Source: Pleurotus ostreatus/Saccharomyces cerevisiae fusant (taxonomy: Eukaryota; Opisthokonta). From it: a DNA stretch of 64,000 nt. Shown piece after piece: positions 1-64,000 of the stretch; within the stretch, counting starts at the first letter, position 1; each line of letters opens with the position of its first letter. The notes under the pieces were generated by a model. The model was given only the letters and a program-made list of their open reading frames with translations, searched no databases and was not told where the DNA came from. The stretch covers positions 1-64,000 of the forward strand of contig JAMQCK010000052.1 of the NCBI GenBank assembly GCA_024196135.1, written 5' to 3'. The position numbers and the translations under genes are program-made.

Positions 1-379
1 GTGGACCATCTTATTGGTTGCGCAAGGGCGCTTCGTCACCTCATCTCCGCGCGAGAGAGAGCTGCGGAGCGGGGCCAGGAGTTGTCTGCCTTCGACCTGG
101 TTTAGAATTCGAATGAAATTTCATGGCACTTGTATAGACATCGTCGGAGCAGATACGAAAAGTGAAGAGCGCGATGAGCTTGTGGCGTCGTTTCGGCAGA
201 TGCCGTGGGAGGGTTATTAGTAAGCGATCTGAGCGGTGTCGTACGTTGTCTCCTGCCTTCATGTACATACTTCCGAGCCCTCAGCCTCAAATGACCGGTG
301 CTGATTCCAGCTTCGAGCGGCGAGCCCTGCGACTCTTGCGCGCGACAACAGTCATAGCGAGAAGTACCTGCTGCCGACC

Positions 380-771
380 ATGAAGCGCCCCCTCGACAAT
401 CTGCTCTCCGATGTCTCTACGCGGCCCAGGCCGCCCAGCTCTTTGGACGTCAAGACTGTACCGTACGTCCGGCTGCGCCTCGCTTGGAATAGCTCTCATA
501 CATGACGCAGGGCCATTGCGCTCTCGCCACAGCCCTCCACCGGTAAGTGGGCTAGGATCACCACGATTGCGATCCTGTACTGACCCGCATCCTAGGACCT
601 TCAAGGGGGATCATGTCGATGGCTTGCCCCCACCGTCTCGTGCATATCTATCCCATCGGTGAGTGTAGTAATCATGCTGACTACTTGAACAGTACTGACC
701 TGCTTCGTACGGTCCTCCGCGCGAAGAGGCGGATTGGTTGACCGGCGCGGGATGTCACGACAACAAGAGCA
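380..771 (+). other. possible small spliced gene, unidentified
   Basis: A weak case. An ATG at 380 opens a short frame that stays open only if three intron-like segments are removed: 463-510 (GTACGT to GCAG), 543-595 (GTAAGT, TACTGAC branch site, CTAG) and 659-692 (GTGAGT, GCTGAC, ACAG). The last is only 34 nt, shorter than every other intron inferred in this window. The product would be about 86 residues, Pro/Arg-rich, with no motif I recognise. Another acceptor-like TTGCAG lies near 891, before a protein-like stretch (VKYSSVPRAIILAPNRQ) that I could not join in frame. It may be a degraded gene or the end of one. The rest of 1-1568 shows nothing I can support. Confidence 0.15.
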
Positions 772-1568
772 ATGAGGTCGGTCGACGCGCACGGCAACGA
801 TTGAGTAGCGCATGTGCGGGAGCTCAAGGCAAGGTCACCGCTTCTCACCTGGGGATTCCTTTCATTGACTGTTCGTTGCAGGCTTGTCAAGTACAGCTCC
901 GTCCCGCGTGCCATCATCCTTGCACCCAATCGCCAAGACCTCCTCCTCGTTGCTTACGAACAGCATGGCAACTACTCAAGATCGCCTCGAGGTACGCGGT
1001 GCTCGTCATCGACGCCGGCGTCCTATCGTCCTTCTGAGCTCTTTCGTGACCGTCGAGTATGTCTTAGTCACCACGTAGTACTGCAATATATTGTTCTCAT
1101 TGTCGTGCGTTTCTGTGTGGACACGCGCGGGTTGTGGTGACCTGACCGGCTGCTAGTGAGGTAAGTCATAGGATTGTGATGTCGCTATCGCATGCGTTAG
1201 GAGTTCTCGACGACGATTTGGGTTATAATACCTGCCTCTGCGTGGTATAGCAGACCACGAGATGTGGCAGGCGAGGCTATGGTAAGCTTCAGGAAAGGCG
1301 GGAAGCGCTCTCCCGCGCCGCAAGATCTGGTAGTCATTACCATAACGTCTTGTAAGAAGCAGCACCGTCCAGTGAGACACAACATAAGATATACCGCTAC
1401 ATGGTGTTGCACGTCATAGCAACGCTCAGCGAAGTTATAGCACATTGGTGCACGCGAAACCTGTTGTAGTCATACGGACAGCAGCCTGTAAGATGCAGAT
1501 AATATTTTTGCAGGAATTAGCATTATAGCACGATTTAGCGAGCTATAACACGGGGTGCCGCTTTTCCG

Positions 1569-3635
1569 ATGCGACGAAACGCCACTCGGCTTGTCGATGC
1601 GATCGACCAAATCGAGATGGGCGGCTGCCGGCTCAGCGCGTCCTTGGTCGATGCTGGTGGCGGCGACGTTCTCAACGTGGACTACGTCTTAAACCTGTGG
1701 TGGAAGGCGCCGTCCGTGCGGTATGTCGCGACCTATGGCTCACCGGCCGTCGCAGAGGCGAAGGCACGCGAGCTAAACGGCAGCGTGCTGCACGGACAAC
1801 GCGTCAGCGCTCACACGCGCAGAGCCACCTCCGCGCCTTCGTCCGAAATCGTCATCGACGGCCTTCCCACTTCGGTCACGGCCAAAGAGGTGGCGCATTT
1901 CGCGAAGACCATCTCTGCTGTTCGACAGCACACGAAGAGCCACGACACCAAGGCGGCGCTCTGCGGGATACAAGACACCCTTAGGGCGCTGTTCGGAGCC
2001 GTTGAGGCAGCGATGGAAGATGTGTCGCGCCCAAGGGAAAGCTCGACGACGAAAGTTCGCCTGCGCCTCGATAGCCTGGACCGAGCCTTGCAAGCGCACA
2101 ACGCCTTCAATCGGAAGAAGTTCTCATGGTCCGGCAATTCGCCGATCCATGCATTCGTCGACGAGCCCGTGCATTTCAAGCTTACGATTCCGTTCGAGGA
2201 GTATAGGGCACAGTGCAAGCAATGGAGGGAGCTGGAGGCGAGCCATTCGCCGCAGCTGCCCGGCCGCCATGACTGCTTCCTCGTGCTCAAAGGGCTGATG
2301 TGGAGCGGGACCTCCGTAGACGTGACGATCTCGGGCTGGCAGAAAGAGGCCGTGGGGAGGCTGAAGGTCCGCGTCGAGAATCTAGCCCGTGGGGAGACGC
2401 TGGTGGGCTGGATCCCAGGATTGGGCGACCGCTTCCTCGACGAGGTCGAGTTGTTGACCAACGCGTTGATTATCCGCGACCGACGGACACGCACCTTGAG
2501 GGGCATCGGCGGGCCCGAGGCTTTGGCTCGAGCGAGAAGCCTCCTCAATGACGAGGCGGAACGCCTATCCTCGCTCAACATCACCTTCTTCCTGAAGCCG
2601 AACGTGGCCCCGTACTTCCTGCGCTTGGGCATCCCGGCTTTGAAGGAGGAACTTGGCGAGGGGAGCGTGAGATTGCGGGGCCGAAGCTCGCTTGTCGTCC
2701 GGGGAGGCGAGATGGCGCGGCGCGCGGTCGAGCGCCATATGGCGGAGGCAGAGACGTATCGCTTCGCCGATCAGGCGACTGGTGCTACATGTCCTGTTTG
2801 CTATATGGAGCCTGCGTCGCCCTTCCGCCTGGGTTGTGGACACGAATATTGCACGGCGTGCGCCAAGCTTCTGCTCTCGAGCGCGACGGACAACAAGACG
2901 TTCCCTCTGCTTTGCGTCGGGGACGACGCGACGTGCGGCGTACCGATACCCATTCCTACGATCCGCAAGTTCCTGACCGACGAGGGGATGAACAGACTCT
3001 TCGACGCCGCCTTCGCGGCTCATGTCGAGCGCAACCCGGACAAAGTGAAATATTGCCGGACGGCGGGATGTGAGCAGGTGTACGCTGTCACCGCGGAGCA
3101 ACAATTCGCGTCTTGCCCGTCGTGCTTCGCTGGCGTCTGCACCGCTTGCAACGAGGATGCGCATACTGACAGAACTTGCGACGAAGTACGACGAGCGAAG
3201 GACGAGGAGCGGCTCAACGACAAGCTCTGCACCGACCAGAACTACAAACACTGCCCGAACTGCAACATCCTGGTCGAGAAAACTGCAGGATGCAACCACA
3301 TGTCGTGCAGGTGTGGCACGCACTTCTGTTGGTTGTGCATGCAGGCATTCGCGACCGGCAAGGAGACGTATGACCACATGAGCCAGGTGCATGGAGGCTT
3401 CTATGCCGGGCCCGTACCCGCAGAGATGGTCGAGTTCGTTCCGGTGCAAGGTCGCGATGCCGAACGACTTCGCGTCTGGCTGAGGAACGAGGCTATCCGC
3501 CAGGTAGAGGGTCCGAATGGTATACCGGTATATCTCATCCCGGATGAGGTGATAGAGCAGGCGCGGGAGGAGATGGCGCAGGAGAACAACGCCCAGGGAG
3601 GTCAAGGTGGGAACGGAAACTGCATTGTGATGTGA
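1569..3635 (+). CDS. RBR-type E3 ubiquitin ligase with C-terminal CaaX box
   Basis: Intronless frame of 688 residues. RING1 starts at C408 (CPVC, then GCGHEYCTAC), followed by an IBR domain (YCRTAGCEQVY, CPSC, CTAC) and RING2 (HCPNC, then AGCNHMSCRCG, HFCWLC). In RBR ligases the Cys of the GCNHM segment accepts ubiquitin from the E2; here it is C575. The N-terminal 400 residues contain RRM-like pieces (AKARELNGSVLHGQRV) that also occur in the larger RBR protein at 24051-28860. The last four residues are CIVM (685-688), a CaaX box whose terminal Met favours farnesylation, so membrane anchoring is inferred. Compared with the paralogue the protein lacks about 170 N-terminal residues, including one RRM-like segment and the D-box exons, so it is either naturally short or 5' truncated. 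Substrate unknown. Confidence 0.85.
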   Translation: MRRNATRLVDAIDQIEMGGCRLSASLVDAGGGDVLNVDYVLNLWWKAPSVRYVATYGSPAVAEAKARELNGSVLHGQRVSAHTRRATSAPSSEIVIDGLPTSVTAKEVAHFAKTISAVRQHTKSHDTKAALCGIQDTLRALFGAVEAAMEDVSRPRESSTTKVRLRLDSLDRALQAHNAFNRKKFSWSGNSPIHAFVDEPVHFKLTIPFEEYRAQCKQWRELEASHSPQLPGRHDCFLVLKGLMWSGTSVDVTISGWQKEAVGRLKVRVENLARGETLVGWIPGLGDRFLDEVELLTNALIIRDRRTRTLRGIGGPEALARARSLLNDEAERLSSLNITFFLKPNVAPYFLRLGIPALKEELGEGSVRLRGRSSLVVRGGEMARRAVERHMAEAETYRFADQATGATCPVCYMEPASPFRLGCGHEYCTACAKLLLSSATDNKTFPLLCVGDDATCGVPIPIPTIRKFLTDEGMNRLFDAAFAAHVERNPDKVKYCRTAGCEQVYAVTAEQQFASCPSCFAGVCTACNEDAHTDRTCDEVRRAKDEERLNDKLCTDQNYKHCPNCNILVEKTAGCNHMSCRCGTHFCWLCMQAFATGKETYDHMSQVHGGFYAGPVPAEMVEFVPVQGRDAERLRVWLRNEAIRQVEGPNGIPVYLIPDEVIEQAREEMAQENNAQGGQGGNGNCIVM

Positions 3636-3721
3636 CTGTAGACAGGCCATATGACCGTCAAATTTCATATCTCGAGGTCCTTTCTGCCCACAGGCTGAGA
3701 TGATGATGGCGAGAGCGAACA

Positions 3722-3731
3722 ACACAACGAT
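3722..3731 (+). repeat. left 10-bp putative target-site duplication
   Basis: ACACAACGAT, repeated exactly and in the same orientation at 11319-11328, immediately outside the inverted arms of the 7.6-kb element. The bases next to it differ on both sides, so the match is exactly 10 bp. Confidence 0.55.
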
Positions 3732-3990
3732 TAGGCTCGTCCCCATCCGGCTCACGTGCTCGTGCCTCGCATAAGGGCGTGAGCCGGCTGGGCCCACTCG
3801 GAGGCTTTTTGGCGGAAAGCCGCTTTGATCTCAAGACTTGCCTCTTCCGGCGAAACATGAGGCGCTGACTTCGTCGTGGGGGAGGTATTTTCGATACAAA
3901 ATCGTCTCTGGGTCGGTATACAAATATTAGATTGCGGAACGAGAGCTTTCCAATGAATATAAGAACTTCAAAGACTTTTTGTCGGCCCGG
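3732..3990 (-). repeat. left inverted terminal arm of DUF6589-RecQ element
   Basis: On the minus strand this segment aligns with 11025-11318. Conserved blocks lie around 3940-3960 (TATATTCATT), 3840-3875 (ACGACGAAGTC then CTCATGTTTCGCCG) and 3795-3830 (TCAAAGCGGCTTTCCGCC, GAGTGGG). The outermost 25 bases match more weakly, starting AGGCTCG. Confidence 0.65.
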
Positions 3991-4173
3991 AAGTCGACTT
4001 GATTGAAGTCGACAGCGGTTCGTTCTCACGCGCGTAAAGTGCATCAACACGGGGCCGCTTCTCACTCACGCTCTACCTTCAAGGGCTGTCTTCAGACATC
4101 AGAAATGTGCTGCTTTCTAGGATGTCTTCCAAAATAATCAGCGCACTAGAAGATTCTATCTCAGCCGAGCTTT

Positions 4174-7100
4174 CTATGCCTCCTCTTCGTCACCATCCCA
4201 TTCCTCGTCAAGCTCGAATTCGTCCATCTCGAGCGCCACGTCGTCGCCATCGATGAGGGGCAAGGTGGGCGATAGTGCTGCCCCGTCGTCCGCGTACCAA
4301 GCATCCTCATCCGACTCGTCTTCCTCTTGGGTCTCATCCACCATCTCGTCCACCGCATCCTCTGCCCCCAGCTCGTGAGCACCGTGGTCGCCGCTCAGCA
4401 GGTCAACTGGTCCATTGGACAGCATCGAGGGCGAGGCCGCGGGACTGCGCGTGCGCGTAGAGGGATCATGGACCGTCATAAGCTCAGGGATGGAGTCCGT
4501 GGTCGAGTAGGAGTTGGTATCTTTTGTGGCGCGGCGGACCTTGGCCGCGAGAGTCGCGAGTGGCGTCAACAGGTGCCGCTGGCGCGTGTACTCAAAGGCT
4601 GCATTGAAGTCCTTCAAAGGGTTTGTCGAAGCTCCGTAGGTGAGCGCTGCCATCCCCGTAGCGATGACGTCCGGCACGGGCTTCTCGTTGTAGTCCAAGA
4701 CGCGGCCAGGCTTCTCGATGTACACCTCGTACTTCTCCAGGCTCTCCATCAGGCGGTTGATGTCGCGCGCAAGATCGGGTGTGGTATGCTTCTTCCCCTG
4801 CCTAGCCCCGAGCTCGCTGTTGACATGGTTTGCTAGCTCGCGCAAGACGTTGACGGTTGGCGAGATCATGGCAAGCCAAGCCCAAGAGTGGCCGTCACCG
4901 TCTGCCTTGTATATCCGCTACGTGCTGGGTAAGTGCCATGGACTTTTAGATACGGTCAGATTTGACAACACACTTTAATCCAGTAGTTGAGGTGCTCTTG
5001 TATGAGGTCAATCTCGACGAACGCGTTTGGCTTGCCGGTCGGGTTCTGCAGCCAGTTCTGCAATATAGCGCGCCTATTGTTCCTCGTGAGTAATGGTATA
5101 CGCCAGTGTGATGTGTTCGCGACTCACCGAAGCCCTTCGGGCCAGACATTCAGCACGTTATGGAGAAGGTGCAACATCTCGTGTGCGTATTTCGTACGTC
5201 CACTTCCTCGGTACGAGAAAACCCACAGCTTCAGTATAATCAGAACACGGCCAGAGTCCCCTGCCTTGATCGCGTCCGAGAACTCGCGGGACAATAAGGC
5301 GTCACGGATGAAGAGCACCGCATTCTCGAAAACCATGTCGCCCTTCTGGATGTGCGAGACGTACTCTGGTATGTCCACCATCCCTCCCTCCTTTGCGGCC
5401 TTCTTTGCATCTCGGACGGCCTTCTCACGCGCCCGTTCTTCAGGATCCCGCTCCTCCCGCAGTTCCTGAACTCGATCTGCGTCTGCATACGTGTCGAAGA
5501 TAGCCGCTGCCGCCGCTTCGAGGTCCTCGTATGTCGCCAATTTCGATGCTGCTTCGTCGAGATTCTGCGACTTCGTGACGAGTAACAAGCAGTGTAGAAT
5601 TCGTGCGTACAGCGACACGAAGATCAGGTCCCGTGTCGTTCGAAATGGTGGCAGGGAGCTAAGGACGATGGGAAGGCGACCTAGGCATTTGTTGTGGAAG
5701 GAGAGGCTTCCCGGATTACGAGGGCCTGAGCTCGGGTTTCCAAAGTGACTTTCAAGCACGCCGTGGCAGTCCGCGATCTTGGCGTGGAAAAGCCCGGGCA
5801 TCAGGACGATGTGGCGCCAGGATTGGAAGCCAACTTCGTGGCCAACGCGGACGTGCTGGATCGCTCGCTGTCGTGCGATGGTGAGTTGATCTCCGGCTAT
5901 GATAGTCACCAATCGTGTGTGTTCGGGTGAGTTGACATCCAGGTCCAGTTCTTTCATGACGGCCTCGATGATCTCGATGTTGCCAGTCACCTTGTTCTCG
6001 TCGATCTCCATCGCTGGTAGCGGGTGGAGCGCAGTTCTATGCACGTCGATAGCATCGGCGCTTCTGGGCAGAGAGGCCTTCAAGGCTCTCTCATGCTTAG
6101 TAAACCCGTCTCCACCGTAATTGACGATAATTCGCAGGATCGTGTGCACCATAGCCTTGCGGAAGAGTTTCTGCTCATCCTCGGATAGGCGCAGGCTCTT
6201 CTCCGTAAGTGGGGGTGCCTTCTTCATGTTCGCGTCGAGCTTACGTGCATCCAAGTCATCAACTGTGACGTTGTGAAGTGGGAATGCTGTCGCGCAGGTG
6301 CCGTTCTCCTGAGCATCTGTCAGGGAGTCAGAGATAGCTTGAGCGGTATGGCTGATGTACGTACTCTTTCGTCCGACGATCTGTTCTGCAATGCGGACTG
6401 ACATGTTGATATTGTCGTAGACTACACCAAAGATACGGCTAGACGCGAGACTGCGCGCTGTCCTCCGACAAGCGTCTGAGAGCTGACCGAGGGTGCCGGG
6501 AGACCTCCCACTTGTAGCTTTGTCACCATGGGAGATGATGCTGGAGTAGCCCATCGTCACCCCCATACCAGACAGAACGCTGAAATGCTGGCGCTGCGCT
6601 CCGGTAGCCATAAAGTACGTTCCCATGATTGATTGTGTATAGGTATTGCGCTGACTCGCCGCCAGCATCAAGGAACCAATAGCAGACGTGATCATCTGCC
6701 GTTCGAGTGGTACGTCAATCTTAGTATCCCGGTGTGAAGGAGAAGAGCGCTAACACACCATGTCTTTGCGATTCCGCCACTGCTCCGACAGCTGCTGCTG
6801 TGCGCGCGAGAATGTGGCAAGAACTCGATATACACCAGACGCCAGTCCGCGGAGCCGTGCACCCAGCTCGCGAGGCTTGTACGAGAGGAAGTAGTTCTCG
6901 TCCACCACTTTACCGGTCTTACGAAGCTCTCCGGAGTTGATGATAGCGTCGGACTCCTTCTGCGCTATGTGCTCCATCTCCGTAAGCACCCACTCGCGCA
7001 CAGTCTCTCGCACTGACTTGCTCATACGAGGACTCGCCCAATGACCAAACACCCGGTGTACCACCTGCCGATGTTGGAAGAAGTGGCGCCAGGTCCAGTC

Positions 7101-8039
7101 GTGCGTGTGCTTGACAGCAGGATCAAATGCGCGTTCAAGGAGGTCAGCTAAGTTGAGCTTCTCGTGTTGCAGTCGGTTGCCTAGCTCATCTAGTACGCTG
7201 TCAAGGCGTGCCTCCTCCAGGACTTGTGCTTGCGCAGTCGCCCTTCGCAGCAATTCGAGCTTTTCCGCCGCTTCCTCTCGTTTCCGAGAGGCCTCCCTTT
7301 CTGCGTCCACCTTCTCCTGCACGGTGCGTTGGCGTGCCCGTTCTCGTTCCGCTTCTGCCTGCGCACGGAAGTCGGCTGTCTCCTTCTCCCAAGCGAGCTT
7401 GCGTTGTTGATCCTCCTCTGCAGATGCTGCCTTTTTCCTCGATAGCGTCTGAAGGCGAAGCGCCTGACTGCGCTGTTGCTGTACCATCCGCGCTGTCGCC
7501 TCATCGTATATCGATGTGTCATCGCTAGCGAGCACGACTTCGGGCGACTCCGAATTTGTGGTGGGCATATCCTGCACGGCTCGCGGGGAAGGCTCTGATT
7601 GTATGTCTACAGCAGGATGCCCAGGATGCCGCGTGAGTCGCTGCATCTGATATCGGGGACTACTCGAAGGAGGCTCCAACCGCTCTGAGGTCGGTGCTCC
7701 ATGGGCTAGCTGGGCAAGAGGGACATCATCGGAGGTAAGGCTGCATTCCGCTTGCAGGGGACTTGACAGTGAGCCAAGGTCTTCCACCCATTCTTCCTCC
7801 ATTTGGCCACCCAGCGCGCTGATCTGCTGTGCGAGGGGAATAGAATCCGAGCTAGGGGTGTCCAAAACACCATGAAGGGTGCCATGCTGGGCAGAAACAC
7901 GATCGACGCTGTCTGAGGGGACGGGCAGCATCGTCGCGATGGGTGAGCTTGGTAGGCTGGATGGCGGCAGCGGGGAGCTTGGTTGAACCCTGGGGCGCCT
8001 AGAGGGACGGTGTGTGTTGCTCATGGCTGCGTCGGGCAC
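4174..8039 (-). CDS. DUF6589-domain protein (candidate transposase-like)
   Basis: Four exons: 8039-6759, 6695-5128, 5082-4974 and 4917-4174; all phases agree and the product has 1233 residues (a second Met at 8024 is also possible). The N-terminus is low-complexity and polar, followed by a Glu/Arg/Ala-rich coiled coil (about residues 190-290). From about residue 430 on it matches the agaricomycete DUF6589 family as I recall it: YDNIN (D521), QENGTCATAFPL (about 557-567), GDQLT (D696), LFHAKIA (H731) and ESHFG (E742). The C-terminus is very acidic. The family has no established function. Three spaced acidic residues are reminiscent of a DDE/RNase H-like nuclease, but this is inference. It is divergent with, and only 46 bp from, the RecQ-like helicase, and both sit inside inverted terminal repeats. 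Confidence 0.8.
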
Positions 8040-8085
8040 GTTTGGAATATAATTTCACATAATTTCCTCCTCTATTGCGACGTCC
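8040..8085. promoter_or_regulatory. 46-bp divergent start-to-start spacer
   Basis: Only 46 bases separate the start codons of the DUF6589 gene (minus) and the helicase gene (plus). The spacer is AT-rich compared with its surroundings (AATATAATTTCACATAATTT). Start codons this close imply a shared promoter and coupled expression; this is inferred from spacing only. Confidence 0.4.
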
Positions 8086-8113
8086 ATGGCTGATCCAAAT
8101 CCGGCTTCGACTC

Positions 8114-8148
<35 letters not shown>

Positions 8149-10838
8149 CCCTTACCTTCTCTTTCACTTGTACAATCACCACTACCAACACCCACACTGC
8201 ACGATTCTCGCACGACCAAGCAGCCTGATGCGCATCCGAGCCGCACGGGAGGAATCAGCATTGTCCCCCCTCGATCTATCACCTTTGTACGCCCCAGTCC
8301 GACTGACAAGGAGCTCGAAGAGCTTCCCGAGACCATTAAGCGCAAGGTGAAGAAGTGGGGTGCTGCCGGTGCGCGGTCACACCAGCTCGAATGTATCCGC
8401 GCCCAATGCCTCGGATATGACACGATCCTTCAGGCTGCCACCGGTGCGGGGAAGACGGGCATTGTCGCTGGTCCCCACCTGCTTCCGTACAGTAGGGGGA
8501 TGACGACGGTCCTCATCTCACCTCTACTTGCGTTACACGATGAGCAGGTCCAGGTCTTCAAGACGGAGTTCGGCCTTTCTGCCATCGCCGTCAATAGCTC
8601 GACCGGAGGGTGTTCCAAGGGGCTCATGGCGGTGTGTCTTATTAACGATGCTGGAGATCAACGAAAACTCACTCTGCTCCAGAGAATATGCAAGGGCGAA
8701 TGGCAGATTGTCATTGTCTCCCCCGAAACCCTCCTTCTACGAGCCTTCACCGACCTGGTGCTCCGTAAACCGGCCTTCGGGGCACGGTGCTTATCTGTCT
8801 TCATCGACGAGTCTCATTGCATCACACATTGGGGAGACTCCTTTCGAAAGCAGTATAGCGACATTGGCCTCGTCCGCGCCTACCTCCCGAAGAGAATTCC
8901 GATCATCGCAGTCACTGCAACGCTCAGTCAGATCGTTCGTAACGACCTCCTCACCACACTCCACATGGATCCGCATAATCTCGTCGAGATCAACGAAGGC
9001 AATGAGCGACCGAACGTCGTGCAGGTTGTCCGGCCAATGCAACATCCCATGAACTCCTTCCGTGACGCCGACTTCCTCATTCCAAGAACCACTCAACGTG
9101 CGGAAGATATCCCGAAAACACTGGTGTATTACGATGACATACAAGGGGGTGGCGATTTCGTAGACCATCTAAATAACCTCCTCCCAACGCAGCATCGTAA
9201 CCTCGGACTCGTGCGCCCGTACAACGCGAGTATGTCCAAGGATTATCGGGATATGCTCATGCTCCTTTTTCGGGAGGGGCATATCCGCATCTTAGTTTGC
9301 ACGGACGCTGCTGGCATGGTCAGTCCATTCTATCTGCTAGACTGGTCAGCAACTGACGCTTGACAAGGGATGCGACATCCCGGATGTTGATATAGTCCTC
9401 CAATGGAGGACACCCCACACACTGTCGTCATGGGTTCAGCGAGCGGGTCGGGCAGCAAGAGGGGCAGGACGCACCGGTATAGCGATCTTGCTTGTCGAAA
9501 AGTCAGCCTTTGAGACACCGTCGACGCCCTCCGAGCCCACTCTGATGAGTAACGGCCAGCGCGCAGCCATTGTCCGTGGTCGAGGAAGAGGCCGCGGTCG
9601 TGGGAGAGGTCGAGGGACGACATCAGGGCGTGGGCGTCGAGGTCGTGGCCGTGGGCAGGCGCGCGGTCACGAACTACCTAGCAAAGACCCTACTCGCGAA
9701 GAACTTTCGCCCGTGATGGCGGACCCATCGCCGATGCCGACTGAGCCAGTTCCAGTCACGTCTGGCCCGGCTCGCCTTGTCCCCGAAGACGCTCCTGGTG
9801 AAGGAATATATGTGTATATACAAACAAAGACATGTCGCCGGCTGGTCGTGGCGGAGGTCTTTCGCAACAAGAAGCCTGGTAAGTGGTGCATGTTAGTCGG
9901 TGTCGCGATAACGCCCTAATTCACGCACAGATATTGACCGCGTCGTCTGCTGCGACATATGCAACCCCGAACTCCTCGAGCGATGCCCTTCGGCTCCTAC
10001 CATGCCCCAGAAGAGACGCGCCGGGGTGCGGAAGTGTGCAGTCAATCTGGAGGTTGTTCAGGAGCTATACAGATGGCGCGCGGCGGTGAAGAAGAAGCGC
10101 TTCGCGGGGACGATGTACGCACCGCATGCGCTATTGCCGACGGAGTTGTGCGACGTTCTTGCGTCGATGGGTCCAATCCGCGATAAGCGGCATCTAGCAG
10201 CTGCATTGGAGGACGGTTGGTCGCTGTGGGAGGAGCTCGGTGATGAGCTACTTGGCGCTTTGCAAGCCATGGACATACCTCCGCTGCCACCAAGGAAGCC
10301 GCGCAATACGAAGCGCGCTGCCCAGGTGGACCCTAGCGAGCCTCCGCACAGACAGTCACGGAAACACCCTCGAATCGACGCTGCACCGAGCGATCCAGCA
10401 GCGACATCGACCGTGATGTCTGACGTCGACTGCGAGGCCGTTGTTAACCCTAGGCAAGACGAAGCTGTTCAGTCTCCAACACCCCATACCCGCTATCATC
10501 ACGCACCTGCCGCAAGTCAAGCGCCGCCCCCTTTGGTCACCAACGAAAACATATTCCCCGATCCGACATTCAGCACGCCCGTCCTCTCACTCTCGCGCGC
10601 GATCACAGATTCAGCCACCTATGCGCGACTCGGATCAGGGCTAGCCATCGACGGACCGGGTCGTAGACCGCTTGAGCCCAGCGGTGGTGGCGGAGAGCAT
10701 GGGCTATACGATAACGTGGGACCGCGGATGCCTGATCCAGAGCAGAGTGGAGGGATGGTGTCCTCGAACAGCAGTGGCGATGGAGGCTTTAAGCCAAGTA
10801 CTTACGAGGACTTCTGGGGTTCTTTTGGACGGCGATGA
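8086..10838 (+). CDS. RecQ-like DEAH-type helicase of the mobile element
   Basis: Three exons (8086-9318, 9368-9878, 9931-10838) encode 883 residues. The N-terminus is a Ser/Pro tract. Superfamily 2 motifs follow: Walker A ATGAGKT (K123), DESH box (D241-H244), motif III-like VTATL, and after the first intron the RecQ motif VI QRAGRAARG. Next comes an Arg/Gly repeat (about residues 478-510) and a short Cys cluster VVCCDICNPELLERC, as in the zinc-binding tail of RecQ-like proteins. A canonical RQC winged helix and HRDC domain were not seen. The C-terminal 250 residues are unrecognised. RecQ helicases unwind DNA 3' to 5'. The location beside a DUF6589 gene inside inverted repeats suggests a role in element mobility or replication rather than host repair; that is inference. 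Confidence 0.85.
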
Positions 10839-11024
10839 CATGAGGTTGTATTTGTGTAGGTTGAAGATAAGGATTGCGAACATTTCTACACCCCAGCGCG
10901 ATTGAGGGACTGAGAAGGACGACTTCACTGGAGGCGTGCGAGACGACAGCATTAGTCGATGACTAATGGTGCACGCGTGGGAAGTACCCACATGGACCTA
11001 CACTGTTTGCCCCAAATCTTCTCG

Positions 11025-11318
11025 AACTTCGTATATTCATTCGAAAGCCCTCTTTCTGAATTCGAGAATTCGTATACCACTTCAGAGACCGATTTTTTCT
11101 CGAAAACGACTGCTCACGACGAAGTCGGCGCCTCATGTTTCGCCGAGAATGGCAGGTCCGTCGGTCAAAGCGGCTTTCCGCCAAAAACCGGCCGAGTGGG
11201 TCCAGTCCGCTCGCAAGCTCGCGGATTGTCATTTCACGCGTGCGCGGCGAGCGGCTGGCTTGCAAGCTCGCGGATTGTCATTTCACGCGTGCGCGGCGAG
11301 CGGCTGGCTTGCGAGTCT
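11025..11318 (+). repeat. right inverted terminal arm of DUF6589-RecQ element
   Basis: This is the counterpart of the left arm. The inner 190 bases (11025-11212) align with the reverse complement of 3990-3780. The outer 106 bases are a tandem repeat that the left arm lacks in this form. The right end reads GCGAGTCT and is followed by the 10-bp direct repeat. Confidence 0.6.
11213..11310 (+). repeat. 49-bp tandem repeat, two copies
   Basis: Two identical 49-base units (11213-11261 and 11262-11310) begin GCAAGCTCGCGGATTGTCAT; a third copy starts and stops after a few bases. The array sits just inside the right end of the DUF6589-RecQ element and may be a subterminal protein-binding array. Confidence 0.85.
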
Positions 11319-11328
11319 ACACAACGAT
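11319..11328 (+). repeat. right 10-bp putative target-site duplication
   Basis: ACACAACGAT, identical to 3722-3731, directly beyond the right terminal arm. Confidence 0.55.
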
Positions 11329-11556
11329 AATCAGATTATTCGAGAAGGCACGTGGGTGTTTGGTCTTGTTGCTGTTGTCGGACCGTCGACCGATTCTTAG
11401 TCACACGGGATCGACGTGATGGCACAAACCCTTTCTTTCACCGCAACCACCACCATCGTCGGACGAAGGTCGTTGCTGTTCGCGAGTGAAAGCCCCCAAT
11501 AAAACACACGACTGCCTCTCGACCGCCCCACACACCGAGCCCCTCCCCTACCAAAA

Positions 11557-12654
11557 ATGGCGTTCAACCAGCCCTTCCCTGTCGCCAGTCCTCTCATGCA
11601 GAAGCCGCCTCCGCCGCCGTCTTACGGCCCCGACTTGGCGGTTCGCCTTATCTGTCCGGAATGCCGCGAGGCGACTCCGGACATTCGAGAGGAGTTTGGT
11701 AGTGGAGACCTCGTCTGTGGGGCGTGTGGCCTGGTTTTGGGTGACAGGATCATCGACACGCGTAGCGAGTGGCGTGTAAGTTTTCTTCCCATTTCCCGCG
11801 TTACTGATCCAGCACGATGTTGAACTTCACCTGACTAGACCTTCGCAAACGACGAAGGCGACGACCCCTCGCGTGTCGGAGCAGCGACCGACCCCCTCCT
11901 CGAGGGCATCGAGCAGCTCGACACGGTCATCAGCTTCCGAGATGGCGGCTCTGGCGTGGCAAGGGAACTGCAGCGCGCAGCCACCCGCGCCCAAGGATCG
12001 CGCTCGGAGCGCAACATCCTTACCGCCTTCCGCGACATCTCGACGCGCTGCGACCAATTTGCACTCCCTAAGACGATCAGCGATATCGCGAAGCAGTTGT
12101 ACAAGCGGGTACACGACGAGGGCGTTTTGAAGGGCAAGCCGCAGGAAGCCATCACCGCCGCCTGCATCTTCATCGCCTGTCGACAAGCCCACGTACCACG
12201 GACATTCCGCGAGTTCTGCGACCTCACGCATGTGTCGAAGAAGTTGTTGGGATTCTGCTGCCGAACGATCAGCTTGACGTTCAACTTGGCGCCCGGTGCC
12301 TCCACCAACCCCTCCGCCGGCCCCGAGAACATCCTTCCCCGCTACTTCAACCAGCTCGACCTCCCCACCTACGTCCAGTCCATTTGCCACGACATCATTG
12401 TCGAAGCGCGGAATCACGGCATCGCGGATGGAAGGAGTCCGGTGTCGATTGCTGGCGGGGCGATCTACTTCACTTGCCACCTACTCGGCAAGCCCAAGTC
12501 GCTGCGGGAGATCAGCTCGGCGGCGAGTGTGAGCGAGGGGACGATCAAGCTCGTGTACAAGCTGTACTACGATGCGAAGGAGAAGCTGGTGAAGGAGAAG
12601 TGGATTCAGGAAGGTAAGGCGCGATTGGACCGCCTCCCATTCGACGGGAAATAA
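11557..12654 (+). CDS. SUA7: transcription initiation factor TFIIB
   Basis: Two exons, 11557-11775 and 11839-12654, encode 344 residues, close to the usual family size. The N-terminal zinc ribbon shows the CPEC and CGAC pairs, followed by the B-reader region (GDRIIDTRSEWRTF). Two cyclin-fold repeats follow: the first includes CDQFALPKTISDIAKQLYKR and AACIFIACRQ, the second SICHDIIVEARNHGIADGR and AGGAIYFTC. TFIIB bridges TBP on the promoter to RNA polymerase II and helps choose the start site. It begins about 230 bp beyond the end of the mobile element, so the insertion lies just upstream of an essential gene. Confidence 0.95.
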
Positions 12655-12945
12655 GGGCGTCGACGGGAATTGGGCGATGGACGCTGCCAACCTTCCTACC
12701 GTATTTATGTATATTCTGCTGGAAGCCGCGGCAGGCTTAGCATATTCATGTACTACTCCGTGTTAGCGCTGTATAAAGAGTTTTTCTTTGGCTGAAAGGG
12801 TCGCCTTTGCGAGCATGAATGAATATGTGGCCGCGGTCGTGAGCGGACACCGTCCACAGGCCGCACGTGTGACTTTGCGTGACGAAAGCCAGTCGCGTCT
12901 TTGTTCTCCTGCAACCACCTCCTCGCCACGAAGTTTCGTTCAACG

Positions 12946-13359
12946 ATGAACTCACCTCCCGAGCCCGCTTCCCCCATTCACTCCGGGGCCTCCACCGAAG
13001 ACGAGATTGAGGAGATGGAGATCATCACCACCAAGATGCCCCAATCCTCCGGCGGGCCGTCCGCCCTCGCCTCATCCTCCAAGCGACGCTTTGCGGGCGG
13101 CCACTCGTACGGCGGGAGCTCAATGCGGGATGCGAAGACCCGGCGGAGGGAGGACCCCATGCGGCGCGGGCATCATGAGGGGAAGGAGGGCAAGAAGGAC
13201 AAGGAGGATATGGTGGATAATGACTTCTTGGACAGTCTGAGGAAGGGTGCGTGGGGAGGTTGTGGTGGGCGGGAAGTGATGCTGACCAGGGTGTTATTCT
13301 GAACAGATATTGGCGACCCGTTCGCGGCGATCGCGTCCATCAAGCGGGACGCGCAGTGA
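12946..13359 (+). CDS. small conserved-looking hydrophilic protein
   Basis: Two exons (12946-13246 and 13307-13359) give 117 residues. Start chosen at the ATG followed by NSPPEPASPIHSG; an in-frame GTG/ATG further upstream would lie in the leader. The middle is basic (SKRRFAGG, KTRRREDPMRRGHHEGKEGKKDKED), suggesting a nuclear protein. The C-terminal DNDFLDSLRKDIGDPFAAIASIKRD could form an amphipathic helix. Splicing is supported by a GTGCGT donor, a CTGAC branch site and ACAG acceptor in correct phase. I do not recognise the family. Confidence 0.6.
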
Positions 13360-14664
13360 TCGTGTCGAGCTCGTGTTAGCCTGCTTTGTCCTCCTGGTCC
13401 TGTCCCTTGTACCCCGCTGTGAGTACGGCGCTCCGCTCTTGTCCTGTTATAGTAGAACCGGACTCACCTCATCCCCGTCACAGGCTTTCTTCGCTGTTCT
13501 CGCGCCCTAATCCTCTTGTCGATGTATGATGTATCTATAGCCCTGCAACATGAATGGATTCGCATCGCATCCTGCAAAGTTCGCGTCTAGCTTGGATTGT
13601 CAGGCTTGGGCGGCATGCCAGCGAGGTGAGGCAGGGTGGTGTGGTCAGCTACGCGGAGCGGTGAGCTACGGCCGGGTCTTGCTTTCTTCCAATGCTTCGT
13701 CGCGAACGGCCTCTGGACTTCTCCGTCTGCGTCAGGTTCACGCTCGCGCCACTCCGCTCAAGGCCGCCTTTGTGGCCCTGCGACCTGTTCCCAGTCAAGG
13801 TCATCTTGCTTTCTTCATACCTACCACGGGTGAAGTGTGTTGAAAGACGAGACTGCAAGTCGTGTGGCATACACGTACGAAGATGCACGGTGACGTTCCC
13901 TCTGCCTTGTTCCCTCCGCCCGCGCTGCCTGATCCTCTGACAGTTGTGCCTACCCCGATGGCGCATCAGCACTATTGTCCTCAACCGCGCCGTCGCCTCG
14001 CTCCTGCAAGTCAGGACTTGCCGCCCATCGATGTGTGGGAGCCTACCAGCTATGGCAGCTCTCAAAGTCGTGGAAGATCAGCGTGTCTATACCGCAGCCG
14101 ACCTTATTGTCCTCCCCCTCAAGTCTACCACGCATTGATACTTTGCTGATTAGCACGTCCGCCAGCGCCTATCGATGCTCGTATACCCCCGAGCAACACC
14201 CGCCCATGATGAGCACGCGCGAGCGGACGTTGCCAGGCTTTTGTTCCCCATCCCACGACCCTGCCCCGTTGCCCCCCTCTCCTTATTGTTCTCTCGCAGC
14301 GCGTGTTCGCGTACCACAAGGGACGTTGTTTCCAGACTTTACATTTCCAGAGTCTATGCGACCCGGGTAACTACTGTAGCGTGCCGGATATACTACCAGT
14401 ACAGGCGTGTAAAATTCGTTTGGTAGATGGGTAGGAGGGGGGCTCGAATAAAGGGTGTGCTACGGCGCACGTATTAGAAAGTCGAAGGGTGGGTACTAAA
14501 CTAACTAGGCAGAGTCTGGGTCGCCGGGTGAAGGAGTGTCGCGCAGCGCAACGGCGAACGATAAGTATACAAAATAGAGGGCTAATGAAAATTAATAATG
14601 ATAGCAATGAGGAGGGTTCATCGTGCGGGGATGGACGAAGGGCGAAGGGGGCAGGCGGTCCTTC
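13360..14664. other. 1.3 kb without a supported gene
   Basis: One 89-codon Pro-rich frame starts at 13882 on the plus strand and ends near 14149, but it has no motif, no convincing splice signals and no clear coding bias. The remainder looks like trailer sequence of the small gene at 12946 and of clp1. Confidence 0.4.
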
Positions 14665-15755
14665 CTAATCGAATTTGGGCAGGGACGATACGTCGATGGC
14701 GGAGGCGGAGACGGGGCGCACGGCCCTCGTCCGGCCGCGCAGATGAGCCTTCTCTGCGGCGATGTCTGCGTCCGTGCTGGCGAGGGCATCGAGCTGAAGC
14801 TTGGCCATGCCGTCGCCGAGCATCTTGTCCGTGGTGTCTGCGTCGTCGCTGTTGATGACCGTGTCCGCCGTCGACTCGTCGTCGGACGCGAGCTCGCTCT
14901 CCATGTCCGCCTCCGGCCGGAGCCACTCGCTGTACCAGCGGCCCAGGAAGATCTTGATGTCCGCGGTCAGCCCGAGGTACTCGACGTTCCGCGCGAGGCC
15001 CTCCCACTGGACGATGCCCTGGACGAGGCACTCCTCGATGAAGTGCGTGTGGCCAAAGTACATCCAGTGGACGAGCAGGTGGAAGGACGTCGGGTCCGGG
15101 ATCGGGAGGAAGAGCACGGGATGGTCAGGCGGGGACGGCATTAGGCGGGGGAGGCGGTTCACGGGGACGCTGAGCTGGCCCGATGAGCATGCGCCGCTAG
15201 AGTAGACGGGGAGCTCTTCGGGCGTGGTCGTGATGAGATCCAGCGGGGATGCGCCACTGAAGAGGCCGCGCAGGAAGCTTGAGTGGGCTGACAGGTAATC
15301 GATGTGCAGCTAGGGCGGCGTCAGCGGCGGGGGATGGGTGGAGTGATGGAGGATGCGTACCTTCAGCGATATGCGCGGCGCGAACTGGAGCGTGGGCTCG
15401 CTCGCTCGCCGTCCCAACCCAGAGGGGTTGTACGTGGTTGCGGACGCGGGCATTATATCAAAGGGCGAGCAGGGGGTTGCGTCGCCGAGAAAGTTCGCAG
15501 GGTTGAGGTATGGTACAGGGACAACTGGGGTGCGTCAGCATTGGGATGGATGGGGAATGCGTGGGGGAACTCACTTATGGTACAGTCCGCCGTGTCAGGC
15601 TGGTCCCAATACTGGGGAGCCAGTGTGTGAAGCTGGTCCATGATGTATTCGAGGGGGACATCCGCGAGGGACGGCGGGGGGAACGGACGCGGGACGAAGG
15701 GCGCTCCAGTGCGCGCGCGCTGCGCCGCACCGGACGTCTCGGGGGCAGAGTCCAT
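14665..15755 (-). CDS. clp1: clampless1 (Clp1)-like developmental regulator
   Basis: Three exons, 15755-15575, 15524-15361 and 15309-14665, encode 329 residues in consistent phase. The central segment resembles, from memory, the basidiomycete Clp1 family: LHIDYLSAHSSFLRGLFSGASPLDL, later PVLFLPIPDP, LLVHWMYFGHTHFIEECL and GLARNVEYLGL, then FLGRWYSEWL. It has a BTB-like feel. In Coprinopsis, clp1 acts downstream of the A mating-type genes and is needed for clamp-cell formation; its Ustilago counterpart promotes proliferation in planta. The C-terminus is acidic and probably disordered. It stands alone with 1.8 kb of upstream non-coding sequence, which would fit complex developmental control. 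The identification rests on recalled family sequence. Confidence 0.7.
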
Positions 15756-17595
15756 CGTATGGTATGAGAAGGGGGAAGAAAGGGCCCTAGGGCTTTTAGA
15801 AAGAGAGACGAGAAGAGTTAAAGCTGTGGGCGGCGTAGCGTAGGACGTTCGTCGGTGGGGCGTAAGAGAGGGGCTGCTCCGGGCGCGCCGAGCTTATATC
15901 CCGGTGCGGCGGTACATCAGATCTCGCAAGGGACGGTCGCCCATCAGTGATTGTTCCAGTTGGCAATCCATCCTTATTGTCTTTCGCCTCGCGTCGCCAC
16001 CGTGACGTGAGCGCGCTCGGTCTTCCCCGCACGCGCATGCCGAGCCCAGCCCGTGCCGATCCCTCCGGGCCCGCACCTGCGTCAACACGCGCGCGACGAG
16101 AACAAGGCGGGCGGCTGCGCGGACAAGGGCGCGCAAATCTTCCCTCAGATCGCTGCCCATCAGCTGCTCCAAAAGGCATGCTATGACCCACGCGCGCCCT
16201 CGTCATCGCCTGCGACGCCCCCATCAGACGCATCGTGGCCCCCCAGCGCACGCTGGCCGGCGCGCGGTCGGCACCAAAGCCGCCCAGCGGCACCCACCAG
16301 GCTGGCATGTCTCAACCCCCCGCGGACACGAGATCCCGCCCGCAAGAAAAATCTCGGGAGAACGCGCCCATAGGCCATAGATCGGCTAGTCATCATGAAG
16401 ACCTGCCTTTTGCGGCGTGAAGACAAGGGGAGCTGTGGCGCACCCGCCATCAACGCAATGTGCGAGCGCAAGGCCCGATGAGTAGGATGCCGACGCTGCA
16501 CGCGTGGGCGCTATTCAAGCACAATTGCTTCCACTACAGCTTCTTCCACTATACTTGACATTGTCGGAGCCAGCCGTCGTTCGTGCCGACTGCGGCGCCC
16601 AGGCGCAGAAAATTGAGCTTGAGGGTATGTGCGTGCCCACCTGCTCAATGGAGAAGTAACGTACACCGTGGTGATTTCATTTGCACGACCGTATGGCCAA
16701 GAATTGAAACTTTAGCGGACGCCGTGAGAAGGACCCTTCACGACAAGGTTTTCGGGGGAGGGGACGAACTCGTTGCGGTGGTGAGACGTAAAGTCGAGGC
16801 GCGGGCGAGTTTGCGTCCGTGAAGGCGCGTGGATGCGGCGAGTACAGTCGGCGCGGAGAATGGAGAGCTCGCTGCGCTGCCGAGGGAGGTACGCAGGACG
16901 TAAAGCTTGAAGAGGCGAGAATGCAGGGCACAGAGGACGGAGGGGTTCCCGAAGGCAGTCCTCTTCTGGTAAGCTTGGTCTTTCGGGACGATCATGCTTG
17001 TTTGTTGAGTCTTGGATGACGGTGGTCACAAGGCCCTTTCGCGTACAATCCAAATCGTAGCCTGCTTGAAGAAGTTCCTGGTGGGAGTCTGTCGTACCAT
17101 GCCACAGCGAAGAGACAAGGGCCTTTGCAGTCTTCTAGTGCGGAGAAGACAGGTTCAACAGGTCGGACAAGAGCGCAAGAATAGATGGCATCGTGCGATC
17201 TTGCCCAAGAAGTTCGTCGAGCACCTGTCGAGAGCAACTGTGCGGCAATTGAATAGCAAGAACAGGCTCCTCTTTCGTCTAAGACGCAGGCTGGCAGGTG
17301 AGAGCGGTGGCACAGAAGAGAGAATCCGAGCTCGGGATCAGTTCATCGGAGGGTCAGGCCTTGTTCAAGCTTCGTAATCAGGTTCCAGTTTCTCTTCTCG
17401 TATACAAGATCCCCAGAGCCCTAGTCAGCATTTTGCGGGTGGGAAGTAAGCGACTGAGTAATGGGAGAGTGCAAGAGAGCTCGGCACCATGCGATGTCGG
17501 GCCAAGTTCCGATCAGCGATCACTCCGCCTTGTTCTCCCTAATTTGGAAGTAAAACCCCTGTCTAGATTTTCTTCAATTGTGATCACCGACAGCC
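15756..17595. promoter_or_regulatory. 1.84-kb intergenic region between clp1 and RPF2
   Basis: No frame here has recognisable motifs or coherent splice sites. It separates two divergently transcribed genes, so it probably holds both promoters. I could not identify specific operator-like motifs with confidence. Confidence 0.35.
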
Positions 17596-18763
17596 ATGTT
17601 ACGGACAGTGTGCGTATGCTTCCTTCCATAGGCCGATAAGCAGAAGGACTGAGGGGGACTGATGCATCTTTCAGAAAACCCAAAAATGCCCGCTCAAAAC
17701 GCGCGCTTGAAGCACGGGCACCAAAGCCGGTGGAAGATGCGCGGACAGCTGTCTTTGTGAAGGGTACGCACACAGGAGAGGTGCTGAACCATGCGATGAA
17801 GGACTTGGTATGTTCCCCAGTCTTACCGGCTGCATCTGAGGCTCATAATGGGATAGATGGCACTGAAGCGCCCAGACGCGGTGTCGTTCTCGAAAAAGAA
17901 CGTTGTACACCCCTTCGAGCCGCAAGGCACTCAGTCACTCGAGTTCTGGGCACAGAAGAACGATGCGAGTGTCTTCCTTGTCGGCCAGACGTCGAAGAAG
18001 CGACCAAATAACTTGACTTTCGTGCGGATGTACGATTACCGGGTCCTTGATGTTATCGAGGTCGGTGTGGATAAGTTCGTGCCGATGAGCGACTTCAAGG
18101 TGCGTCCCCTCACATCGCTTTGTCACACAGCATACCGAACTCATCCCCTTCCTTCTCTAGACGCCAAAATCCACTCCAGGGCACAAGCCATTGATGCACT
18201 TCGCCTCTGAGCTCTTCGATACCCACCCGCGGTTCGTACAGCTCAAGTCCATGCTCATGGACTTCTTCAACGGCGAGGAGATCGAGTCCATCTGCCTCAA
18301 GGGCCTCGAGCATGTCATCAGCGTCTCATGCGCGCCCACCCCGCCCGGCCTTAACACCACCTCAACCACCGATCCCTCCACATCCTCCGCCGCCGCCCCC
18401 GAAGCCCTCCCCAAAGTCCACCTCCGCGTCTTCACCACCAAGCTGCTCAACTCCGGCACCCGCGTCCCGCGCGTTGAGCTCGTGCCGATGGGGCCCTCGC
18501 TCGACTTGTCGCTGCGCAGGCACCAGCCGCCGGATGCGGAGCTGATGAAGCAGGCGCTGAAGCGGCCGAAGTTGAAGCAGCAGGATGTGGAGAAGGGGCT
18601 GGGGAAGAAGCGGAAGAACATGGAGGTGGACGAGATGGGCGACTTGAGGGGAAGGTTGCATGTGGGGAAGCAGGACCTGAACAAGTTGCAGACGCGGAAG
18701 ATGAAGGGGTTGAAGGAGGGGCCGGCGGAGAAGAGGCAGAGGGTGGAGGAGGACGAGGAGTGA
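17596..18763 (+). CDS. RPF2: ribosome production factor 2 (Brix domain)
   Basis: Four exons: 17596-17609, 17675-17807, 17857-18099 and 18161-18763; 330 residues. The first exon has only 14 nt (MLRT plus two bases), supported by phase and by the VKPKNARSKRALE start that fits this family. The Brix domain is clear: KKRPNNLTFVRMYDYRVLDVIEVGV, then PRVELVPMGPSLDLSLRR, and the typical tail KQDLNKLQTRKMKGLK. Rpf2 works with Rrs1 to bring 5S rRNA, uL18 and uL5 into 60S precursors in the nucleolus. An insert of about 25 Ser/Thr/Pro residues (around TTSTTDPSTSSAAAPEALP) interrupts the domain. Confidence 0.95.
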
Positions 18764-18997
18764 TCTATATCTTCTGCTGCTGTATATCTGTCTTTTCTAG
18801 TGTTGTTTGCTATGTACACATGCATTCTGCGACTAGTCAGGACGAGAGCAGTGGTCGGCCGCAACAGCGTGTTACGCGAGGCGTGACGTTCGTCATAGCC
18901 GCGCGCAGTACCTTGATCTCCTACCCTCATCTCCTCGAGGTAGTAGACTGCTAGTCCTACCACAAATCTCTTAAGGTCTTCCATCCCCTGCCTAGAA

Positions 18998-20220
18998 ATG
19001 GCCCCCGAAGTCTACAATATCGCGCAGACGCCCATTACGGCGCACGCTTTCAATGCGGACCGTTCTCGTGCGTGATCTGCCAATCTCCGTGAACGCAGCT
19101 GTCTAATCGCGTCTTATACCCAGAGGTCGCCGTGTCCCTCAACTCTAACAGCGCGCAGATCCTTCAGCGCGGGGGCCCTGATGGCTGGACGCCCATCGAG
19201 CAGCTGTCCGAGCACGACAAGCTGATCACCTCCATCGACTGGGCGCCCAACTCGAACCGCATCGTCACCGCGTCCCAGGACCGCAACGCCTACGTCTGGC
19301 AGGAGACCCCCGACCCCGAGACCGGCCGCCTGGTGTGGAAGCCGACGCTTGTGCTCCTGCGCATCAACCGCGCGGCGACGGTCGTGCGCTGGAGCCCCAA
19401 GGAGGACAAGTTCGCGGTCGGCAGCGGCGCGCGCGCGATCGCGATCTGCTCCTTCGACCCGGAGAACAATTGGTGGGTGTCGAAGCTGCTCAAGAAGCCG
19501 ATCCGCTCGACGGTGCTCTCCGTTGACTGGCACCCGAACAATGTGCTGCTGGCGGCGGGGAGCGCGGATATGAAGGCGCGCGTGTTCTCCGCGTATATCA
19601 AGGAGGTCGACGAGAAGCCGGCACCGTCGGTGTGGGGGAGCAAGCTCCCGTTCAACACCGTGTGCGGCGAGTACGCGTCGCCTGCGGGTGGATGGGTGCA
19701 CGGTGTGTCATTCTCGCCGTCCGGCGATGTGCTCGCTTTTGTCTCGCACGACTCGTCCGTATCGGTCGTGTACCCAGCGACCAACGCGATCTTCAACGTG
19801 CGCATCTCCTCGCTGCCGTTCGTCACGCTTGCGTGGACGTCGGAGAACAGCGTCGTCGCGGCGGGTCACGATTGTCACCCCGTCGTCTTCCAGGGCGACG
19901 AGTCCCAGGGTTGGGCGGGCGCGGGCACGCTCGACGACATGAAGAGTGTCGGCGCGGCGAAGGCTCAGACTGTCGGCCGTCTTAACTCGGGCGCGTTCAA
20001 CGTCTTCAAGAGCGCCGACTCCCGCGGCCAGGCCGCCGCCGCGGGGTCGCAGGGCCTCACGAAGCTGCCCACCGTGCACCAGAACACGATCACGAGTGTG
20101 CGCCTGTACGACTACAACGGGACGCAGGTCAGCACGACGGGCGTCGATGGCAACCTCGTTATCTGGGACGCGACGAACGTGACGGTGCTGGAGAAGCAGA
20201 TGGCGGGGATGCATGTGTAG
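18998..20220 (+). CDS. ARPC1: Arp2/3 complex subunit 1 (p41-Arc, WD40)
   Basis: Exon 1 is 18998-19067 and exon 2 19124-20220; 388 residues. WD40 repeats are visible: HDKLITSIDWAPNSNRIVTASQDRNAYVW, ATVVRWSPKEDKFAVGSGA, VLSVDWHPNNVLLAAGSADMKARVF, GVSFSPSGDVLAFVSHDSSV and SVRLYDYNGTQVSTTGVDGNLVIWD. ARPC1 forms part of the seven-subunit Arp2/3 complex that nucleates branched actin at endocytic patches. Codon use is strongly GC-biased, typical of a well-expressed gene. The stop codon lies 61 bp from the stop of DAD3 on the opposite strand. Confidence 0.95.
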
Positions 20221-20281
20221 AAGAAGGGTATAATGTACTATCGATACAAGATGAAGACGAGCGCGATGATGATACAGATTC

Positions 20282-20695
20282 TCAAGGGCCTCCGGCTGCT
20301 GCACGCTCGTTGATGACGCCCCAGGCGGATGCGCGAAACTGAAGACGCGTCAACGACCATCGCGACGGTGTGCAACGCGAAACGCACCAATGTCATAACG
20401 AACCCCATCTTCTTCTCTAGTACGCGCAACTGGCCTATGAGTGCGGCCTGATCTTGCTCATGGGTGAGCTCCTTCATGATTTCTGTGATCTACGCGGCAG
20501 TGAGCTTCGCTAATAGTCATATCGCTAGCTACACACCTCCTTCATTCTCCGCGCGAGCTTTGCGTACTCCCACAGCACTTCTGATTCGGTGGGCGTTAAG
20601 CTTGGATGGTTCGCATATGGGTTCGTGGTATACACATCCCGCGACTCCTCCTCCGAGGACGAGGAGAGCCCAGATGGCGAGGGGGGCGAGGACAT
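20282..20695 (-). CDS. DAD3: DASH complex subunit Dad3
   Basis: Three small exons, 20695-20537, 20489-20388 and 20338-20282, encode 105 residues. The family signature is plain: NPYANHPSLTPTESEVLWEYAKLARRMKE, then AALIGQLRVLEKKMGFVMTLFRASAWGVI. Dad3 belongs to the fungus-specific DASH/Dam1 complex that couples kinetochores to microtubule ends. The N-terminal Ser/Pro/Glu-rich stretch (SSPPSPSGLSSSSEEESRD) is a divergent leader. Upstream in-frame Met codons exist, but the chosen ATG precedes the conserved block most directly. Confidence 0.9.
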
Positions 20696-21221
20696 GAGGA
20701 GGACAAGTTGCGAGAGCCCTAACGCCACAAAACGGCAGATCCCGATCGCGATCCGGGGCGGCGCCCGAAGCGCCCGTTGCTCGCCTCTTCCGCCCACTTT
20801 CACCTCCTTTCGCCGTCTCTCCCACTCAACTCATGTTTACTGTCGCGGCTTTGGATGAACGAGCTCAAGTCTCTTGCTCTGGAGTCCTCGCAGGTCGAGG
20901 CGCTTGGATATGCGACACGCCGTCCAGGACGGAGGGGATTCCGGGCTGAGTGGTGCGTGACAAACCCAATGTTCCACCCTGGCCTGACCAAAATACAGCG
21001 TTTGCTGCTCGATGACCTGAACAAGGACAAGAATGCATACCCTCCTTGCCATAGCCGGTCTCTTTGCCGCACATTCGCCAGCGCAGGCCGACGGTGGGGC
21101 GTAGCGCTCCACGATCGGTGGGCGGGCCGCACCCCGGCGCGGCATGTCGGCATCTCACCTGACCTCGTTTGTAGCGCGACGGTTGTTGATTTGTTTGGCA
21201 ACACCCTTATCTCAAACCGTC
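20696..21221. promoter_or_regulatory. 526-bp divergent intergenic region
   Basis: Lies between DAD3 (minus) and the hypothetical gene at 21222 (plus). A short open frame from 20864 (MNELKSLALESSQV) shows no conserved feature, so I treat this as a two-way promoter and leader. Confidence 0.3.
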
Positions 21222-23555
21222 ATGTCGTCCGCCTGGAATATTTCACGACCACGCAGAACGTCCATGGCGACCTCAGACGGGCTCTCGTCCCCGCCGTCGG
21301 TGTGGTCCGACAACTTCCACAGCCGCTCGACATACTTTTCATCCCCGCCGCGCTCGTCGTCGCCCCCGACGTCCCCCATGACTTCATATTCGCGCTGCGA
21401 CTCGGTACACATCCAGTCTAGCCCCCTCGCGCCCGACTACAAAAGTCTGGGGCGCGCGAGTCGACCGACGCGCAGGGATGTCTCGCCTACAAGGAAGCCG
21501 TCGGCTGGCAAGATCACCCTCCCCTCCTTTCGCACTATGTTCGGCGGCGACGACCTTCCTCCTTTGACGTCGAGCTCGACCTCGTCTGGGTACTACGCGG
21601 ATGACAGCACGATGAGCGCGGACGATGCCTCGGAAGATGCAGAGGGTCCTGGGTACGACTCAGTGTTCTTCTCCGACGAAGAAGTGGAGAGCGAAGGGGA
21701 GGACGTCTACGAGGACGAAATCACAGGGCTGTCTTACAGGCGGACATCTTACTTCCAGACATCCGCTGAGCGCGGCCGTTGGAAGTACGAACCCGTCGTG
21801 CCCCGGTCCTCCCATCAACCTCGCAAGTCCGAACCGTCAATCACCATGGCAGACATCTCCACCTCATCGACATTCGCTCGCCCAGCTTCGGAGCCAGCAC
21901 CAATTACCGTTGCACCATCTCCCTTTATGACGCCTCCGGAGGCAGCACCTGCAACGGAGGCGGACTCGTCACCCGAATCACCTCCATCACCCGCCGCAGA
22001 CGATTCTCCTATAGCCTCTACACCACCTCAGGATACTAGCCCCGAAAGCCCCGACGAGATCGATGATCCCATGCCACCATCGTCCCCTCTACTTCCCCCG
22101 ACTTCGCCATTATCGGAGGACGAAAATGCGCCGGTGTCGCCGCTATCGCTATCGCATCAAGCCACCCCAGCATCTGTCACGGTGGAAGCGTCCTGCGTAG
22201 AGGCCATGGTAGTGGATTTGGAAGTCAGGGCGATCGTTGAGCCATCTGCCGCTATGGTGAGTGCGTCTGGCCCACCTCGCTGCGCGCCTAACAGCGATTC
22301 GCCCACAGGACGAGTCACTTGACCCGCCTACGGATGTTCAAGTCGAAGCAGCACCCGAGGTCGCCCCTACCGAACAAGACAGCCCGAATGATGCCCCAGT
22401 CAAGCAAGAAGTAGTCCCCGCGCAGCAGCCCTTACGTCCCTCCGCCTCGTGCCAAATCTCGTCTGTCCAGTCGAAACCGAACGCCGACCTACTTCCCAAA
22501 GTCCTCGCTGGCGACAAGGAGAACCACGTACACGATGTGCTCCCGTGTCCTGCAAAGCGGACGAAGTCGCGGTCGCCGATGCTTCCTTGCGAGCCGAGTA
22601 CCCCGTCTCGCGCGCCGACACCACCTCCAGCGGAGCGACAGGAGCATGTGCCGGAGCCTGCGCCTGTCGCGAAAGCCGATGCTCGGATTACGGAAGAGCC
22701 CACCAATGACACGGGCTCGTCATCCGAGAAGCGCAAGACAGATGACGCGGACCCTGGTCCAGCTCGCAAGCGCTCGCGACAGACTCTTTCGCCAGAGCCT
22801 GAGAGGGCTTCCTCGCCGTTGTCGGAGGAGGAAGAAGAGGAAGAGGAAGTACGACCACCTCCCAAGAAGTCGACGAAGGCGCGCTCGAAGAAATGGTCAA
22901 CGAAGTCGGTACGCGGGGATAGCATGGCCGCGACGTCCGACGGAGAGACGGACGAGCCCGCGCCCAAACCCCAGCGGCCGACGCGCAAACGGCGCACAAC
23001 GCTGGAGAAGCTGTCCGACACCACATTCGCCGATCAGCCCTCCTTGCCACCCTCAACATACAAGCGCGCGAAGCCGCAGCCGCCTCCCGAGTCTACAGGT
23101 CCCAGTCCTGACGATGAGGTTCGCGGCATGCTGATCCAGAGCATGGCCGCGTCGCGTGCCTCGTCGCAAACTCTCACCACGCTTTGCCGCGCCGTGCTCG
23201 AGGCGTACCCGCATCTTCTCGATAAGCAAGCCGAGGACATGTGGCATACCGAGTTCGCTAGCGTGCTCGAGCGAGGCGCGGAGCAGGCGGGCTTGTTCGG
23301 CAAGGTGGAGAGCAGCTATCAGGTGCGTTCATCGACGCGGTTTTTCAGGATTGCATACTGATGGTCATTCAGGGCGACGGCGTCGAGGCGCAGTGGTTCT
23401 ACGTCCCTGAGCGCGATCCGGACCAGGAGCGCGCCTCGCTGATCAAGATGATGTTCCCGCGGTTGGCGAAGCGCAGCGAGACGAAGAAGTACAAGCAGTA
23501 CTACTACGCACCGCTCGCGCGCATCAACAAGTGGGATCCGGAGGATGCGCTCTAA
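21222..23555 (+). CDS. hypothetical protein, disordered with structured C-terminus
   Basis: Three exons, 21222-22256, 22309-23322 and 23373-23555, encode 743 residues; a start at 21264 is equally possible. The first 560 residues are Ser/Pro/Glu-rich with acidic runs and a poly-Glu tract (LSEEEEEEEEEV), followed by basic patches (KKSTKARSKKW, RPTRKRRTTLEKL) that suggest nuclear import. From about residue 620 the composition becomes globular: VRGMLIQSMAASRASSQ, a helical segment ending in EFASVLERGAEQAGLFGKVESSYQ, and a final region EAQWFYVPERDPDQERASLIKMMFP with KKYKQYYYAPL, conceivably a winged-helix-like fold. I do not recognise the family. A chromatin- or transcription-linked role is only a guess from composition. 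Confidence 0.65.
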
Positions 23556-24050
23556 TCTTCGCCTGCGTGTCGTCGCTTTCGCATTGACACTTCGCACCGA
23601 TCGCGTTCCTCAACCCATAATACCGAATTGTACCGCCGTATGTATCGAATGCCCTGTCACTTTCGTTCTCCGTTTCTCGTCTCTGCATCGAGCATCACTT
23701 GTCGCATCGAGCACCGTCCTTTGTTCCTCTTCGTCGACCACTTCGCCTCTTGGTTTTCCATACGTACCATTCTGCCTGTTCATGTCTCGAAAGACTTTGC
23801 CGATTGATCGTAATCGCTCTGTACGCGTCTGCAGTATCGTTTCATATGTTTCGCCAGACTCGAATTATTATGGCTAATATACAATCGTTCTCCAAGCTCA
23901 ATGTACAATGCGTAGGGTGCTACAAGGTCGTCTATCCGTGGTGTGATAGTGAGTGTACAGATACAAGACGTAGTGAGTGTGCAAATGACCGTAAACAGTT
24001 CCGGGAATAGTAGTGCGCGCGATGCTGTCCAGCAGTTCTATACCTCCTCT
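23556..24050. other. 495-bp convergent intergenic region
   Basis: Sits between the stop codons of the hypothetical gene (plus) and the large RBR ligase (minus). Nothing beyond trailer-like, T-rich sequence was seen. Confidence 0.4.
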
Positions 24051-27000
24051 TCACATCACCATGCAGCCGTAGCCTGGTCCTCCGAGATCGTCGTCGTCGT
24101 CGGTAGGCTGCTCCCGGTAAACTCGGCGAGTAGGTCGAGGTTTAGCGTGGAGGAAGCCTTGAACGCCCCAATACAACTCTTCTTCATCTTCCTCATCGTC
24201 GTCGTCCTCCTCCGGCCCATCCTCCTTGTCTTCTCTATCCTCCCCTTCCCCCTTGTTGTCCTGGACCGCCTCCCGTGCGACATTGCGCGCAGTCGCAGCT
24301 CCTTCGGCGCCTCCACGTCCTGGACCGACCGCTCCGGCATGCTCCTCTACGGCCTCGGCGTCCTCGCGTGCGTCTCGGAAGGCCTCCCCGTCCACTGCCT
24401 CTTCCTCAACTGGTTCTGCCTTCACGCCGGCCGCCGCATCTTCGTTGTCGATACCTCTTTCGACTTCCGCGCGTTGAGCTTGGGGCGCTGCAGTTGCATC
24501 GACCGCGGCGTCTATTCGCGCCACACGTGCCGGCACAGCGGCGACCTGATGAGCTTCAGCTTGGGCAACATATGATAGTCTCGGCTCGACCCTTACCTCT
24601 TCTGTCTGCACCGCTGCGTCCTGGTACCTGCGCTCGACAAATCGCTGCACGGGCCGCACACGAACTAGTAACTGACGACGAGCGTCCACCACCTGCTGTC
24701 CAGGTGGAGAAATCACAAAAGCCCGCACCGAGACATGCGGATCCTGCCTTTCACCCGGGATCGGATGCGGGGCAAGCTCCTGCTCGCGGTCGAGGAGTAG
24801 ACGGCGTAGCTGCACGATTTGCGCTACTGTAAGCTCGTGTAATCGAATACGGTCAGCGTCCGCGCGTGGAGATGGTGGGTCGGCGACGTTGGCTGCCGCA
24901 GCCGCTGGAGCGTCAGGAGCAGGCCGCTGGGGAGGAGCAGGCTGCTGCTGAGTAGCGGGCTGTGGTGGGCGTGCAGGCTGTTGGGGTTGCTCAGGCTGTT
25001 GGGGTGGAGCACGCTGCTGTCGAGGGACAGGCTGTGCTGGCCGAACAGGCTGCGGTGGGCGAACAGGCTGTTGGAGCGGGGCAGGTTGCTGCTGAGGAGC
25101 AGGCTGTGGTGCAGCGACAGGCCGTTGAGCTGGGATTGGTTGCTGCCGAGGTGCGGGTTGTGGCTGAGGGGCAGCCTTAGGTGGAGGGACCGGCAGTTGA
25201 GGAGGGACAGGCTGCGGCGGACGAACAGGCTGCTGAGCTAGGATCGGTTGCTTGGGAGGCGCGGGCTGTTGAGGAGGAGTAGGCTGTCGAGGAGGGACGG
25301 GCTGCTGCTGAGGAGCAGGCGCCCTTGGCTGCACCCGAGGCTGGATCGGTGGCGCTTGTGCTTGAGCAGGAGCTTGGGCGGGCTGAGCTTGCAGCGCGGC
25401 CGGCTGCCTCGGTTGAGCCTGCGGTTGAGCTGGCGCTGGCGGTGCCGGTGGAGCTTGTTGTCGAGCCTGCGGTTGGGCTGCTGGCGCCGGCGCCGGTGGA
25501 GCCTGTTGTACCGGTTGCCTGGGTTGGACTTGCGGCTGAGCAGGTGCTTGCGCTGGTCGAGCTTGAGGGTGGGCGGGTGGTTGAGCCGGTGGTTGAGCCG
25601 GTGGTTGAGCTTGCTGTGCCCGTGGCTGAGCTGGCGCTTGAGCGGCTTGAGCCGGTGGACGAGCTGGCGCAGGTGCAGCTGGGGCCTGTACCGGTTGAGC
25701 AGGAGCTCGAGCAGGTTGGGCTTGCAGTTGAGCAGGCGCCGGCGCGGGTGCAGCCTGTGGTTGGACGGGGCGCGGTTGTGCCTGCGGCTGCGCAGGTGCT
25801 GGTGCTGGTCGAGCTTGTAGTTGGACTGGGCGAGGTTGAGCTTGTGGCTGAAGTGGTGCTTGAACAGGAGGAGCCTGCGGCTGGGCAGGGCGTGGTTCAG
25901 CCCGCGGTTGTGGCGGCACTTGAGCTGGCTGAGCCCGCGGTTGAGCAGGTGCTGGCGCTGGTGCCGGTGCCGGTGCCGGTCGAGCTTGTGGTTGGGCGGG
26001 CGCTTGCGCCGGCTGAGCGACCTGAGCCTGAGCTTGGGCGGGCTGAACCGGGACTTGCGCTTGAGGTCTTGGCTGCGCTGGCGCTGGCGCCTGAGCTTGC
26101 GCCTGTACCGGCGCTGGCTGCCTCTGCGCCTGCTGCTGGGCCGGCGCTGGTTGCTGAGCCGGCGCGGGCGGCGCCTGCTGCTGAACTCGCGCAGCAGGCG
26201 CTTGCTGACGGACTGGCGCAGGCGCTTCTTGCTGCACGGGCGCCTGTTGCTGAGCTTGGGCAGGCGGCACGACCTGCGCTGGAGCTCGCGCCTGATCCCT
26301 CTGCGCCCGAAACTGCTCCAACAAAACACGCTGCTCCTCCATCTCCGCCGCATTGACCCTCACCGGCACCGCCTCCTGCGCCGCCGCATGCACCTCCGCG
26401 GGCACGTCCTCGCCCATCCCGATATTCCCGTGCGCTTCCCGCATATGCTGGTAGATCATCGCCCTTGAGAACACCTTCACGCAGCGCCAGCAAAAGTTTA
26501 CGCCACATCGGCACACGATGCGATTGCAGCCGACCATCTTCTCGACGAGGATCTGGCAGTTGGGGCACCGCTTGTAGTGCTTCTGGTCGATGAGCACCTG
26601 ATTGAGCTTGTCCTCCTTCTTGCGCCGGGCTTCCTGGGTTTCCCGGGCATGCTGTGCGCAGGTCTTGCCGGCATGCGATTCCTCGTGGCAAGAGGTGCAG
26701 ATGGTGACGAAGCAGGAAGGGCAAGCGAAGGTCCCTTCAACGTCGCCGGTGGCAGCGTAAATCTGCTCGCAAGCAACCGTTGGGCAGTACCGCCACTGAT
26801 TCGGCTTCCTCTCTATATGCGAAGTGAGGGCGGCCTCGAACACCCTGTCCATGGTCTCGTCGTTGAGGAACTTCCGGATGGTCGAGAGGGGAATGGGCAC
26901 GCCGCATTTGGCCTCGTTACCGACGCAGACCAGAGGGAATGCCTTGTTCTCCACCGCGCTCGTAAGCAGGTGCTTCACGCAGCCAGAGCAGTAGACGTGG

Positions 27001-28860
27001 GTGCAGTCGAAGCGGAAGGGCACCGATGCCTCCGTGTAGCAGACGGAGCAAGTGGTGTCGAGAGTGGTCGCAGCCGTACGAGCCTTCGCAGCCTCTTCGA
27101 CATGACGCTGGACAGCGAGCTTCACAGCGTCGCCGCCGGGGACGATGATCACGCAACGGGCCTTGGGGCCGTTGAGATAGAGATTATCCACCCCCAGCTC
27201 CTCTCTGAGCCCGGCGAGCCCTTCGCGAAGGAAGTATGGGACTACCGCCGGTTGTAGTCGAATATACGTCGCGACGGACAGTATGCGGTCCAGATGTTTC
27301 GTGATGTGAGCCCGGGCGAGCGCTACAGCAGCGGGGTTCCCAAACGCCGTCAGGACACGATTGAACTTGTCATGCACCAACAGCACCCCCTTTCGTGACC
27401 TAGCTATGGCGAAGAAGCTGTCGGGGAGCCCCGCTGGCATCCGTGCAACGATTGTCTGCCCTCGAGCAAGCTCCTCCACGCGAACCTTTAGATGGCCCAC
27501 CGCCGACTTGTTCGTTCCCGAGATATGTATAGTTACGACGCTCGAAGTCGGCGAGCTCTTGACTCGCATCACGCAAGCATTCCGGCTGTCTGCGAGCGCG
27601 TCCCATTGCTGTCGCTGAATGTTATACTGCTTCGCAGGCACCGACAACTTGTACTGGAAGGTCTTCTCCAGACGCGTATAAACCACAGTGCGACGATCCC
27701 AGTGAAACGCCCGGCCGTGGAGGTAGTAACGCGCGCGCTTGGTGACAAGCTGGTCATCGAAGCATATTCGGACTTTGACGTGAGTATCGGTGGGCTGGCT
27801 GACGTCCTCTGCCTGCATCGCCGTGAAGCCATGCTGGTCCATATGTGCGAGCAATCGTTCCAAGGCGGCGTCCACGTCGTCCTCTTTCACGCGTAGTCTC
27901 GTAACGTCCGTAACTCCAACGAAGGCGGCAACTTGCTCTGCGGTAATCGAGCGGGGGACGTTTTCCACAATAATCCGCGGCGAAGGGTGTGGCAGCTTAA
28001 CGCTGACCGGGGAGCCGCCCAGGGGCTTGCCGTTGAGCTCCTTCGCCTTTGAAAGCGCGACAGCAAGAGAGGGGAGGGTTGCCGAGTAGCCAACATTGGG
28101 TTTGCTCCACCAAGCGAGCAGCGGGAATCCGTGAGGTAGCGTATTGACCATGCTACCTGGTCGCTCGTCGATTATCGTCACATCAAGATACCGACTGTCG
28201 CCAAAAGAGGCCTCTAAGGCTTGCGCAAGTCGGCCAGCACCCAACGCATCAGTGCGGATGTCATACGCGACCTTGGATGGATTAGGCGAGGTGATGTGGT
28301 AGCGACTAAGCGCGATATTGTGGCGTGAGACGAAACCAGAGAGGGACTCATAGGTTGTGTTGGAAGGAAGTCCGGTGATCCTGACGGTGGTCGTCTGGAA
28401 GCCGGGGATCATAGATTTGACGACGACGCCAGCGCCGAATGTGACGATGCAATCCGTGATTAATTTCGTGCAGGTTCGTTCAGCCTCCTGGCGCACAGCG
28501 GCTGCCTGGGTGGTGACAGAGGGCTGACGGGAGTCCGCTCAGCGTAATGGGCAACAAACGGATGAATTACAGACTTACCTTTGCAACCTGTGGCTCGCCA
28601 ACACCCTGAGCGCCACCATTTCTTTGTCGTACCGGACCTGATTGGGTCGTGTTAGTCCTTCTCAGCGAGACTGTACCTCATTCTAACGCACCTTGCCTGC
28701 CAATTGGCGTGGCTCCCGCTTTGCGTGGTGTCCTAGGCACTGCTGGAAGGTTGCCGATGTCGCCAAGAGCCTGACGGCGCTGGGAAAGCGGTTAGGCAGA
28801 CTGGACTTGTCGAACGGGCGTCACGCTTACCTGCGCCGGCGGCGGGGTCGCGCGCTGCAT
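24051..28860 (-). CDS. large RBR E3 ligase with N-terminal D-box and CaaX tail
   Basis: Four exons: 28860-28831, 28779-28692, 28637-28579 and 28505-24051; 1543 residues. The three small 5' exons encode a Pro/Arg-rich leader containing RQALGDIGN (12-20), matching the APC/C destruction-box consensus of B-type cyclins. Then come two RRM-like regions (VRITGLPSNTTYESLSGFV; AKELNGKPLGGSPVSV), a KH-like middle part, RING1 from C545 (CSVC, CTHVYCSGC), IBR, and RING2 (CPNC, VGCNRIVCRCG, FCWRC) with presumed catalytic C719. About residues 800-1265 form a Pro/Gln/Ala repeat tract, followed by a mixed-charge helix-rich region, an acidic run, and the CaaX box CMVM (1540-1543). It is a paralogue of the ligase at 1569-3635, in opposite orientation. 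Membrane anchoring and cell-cycle turnover are inferred from motifs. Confidence 0.8.
24890..26290 (-). repeat. Pro/Gln/Ala coding repeat tract
   Basis: A 1.4-kb imperfect short-period repeat inside the large RBR gene encodes units like PAQPQAQPRPVQPQ and, toward the C-terminal side, RQQPxPPQQP-like units. Because the period is largely a multiple of three and stop-free, long frames stay open on both strands (for example plus 25325-26356). These antisense frames are a by-product of composition. Confidence 0.85.
28831..28860 (-). other. first exon and start of the large RBR gene
   Basis: Thirty-nucleotide exon (ATG CAG CGC GCG, ending CCGGCGCAG) before a GTAAGC donor. The phase into exon 2 (28779-28692) gives RRQALGDIGNLPAV without stops, and the two further junctions (28691/28638 and 28578/28506) are also in phase, which supports this start over the internal GTG at 28496. 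Confidence 0.65.
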
Positions 28861-29120
28861 CGCAAAGACGATGGGGGCAGGAAGGAAGACGCAGATCTGG
28901 CGCCTCCTGTTGAGCTCGTCAACGAAGCACGAGCCTAATGGGGACCTGTTCCGGAAATGTCAATAACCTGTCAATGTTATGATTACCTTTCCTCGCGTGG
29001 TCGTTCGTCCAGCAGGCGTCAAAATTCCGAGGCTGCATCCATTATACATATCCATTACGCATCAGTAGAGAATAGCACTGTATCTATACAACCAATCGAA
29101 AACAAAGCACAAACGCACAC

Positions 29121-31072
29121 TCAGAACATCCCTTCCCCGAAACGCGGGACGCATCTTGGCTGAGGTCTGATGCAGTCCGGGTCGTCTGGCACTGGCGGAC
29201 CTTGGTGATAGCGGTCGGAATCCTTTAAAGCCTTCAGTCCTCCGGGACCACCGGAACCTTTGGGCCCGTTAGGATCGCTGGGACCGCCAGGCCCTCGAGG
29301 ACCACTGGGTCCCTTCCCGCGACCCATGAAGAAAGGCCATGTCGGAAGGTAGCAAATTTCCTACGCGGTCGTCAGCAAGTTATTCGAGATGTTCAGCAGG
29401 GGTAACTCACCTCAAAGGAGCACCCGGGCTTGCACTTCACCCACACGCTCCAGTCAAGCCAGTTCATCAGGCGCTGCGTCTCCGCTGCCCAGGACTTCGT
29501 GAGGGACCTGAGCTTAACTTCGTCGATATCATCCTCATGGATCAACTCTTCGTCGATGCCAGCGAGCACTCCCTGTGCCCACATACGGGTCACCGTTCGG
29601 CAAATCTCCTTCGTCGTCTGCTCGATGCCATCGAGGATGAGCCGCTCCGAATCCGAGAGCGTCGCCAAAACAGCAGGGTTCGACGAGATATATGCCGTAT
29701 GCGCCGTGCTGCAAAGTTCGTACGCCGGCGCCGCCCACGAGAGATCCGTCATCGCATTACTCGGCGGCACGACCGTTGTCAGCAAGTACGGCGTGAGCAT
29801 AATACGCGTGTGCGCCTGCGCCTCCTTCGCCCACCGGATGAGCGTGTTCTCATCCTGCGTCACCGTTTTGTTGAGCGCGTACTCGAGAATCTCGAGTCGG
29901 TCGGCGAGGCGGTTCACGATGACGTGGATCAGCGTCCGCCAGTCGATGCCGCTGCGAGAGGGCGCGGCCTTCAGGTGGGCGTCCAGGGTCTGCTCGTATG
30001 TCTTCGTGTCCAATTCGCTGATGCCCATGAGGCGATGGTCCCAGCGCTCCTTGCCGTAGCGCGCGTCGATGAGGCTGGGAAATGTTGCCGTGTCGTAGAA
30101 GGATATGAGCCGCGAGACGTCAAGCTCGATGCGTTGGTCGCCTGGGTAGAAATTGCTCCAGGAGCCGGAGAGGACGGACTGGAAGCCGGTAAATGCTGAG
30201 GCAACCGCAGGTGCTCCGTGCGGGCCACGGTACCCGGACAAGTCAGGCCCTGGGATGTCGTGTTTGTGCAGGTGGGGCCCCGGAGGTCCACGGGGCATCT
30301 CGCGTCCACCAGCAAGGTTGAGGAAAGACACGACCTCTACGCCATCCGTGAAGTCGCAGTACATGATCTCGCTGCAACCCATCAGCACCATCCCACGAGC
30401 CAAGATTAATCCGCACTCACAAATCCATTTCCATCCTCACAAACCCATCGATCTCATACTTCCTCCCCCACGCACACAGATCATCAATCCTCTGCCTCTC
30501 CTTCCGCATCGACCACGAGTCATTGAGCTGCCCCCACGCCGTCAGATCCTGCGTATCCAGCGACCCCCCGGGCATCTTCGCCGCGCTGCTCCCGTCGAAG
30601 TAGAGCACGTTCAGCGGGCGGGTTGCGACGAGCGTGAGGTGCCAGCAGCCCGCGCCGCCGGGGCCGCGGCAGAACATGTACGAGTGCTCGGGGTCCATGG
30701 CGAGCCATTCGGGGACCTGGGGTACTTCGTTCTTGTAGGTGCCGTGGTAGAGGAGGGTGCCGGGGCGAACGATTCCGGGGACGAGGTTGTGTCCTGGAGG
30801 AGGGGAGGTGTTAGCTATAGAATGATCATTGACGCGGGCGGACTAGACGCACCATTGCGCATTCGCGTGTTGGGCCAATGCTGGAGTAGGGAGCCGACGG
30901 TCTCGAAGATGAGGTGCCCAGTCGCGTTCTCGTTAGGTAGAGCATCCAAATCCCAATCCACCGCCGGCGGTACGCTGGCAGCGAGCGTATCAAGAGGGTC
31001 CTGCGTATCAAGCGCCGGGATGGAGCTCGCGATAGCCAGGGAAGCCAGGGATGCAACCACAGCAGCCCTCAT
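29121..31072 (-). CDS. secreted protein, possible ADP-ribosyltransferase-like N-domain
   Basis: Four exons, 31072-30853, 30793-30421, 30371-29411 and 29360-29121, encode 597 residues. The N-terminus is a clear signal peptide (MRAAVVASLASLAIASS). Residues about 74-205 form a compact domain: PGTLLYHGTYKNEVPQVPEWLAMD, EHSYMFCRG, CWHLTLVATRPLNVLYFDG and DGFVRMEMDFEIMYCDF. The LYHGT motif and a later Glu recall the R/H-S/T-E pattern of ADP-ribosyltransferase folds, but I cannot confirm this. The rest is largely helical (LDVSRLISFYDTATFPSLIDARYG, ALNKTVTQDENTLIRWAKEAQ) with Cys near the end (KCKPGCSFE). The last exon is collagen-like (GPSGPRGPGGPSDPNG). The combination looks basidiomycete-specific. 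A pogo transposon begins 252 bp upstream of the start codon. Confidence 0.7.
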
Positions 31073-31324
31073 CGTCAGCCAGAGTGAAAAGGAGGAGTAG
31101 AGCTGCGTTCCCGTGAAGCAGTAAGAAAAGAGAGATGGCGGCTGCGCATGATGACTGCGGTGTCCGGTCTGGCGCGCGACCGGGGCAAGGGGGTGGCGAG
31201 CGGCGCTCGATCAATGGCAAGGCACAGTCCAGATCATTTGATGTGGGACGATATCCGATAAGATAAAGTCAGAACAAGTGTCATGGTGAGTCATGCCGAT
31301 AGCGCTCCAGAGGAGTGAGTCCTA

Positions 31325-31350
31325 CCACCCCGTCACGGGATATGCAACAC
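31325..31350 (+). repeat. pogo left terminal inverted repeat (26 bp)
   Basis: Matches the reverse complement of 34937-34962 at all 26 positions. A further TGCAACA motif follows near 31370. Confidence 0.95.
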
Positions 31351-31871
31351 CCGATCAACTGATAACAGAAGTGCAACAAACCGCGCCTGCTCTCGCATCT
31401 CCCGATATATGCCTTGTGTAATATTACAGAGAAGTACAGAGAGCTATTGAGCAGTATGTAGTAGTATATGGAAACAAACGACCCTCTGTGCGAACATGTA
31501 GAAAATGATGAATACCTGGAATCAGTGCCTGTATAGAGTGAACACACGTTAGATCGGCGGCTGGGTGGTGGTCGGTGCCCCCTAAATTCTCAGAAATAAT
31601 ACATGAGCTACATGATACCTTTGAGACACTGTCTGTATGCTCGGAGCTAGCTATATACGAGGGAATGCTGCTAACAACGGTGTTGTTGCATCCGTCTGTT
31701 TCGAGCGTGACGGAATTTGCGGCGCCATTTGTGGCGTTCATCGGCACACCGGCAAACACGGACCTTGCTGAGTCGCGCTCGCGTCGTCGTCATCTTCACT
31801 ACCGATAAATTGTTCCCTCCCTTGCTCTCACCTCGAAATATAACAGTCATTTCATCCAATACAATGTAACC

Positions 31872-34546
31872 ATGGTCCGAGCTTCTCGAAAGAAGAACCA
31901 GCCCCCTACCAAAGTGGGCACCACCACAAAGAAATATCGCGCGAACGCCATTCTGCGACACGAACAGGAGAAGCGGCTTCAGGTGGCGATGGAAGGTTAT
32001 CGGACTGGCGTGTATAAGTCGCTTCGAGCTGCTGCTCGCGACAACCACATCAAGGCTACTTCGACACTCACGCGTCGGTACAACGGACAGACGCAGCCGC
32101 GCGACGTTGCCCACGCTCGGCAGCACCTCATCCATCGCCACGTTGAGGAGATAGCGGTGGAATGGACACAATATTTGGGCGAGATGGGAAGGCCGTTCTG
32201 CAAGCGCACCATTGGTCCGCTCATCCAGAGACTCTGCGGACGGAAACCGTCGCGTATCTGGGTTTATCGGTTTATTGGGCGGCATAGCGACCTGCTCCAG
32301 AACCGCGGCCGACGGCTCGATCCGCTGCGCGCACAGGCATTCAACAAGACTGCAGTATCCAGGGCATGCAAGCAACTCGACGACTTCTTCCTGGCGCAGC
32401 GCGTCACAGCAGACAAGACGGCCAACATGGACGAGATAGGGTTCCAACTCTGCGGGCAGCGGTCCGGTTCGAATACCGTGTACCTGTTCAGCTCGTCAGA
32501 TACGTCCAGATACACGATTGAGGCTGACGACCTGACCCTTGTCACCGTTCTCGACTCCATCTTCCTCGATGGAACACTGAAGGCCCGACCTTGCTTTGTA
32601 GTACCGGGAACTCTGTTTGACCCGTCGTGGGGCAAGGACGTAGAAGGGAATCCATTGTGCGTGCTACTTCAGCCTCAAAGTATAGCTTGATAGACTGACC
32701 GGCTTGCAGGATCTGTACGTCAGATACTGGGTGGACCAACGAAGATATCTTCCAAAACTGGCTTGAGACCGCCTTCATTCCCGACACTCAGCAGCACGGC
32801 GACCCAGACGCTCCCATTCTCCTTACCCTCGATGGCCACGAATCCCATGTGAAGAACAAGGCTGCGAAATATGCGCGTGAGCACAACACACACATCTTCG
32901 TCGGACTTCCGCACGCGACGCACCGCATGCAGCCTTGCGACGTTGGCGCGTTCGGGCCCTTGAAGACAGCATGGGATATTCGCACACGCGAGATCCTATC
33001 GGAGCGGGGCACTCCTATACAGCTCAACGAGGTTGTACGCGAGTACATGAAGGTGCGGCGGTCGGCACTCACCCCGGAAGTTATTGAAAACGCGTGGTGC
33101 GAGACTGGCTTCTCTGTCGAGCCAGATGGGACGCCGCGCTGCAGTGCCAGTGTCTGGTCAGATCGGGACTTCGCGCCTTCGATATCAACCTCGACAAAAG
33201 CGCAGCTTCCGGCAGGCTTTCCGCAGATCCCATCCGATGTCGACACGAATGAATCTTCGTCGGAGAGCGGGAGTGACATGGAGGACGATGAGGAGATCGG
33301 ACACGAGGAACCGGCGATGGTATCGGCAGACGCAGATGATGGATCACACGCCGAAGCAGACCGTGGCATCCAGGCGGCGCAGGGTCCGGATCTCGAGGCG
33401 CACGGCGACGAGGCAGATGATACCGCGGGTGTGGAAGAGGAGGAGGATGGTGACGATGCGGACGATGAGGCCGAAGACGCAGCAGACGTAGGAGAGGTTG
33501 AAGACATCGACCAACCATCGTCGACCGCATCGCCATCAGCTTCAGCCCACAACCTGCCGTTACCCCAAGCCGGGGACGTCATTCTCGAGCGGATTCAGGC
33601 TGTTCGCATGCGGGATGACCCTCCGGATTCGCCTAGCGAGCCTGGCTCGTCAGACTCGGACCACGTCGCGTTCTTCCGCGCGAAGGCAAAACGATCAAAG
33701 GAGCGTACTCGCCGCGCTCGGGAGGAACGTGACATAGCGCAGACGTACGCCATTCTCGGCGGCCAGCGCATCGAAGCGCTGCAGGCCCGGCTCAACGCCA
33801 AAACGAACCCATCGCGCCGGAATCTCACGCTTAGCACGGGCTCGCGATTCACAACGGCCGACGAGCTTGTTGTCGAAGGTGATATACGCGACGAGAATAC
33901 GCGGGCGAAGAAGCAACATAAGGATGACGTGCAGCAGAAGAAGCAAGATGCAGCGGCTGGGTATCGTTGGGAGCGCGTGTCGAAGGGCAAGACCGGCATT
34001 GTCTTCGAAACGCCTTCATACAAGATGAATCTTGCGCAGCTGCGGCAACTTGCGTGGTGTCTAGGGCTTGACGAAAAGGGGCAGGTCGCGTCGCTGAAGT
34101 TGCGTGTCAAGGAGCACCTCGAGGCGCATCCGGAGCTCAAGGAGACGGAACAATTCTCCGCAATGTTTACACGAAAGGGGCGTCGCCAGCCCGCCGAAGT
34201 ACCTCCTCCCGAGCCCAATCTCGCAGCAATGTCGGAAGGACCACCTCCCGGCCTAACCCCAGCCTTACCTGACCATCCTTCATATCCATCGCATGCCGTC
34301 ATACCGCCCTCGCGCCCACACCTTGGGGAGATTACGAACAATGCAAGTAGCCCTTCCCCTCCGAATTGTACTTCAACCGCTGCTTTCCACCTGTCTGCAC
34401 CTGTTCCCAACTTTTCTAGATATCACCCTTATGCACATTATAATCCGCATTATCACTCGAATCATCCTCACGCGCATCCTGCTCACTCTAACACATTCTC
34501 CGACCCTTCCACCTCGTCGACATATCCTTTCCCATCTTCTCGCTGA
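31872..34546 (+). CDS. pogo/Fot1-like transposase
   Basis: Two exons, 31872-32656 and 32710-34546, encode 873 residues. The N-terminal half contains a helix-turn-helix of the Psq/CENP-B type (KSLRAAARDNHIKATSTLTRRYNG; later RIWVYRFIGRHSDLL). The catalytic DDE_1 domain has NMDE (D187), LTLDGHESH (D303) and QPCDVGAFGPLK (D339), a DD35D spacing usual for this group. Downstream is a long acidic region (about 400-510), a coiled-coil-like Arg/Glu segment, a SAP-like helix pair (LAQLRQLAWCLGLDEKGQVASLKLRVKEHL) and a His/Tyr-rich tail. The extended C-terminus is longer than in Fot1 itself. All catalytic residues seem intact, so the protein may be active. Confidence 0.92.
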
Positions 34547-34936
34547 TGCCGGGGTTTATTGTCCTACTATTCATCAGCTCCCATTCATTATTTTGATATA
34601 ATTGCATTATAATACGCTACCTACGCATCTATAGATGATACATGCCGTGTCGACTCGCTGGAATTGCTGCAGCTTGAGCAACACAGACGGCGCGTAGCAA
34701 GGCTCGAACCAGGGACACGCCACAAAACATTGCCCTGCCGAAGATGCCGGAGGCTGTCACAGCGTTACCAAGTGTTGCATTACCCCTCCGAATGCAACAC
34801 CGCCCATCTTCATGTCTACCACATCCCATAATGGCTGAAAATATTCAAGGAGGTGTATACATGTCAATCCTTGCGCTGTATTTAATCTTGTAGGATACGG
34901 GCAAGATCTGCGGCGATGATGGCTAGAGCCGTGAAA

Positions 34937-34962
34937 GTGTTGCATATCCCGTGACGGGGTGG
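34937..34962 (-). repeat. pogo right terminal inverted repeat (26 bp)
   Basis: Perfect inverse of 31325-31350. Two additional TGCAACA-type motifs lie inside it near 34770-34800. Confidence 0.95.
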
Positions 34963-34964
34963 TA

Positions 34965-35700
34965 TAAACCGAACTACGAGGAGGAACTACGAGGAGCGGG
35001 TAGATTGAACGTCCGCCGCGAATGCGCCACGTCCTTCGCGCCGACCACTACTCAGAGTCATCTCCGCGAGCCCGAAATATCCTCCTGGCGATAAGCCTCT
35101 ATCAGAGCGACTCGTTTGGTCCCTCGAATTCCCCAGAGCTCATCGAGGAGAACTTGAGCCAGCAAAACGAACAGTATCTCGTCACGTGAGAATTCGGTTC
35201 CGTCCGGCAATTCCCGTGTTTCAACTTCTGCTTCCGACCATCTCCACCTCGCCGGATCGTCGCGCATGCCTTCCGTCGAGGCAGATGCTGGCATCGGAGG
35301 TCGCCCGCGGAAGGCCCTCGACTTGGACCCCCCTTACCCTCGACGGAGTGAAGGTCGAAGAGGGCGTTCCTTAACAATCGCAATGACGACTTGAGCACGT
35401 GAAACGACGAAGGATCCGCGCATGCGAGCACGGCTTGTACCCGGCCACCACCTGCGCGTCTCGATGGCATCGTCCGAGACACGACGGATTTACGCGCCGA
35501 GTGAACACGAATGTGGACACATCTCCAGCACGGATGCCGAGAGCGACTGGCGCACACGTCTCCTCGCTGTAGAGTTGGCGTCCGAGCTTCGAAAGGCAGG
35601 CGTATAAAGGCTGGGGTGAGTGCTACTCGAACAACATCACCGCCGATCCCGCGTCGCTTTCAAGTCACCTCATTTGCCCAAACACCAAACCATCACCAGC
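34965..35700. other. 736-bp intergenic region
   Basis: Between the pogo element and the NmrA-like gene. A 78-codon minus-strand frame (35058-35294, with FSRDEILFVLLAQVLLDELWG) looks somewhat protein-like but has no recognised relatives or splice context. Otherwise nothing is supported. Confidence 0.35.
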
Positions 35701-36766
35701 ATGTCCTCCAGCTTCAAATCCTTCGCCGTCGCCGGCGCCAACAGCGCGATCGGCAAGGCCACCGTCGAGGCCCTCGCCAAGGTCCCCGACACCTTCACCC
35801 TTGTCCTCACGCGCAAGTCCACCCCGCGGCCCGACTGGCTGCCCGCTAGCGTCACCCACGTCGGCATCGACTACGACGACATCGAGGGCACCGCGGCCGT
35901 CCTGCGCGAGCATAAGGTCGAAGTCGTCATTGCGCCGGTCGGCCACTTCGCGGTCCCGCAGCAAATTCCGCTGGGGAGCGCGGCGAAGAAGGCGGATGTG
36001 CAGCTTTTTGTGCCGAGCGAGTTTGGCACGCCGACAAAGGGGTGGAAGAAGGGGGAGGCGCCGCATTATCTGTTGCCGAAGATCGAGGTCGCTGGTGAGT
36101 ACTTGCTGAGTATCCGAGGCAGAGATATTCGAGCTGACCTCTGCTATGTAGATCATCTCGAGGCGATTGGACTTCCGTCTTTGCGTATTTTCGTGAGTGC
36201 AATCGCATCGGAAATGTTTCTATGGAGCTGACCATATCATACCTAGCCCGGCTGCTTCACCGAGTTCATCGCCACGCTCGTCGGGTACAACGCCAACAAG
36301 AAGGTCAACATCCTCAACTCCGTCACCGGCGAGCGAGAGTTCTCCGTCACCACCAACCCCGACATCGGTGGTAAGTCCCGCTCCTGCACTTAATACCTAC
36401 CGTATCAAACAGCTCCTGCATCAACCACTGACCCCCCGCCCAGCCTTCGTCGCCCACCTCGTCACCACCTATCCCCTCTCCGCCCTCGCCAACAAGGCCT
36501 TCCGCATCGAGGGCGACCGCATCACGCTCAAGAGCCTCGCGGCCACCTTCAACGCGCCCATCGAGCGCGTCGACGTGATCCCCGTGTCCCCGGAGATCCC
36601 CCTCCCCTCGGAGTTCGTCGCGGAGCTGCAGCGCGTGACGGAACGGGGGCTGCTGAGCATCGATACGGTGGTCGGGGAGGGCGATGGCGCGGGTGGGGCG
36701 AATGGGTTGTGGGAGGGGCACCATTGGACAACAGTGAAGGAGTATTTGGAGGGTGGGGCGAAGTGA
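35701..36766 (+). CDS. NmrA-like/isoflavone-reductase-type NAD(P)-binding protein
   Basis: Four exons: 35701-36094, 36152-36192, 36247-36370 and 36444-36766; 293 residues. The Rossmann-fold nucleotide site is at the N-terminus (FAVAGANSAIGKATVEAL). Next come VTHVGIDYDDIEGTAAVLREHKVEVVIAPVG and QLFVPSEFGTPTKGWKKGEAPHYL, typical of atypical short-chain reductases of the NmrA/PCBER group, then PGCFTEFIA and KVNILNSVTGEREFSVTTNPDIGAFVAHLV. These proteins act as oxidoreductases or as redox-sensing regulators in the cytosol. The substrate cannot be told. Usual size for the family. Confidence 0.88.
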
Positions 36767-36981
36767 GGGAAAGTGGTGGACGAGAGTTATCGACAAGTGC
36801 GCGATAGAGCATAGAGCGCTTCGAATTGATTCCATGTACATGATATAGGGATAACAGAATCTAAGACGTACTCAATCCCGAGATGGTGGCATCGACCCTC
36901 TCAAGGCTTATGGATAGCCCGACCAAGGACATCATATCGTGGTCTGGCAAGCGGCGTAAGCTCAAGGATAGCTCTCGTAAA

Positions 36982-38809
36982 TTATGCCTTACCGTGACCC
37001 TCTCCGTCGCCTCCATTCATCCATTCCGCGAGCCTCGTTCGCAAGGGCTTCAGAATATTTGCCTCCAATGCTCGCAGTGTGTCCTTATCCCGAATACCGG
37101 TCTGTGTGTGTGATTAGTCGAAACAAAGAAACAAATGGAAGCGCTCGTACTTGATTCTCTGTATCCCTGTTCAACAAAACATAGACCAAGCTTAAGATCT
37201 CCGTCAACCGCCTCGGTTCCACGCTCTCCAAAAACTTCTCCTTGTCCACTCCCTCTAGCAAGTCCGGAGGATTCGTCCTTAGCACAGTGGCACCCAGCTC
37301 CTGCAGCGCTCTCTTCGACCCGAACACATCCGTGTCTCCATTGTTGAGTCCCTCCAGAAACGCCTCCTTCACAAGCCCAATCGCAGCGACCATCATTTGT
37401 GGCAACGACTCGTCCGCGGTCAGCTCCTTCAGAATATCCAACCGCACATGTGAGGGCGCAGCGCGCAAGAGGAGAGATAAGACGCGGAAGCTGATGTGCC
37501 GGATGGTCGGGTCCGGATGCATGCTGGCGACGGTGGGGAGGAGGGTGGAGAGGGGGAAGAGCTGGTCGGGAGAGATAGTGACGTTCGGCTGGCTAAGGAC
37601 GCGAAGGAGGAGGGCGAGGGATTCGTCGAGGGCGATGTTGGTTTGGAGAGAGATGATTAGGGCTGGCATTGCGGCGGCAAGGGTGGCGGCTGTGGGGGTT
37701 TCTGTCGAGTGGCTAGCTAATATTAATGAGGCTATTGACGCGGCGGACGTGCTAGTCGCGCCGTTCAAGGCACCGTGAGATATCTATACATTAAAGTCAG
37801 TGGAGGATAGTTACATGAAAACCGCCTCTGCATACCCCTGCGTTTTTGACCGCATTCGCGCCTTCCTCCCAACCATCAGGTAAGGGCCCGGACATACGAG
37901 CAAGCCGCGGGTATAGCTCGTTGAATGTACGCTGCGATAACGCAGATTGTATACTTCCCGAGCATGAAGAGAGTGCGTCCTCTAATGCCTGAGACAGCCT
38001 TCGCTATATTGGCACGTCAACTTGACTGACTGCTATGGTAATTATCAAGCGTACCTTCGCCTCCTCTGCAGCCGCACGGTCGATGTCAAGGCTGTCGATC
38101 CATCGCAATGTGCTGCCGGCGAGCCTTGCGACAGCTGAAAGTACTTCCCTACCATCGTCGCGTGCACAATTGGTGCTCGCGAGGTTCACCACACGCGTGA
38201 TCTCCTGAAGCAGGGGATCAATAGTCTCGGTGGCCGTCTTCCGTCGCAACTTCAGTCGTGGGATAGCTATGCGAAGTTGTAGTAGATGATACCCCAATTA
38301 CACTGGATGCCTACCTGCAGAGTACAAATCAATAATTTGGACGAGGCTCTTCGCAAGGTTACGATGGGCATCGTCCTCCGCATCATCGTCATATTGAGAG
38401 GCGACATGTTCCAGTGCTTCCTGCAGCGCTATCACGACCTCCCGCGCAGGACTGCACTCGGCCATAAGCGCTAGCAAATCCGCTGCACCGGCATTCTTGC
38501 TGGAAACTAGCGCAGAAACTAGAGAAAGTGGTTCCTTCATCGATGTCAACCACGGACATTGTGAGCAAAAACGTCAGGCTTACCAGCCTATCTTCATGTC
38601 CGCCAGATACCACACTGCTGTGCAGATCCTTCAGAGAAACACGCGGGTTCGCGTCAAGCGCTGAGCCAGTGATTGAGGCGGTTAGCGCTTCGCTTAAAGC
38701 CTGAATGCATAAGAAGACTGTTCGAGAGATCTAAGGTGCTGTATACCTGATCGTCTGATCCTTCGGGCACTTCAAGCAGTTCTCGCAACGTCTTTTTCTC
38801 GGTGGCCAT
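36982..38809 (-). CDS. glomulin/ALF4/Ybp-like helical repeat protein
   Basis: Seven exons: 38809-38747, 38700-38584, 38534-38315, 38266-38055, 38003-37836, 37783-37151 and 37101-36982; 510 residues with all phases consistent. It is almost entirely alpha-helical, for example NLAKSLVQIIDLYSA, NIALDESLALLLRVLSQPN, LFPLSTLLPTVASMHPDPTIRHISFRVLSLLLRA and KELTADESLPQMMVAAIGLVKEAF. The pattern and length resemble fungal proteins grouped with glomulin, ALF4 and Ybp1/2; members regulate cullin-RING ligases or stress signalling. No catalytic motif is visible. The assignment rests on overall similarity only. It is head-to-head with the FAN1-like gene, 190 bp apart. Confidence 0.55.
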
Positions 38810-38999
38810 AAATTGTGACCTTGGAGTGGGTGACGGTTGGAGAACAAGGAGCGGCACTCGGGCCGGGGAGTTCCCACGCATGAGGTTGGCGCCCGTCGAA
38901 GGTTTGATTGCCGGACCCCCTTCTCCTTGTACTACCACGTTGGCATCAACATCACACTCGAGCTTAACATTGCCGCCGGCAAGCGATGTGAACGCATTC
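38810..38999. promoter_or_regulatory. 190-bp bidirectional promoter region
   Basis: The start codons of the glomulin-like gene (38809, minus) and the FAN1-like gene (39000, plus) are 190 bp apart, so the two genes probably share this region. Confidence 0.4.
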
Positions 39000-41900
39000 A
39001 TGGACGGGGAGGCAGGCTCGCCCTCGTCGAGCTTTCAGGAGCCTGAACCGCCGTCGAGCTCGTTGCCTGCGAGCAGCCAGTCGTCGGGCAGCGCGGGCGA
39101 GTTGAAATTGGTGGAATGCGCGGTCATGTGGGAAGGTGAGGCGTGCGCGTACTTCCCGGTCCCCCCTCTGAATCGCGCGTAGATATGATCGACGCGGTCG
39201 ACGAGCGTCATAGGGATATGATGTCTATCGAGGAATACAGTTGGCTTCGTTTCTACTACAACTCGACCCGTACGTCCTGGGTACCGGTATGATGCATGGG
39301 ACCTGATATCGGTCTTCAGGACAAGCACAACAAGTATTCTGTGCGCTCCTCAGCCTGCCCAATACCTGGCATAGGATAGAGGAAGTCGAACATGAAGTAA
39401 CACTCGATCCTGCCAAACCCCATAACACCGTCGCTGCAGCGTTCAAGGACCTCGCGCGACCCCGACCAATCGAACCCCCTCACGATCTCACCCTCAGTCA
39501 ATTGAGCCAGCTGAGCCAGAGTCAAGCGAGCCAGTCAAGTCAAGGCAGCCAGCCAAGTCAAGACAATCAGGCGAGCCAACGGACGACGCAGCCCAGTCAA
39601 CCGAGCCAGTCCAGTCAGTCGACTCAACAAGACAGCTTTCAGCGCGTCAAGGACGAGCCCGTCGATGCATCCCTTCCCCCTCCTCCACAAAACAGTCCAA
39701 GCATCAGTCGGCGCCCGCTTGCATCGTTGACCAATTACGCTGCTATTTCACCTAGCGTGAAGGAAGAGGATTATGGCGACTCTGTCGATTGTTCCTCATT
39801 GGCGTTCGGTTTCCGTTATACCGAGCGCAAAGTCAAGCTTGAGGCTCTCACCACTGAGCAGCTCAAGGACGTCTACAGGCAGATACTTGGCAAGCGAAAG
39901 GTTAGCGGCGCCTTCTACGCTCACCAGACGTCCACTCATCGTCCTTGCAGATCAAGACGCGTGAGCAGATGATTGACGACCTGGAAAAGACTTCGAGGCA
40001 GTCGACGCTGCCCTTTACATCCATCAAGAAGGAGGACGCCGAGCTCAGCACACAGACTACGAAGCGCGTCACGCAGTTCGATAGAATGATGTTGCTCGTC
40101 GATAAATATGTCGAGGGTGAGTAGATTCATGCCATGCGCGACCGCTACTTACAATCTAGCTATGCATCAGATGTCCCCTGCATTAAGATCAAGCCGGAGG
40201 TCTACGAGTTCTTCCGACTCGTCAATGTACTGGCCTACAGGAGGTAGCACAACAGTCACAGAGGAGGTTCTGTCACTTGCTTACCGTCAGCCAGGACCAC
40301 CTACCCGGATTTCAGCTCCCCCGAAAGCCCACTGCATGACTATACGGTCGTGAAGCAGACCACGTTCTGCCAAAGGGACCACCGCATATGGTCCTCGCGT
40401 GCGGACTTGGATCAGTCCTACGACGCTTTGGTCTTGAAAGCGCGCGTGGAAGGCAAGCTTCCATGGCCTGCGAAGAAAGCTTTGCGACCGCAGCCGAAGT
40501 GCAGCAAGCCGAAGTTCTCTGCGAGGTTCCTGAAGCCGGAGGATGGTGAACAGTATCGCACTGCAGCGCAGTGTCATCTTGCGCTGGTGAAGGATGTCAT
40601 GGAGGGCGTCAAGGGCGAACTCGAACAACTTCACGCGGCTACCGAAAGCTTGGGCGACGAGCCGCCGCGTTTAACAGGTTTGAGGCGCTTCGAGCAAGGT
40701 ACGCTCATCTCCTGTGTCATGGCTGGATATAACTGATGCGGGGGCGAAGGGTACATCCTTACCCGCGTGCTCTGGACAGGCGCACAAGCTCTCGCAAAGT
40801 CGAGGGCGGACAAGGACAAGATGACCGCCATCGAACTCTACGAGAAAGTCCTCAAGCAGGATCGCTGGTGCTTGGGCGATTCTGGTGCAATATACGCTGA
40901 ATACATCAAGTTATTGCTCGACGTCGCAGCGAAAGCACCGAAGGACGAGGTATGTTGTGTTTGCGCATCAGTGTTTGTGCGGTGTCTGACTTCATGATCG
41001 AAGGCTTGTACACTGCGAGAGCGTGCCATCACCGCAGTGGTCACTGCACTCGATTGCCATGACGTTGGAATCAGTTATCGGCGTCGTCTTCGGCGGTACC
41101 GCGCGACGCTCGCGAAAGTGATGGGACATCCAGACGGCGCCATAGACGTCCCCCCTACCATCAAGCCAGAGACGATCCACCTTGTGAAGCATGTGGCGGA
41201 CGTTGAGGACAGTTGCGCTTCTCAAGGACCTAAGGGTCGGGAGGGTGTTCTGCACCTCTGGTCGAGCGCGGACATGGCCGATGAGCCGGCAAGTGCATTG
41301 GAATGCGTCGCGAGACGCTACGAGGCCAAAGGCTACACTGTGTGAGCGCACATTCAGCTTGTGCATATTGCAGACGGACTCATCTCCCGTCAGCATACGC
41401 AACAGGCATCTCCTCACCTCCATCTTCGCCCTGTTGTTCTGGGATATCCTCTGGGATGAGGACGTGCCGGGCGCTTTCGAGTACTGCTATCAAGATGGGC
41501 CGCTCGACTTGTACGAGCCTGGCGTATTCTTGCGCAGTCGAGAGCGTCAGATTTGCGAGCTGCTTAAGGACATCGGAGACGGGGAGGGTGCAGTGGTCGT
41601 CGACAGGAACTTGCGCAGTTCCGAAGATGGCTCTGCCAAGCCCATGACAGTCGGCTGGGATCACGTCCATTATAGTCCTGATGACCCGGCTACTTTCATG
41701 AAGGTCGTTCAGGTGCGTCGAGGCTATTATTTGGTTGTTCACCTCACTCAAAAATATCCTCAGGAAATACAAGCAGGCGTGCTTGTGACTATTGGCACGC
41801 TCTTCTGCGAAGACTACACCACTAGGCGCAACTCAGTGCCGGATCTGGTCGTACACGACGATCACGACGGCGGAGTGAAGTTCGTGTATGTCACGGATGG

Positions 41901-42275
41901 GAAAGCCCTGACGCCCGCCCAGCAGGTGTGTAGCATGCTCGCGTCAAGTGCAGGTTGGAGGCTGACTCGAACCAGGTGTGGATCGATACTCTCTTATCTG
42001 CGAGCGCGCAAGTCGAGTACTGCAAGGTTGTGGAAGAACCCCAGTCACCGCGCAGGCCGACCAAAAAGCGCAAGCGTCAAGCGTCGAAACTTAAGTTGGA
42101 CGCAACCTCCGACGCAGAAGAGGACGACGAGGACGCACCTCAGGAAGCGTCCGATGTGGAGGGCTCATACGAGTCCGGTCAAGTAGACTCAGCAGGACCA
42201 AGCTCGCAACTACGACGGACTAGTCGCCCTCGAGTTGCGAAGAGGCGGCGGTCGGAAGAAGATGAAGACATGTAA
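39000..42275 (+). CDS. FAN1-like protein with degenerate VRR nuclease site
   Basis: Eleven exons: 39000-39135, 39183-39269, 39320-39900, 39951-40116, 40171-40243, 40295-40698, 40750-40949, 41004-41341, 41394-41712, 41764-41925 and 41976-42275; 921 residues. Parts match FAN1 in order: an SQ/TQ cluster (about 132-182), a SAP-like helix pair (TTEQLKDVYRQILGKRK), VPCIKIKPEVYEFFRLVNVLAYR, SRADLDQSYDAL, TPR-like helices (GYILTRVLWTG), ALECVARRYEAKGY, SIFALLFWDILW and the VRR core NSVPDLVV. In the core D795 is kept, but the E-x-K pair of the nuclease reads Y810-V-T812, and the F-H-x-E motif before the core is missing (GYTVIRNRHLL). It is therefore probably non-catalytic. The C-terminal tail is basic then acidic (RRPTKKRKRQ, DAEEDDEDA). 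The intact paralogue is at 55164-58380. Exons 5-6 and 8-9 have the least certain junctions. Confidence 0.75.
39485..39640 (+). other. SQ/TQ cluster in the FAN1-like protein
   Basis: About 12 SQ and 2 TQ dipeptides occur in roughly 50 residues (pattern LSQLSQLSQSQASQSSQGSQ and onward). Such clusters are typical phosphorylation targets of the ATM/ATR (Tel1/Mec1) kinases. The intact FAN1 at 55164-58380 has no such cluster. Confidence 0.8.
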
Positions 42276-42664
42276 ATATTGCTTGTGTATCTGTTCGCTT
42301 GGATTGTTGTACACCGCTCTGCTCTCGGATACCCCTGCCATATATCTCTTAGTGTACGGTATCTGCCTATTGTTCCTTATCATCTTCGTATACTCTCGTA
42401 CCTTGCTGTTACCTTATTTCCTTACGTCCCTCTGTATCTAGCGTCACCCTCAACACGGCTGTTGCTCAACAAAGACCGCTAGAACGTCCACCATGGAAGA
42501 GACGCGCGGAAGTCACTGATTGCCAAAAGCGGCTAGCGTGCCCCTGTCGCGTTACTGTTTGCGCGTATTTTCTCGGCCCAGTATTCGCCTGGCATTCGCA
42601 CTCACGAAAAACGCCGTCGTCTTCGTGTCCTCGTCGTCGCCAACGTCCCTCACCCACATAAGCC
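42276..42664. other. 389-bp intergenic region before the septin gene
   Basis: Pyrimidine-rich leader-type sequence between the FAN1-like stop and the CDC10 start; no gene seen. Confidence 0.4.
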
Positions 42665-43914
42665 ATGGCCGAGGAAATCATTGCGGACTCCTACGTCGGT
42701 TTCGACTCCATTACGCAGCAGATTGAGCACAAGCTCTTGAAGCGCGGGTTCCAGTTCAATGTTATCCTCGTTGGTGCGTGGGGTGCTCAATGGGCCGAGG
42801 AAGGGCGCTGATAGGTCCTTTGTGATATAGGCCAGACCGGGTTGGGAAAGTCTACGCTCATTAACACCATTTTCGCGTCGCATTTGGTGGACTCGAAGGG
42901 ACGCTTCACGTCTGACGAGCCCGTGCGCCAGACGACGGAGATCCAGGCGGTGTCGCACGGTACGTGCATAAAATGGGGTTCAGATGGAACAGAAACTGAC
43001 ACGACGCGTAGTCATTGTCGAGAATGGCGTCAAGCTGCGCCTGAACATCGTCGACACGCCTGGATACGGGGACCAGGTCAACAACGAGAACTGGTGCGTC
43101 GCGTCTGTATCTCCCCATTGTTTTCGCGTGCTCATACTCTTTCTCTCCCAGCTGGGACCCGATTGTCAAGTACATCAAGGACCAGCACAGCGCGTACCTG
43201 CGCAAGGAGCTCACGGCCAAGCGCGACCGTTACATCCAGGACACCCGCATCCACTGCTGCCTCTACTTCATCAACCCGACCGGGCATTCGCTCCGCCCCA
43301 TCGACGTGATTGTTATGAAGAAACTCAGCGAGGTCGTCAACGTTGTCCCCGTCATCGCCAAGTCGGACAGCCTGACTATCGAGGAGCGCGAGAAGTTCAA
43401 GATCCAGGTGTGTGGATTGTGTTCGAGCAGTCATGAGCGTGTGGCTGATGAGCTTCATAGATCAGGGAAGAGCTCGTCTTCCACAACATCCGCTTGTACC
43501 CCTTCGACACTGAGGATGACGATGAGGAGGAGAAGCAGCTGAACGAGAGCATTCGGGTACGCTCACTCTTCCCAAGCAGAGGTCTGGCCCTCTAACGCCA
43601 TGTAGGACATCATTCCCTTCGCGATCGTTGGCTCCGAGCGCCCCGTTCTCGTTGACGGCAAGCCGGTGCGCGGACGTAAGAACCGCTGGGGTGTGGTCAA
43701 CGTTGAGGACCCGACTCACTGCGAGTTCGTTCACTTGCGCAACTTCCTTACAAGGTGAGCGATCACGGCTATAACACGTGAAACCAGCTCACCGTTCCGC
43801 AGGACCCACTTGCAGGACCTCATCGAGACGACGGCAAACATCCACTACGAGGCGTTCCGCTCGAAGCAGCTCCTCGCGCTCAAGGATGCCAACCAGCGTC
43901 CTGCGGGCCAGTAG
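42665..43914 (+). CDS. CDC10: septin, Cdc10 type
   Basis: Seven exons: 42665-42773, 42831-42959, 43012-43093, 43152-43407, 43461-43556, 43606-43754 and 43803-43914; 310 residues, near the size of yeast Cdc10. The start YVGFDSITQQIEHKLLKRGFQFNVI is characteristic of this septin group. GTPase motifs: G1 GQTGLGKST, G3 DTPGYGD, G4 AKSD. The septin-unique element is represented by GRKNRWGVVNVEDPTHCEF and FVHLRNFLTRTHLQDLIETT. Like Cdc10 it ends without a coiled-coil tail. Septins polymerise into filaments at the septum and hyphal tip. The gene lies between the FAN1-like gene and a P4-ATPase and has no counterpart on the other arm of the mirrored block. Confidence 0.95.
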
Positions 43915-44491
43915 ATGCGCATATGTTGACTTCGCTTTGGCTCTTGCCTTTGTTCCCGAGATGGATGGTGACAAAAAGTGATACCCTGGTCATGCTCGCG
44001 CGCCGTCCCTCGCTCACCTCGCTCTTTACGGATACTGTTTCTATTGGATACATAATACTTTTCGTGCTCTCTCCTTCCCGTGTTGTTGTTTTCTTGTCGG
44101 TGCCGTATCTCCGTTGGCAGTATTCATCCGGTACTTCAGATCTGGCCTTGGGTCCCCCGTGCGCCTGTCCTGTCAGCACCTGTAAGTCAAGCCGAATTTC
44201 CGAGGGACTTGTGCGTCCGCTGTCATTCGCGCTTTCCCTCCGATGGAGCAGATGAGCCTTGAGCCCGAAGCAGCCAAGGGCCGACGCGGCCAGACGGCTG
44301 ACGCGGAACTTGTTCGTAATCCGGGGCGCCACCGTCAGGAGCCTTCATGAACAGCCAAGTCCAGTCAGCTCTTCCTTCTCGTCGTGATGTTCGTTTGATT
44401 CGTTTCCTCGCTCTTCCCCCATCGCGCAACTCCTCCTCCGCGTCCATCTTGCTGTCTTTCGGCTCCAGGCGAGCAAGCTCATTCGGCGTAC
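43915..44491. other. 577-bp intergenic region
   Basis: Trailer of CDC10 and promoter of the first P4-ATPase. No gene or structured element was recognised. Confidence 0.4.
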
Positions 44492-47400
44492 ATGGGGAAA
44501 GCTCCGGGCTTCGGGTCGCGCGTCTCGGGGTGGTATACGAAGGTCAGCGACTTCAACGTCGAGTCGCTTTTCTCGCGCAAGCGGGAACCGGGCCCTAAGC
44601 GCTCGGTGTATGTCAACCAGCCGCTGCCGGACGACTACCGGGATCACAAGGGGCGTATCAAGAAGGAGCACACATACGCGACGAACCAGGTCATCTCGTC
44701 CAAATACACCATCATCACCTTCTTGCCGCGCAATCTACTCGAGCAGTTTAGGAGGGTAGCCAATGTGTGCGTGTTCGAACTTTGGCGTCGTGCGCAGAGA
44801 CTGACCACCACGCAGCTTCTTCCTGGCTATCGCCATTCTCCAGTTCTTCTCTATCTTCTCGACCATCTCCCCCGGTCTTGTCATCCTCCCCCTGCTCATC
44901 GTGCTCGGCATCACCGCGGTCAAGGACGGATACGAGGATGTGAAGCGCCACCAGTCCGATCGGCAGGTCAACCACTCGCCCGTGCTCGTGCTCGATGACG
45001 CAGAGTGGGAGAACCCGAACGCGATGCAGGCGAAGGAGAGCTCGCTCGTCCACAGTCTGCCCAGCTTCGCCTCGCTTTTCCGTCTACCCCGCTGGACGAA
45101 GCCCTTGACGTCCGATCCCGAGGAGGATGAGAAGGCGCCGCCACCTCCCCCTTCCCGCCGCGACTCGCTGCGGTCCATATTCAGCCGCACCCAGGGCCGA
45201 GCGTCGCACTGGGTGGAAGGCGTGTGGGAGGACATCCGCGTTGGCGACTTCATTCTCATCCGTGACAACGACGCCGTCCCCGCTGACGTGCTCATCTGCG
45301 CCACCTCCGAGGACGAGAATGTAGCCTACGTTGAGACGAAGAATCTGGACGGCGAGACAAACCTCAAGTCGCGCCACGCCGTGCCCTCACTCACGCACCT
45401 GCGCACCGCGGAGGACTGCATCAGCAAGGCGAACAGCTTCCGCGTCGACTGTGACCGTCCGGAGACGAACATGTATCGCTTCAACGCTGCTGTCGTTACC
45501 GACAGCGGGACCACTGCGGTCGATCTGCAGATGACGCTACTTCGAGGCACGGTCTTGCGGAATACGCGATGGGTCATTGGGCTTGTGGTCTTCACTGGCG
45601 AGGACACGAAGATCGTGCTAAACTCGGGTGGCACGCCGAGCAAGCGATCGAAGGTCGAGCGTCAGATGAACCCGCAGGTTCTGATGAACTTGGCTCTTCT
45701 GGCTGCTATGGCCGTCGCGTGTGCAATTGCGGACGCGCTCATTGAACAGGACCTGTACCCGAAAGGGGCGCCTTGGCTTTACGGTGCGAACAAGAGCGAC
45801 GACAATCCCAGAATCAATGGGTTGATCACTTGGGCATTCGCGTTGATCACGTATGTTCACCTTTCTCCACGCCTGCAACCGAGTCCTAACGCGTCCGTCT
45901 AGGTTTCAGAACATCGTACCCATCTCGCTGTACATCTCCATCGAGTGTGTTCGCACATGTCAGGCCGCCTTCATCTACTTCGATGCCGAAATGGTTTACA
46001 AGAAGACTGGTCAAGCGACGCTAGCGCGCAGCTGGAACCTCTCCGACGACCTAGGCCAGATTCAGTACATCTTCTCGGACAAGACAGGTACTCTGACGCA
46101 GGTTTGTAGCTTCATCTTACTGGCATTTGCATGTGTTTACCATTTTGCAGAACTCGATGATTTTCCGGCAATGCTCCATTGGCGGCAAGGCGTACTACGG
46201 GGATCCTGACCCCGATGCCGGTGAAGAAGCAGAGGTGACGTCTGCACCGCCAGCCACCGACGGCGATGAGAAGCAGGCCACCTCGTCCGAGAAGCATGAC
46301 CAGCGGCCTAACAGCGGCGGCTCCTCTACCATGTCGCCAGCGTCCCATACGGACGAGGATCTCAAGGTCCCGAACCCAGCCAAGGCTCCCGGAGTCAAGC
46401 TTGCCGGCAACGTCCTTCACCACTTCCGTGATGAGGAGCTCGCACGCGACCTCCATGCTGCCGTCGATACGGAGAAGGATCCAGCACACGCACGCGCCTT
46501 GAACGGCTTCTTCTCCGTCCTTGCACTCTGCCACACCGTCCTCACTGCTACCGACCCGGAGACTGGCGCCATCGAGTACAAGGCGCAGTCGCCCGATGAA
46601 GCCGCGCTTGTTCAGGCCGCGGCTGATATGGGATACATATTCCGCGGCCGCGACAAGGAGATTCTGTCACTGCAGACCCCGTTCAGTGACGAGTACGAGC
46701 GCTATGAGCTTCTGAACATCCTCGAGTTTACCAGTGCGCGGAAGCGCATGAGCGTCGTTGTGCGTAAGCTGGACGAGGAGGACCATCGGCTGCTTTTGTT
46801 GACGAAGGGCGCGGACAACATCATCTTCGATCGTCTGAAACCGGGGAACGACGAGCTCAAGAAGCAGACCGAGAAGCATCTGGATGAGTTTGCGAGCCAT
46901 GGTCTGCGCACACTTACGCTGGCGTACAAGATCTTGCCAGGTTCGTCCGCACAGTGGTCCGCTATTCGAGGGTATCTGACCGCGATTTACAGAGGACGAG
47001 TACGAGGCGTGGAGCGAACTATACAACGAGGCTACCGCCTCCCTCGACAGCCGCGAAGAGAAGACAGAGGCCGCCTGCGAGAAGCTCGAGCGCGACCTCC
47101 GCCTCCTCGGCGCCACCGCCATCGAGGACAAGCTCCAGGACGGCGTCCCCGAGTGCATCGCGGACCTCAAGCTCGCGGGGATCAAGATCTGGGTTGCCAC
47201 GGGCGACAAGCTCGAGACCGCCATCGCCATCGGACACAGCACTAATCTCATCTCGCCCGAGTCGAACATCATCATCGTCCGCGGGAGCAGCGGGGACGGC
47301 AGTCGGCCGGTGCACCAGCAGATGATCGCGGCGCTGGAGGAGTTCTTCCCGGATAGTGGGGTCTTGGACGAGTTTGAGGAGTTCCGCGAGTTCAGGCAGG

Positions 47401-49297
47401 CGAGGGCGAAGGAGGGGACGGCACCGCATCCGCTGCATCGGGTCAATACTGGGGTCTCGAGTATCGTTGGCCCGGATAATGGCGAGAGGCCTGGCGGTTT
47501 CGTGCTCGTCATCGACGGCGCCGCGCTCACCGATGTGCGTCATTGTCCTTCTTTCCATTCCAATGATCGTTGTTGACCTTTCTGTAGGCGTTCGCGGACG
47601 ACTCCAACAAGACCCTCCTCTTGCGCTTGGCCATGCAATGCGAAGGTGTCATCTGCTGTCGCGTCTCGCCTCTGCAGAAAGCGCTCGTCGTCAAGATGGT
47701 CAAGAACGGGCTGCACACAATGACGCTTGCAATTGGCGACGGTGCCAACGACGTGTCCATGATTCAGGCCGCAGACGTTGGTGTGGGCATCTCCGGCGAG
47801 GAGGGCTTGCAGGCTGTCAACTCGGCCGACTACGCAATCGCGCAGTTCCGCTTCCTCAAGCGATTGTTGCTGGTTCATGGTCATTGGTCGTATGCAAGGA
47901 ATGGGAATATGTGAGTCAACGGGAAGGCGCTCATAAGGAATCGGTCTACTAACACGTTCATTTAGGATTGTCAACTTCTTCTACAAGAATATCATCTGTA
48001 TTGGCGTGCTGTGGTGGTATCAGATCTACTGTGGTTGGAGTTCGGCATAGTGAGTTTGGGTTGTCCTCAGGATGGTCCGCCTCTGACAATCTTGCAGTGC
48101 TTTCGAATACACGTATCTGCTGTGGTGGAACGCGTTCTTCACGATCGGTACGTCTGAGAATGTTGTCGTACGTGCATGTGCTGACGATTTCACAGCTCCT
48201 GTCATCGCGATCGGATTGTTCGACCGTATAGCAGACGACCATGTCATGATGGCCCTCCCGGAATTGTATCGTCATGGCCGAGAAGGCAAATGGTTCAGTC
48301 ACCCGTTGTTCTTCATCTACATGTTCGAAGGAGTCTTGCAGGTGCGTCGAGGTTCCCATCTCCGGTCTGCTTTGTCTGATCACACTTCAGTCCGTCATCA
48401 TATTCTTCTTCATCTACTACGTGTACGGGAAGTCGCCTACCGCACGTTCGGATGGCTGGGCAAATTTCCAGTACGAGTTCACGACAGTAAGCTTCATGTG
48501 ATATCATCGTGCAGCGGGGTGCTCACGGACGACTCAGACTATGGCCGTGGCTGCTGTCATGGTGGCCAATCTCTACAACGGCCTGAACACTAAAGTCTGG
48601 ACTGGTTGGGTGTTCTTCGCTGTCCTGATAGGCATCGTTCTGGTCTGGGGATATACTGTAAGCAGCATGCCCTTCTGTTTTCACAACGCCCCACTGAACT
48701 GAGGAACAGGCAATCTACACCACGATCGCACCAGGCTGGTTCTACACACCTGTGTACGGCAACTACAGGTTCCTCTTTGAGTCGCCGTACTTCTGGTTCG
48801 GAGTTCTCCTCACCACTCTACTCTGCCTTCTTCCTCGCTACATCTACCAAGCCGTCAAGTTCGGGTACTTCCCAGACGACTTCGACATCGTGCAGTACAT
48901 GCAGAAGGTCGATCCCAACCGGAATTACGAAGACTGTCGGCAGCCGGCCAGTCATCTCGCACACCTTCGGCGGACCACCTCCCGGGCATCCCAGGCATCG
49001 AGGGCCGGGAGTATCGCGTCGGCTGTTCGGCCACCGATGGACCCCCGCGTCAGCAGTCGCACGGACATGGCGACTGGCATGCGCTCCGTCCATCGCGGTT
49101 TCGACTTCGCTACGGAGGAGAACGGGGTGGCGATGCGGCGCATACAGACCAATCTGTCCGAGCATCGGGCGGCGAGCCGCCATCATCTCCCTCGACTACA
49201 CAAACCCAACCGGGACTCGACCCTTTCGCAAGTCTTCTCACTGCGCGGAAGGTTCAGGAAACGGCCGACGTCGGGGGACAAGACGGAGGCTTCATGA
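44492..49297 (+). CDS. P4-type phospholipid-transporting ATPase, copy A
   Basis: Twelve exons: 44492-44766, 44816-45850, 45903-46101, 46151-46940, 46993-47534, 47588-47910, 47966-48049, 48098-48147, 48196-48341, 48391-48486, 48538-48657 and 48710-49297; 1415 residues. Features: [25 protein letters not shown] (first membrane pair), actuator NLDGETNLK, phosphorylation site SDKTGTLTQ (D496), [31 protein letters not shown] hinge, and C-terminal membrane segments from [21 protein letters not shown] on. This is a flippase of the Dnf1/Dnf2-like kind, moving lipids to the cytosolic leaflet at plasma membrane or Golgi, normally with a Cdc50-type partner. Insertion-like loops follow [11 protein letters not shown] and [10 protein letters not shown]. 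It lies tail-to-tail with copy B, with closely matching exon lengths. Confidence 0.93.
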
Positions 49298-49989
49298 TGA
49301 CCTTACGACCACGACCTGGATCGGATCGGATTGCCTTTGATTATGGACCCGCGACCAGCTTAAGAGTCGCTGTTCTTGTACGCATACGATATGATACGCT
49401 CCCACACACTGTCCCCAGCAATACCTCGATCTCGCCTTGCATGCTTTCCCGTTGTCTGCTCCATCTGTATTACTATCAGACCAAGGGACTCTTGCCTTAG
49501 GTTACGGCCCTATTATTGATTTATCACCTACTTGCGTGGGGGCCAACGCGCCGCCTAGTATACGATCTCGCTTTGTGCAGCATAATGACACGATGATTCG
49601 TCTTGAGCTGGCCATGGACTCTTCAGCGAGTTATGGATGCGATTATGGACGCCATGCCATGCCTTTGCAGCGAGGCTTCCCCTGCATGATCATCTAGCTT
49701 GGTGAATCCCATGGACAATCCGCATATTCTATTACTTTTCGGCGAAGGGGTTTCGCGTCCATTGTTGATTACGGATAAATAACAAGGTATCTACTGCGTG
49801 CGTTGAGGGTCGTAAAGCACCGGATGACACCGACTGGAATCCAGGTAACGTAGCGAGCGTAGAGGGTGGGTTCACTAGATAATACAGGATATGAACAGAT
49901 AGAAGTATAGATAGTACGGTGGGGGGTGGGTGGCGCTGAACAGCAATAATACAGGAAGTAGGTACTAGGGGAATAGTCTGTAATCAACT
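49298..49989. other. 692-bp tail-to-tail spacer between the P4-ATPases
   Basis: The axis of the mirrored block (about 49.6 kb) falls here. No open frame with recognised features and no long inverted repeat was seen, so the two arms are not joined by a perfect palindrome now. Confidence 0.45.
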
Positions 49990-52900
49990 CTAATGAGACC
50001 CCTTCTTCCTCGTGAGGCCCCTCGCAAGGTGGGATAGGCCGTTCTTGAGGGAGGCTTTGTGGTGCGGATGTCGCTCGTCGGTTTCGTGCAAGGCTAACCG
50101 ACTTGCTGTACGGCGCTCGGAGAGGTTGGTCTGTATCCGGCGCATAGCCGGACCGGGCTCCTCCGTTGCAAAGTCGAATCCACGGTCGACGCTGACGATG
50201 CCCGTCGACATGTCTGTGCGACTTGCCATAGCGGTTGCAGGTCGCGAGACGCGTGACACGGACGACACGCCAGACATGACGGACATCGGTCGTGACTGTC
50301 GGCGCTTGAGGCGCGCCATCTCGATGTCGGTGCTGTCCTGCTCGTCGGAGGCCGGGCCCATCTTGAGACTGCGGTGCGGATCGCGCTTGCGGATGATGTT
50401 GACCATGTCGAGATCGTCCAGCTTACCGAACCCGGTGTTGTACGCGCGCGCCAAGTAACGGGGTGCGAAGCTCAAGCAGAAGGTGATGACGAGGCAGAAC
50501 CAGAAAATGGGCGAGTGGAACAGGTAGAAGTCGTTGCCAGCAAGGTTGACGGCACCGGTGCTCGCAGGGTCGAGCGAGGAGTAGATAGCCTGGAATCAGG
50601 TTAGCGATATGCTCGCGGAGACGACAATGTAAACATACCGTGTAGACCCAGACGATGAGGGTGCCAACTTGAGTGCCAAAGAGCAACCACCACGTCCATG
50701 CATGAGCCGCAAAGCCAATGTACAAGTTGGCAATCAGCACGATCGCCATGATCATTGTCTGCAAGAAAAGGTCAGCGACTTATCCTGACAATCACAAGAA
50801 TCGAAACGCACCGTGGACATCTCGTACATGCCCGTGTCGTAGCCGTCTCCTCTTGCCGAGTCGGTCCGGTACGCGTACAGGATGAAGAAGAAGACGATGA
50901 CAGACTGGTAGACGCCGTCGATCATGTAGATGAAGAAGTTCCTATAGGCGAACCACGTCCCAAGACGTCCGTACTTGTACAGCTCCGGAAGGTCCATGAG
51001 GTCACGATCGTCTGTTACTTGTCAGCATTGCGATTTGGATAGCTAAAAGGGAGACTCACGAGCTATGCGATCGAAAAGACCAATAGCAGGGCAAGACAGC
51101 ACAGTCCAGATGGAGTTGTAGAAAAGCACGTAGATGTAATCGAAGACGCTGAAGAGTCGATCAGTACATCGTCACGAACAGAAGGGGGAAGATACTCACT
51201 AGTAACCGCTCCACGCGCTATAGATCTGGAACCACCAAAGCACACCAACAGGCACAATGTTTTTGTAGAAGAAGGTCAAGATCATCTTCGAGATGCGCGC
51301 ATACGACCAATGCCCGTGGACCAGCAGCAACTTCTTCAGGAAGCGGAACTGTGCGATGGCGTAGTCGGACGAGTTTACGGCCTGGCGACCTTCCTCGCCA
51401 GAGATACCGACACCAATGTCGGCGGCCTGGATCATGGAGACGTCGTTGGCACCGTCGCCGATGGCGAGGCACATGACGCGGAGGCCGTCCTTGACGAGGT
51501 GGACGATCTGTGCCTTCTGCTTGGGTGATACACGACAGCAGATGACACCCTCGCAGAGTATGGCCAGACGCAGGAGCGTAGCGCGGTTCTCATCATCGTC
51601 GAATGCCTACGCGAAGGATAAGCCCAAGTACGAACACGTTTGGGGAAATACATACGTCGTGCAACGCAGCACCGTCGATGACGAGGACGAAGCCGCCTGG
51701 CCTGTCGCCGTTCTCGGGACCGACGATGGAAGAAACACCAGTGTTGACGCGGCGAAGCTGATTCCCTCCCGGTGATGGTGGTGCACCGGTCTTCTCCAGC
51801 TCTAGTTGTTCGTCCTGATTGACGTGCTCCGGGAAGAAGGTCTCGATAGCTGCGTGCATCTGCTGCCTGACGGGACGTCCAGACGGATTACCACCGCGAA
51901 CGACAATGATGTTCGAGTCTTCGCCGATGAGATTGGTGCTACGGCCGATGGCTGTGAAGATGTTAGCATACAGCTGGTCGTAGCGACGCATATACACGTA
52001 CCTATAGCAGTCTCGAGCTTGTCACCGGTAGCGACCCAAATCTTGATACCGCCGCGCTTGAGGTCGGCGATGGTCTCCGGCACCTCGTCTTGAAGACGAT
52101 CTTCGACGGCCGTAGCACCAAGAAGGCGAAGGTCGGTCTCGAGCTCCTCGCAGACGGCCTCGATCTTCTCCTCACGCTCATCCATAGCCACAGATGCCTC
52201 ATGGTAACGGTCGCTCCAGGCGACGTAGTCCTCCTCTGCGAGGTCGTGAGCGATTCGTTACAAGAGCAAGGGCAGATCATACATACCTCGGATGACCTTG
52301 TACGCCAGAGTCAAAGTCCGCAGACCGTGACGCGCGAACTCGGAGAGATGCTCCTCCGTCGCGGCCTTCAAGTCGTCAGAGCCGGCCCGGAGGCGCTCGA
52401 AGATGACGTTGTCCGCGCCCTTCGTGAACAAGAACAACCGGCCGTCCTCATCGTCAAGCTTGCGCAGCACCACACTCATCCGCTTGCGCGCGCTCGTGAA
52501 CTCGAGCACGTTGAGTAGCTCGTAGCGCTCGATCGACGACGGCGTCTGCAGCGTCAGAACCTCCTTGTCTTGGCCGAGGAAGATATAGCCGATGTCCGCG
52601 GCGGCCTGCACGAGCGCGGCCTCGTCCGGAGACTGCGCCTTGTATTCGATCTGGTCGGTCTCGGTGTCATGCGAAGCGAGGACGGTGTGGCAGAGGGCGA
52701 GGCAGGACAGGAAGCCGTTGAGAAGACGCGCGTGTGCCGCGTCGGCGGGGTCAGACTTCTCCGAGAACGCCGCGTCGAGATCCGCCTGCAGCGCAGCATC
52801 TTTGAAGTGCGGGATCGCCGTCTTGAACTTGGGCAACGCTTCCGAAGACGAAGACTGCTTCGCGACGATGATCTCCTCCGCTTCAGCTTCTTCGTCGCCC

Positions 52901-54575
52901 GTGTACGAGCGTCCACCAATGGAACATTGTCGGAAAACCATGACGTTCTGCATATAATTAGCACGAGTGCCACCCAGCACCGCGGAAAGCAGCCGTACCT
53001 GCGTAAGAGTACCCGTCTTGTCCGAGAAAATGTACTCAATCTGACCCAGGTCATCCGCCAAGTTCCAGCTGCGCGCAACGGTGCGCTGGCCAGTCTTCTG
53101 ATACTTGAGATCATCGTCGAAGTAGATCGAGGCGGCCTGAAGCGTCCGCACGACTTCGAGCGAGATGTACAGGGAGATGGGGATGATGATTTGGAAGCTG
53201 CGACAGTGTGAGTCAAGACTGAGGTAGCAGAAGGGGTTGAAACTCACGTCAGGAGGGAGAACGCCCAGGTAATGAGACCGTTGATGCTTGGGTTGTCGTC
53301 GTTCTGATTATCACCGTATAACCACGGAGCGCCGAGAGGATAGTACTTCTGCTCCAGCACCGAGTCAACTATACCGCAGACCACGGTCATGATAGCAAGC
53401 AGTGCAAGGTTCAAGAGCCTGTGAGATGGTCAGCGTAATCGCGTGTACCGGTAACGTCGGGACGTACACTTGACCATTCATCTGACGCTCGATCTTCGTC
53501 CGCTTACTTGGGGTCAGACCTCCGTTGAGCACGATCTTGGTGTCGACACCGGTGAAAAGAACGACGCCGACGACCCATTTGGTGTTTCTTAGGATAGTCC
53601 CCCGAAGCAGAACATTGACGAGATCGACCGAGGACTTCATACCCGCCACCGAGACCGCCGCGTTAATCCTATACATGTTCATGTCCGGCCGGTCACAGTC
53701 GACACTGAACTTGTTCTCCGGGTTGACGCAGTCCTCGGGTGTCCGTATGTGCGTCAGCGCAGGAACCGCGCTACGCGACTTGAGGTTCGTCTCGCCATCC
53801 AAGTTCTTGGTCTCAACGAACGCGACGTTGGCGTCCTCGGAGGTAGAGCATATGAGAATGTCAGCTGGTATGGCTTCGCCGTCCGTGATCTTGACGAAGT
53901 CGCCAACGCGCAGGTCTTCCCACAGCTCCGTCTTCCAATGCGGCGCGTGCGAGTCTGGAACCACTTTCCCGCCCTCCATGTCGCGATGTTTGACGCCGGG
54001 CAACTGCTTGGGTATGAGGCGGCGGACGAACGTCTTCTGCTTCCCCTTCATGGCGTTCGGGTTGTGCCAACCGTCGCCGGCTATCACGTCGACCTTGCTC
54101 TGGTTCACGTTCCTGTCCGAGACATGGCGCTTGTAGTCCTCGTAGCCATCCTTGATACCGGTCACGACAATGATGATGATGAGGGGGAGAATCGCGACAC
54201 CGGGAGAGATGGTGTGGAACTCGGGGAAGAACTGGATGATAGCAATACCCAGGAAGAAGCTGTTGGGAGAAGGGCGGTCAGGGGGGCTCCGAGACAAGAA
54301 TGCAAGGGGGCGTACATGTTCGCGATTCGCCTAAACTGCTCCAATAGGTTGCGCGGTAGGAAGGTGAAGAGGGTGTACTTGCTGGAGATGATCTGGTTCG
54401 GGTGGTAGACGTGGTCCTTGAGGACGTGTCCGCGGTGGTCATAGTAGTCCTTGGGGAGCTCTTCGTGCACGAACACCGTGCGCGGGCCGACGTGCCTCTG
54501 CTTCGGGGAGAAGAGGCGCTCGATGGAGAAGCGCGCGGACCATTTGGCTAGGGTGTTCATGGACTGTTTGCTCAT
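49990..54575 (-). CDS. P4-type phospholipid-transporting ATPase, copy B
   Basis: Twelve exons on the minus strand: 54575-54316, 54259-53468, 53418-53248, 53197-52999, 52947-52287, 52235-52002, 51951-51656, 51606-51200, 51148-51060, 51011-50812, 50758-50639 and 50589-49990; 1342 residues. Motifs match copy [30 protein letters not shown] (D467), [43 protein letters not shown] and the C-terminal [21 protein letters not shown]. Copies A and B share several exon lengths (the DKTG exon is 199 nt in both), pointing to a gene duplication. Main differences are a shorter extracytosolic loop and a shorter insert after the CSIGG segment. Both look catalytically complete. Confidence 0.93.
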
Positions 54576-55163
54576 CGCTGAGCCGGTGTAGGGGACGTCG
54601 CCAGCGCTGGACGGCGTTCTGTGTGCAGCGTGCGCTCGAGATGAGGGTGGGGATCAAGCCGTAAACCTGATGAATAACATGAACCCCGAACGGCGCTAAT
54701 AGGGTAACGGCCTATGTGTCACCTACTGATTCACACGTGCACGACGGCCCGGCTTTAAATCCTTCCGTTTCACTTCAGAGCAGAGCAAGGGCAGCTCGAG
54801 CCCAACGAAGCTCTCTCGCGAAGGAGAAGAAGTGTCGGAGGTCGAGAGCAAGGTGTATGCGAACCTAAGAGCCAGGTCTGGTGATCGTTTGTACCAGTTG
54901 TTCGTTCGAAGCACCGGTGAGCAAGCACATTCGGACTTTCCCTCTTCGCTCTGTCTCAACGACGCCCCCCTGCGTCAAGTAGTAAAACCGAGTAGAACCT
55001 AGCGTACACAGCAAGACTCCAGGTAAACGATACAGAATAAATCCACGAGTAACTCTGATAGAGATCGGAAACGAACTTTGCCGACACAGGATGAGCCGCG
55101 CGACCGGCCGGCGGCGGGGGTATGTACGCGGTGCCGACGCGTAGCGGCGCGCAACTGCTCTCT
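54576..55163. other. 588-bp intergenic region
   Basis: Between the start of P4-ATPase copy B and the 3' end of FAN1, both on the minus strand, so it should hold the promoter of copy B. No gene or septin remnant was recognised. Confidence 0.4.
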
Positions 55164-58100
55164 TCACCTGCTCACGGTTCGCTTCGGCGTCGATGGGCGG
55201 TCGTCGTCCCCCACGACGATGTCCTTCTCCTTCTTCGACCGCTTGCGCTTGACGCCTGAGGTAGGCGGCTCCTTTGAGTCCGCAACATGGCACAGATCGA
55301 CAGGCACCTTCGCTCTCAGCAGCGAGTCGAACCAGAGCTGCGAAGCCATGAGTTACGTTCCTCGCGCGATCTTGCTCTTGCTGCGTACCTTCTGCGCGTC
55401 AGACGCCCGATCCCCCGGCCCCTTGACCTCGACGAACTTGCACCGCTCGTCACCTGTCATCTTCCATACGATCAGGTCCGGTACGCCACCACACCGCCCG
55501 GCGTAGTCCTGGCAGAAAAGCAGGCAAATATGCCTCAAGGCATGCCCTCCCATGCACTATCAAATTTATCAGCTTCACCACCTTTCGTTCGAATATCCAC
55601 CTCTCCCGTACCTCGACGATCTCCTCCAGATCCTCCGCGCTGCAGTTTGTCCAGGAGAGACCGATGCAGAAGGTCTTGCTCTCGCGATAAAACTTGTCGT
55701 TCCGCCGCAAGATCTCCAACGCTTTACCCTCCTCCGTGAGCTCCGCCAATCGCGTTTCAATAAGCTCCTTCCTGGCGGTGTAGAACGTGTCCTCTGCCAA
55801 ATCCAATGGCGCCGTCTGAAACTCGGTGACGAATACGCTCGGTACGCGCGCGAAAAGCACGTCCCAGAACAGGAGCGCGAATAATGTGGTCAATATTCGG
55901 GTTTCTGCGTGGAACCTGCAAGGTGGTCAATGGCCGCAAAAGGGCACAGAAATTCAGCGACGTACCCCTTGTAGCCCAGCGCTTCATAATGCTGCAGTGC
56001 TACCGTCTCCACATTGACCTGCTGATCGTCGCGGCCTTTCCAAATCGACTTGCCCATCGCCTTCCGCATATTGTACTTGGGCTGCAAACCAAGGTCAGCT
56101 TCCCTGCCTCTTCACCAACCATACTCTACCACTCACATCTTGAATCAGGACTAACTCATCCGGGTCCCGCCACATCTGCGTCAGCGTATTGTCCCGGTTC
56201 TCCTTGCCCGGAGACCACCCCTCGCCCTCTCCCTCCGTCTTGTGTATCCGCTCCGCCACTACCCAAACCTCGTTCGGTTTGCCTAGTGGCTCCGAGATAC
56301 TGGAGTCGATCTTCAGCATTTTCTCCAGTCGCTGGAGTCGATGTAAGAGGCCTGGGCGGTATACTGTGTACTGGTCAGTCCGACTGCCCCAGGAATAAAG
56401 AAAAGTGGGCACGCACCATCCCCCACGTCCTCGTCGTCCAGCGCCGCCAGCAACGTCGCTCGCGCACGCTCCCGCATCTCATCCTTGTGCGCCGCCTTCT
56501 CCGTCTTGTCGTCCGACGCGCAACACAGGTGGTTCATCTGAATCAGCGCCTGCCGCGCATACCAGTCCGCGACCTTTCCCCGCCGCCAGAAGCGCTGCTT
56601 GAGGAGCGCGTCGAGCACCTCCAGCTCCTTGTCATACATCTTGAGCATCCCAAAGGCGTGTGCGGCTTTGTAGACGAGGCGCGTGAAGATGTAGCCTGCG
56701 GACCATGATCAGCCTCTCCGAACTGAGCAACACAGAAGAGAGTTTACATACCCGCCTCAAACCTCTCCAACCCCGGTGCCCTTACCTCCGTCGACTTCCT
56801 CTTCCGCTTCACCAGCTTCTTCCACTTCCTGTACACCAGCGTGTCGAACACCTCCTCAATATGCCTCGCCCGCTTCAGCGATATCGACGGCTCTGGCGGT
56901 TCGTCGGCGACGGATGCATCTCTCTTGCGCTTCGGCGCAGGCGTGGCTCTCGACCTCGAAGATCTCGGAGCAGGCGTCGCACGTTCGAGGACGTTGGAGC
57001 CCTCGGAAACGAAGCGGTTGTTGGTGTCTAGCGGAGAGCCCTCGGTATCGCCCATGAGCTGCTCGTACTCGGCTTGAAGGAGGAGTGCGTCTTCGTATTC
57101 GAGAAAGTCCTCGCGCGAGGTCCAAATGTTGCCGTCACGGGTGATAGGTCCTATGTCGGGATATGACCGTATGCGGAAGCTGGAGAGAAGGGCGGGAAGT
57201 AGGAGGCGAGTGGGGAGCTCGGTGCTGCGGGGTATGGTCGGCAAACGTAATGGAGCAGAGCTCTGGAAGGCATACCTTCGGTAGAATATAATATGCATTC
57301 TGCGCACAAACCGAACAAAATCCATATTGACCTGCAAACACCTCCCCAACTCCTTCAACGCATGCTTCTTCAACACACTCTCCTGCGTCTTGAGCGCAGC
57401 CGACGGCTTCTGCTGACTCTTCTGCGGCTGCGACTTCGCGAATATAGGAGCGAAGTTCAATAACTTCTGATTGCAAGCCGCGCGCCGAAGGGAGGCGATC
57501 ATGTCCTCCTTCCTCGTCACCTGGTCCTTCGCTTTCATCTGCTTCATGAGGACCTTCAATTGGGCAGTTTGCAGTCGGTTGAGGATGTCGTCTAGGTCCA
57601 TGTGCTCTTCGTTGCGGCAGAAGTAGCTGAGGTCGAGGTGTGCAGGGTCGGCGGCTTGCCCGCAGGTGCCGCCCAAGTCTTCCTCCTCATCGCCGAGGGT
57701 GAGGTCGATGATCTCAGCGTCAACAGGGATCTTGGACGTGGAGGGCGTAGCAGACGAAGGGGGAGCCGCTGGTGCTGGAGTGGGCTCCCAGTCGTGTAGT
57801 GTAGCATCGCCATCGCTGTCGACCAATGTCAAACTGGAGGAAGTAGACGAAGTGGAGAGGGAGCGTTCGGTCGTAGGTAGCGGTTTGCAGAGCTCGTCCA
57901 AAGCCATCAGAACACCTTCCTCGCCGACCTCACGCACGAAGGTTGCCATACTGCTCATCGGGTGCCACGCGCCAGGCTTCCTCAGGACGAGACGAACAAG
58001 GGTGTATCGCGCGGGGTCTGAGATATACTGTCAGCGCCTAAGCGTCCGAGATCCGATCTGACCACGCACAAGGCAGATGCACAAAGTGCTGTATACACTC

Positions 58101-58380
58101 CAGCTCCCCCTCACTCAGCAGGTGCGCCTCATGCGCCAGTATGGCCTTCATCATCGCTATGGGGTAGCGCTCTGTCAGCTCCAACACCTCGGCACTAGTC
58201 GCACGGCTACGCACTCTCAAACGCGTGCACATAGAGGGATGGATGGTCGTTGCTGGACCTGGGTCCTTCTTCGACGTCGGGGCGTTGTGCATTGTCAAGG
58301 CCTTCGAGGACTTCCTCGTTGTTCTCGATGGTGGTGTACCCCTCGCCGAAGATGGCTTGCCAGGTGACGCGTAGGGGCAT
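55164..58380 (-). CDS. FAN1: FAN1 structure-specific nuclease (VRR_NUC)
   Basis: Ten exons: 58380-58215, 58171-58070, 58017-57276, 57224-56752, 56695-56417, 56363-56137, 56081-55966, 55915-55612, 55556-55389 and 55337-55164; 916 residues. Order of parts: an N-terminal segment ending YPARYTLVRLVLRKPGAWH, a SAP-like domain (LNRLQTAQLKVLMKQMKAKD), FVRRMHIIFYRSTELPTRLLL, TSREDFLEYEDAL, TPR-like helices (YIFTRLVYKAAHAFGM), VNVETVALQHYEALGYKGFHAETR (E688, E706) and the VRR nuclease core GGVPDLIVW plus KFVEVKG (D830, E846, K848). FAN1 cuts flaps and unhooks interstrand crosslinks with FANCD2/FANCI in animals; fungi without that pathway also use it. The usual N-terminal UBZ finger was not seen. All key residues are present, in contrast to the paralogue at 39000-42275. 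Confidence 0.92.
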
Positions 58381-59343
58381 ATTCGAGACGTCCAGATATT
58401 ATTGAAGGAATGTATGGGTCAAATGAAGAACATGGGGTTGGTAGATGGTCGTTAGGGGAGAACACGCAGAGGCGGACTTGAAGGCGAAATAAACAAGACA
58501 ACAAGAGTCAAACCGCGTCGAGTAATTTAACGGAGGTCCGGTCCGAGGCGCGTGCAGTGAACGATCACGAGAACGTGACAGGCGCGTTTGATTGGGGGGC
58601 CGCAACGCCCCTTTGTTGATCGGCGCCATCACGACTGCCATATTAGGAAGACTGACCCGAGCAGCAGCCCAAACGATGTCCTTGGCACCCTGCCGCAGGG
58701 CAGCGGCCACGCTCTCACATTTCAATGATACATGAAGCCTCCCTCAACAAAATGTTGAACCCCGATTTTTCTGCAAGTCGTCCACTCTCTGTATCTGACA
58801 TAGCCACCAGCGAAAACTCCTGTCAAATGGCTGAATGAGAAAATTCGGGTCTCAACGTTTTGTCGAGAAGGTTTATATAGAGGTAATGAGGCTCGAATTG
58901 AACAATACGGTGCACTCTAGAGGGACATCTCCTCGAAGGAAGCCTGACACCAAGATCTCTTCACTCGGAGACAAGGGTTAGAGACTGGCTCACCCGCACG
59001 TTATCATATACTTGTTTGACATACTTGACTATAGAAATGTGCATTTGCAGTGGGGGAACGCTGCAGAAGTGCCGAACCAATTCAACGCCCGCGCGAGGGG
59101 ACCTTTGCTCAGATGTTCAGATGTCGCCGCTAGGGACTTGCCTCACCCTCACAGAGCGCTTCTTGGCGCGCACCGCGTCAATTCTCGCACAAGGATGACA
59201 TTACCGGCGCTCTGAATACGGATGCACAGTTTCTATCGACAATGATAGCGGTGGCAGATGCGCAGGCGCGATGGGCGTTGTGGACGGGTTTCGCAGGTCT
59301 AAGCGGTGATGGCTGCTGACTAAGCACGCCGATCACAAACCGT
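58381..59343. other. 963-bp gene-free stretch with a small inverted-repeat element
   Basis: No supported gene. It contains the short terminal-inverted-repeat candidate at 58738-58871 and ends at the target-site duplication of the LINE copy. Confidence 0.45.
58738..58871. mobile_element. candidate 134-bp MITE
   Basis: The left arm (CCTCCCTCAACAAAATGTTG, then ACCCCGATTTTTCT; 58738-58772) aligns with the reverse complement of the right arm (58838-58871; CCTTCTCGACAAAACGTTGA, then GACCCGAATTTTCT) at roughly 75%. No clear target-site duplication was found, so the call is tentative. Confidence 0.35.
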
Positions 59344-59358
59344 GACTTGCGCCCCCTC
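59344..59358 (+). repeat. LINE target-site duplication, left copy
   Basis: GACTTGCGCCCCCTC, repeated exactly at 61568-61582; it directly adjoins the poly-T run. Confidence 0.9.
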
Positions 59359-61567
59359 TTTTTTTTTTTTTTTTTTTTTTTTGTCTCTGCATTTTATTCG
59401 CGCAGCAGGTAACTACATAGTACCAAGACGCGCTAGCCCACTGGTGGGCACCTCCGCTTTAGGCTCCGTAGTGTCCGTTCTCCACGGCGGTCTGCGTGTG
59501 TGTCGTAGTTTCCTGGCCGGTTGTAGCCGTGGCTGGCTAGTTCAGTGTAAAGTTCGTTGCGCAACTCTTGCCGCGCGCAGTCGGAGCGCCGAAGCGCTAG
59601 GTGTGTTCCTCCTCCCTTCTCCCCGTTGCCCGACCCTTCATTCCTCCCCTCCCTCGTCCTCTCCCTCCTCCTCGGCCGCCTCCCATACCTCGTCCTCCGC
59701 ACTTCCGCCATCCTCCCCCGGATCGGGCTCATCTTCCCACCGCGGCGTGCGCGGACCCGCACGCGGGTGTCCCGTCTTCGTGAATGCACCGCTTTTCTTG
59801 AGGAAGCGGGCCAACGCGTCGATGCCCTTGGGCGTGCCTAATATCTCCGCCATAGCCACGTCCTCGGATACTTCGCGGAGTATGTGTCGGTGCAGTTCGT
59901 AGACAGGGCAGTCTTGTAGAACATGTTGTCTGGTCTGTACCGGTTCCCCACAGGGGCAGTCAATGCTCTCGCTAGGTACGAAATCTTTGTAGTACTCGCC
60001 TATAAACCCATGGCCTAAGCGGCATTGTACTACTCGCCCGTACAGTTCTCGGTCCCCGCAGAGATCCCGGAAGTGTGTGAGCGGCTTAAGCGACGGCGGT
60101 ATGCGATTTGCGACTGCGTAGCGCCCCGTTATTGGGCGGTGGTCCCACTCGCGCCTCCAGGCGGTCAGTGTCTCTTCCCGCACCCGCCGCAGGGCGTTCG
60201 TCCTAGAGCGAGTCTCTGTTGAGTGTTCTTCTGCTGCGCGCTTGGCGAGCGCGTCCGCTCGCTCGTTCCCGGCGATGTCCTTGTGACCGGGGCACCATTC
60301 TACTTCCACCTCGAGCCGCTCATCTTCGTCAAGGGCGTTGCAAATCCTCTCGTAGAAGACGCGTGAGTACCGCTGGCCGGCGTGCGGTCTCGGGTCGAAG
60401 ATGGTACCTATAGCGGCGGTGTTGTCAGCAAAGAAGTGAATGTGTCGGAGGTGAGGGTGTTCTCTGGCAAAGTTAGTGGCAAACTGGCTCGCTAGCATGA
60501 GAGCCGCCAGTTCGCCATCATACACTTCCGCGTCTTCTCCCAGTCCATGCGCGAAAGCCTTGACTTCGCGTCCGCCGCAGTATGCGACCGCTGCCGCGCC
60601 GACCCGGCGAACCCCGTTCACCTCTCGTTGCGACCCGTCGGTGTAGATGAGGAGGTGGTCGTTGCGTTGCCAGATCCTCTGCACCTTCGCGCGGTGCACT
60701 TTGGCCGCCTCGTCTTTCTTCTTCTCCTCTGTCCCGCATATGACTAGCCTCCCTCCAAAGTCCAGCGGTGTGCGACGCCATGGGGGTGCCGCGAATGGCT
60801 CGAGGCGCTCGTACTCGGGCTTTGTGTGCTTGGCTGCTTCCAGTATGGGGGTGGTTTCTTTTGCAGTTGCTCGTCGACGTCTCTTCTTGGCTTGCAGCGG
60901 GGGAAGAACTTGCGGTGCGCGCCCGCTGCGCCAGGAGTTCGGTAAGCGGTTTATGATTGGACTTTGCGTACTTAGCTTGTTTAGCCGTACACCGTACCGG
61001 CGTACTTCTTGGTCTAGCACGTGTCGGAGCGGGGGGACAGATGCCTCGACCTCTAGGGCGTGGATGGGGGACGTCCGGAACGCTGCACATATGAGGCGGA
61101 GGGCGCGGTGCTGGATCTTCGCCAGCGTCGTCTCGTGCTTTCGCTTCCTTGTCCACCAGGCCGGAGCCGCGTAAGTGACGATAGGAATGACACATGCCTT
61201 ATAAAGTGTTCGTATGTTCGCTTGGGACAGCCCGCGCACGGTGTTCGACAGCATCGTGAGGCGCCCGACTGCGCCTCCCGCTTTTGCTGCCATGATCTTG
61301 ACGTGCTCGTTGAATAGCAGCTTGCGGTCGAGGTGTATTCCGAGCCATCTCGCGCACGCGCGCGCTGGGACAGTGCGCGTAACGCCGTCGCGGTCGGTAA
61401 TCCTCATGGGTGGCTGCTTGTCCTTGTCCTTCTTGTGTCGGCGTGTGAAGTGCATCAGCTCGCGCTTATCTACGTCCGAAGCCAGTCCAACTTCGGCCAT
61501 CCAGTCTTCGACTATTTTGTAGGCGTCCTTGAGGATTTGGACGTTGCGCTCGAGCGAGTCAGAGGAG
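59359..61567 (-). mobile_element. 5'-truncated non-LTR retrotransposon (LINE)
   Basis: Read on the minus strand this is the 3' part of a LINE ending in a poly-A tail (plus-strand poly-T, 59359-59382). It is flanked by the 15-bp direct repeat GACTTGCGCCCCCTC, as expected from target-primed reverse transcription. The 5' end is missing; the element starts within reverse transcriptase, just after the catalytic palm. Confidence 0.92.
59638..61567 (-). pseudogene. truncated LINE ORF2: RT thumb and RNase H
   Basis: An uninterrupted frame carries the end of reverse transcriptase (SLERNVQILKDAYKIVEDWM, WLGIHLDRKLLFNEHV, ACVIPIVTYAAPAWW) and a full RNase H domain with the acidic residues in YTDGS, YDGELAAL, FADNTAAIG and NERADALAK. 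It ends with a Cys/His motif, CPCGEPVQTRQHVLQDC. The frame runs on upstream to 61752, but 61568-61752 is target-site and flanking sequence, not LINE. Lacking its RT catalytic core and 5' end, the copy cannot move by itself. The lack of internal stops points to a young insertion. The clade is probably a Tad1- or I-like RNase H-bearing group. Confidence 0.85.
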
Positions 61568-61582
61568 GACTTGCGCCCCCTC
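61568..61582 (+). repeat. LINE target-site duplication, right copy
   Basis: GACTTGCGCCCCCTC, the same as 59344-59358; it marks the 5' truncation point of the LINE. Confidence 0.9.
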
Positions 61583-61630
61583 AGTTTGATGCCAGCAAAT
61601 TCAGCGGTCACGGTTCGTGTACTTTCCCAG

Positions 61631-62591
61631 TAGACCTGCTCAATTCTCAAAAATCGCGAAATTCCCAGAAAGGAAGGCGAGGTGTCGCGGCGCGCTTTTG
61701 GGCCCTTTCCGTCCGAGCATAACGTCCCAAATTCGAGGAAAGAACATAACAATCGATGATAAATCGAGTTGAATCTCTATACCGAGTTTGGTGACCGCAG
61801 TGTGAGTGCGCGCCCCGCAAATCCGCTCGAAGTGGTCGAGCGGACGCAAGGCTTGCCTAAAATGGTAACAGCCATCTCCGAGCGCTGTCTCTGCCCTTCG
61901 CCGTCACGCGGGGGCGCCGGGAGCCTTCGAAATCATCATAGTCATCAAGAAGGAATACATATAATCTACCTAGGACCGCTTTTTCGCCCCCAAAACATAC
62001 CACAACTCGCCTAGACCTCTCACTGGCATTCCGGCCATCTCTGGTGCTGCAACACGATTTATAGAGCTCCTGCTATATATTACGAAGGTAAGCTACCAGC
62101 TCAGCTTTATTATGCATCACTATGCATAGTCTGTGGGCGAGAGGAAGCCTTCCCGCACCTTCTGTCCTTAGACACATCGCCTGAGAGACTTAATCCAGTC
62201 TGAAGGCTATTCTGCTTGCCGCTATGCCGCCATGCTCAGATCACATCGCAGGATAATCCGACATAATTTATTCTTGATGACTATGATGATTTCGAAGGCT
62301 CCCGGCGCCCCCGCGTGACGGCGAAGGGCAGAGACAGCGCTCGGAGATGGCTGTTACCATTTTAGGCAAGCCTTGCGTCCGCTCGACCACTTCGAGCGGA
62401 TTTGCGGGGCGCGCACTCACACTGCGGTCACCAAACTCGGTATAGAGATTCAACTCGATTTATCATCGATTGTTATGTCCTTTCCTCGAATTTGGGACGT
62501 TATGCTCGGACGGAAAGGGCCCAAAAGCGCGCCGCGACACCTCGCCTTCCTTTCTGGGAATTTCGCGATTTTTGAGAATTGAGCAGGTCTA
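61631..62591. mobile_element. foldback element: 321-bp inverted repeats
   Basis: Arms 61631-61951 and 62271-62591 are inverse copies with a single visible mismatch (near 61732 versus 62480), separated by a 319-bp unique spacer. The outer ends read TAGACCTGC and GCAGGTCTA, so a TA target duplication of the Tc1/mariner type is possible but cannot be separated from the repeat itself. No coding capacity was seen in the spacer. The arms alone give mirror-image open frames of 60-80 codons, which are not genes. Confidence 0.75.
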
Positions 62592-62731
62592 GTGGTATGT
62601 GTAATTTCCCAATGCGTTCGTGTACTTCCCCAGCGGGGTGCTGGTACTCTCCCAGCGTTTTCACATGAATCGCAGACACAAGTTGTTACTCTATGATACA
62701 GTGTAGTGAAGTGCTGACGAAAAAGTCCGCC

Positions 62732-64000
62732 TCAGGCCTTGAATTGCTGGTTGAACTCCCTGCCGATGAGCATCCGCCGAATCTCCTGTGTGCCAGCTCC
62801 GACCGCGTATAGACGCGAATCGCGAACCAAGCGGCCGATGGGGTAGTCTATGGCAATGTCAGTAGGTATCTCTCACAATTTACACCTTGTCTATTTCGCT
62901 CACCGTTGATGTAGCCGTTTCCTCCGAAGCACTGCTGAGCTTCGATGCAGACCTCGATGGCTTTTTCAGTCGAGTACAGGATAGCACCAGCGCAGTCCTG
63001 GGGAGTCAGATCAGCTCAACAGCATCTGCCCTCTGCACCCTCCATCGACTCACTCTCCGGCTGATCCTTCCCTTGTCGCACGCGCGCGCCACCGCGTACA
63101 CATACGACCGACTCGCATTCAGCTTCGTATACATGTCCGCGATCTTGGCTGCAAGGAATCCCAATCAGTTCCACGACATTTCGACTCTCGGATCACACCC
63201 CAACATACCCTGCATCAACTGGAACTCGCCAACGGGCTGCCCAAACTGCTTCCTGTCGTGTACGTACTCGACTGCCATGTCGAAGGCGGACTGCATGAGG
63301 CTGCGCGCGGTCAGGAATCTCAACCCATACGGAAGAGAAGAGAAGAACTCCGTACCCGAGTGGTCCACCGCTGAGCACCAGACGCTCAAGGTCGAGACCG
63401 GACATCAGGACTGCCGCCCCGCGGTTCACCTGCCCCAAAACGTTCTCTGGTGAGTAAAGAAGGTCAGCGGCTCGCCAGCAGAGAGGAGGCCAGATATACT
63501 ACGCACCTTCCGGCACCACACAATCCTCGAACACCAGCTCACACGTATCGCTCCCGCGCATGCCAAACTTGTCTAGCTTCTGGTGCGTGGAAAATCCCGG
63601 CGTGCCCTTCTCGACGATGAACGCTGTGATGCCCTTGGAGCCCTTCTCCGGCTCCGTCTTCGCGTATACAACGAAGGTCGACGCGATGGGTCCGTTCGTT
63701 ATCCTGGCATCGTTGTGTCAGTACTCTCTACGTTGCAGCACCCCTTCTGCAAGTGCTCATCAACGCCACTCACCAGAACTTATTCCCATTCAACTTGTAT
63801 CCTCCTTTCACCTTATCCGCCCTCGTCCGCATGCTTACAACATCGCTCCCGCTCCCCGTCTCGCTCATCGCGAGACTGCCGACCTTCTTCCCAGAGACTA
63901 GATCTGGGAGGTACTTCGCTTTCTGCGCGTCCGTGCCATGCCGATGGATCTGGTTCACGCAAAGGTTCGAGTGGGCTGTGGGAGATTAAAATGAGTACCG
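62732..64000 (-). CDS. IVD: isovaleryl-CoA dehydrogenase, 3' part
   Basis: Seven exons are visible: 63975-63774, 63703-63507, 63446-63356, 63300-63209, 63148-63054, 62997-62904 and 62847-62732. The 5' exons lie beyond the window. Conserved parts: [41 protein letters not shown] (FAD-binding), [42 protein letters not shown] block (in which the active-site Glu of GLDLERL is characteristic of IVD), and [41 protein letters not shown]. The enzyme oxidises isovaleryl-CoA in mitochondrial leucine breakdown and passes electrons to ETF. The foldback element ends 140 bp from its stop codon. Confidence 0.93.

Follow-up and report, generated by a model that had tools for sequence, protein, structure and literature searches.

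The 64,000-nt stretch of DNA analyzed here (the window) contains two divergent genes, encoding a protein of the DUF6589 family and a RecQ-type helicase, respectively. Both genes contain introns and are uninterrupted, and together they occupy a unit of 7588 bp with exact limits at 3732–11319 (Table 1). The model of the DUF6589 gene includes four GT..AG introns of 48–63 nt; the use of another acceptor for intron 1 would yield a protein of 1217 aa. The product contains the complete DUF6589 domain (PF20231, E = 6.8e-144, as measured on the initial 1225-aa model), and its nearest homologue among 246 matches with E up to 0.001 is a protein of Schizophyllum commune (96% identity), which suggests a Schizophyllum, probably this species, as the source of the DNA. 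The RecQ-type protein carries the DEAD and Helicase_C domains; among proteins of solved structure, bacterial RecQ, BLM, and WRN are closest to it.

Table 1. Coordinates of the DUF6589-RecQ unit and its flanks in the window
Feature	Position	Strand	Detail or basis
Target-site duplication, left copy, CACAACGAT	3723..3731		Terminus and duplication scan
Left terminus, TAGGCTCG, with terminal hairpin (arms 3742-3765/3769-3792)	3732..3792	+	Fold z -3.2, first 80 nt as DNA
Left inverted arm	3781..3969	+	78% identity to 11212-11024
DUF6589 gene, 1209 aa	4174..8024	-	Exons 8024-6759, 6695-6365, 6316-5128, 5073-4974, 4917-4174
Divergent intergenic region, 61 bp, promoters presumed	8025..8085		Gene models; promoter role inferred
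RecQ-type helicase gene, 883 aa	8086..10838	+	Exons 8086-9318, 9368-9878, 9931-10838
Right inverted arm	11024..11212	-	Alignment to the left arm
Tandem duplication, 49 nt, within the right end	11209..11306		Repeat comparison
Right terminus, TAGACTCG (read inwards)	11312..11319	-	Without significant hairpin (z 1.4)
Target-site duplication, right copy	11320..11328		Terminus and duplication scan

An exact 9-bp direct repeat directly flanks the unit on both sides. An earlier reading of the same DNA, made from the sequence only, had described two divergent genes between inverted arms with a 10-bp direct repeat just outside; the genes and arms are confirmed, and the repeat is upheld as a 9-bp duplication, the tenth base being an extra match given that other copies of the element yield 9 bp. 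The inverted arms align over 190 columns and start 49 nt (left) and 107 nt (right) inward of the termini, 49 nt of this difference being due to the tandem duplication within the right end. The pair of CACAACGAT repeats is the sole exact 9-mer match among the 2448 pairs of TAGNC/GNCTA sites located 1–12 kb apart in the window. The chance expectation for an exact 9-bp duplication at such termini is 0.015 in the 16-kb region. Both tests are partly post hoc because the TAGNC pattern was set after several copies had been inspected. The inverted arms alone are not decisive because, in 300 random placements in the window, the best arm score reaches 141 bits vs. the 147 bits observed. These high random scores most likely come from an old, unrelated inverted duplication at 44.8–54.3 kb, where nested inverted matches of 71–81% identity extend over ~9 kb (44813–54262), as if one gene or a pair of genes had been duplicated in inverted orientation. 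Outside the unit, an open frame of 688 aa ends at position 3635, ~100 bp before the element start.

Related copies in the same genome and the structure of their ends

Copies bounded by the same arms, which the sequence-only reading had proposed to look for, are not found with the left arm: used as a DNA query against the same genome, this arm (3732–4032) matched only itself and the right arm. The case for a family is built on diverged relatives. A profile search of the 40-Mb genome yielded at least 24 PF20231 matches on at least 13 contigs. A RecQ gene adjoins the DUF6589 gene on 9 of the 13 DUF6589 contigs. The gene order is divergent in the window copy (contig C747), C732, and C924, and convergent in C333, C171, C1, C405, C359, and C551; the divergent arrangement is thus not a general feature, six of the nine pairs being convergent. 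On the other four contigs (C988, C1050, C350, and C609), no RecQ gene was seen; the DUF6589 matches of C1050 and C350 sit near contig ends. RecQ matches are present on 14 other contigs as well, all of them scoring below the top match of every one of the nine paired contigs.

Of the 13 stitched DUF6589 regions that were scanned for ends (C551, C1050, C350, and C609 were covered only partially), 6 each contain a single exact 9-bp duplication next to TAGNC termini, with a block-shuffle expectation of 0–0.015 per region; apart from C732 (see below), the remaining six regions yielded none. The six duplications are CACAACGAT (C747), CAGCAAAAC (C924), GCGTTGGAG (C333), TGGACAAGC (C1), CCTTCTCTT (C405), and TCGCCGCTA (C359). 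In a seventh copy, C732, the ends are shared with C924, the alignment reaching the identical terminal base on both sides (96% identity over 204 nt and 92% over 131 nt), yet no 9-bp duplication is present. Between these two copies (C924, 87293–94367, and C732, 3825–10809), the ends are 92–96% identical, two long inner stretches are 76–78% identical, and synonymous sites differ by ~60%; the identity of the ends may reflect either strong constraint or gene conversion. Neither ends nor a duplication were found in the 9.5 kb examined at C171. When up to two mismatches were allowed in the end search, no end pair turned up at C171 or C732, and a single one, with two mismatches, was obtained at C988. 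A lone 204-nt element end, 95% identical to that of C924, is located on C82 (10298–10501); in the 9.5 kb beside it, neither DUF6589 nor RecQ was found with the window proteins, and this stretch contains reading frames resembling Copia (a label that we assigned).

The right flank of the window element is unique in its genome, and no empty paralogous site was seen for that flank. For six elements, the flanks were joined and inspected for an interrupted host gene. Open frames across the junctions are present, including those of 121 aa (C1) and 165 aa (C359); as judged by eye, they establish no protein-level empty site.

Ends were located for seven elements; six of these have TAGGC or TAGCC on the DUF6589 side and TAGAC on the RecQ side, and C333 has TAGAC at both ends. 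Hairpins with z ≤ -2 in the first 80 nt are found at 9 of the 14 ends (fewer than 14 of which are independent because the ends of C924 and C732 are near copies), whereas the counts are 8 of 105 for internal stretches and 1 of 28 for flanking ones (p = 4.7e-5 and 3.3e-5, respectively, for the comparison with the ends; Mann-Whitney test). C1, C405, and C359 have such hairpins at both ends, and C747, C924, and C732 have them on the DUF6589 side only; the RecQ-side ends of these last three copies fall short of the threshold, as does each end of C333. The stems of C1, C405, and C359 are unrelated in sequence and similar in position. In these three elements, a terminal motif identified by eye (CCTGG on the DUF6589 side and ACCGG on the RecQ side) is repeated, together with GGTAAA, ~45–70 nt inward (as CTTGG in one inner copy). 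The repeated motif brackets the hairpin and looks like a putative bipartite binding site.

Co-divergence and linkage of the DUF6589 and RecQ genes

The distances for DUF6589 and RecQ are correlated (r = 0.946) across 34 external same-contig pairs and the 9 pairs of the genome studied here; none of 2000 permutations reaches this value, the largest permuted r being 0.37. The external pairs, which were drawn from 40 shared contigs after leaving out five with several candidates and one contig of 12 Mb, yield r = 0.931 when taken alone. The nine own-genome pairs alone yield r = 0.938 (0 of 20,000 permutations), and the seven pairs retained after close relatives were dropped yield r = 0.83 (2 of 20,000 permutations). 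Because these pairs come from a single genome, a species history shared by both genes cannot explain the correlation among the nine or among the seven.

Both genes are under constraint. Between C924 and C732, DUF6589 has a dN of 0.072 and a dS of 1.39, and RecQ has a dN of 0.098 and a dS of 1.13; the C732 copy has decayed, as indicated by the stops in its RecQ gene. In the C747/C924 and C405/C359 comparisons, synonymous differences are saturated (0.79–0.85 per site) and nonsynonymous differences amount to 0.26–0.34 in both genes. The constraint on RecQ, seen in the three pairs compared, together with its co-divergence with DUF6589, argues for a real role of the helicase in the element.

Searches for DUF6589 homologues yielded 246 and 299 matches at E up to 0.001, and the best 120 of the 246 were examined for linkage with the best 120 of 287 RecQ homologues. 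Among these best-120 lists, 40 of the 119 distinct DUF6589 contigs carry a same-species RecQ on the same contig, the latter being inferred from equal size and not equivalent to adjacency, vs. ~3.8 expected by chance if genomes of 60 Mb are assumed; for contigs shorter than 200 kb, the respective numbers are 10 and 0.06. Such apparent linkage is present in 29 of the 35 species common to both lists, S. commune included. In Schizophyllum fasciatum, both genes are found on a contig of 7141 bp, and in Phlebia brevispora, NM688_g2307 and g2309 form a DUF6589/RecQ pair on one contig; against adjacency, CVT25_004322 and 004345 of Psilocybe are 23 gene numbers apart.

These observations bear on the possibility that DUF6589 alone is mobile, RecQ being a passenger or a neighbor such as a telomere-linked helicase. 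Subtelomeric RecQ genes are described in mushrooms (PMC7473861 and PMC10817607), and the 4 DUF6589 contigs out of 13 that show no RecQ would be compatible with such a scenario, which we nevertheless consider improbable given that RecQ lies within the duplicated boundaries in all six bounded copies, co-diverges with DUF6589, is constrained, and appears linked to it in other species. The proposal of a transposon family with DUF6589 as transposase and RecQ as partner is strengthened by the adjacency of the two genes on nine of the 13 DUF6589 contigs, by co-divergence, by apparent linkage elsewhere, and by the DDE-like layout of the DUF6589 protein (see below).

The DUF6589 protein and its relation to known transposons

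DUF6589 may have an RNase H-like fold, and a candidate catalytic triad in the window protein, consisting of D516, D675, and E955, is supported. Acidic residues occur on the expected strands and helix, with D339 within strand 334–344, D497 just past strand 492–496, and E775 within helix 770–791, in agreement with a D, D, E arrangement by position and conservation, inter-residue geometry aside. Residues D706 and D771 may be alternative candidates. Two other glutamates, E683 and E769, were considered for the third catalytic position and dropped, as both vary in divergent copies. A Foldseek comparison with PDB produced no significant match, and the profile of the DUF6589 homologue set A1 yielded no matches to all PDB sequences at E up to 5.

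Mutator-like elements (MULEs) have 8–11-bp duplications and long inverted ends. With duplications of 9 bp and inverted ends that are long and imperfect, as is typical of Mutator, the window element could in principle be a highly diverged MULE with an acquired RecQ gene. The MULE domain (PF10551), however, has no match in the window DUF6589 protein at E up to 0.1, no MULE model is among the families listed (25 of 30) for 45 DUF6589 homologues, and the comparison of the DUF6589 profile with one MULE-matching frame of the same genome gives a probability of 0.4%. The C/DxxH signature is lacking as well, no such pair between the second D and the E being 80% conserved in homologue sets A1 or A2, and TAGNC termini and RecQ further distinguish the element, so that a MULE origin appears quite improbable. 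The hAT elements, such as Hermes, have 8-bp target-site duplications, in contrast to 9 bp in six of six bounded copies here; furthermore, RecQ is carried here, and the hAT dimerization domain (Dimer_Tnp_hAT, PF05699), which has 28 matches elsewhere in the same genome, has none in the window DUF6589 protein at E up to 0.1. In Academ elements, the duplications are 3–4 bp, in contrast to the 9 bp seen here, and the transposase is different.

Among the helicase-carrying DNA transposons, AcademH, compared here by description, is present also in Basidiomycota (PMC10799480) and resembles the present element in its helicase cargo. KolobokH is described as a DNA transposon known only from fungi that encodes a transposase and a RecQ; in the rhodophyte Kolobok-1_CCri, RecQ is encoded on the complementary strand; TTAA duplications and the C/DxxH signature are given there for Kolobok (PMC9587614). 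The principle of a helicase within a transposon, therefore, has precedents in fungi, in the case of KolobokH even with RecQ, and the window element likewise pairs a transposase candidate with RecQ in a fungal DNA transposon; unlike in KolobokH, to which it was compared by description and in which RecQ is located downstream of the transposase domain, RecQ is a separate gene on the opposite strand and the duplications are of 9 bp. That a known transposon of the KolobokH or AcademH type is hidden behind the Pfam DUF name is very improbable considering the six differing non-TTAA 9-mers and the missing C/DxxH signature. The Zisupton/KDZ elements are fungal DNA transposons with 8-bp duplications that may bear an accessory enzyme gene (TET/JBP) (PMC12730594); the likeness is in the accessory gene and the difference in the 9-bp duplications and in the KDZ domain (PF18758), which has no match in the window DUF6589 protein at E up to 0.1 and 27 matches elsewhere in the same genome.

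Based on the above considerations, the element is best interpreted, with a probability of about 0.86, as a class II DNA transposon in which DUF6589 is the DDE transposase and the RecQ-type helicase is kept as a second gene. The notion of an undescribed DNA transposon family with these two components is supported by the six 9-bp duplications and the seventh copy with shared ends. No description of DUF6589 transposons was found in the open-licence literature, where the term DUF6589 is absent and the sole match to PF20231 concerns optics; the family may already bear a name that is unpublished or confined to closed-access work. The DUF6589-RecQ elements are a candidate new superfamily, set apart from Kolobok by duplication length and transposase signature.

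Under the DDE transposase interpretation, DUF6589 would be an RNase H-like enzyme with a large helical insertion, broadly in the style of Hermes and RAG1. It would recognize ends that start with TAG(A/C/G)C and often contain a hairpin-forming palindrome, pair these ends, cut or nick them, and join them to the target at breaks staggered by 9 bp. RecQ would most likely open the hairpin-prone ends or process a replication intermediate or the gap left at the donor site, and the replication-helper role envisaged in the sequence-only reading is likewise hypothetical; transposition could proceed by cut-and-paste or by copying, neither of which is favored. A more specific scenario, in which a separate DDE superfamily with hairpin-built ends needs its own RecQ to open or replicate them, so that transposition includes a single-strand or copying step that depends on the helicase and is not simple cut-and-paste, seems doubtful.

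If DUF6589 is indeed the transposase of these elements, a function is assigned to a Pfam family with hundreds of uncharacterized mushroom proteins, and many of the ‘RecQ helicases’ of mushrooms become transposon genes, with a shift in the counts of repair and telomere genes. The respective DNA transposon superfamily would have searchable hallmarks, namely TAGNC termini, 9-bp duplications, and many hairpin ends, and would represent a further, apparently independent pairing of a DDE transposase with RecQ, making it testable why the helicase is kept.

Two other repeats in the window are of note. A 960-bp foldback element (61631–62591) has 330-nt arms that are 99% complementary and five further genomic copies at 90–93% identity, one of which, on C474, is interrupted. 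All six copies start with TAGACC and end with GGTCTA, and no common 6–12-mer was found beside the ends in five copies by script or in the window copy by eye. The foldback element was considered as a non-autonomous relative on the strength of its TAGACC start and was not counted as such because no 9-bp duplication was seen and TA duplications with GACC termini fit equally well. Finally, a region of dense imperfect repeats, with units of 46–56 nt and spacings of 12–120 nt (24897–26169), is apparently a repetitive coding stretch.
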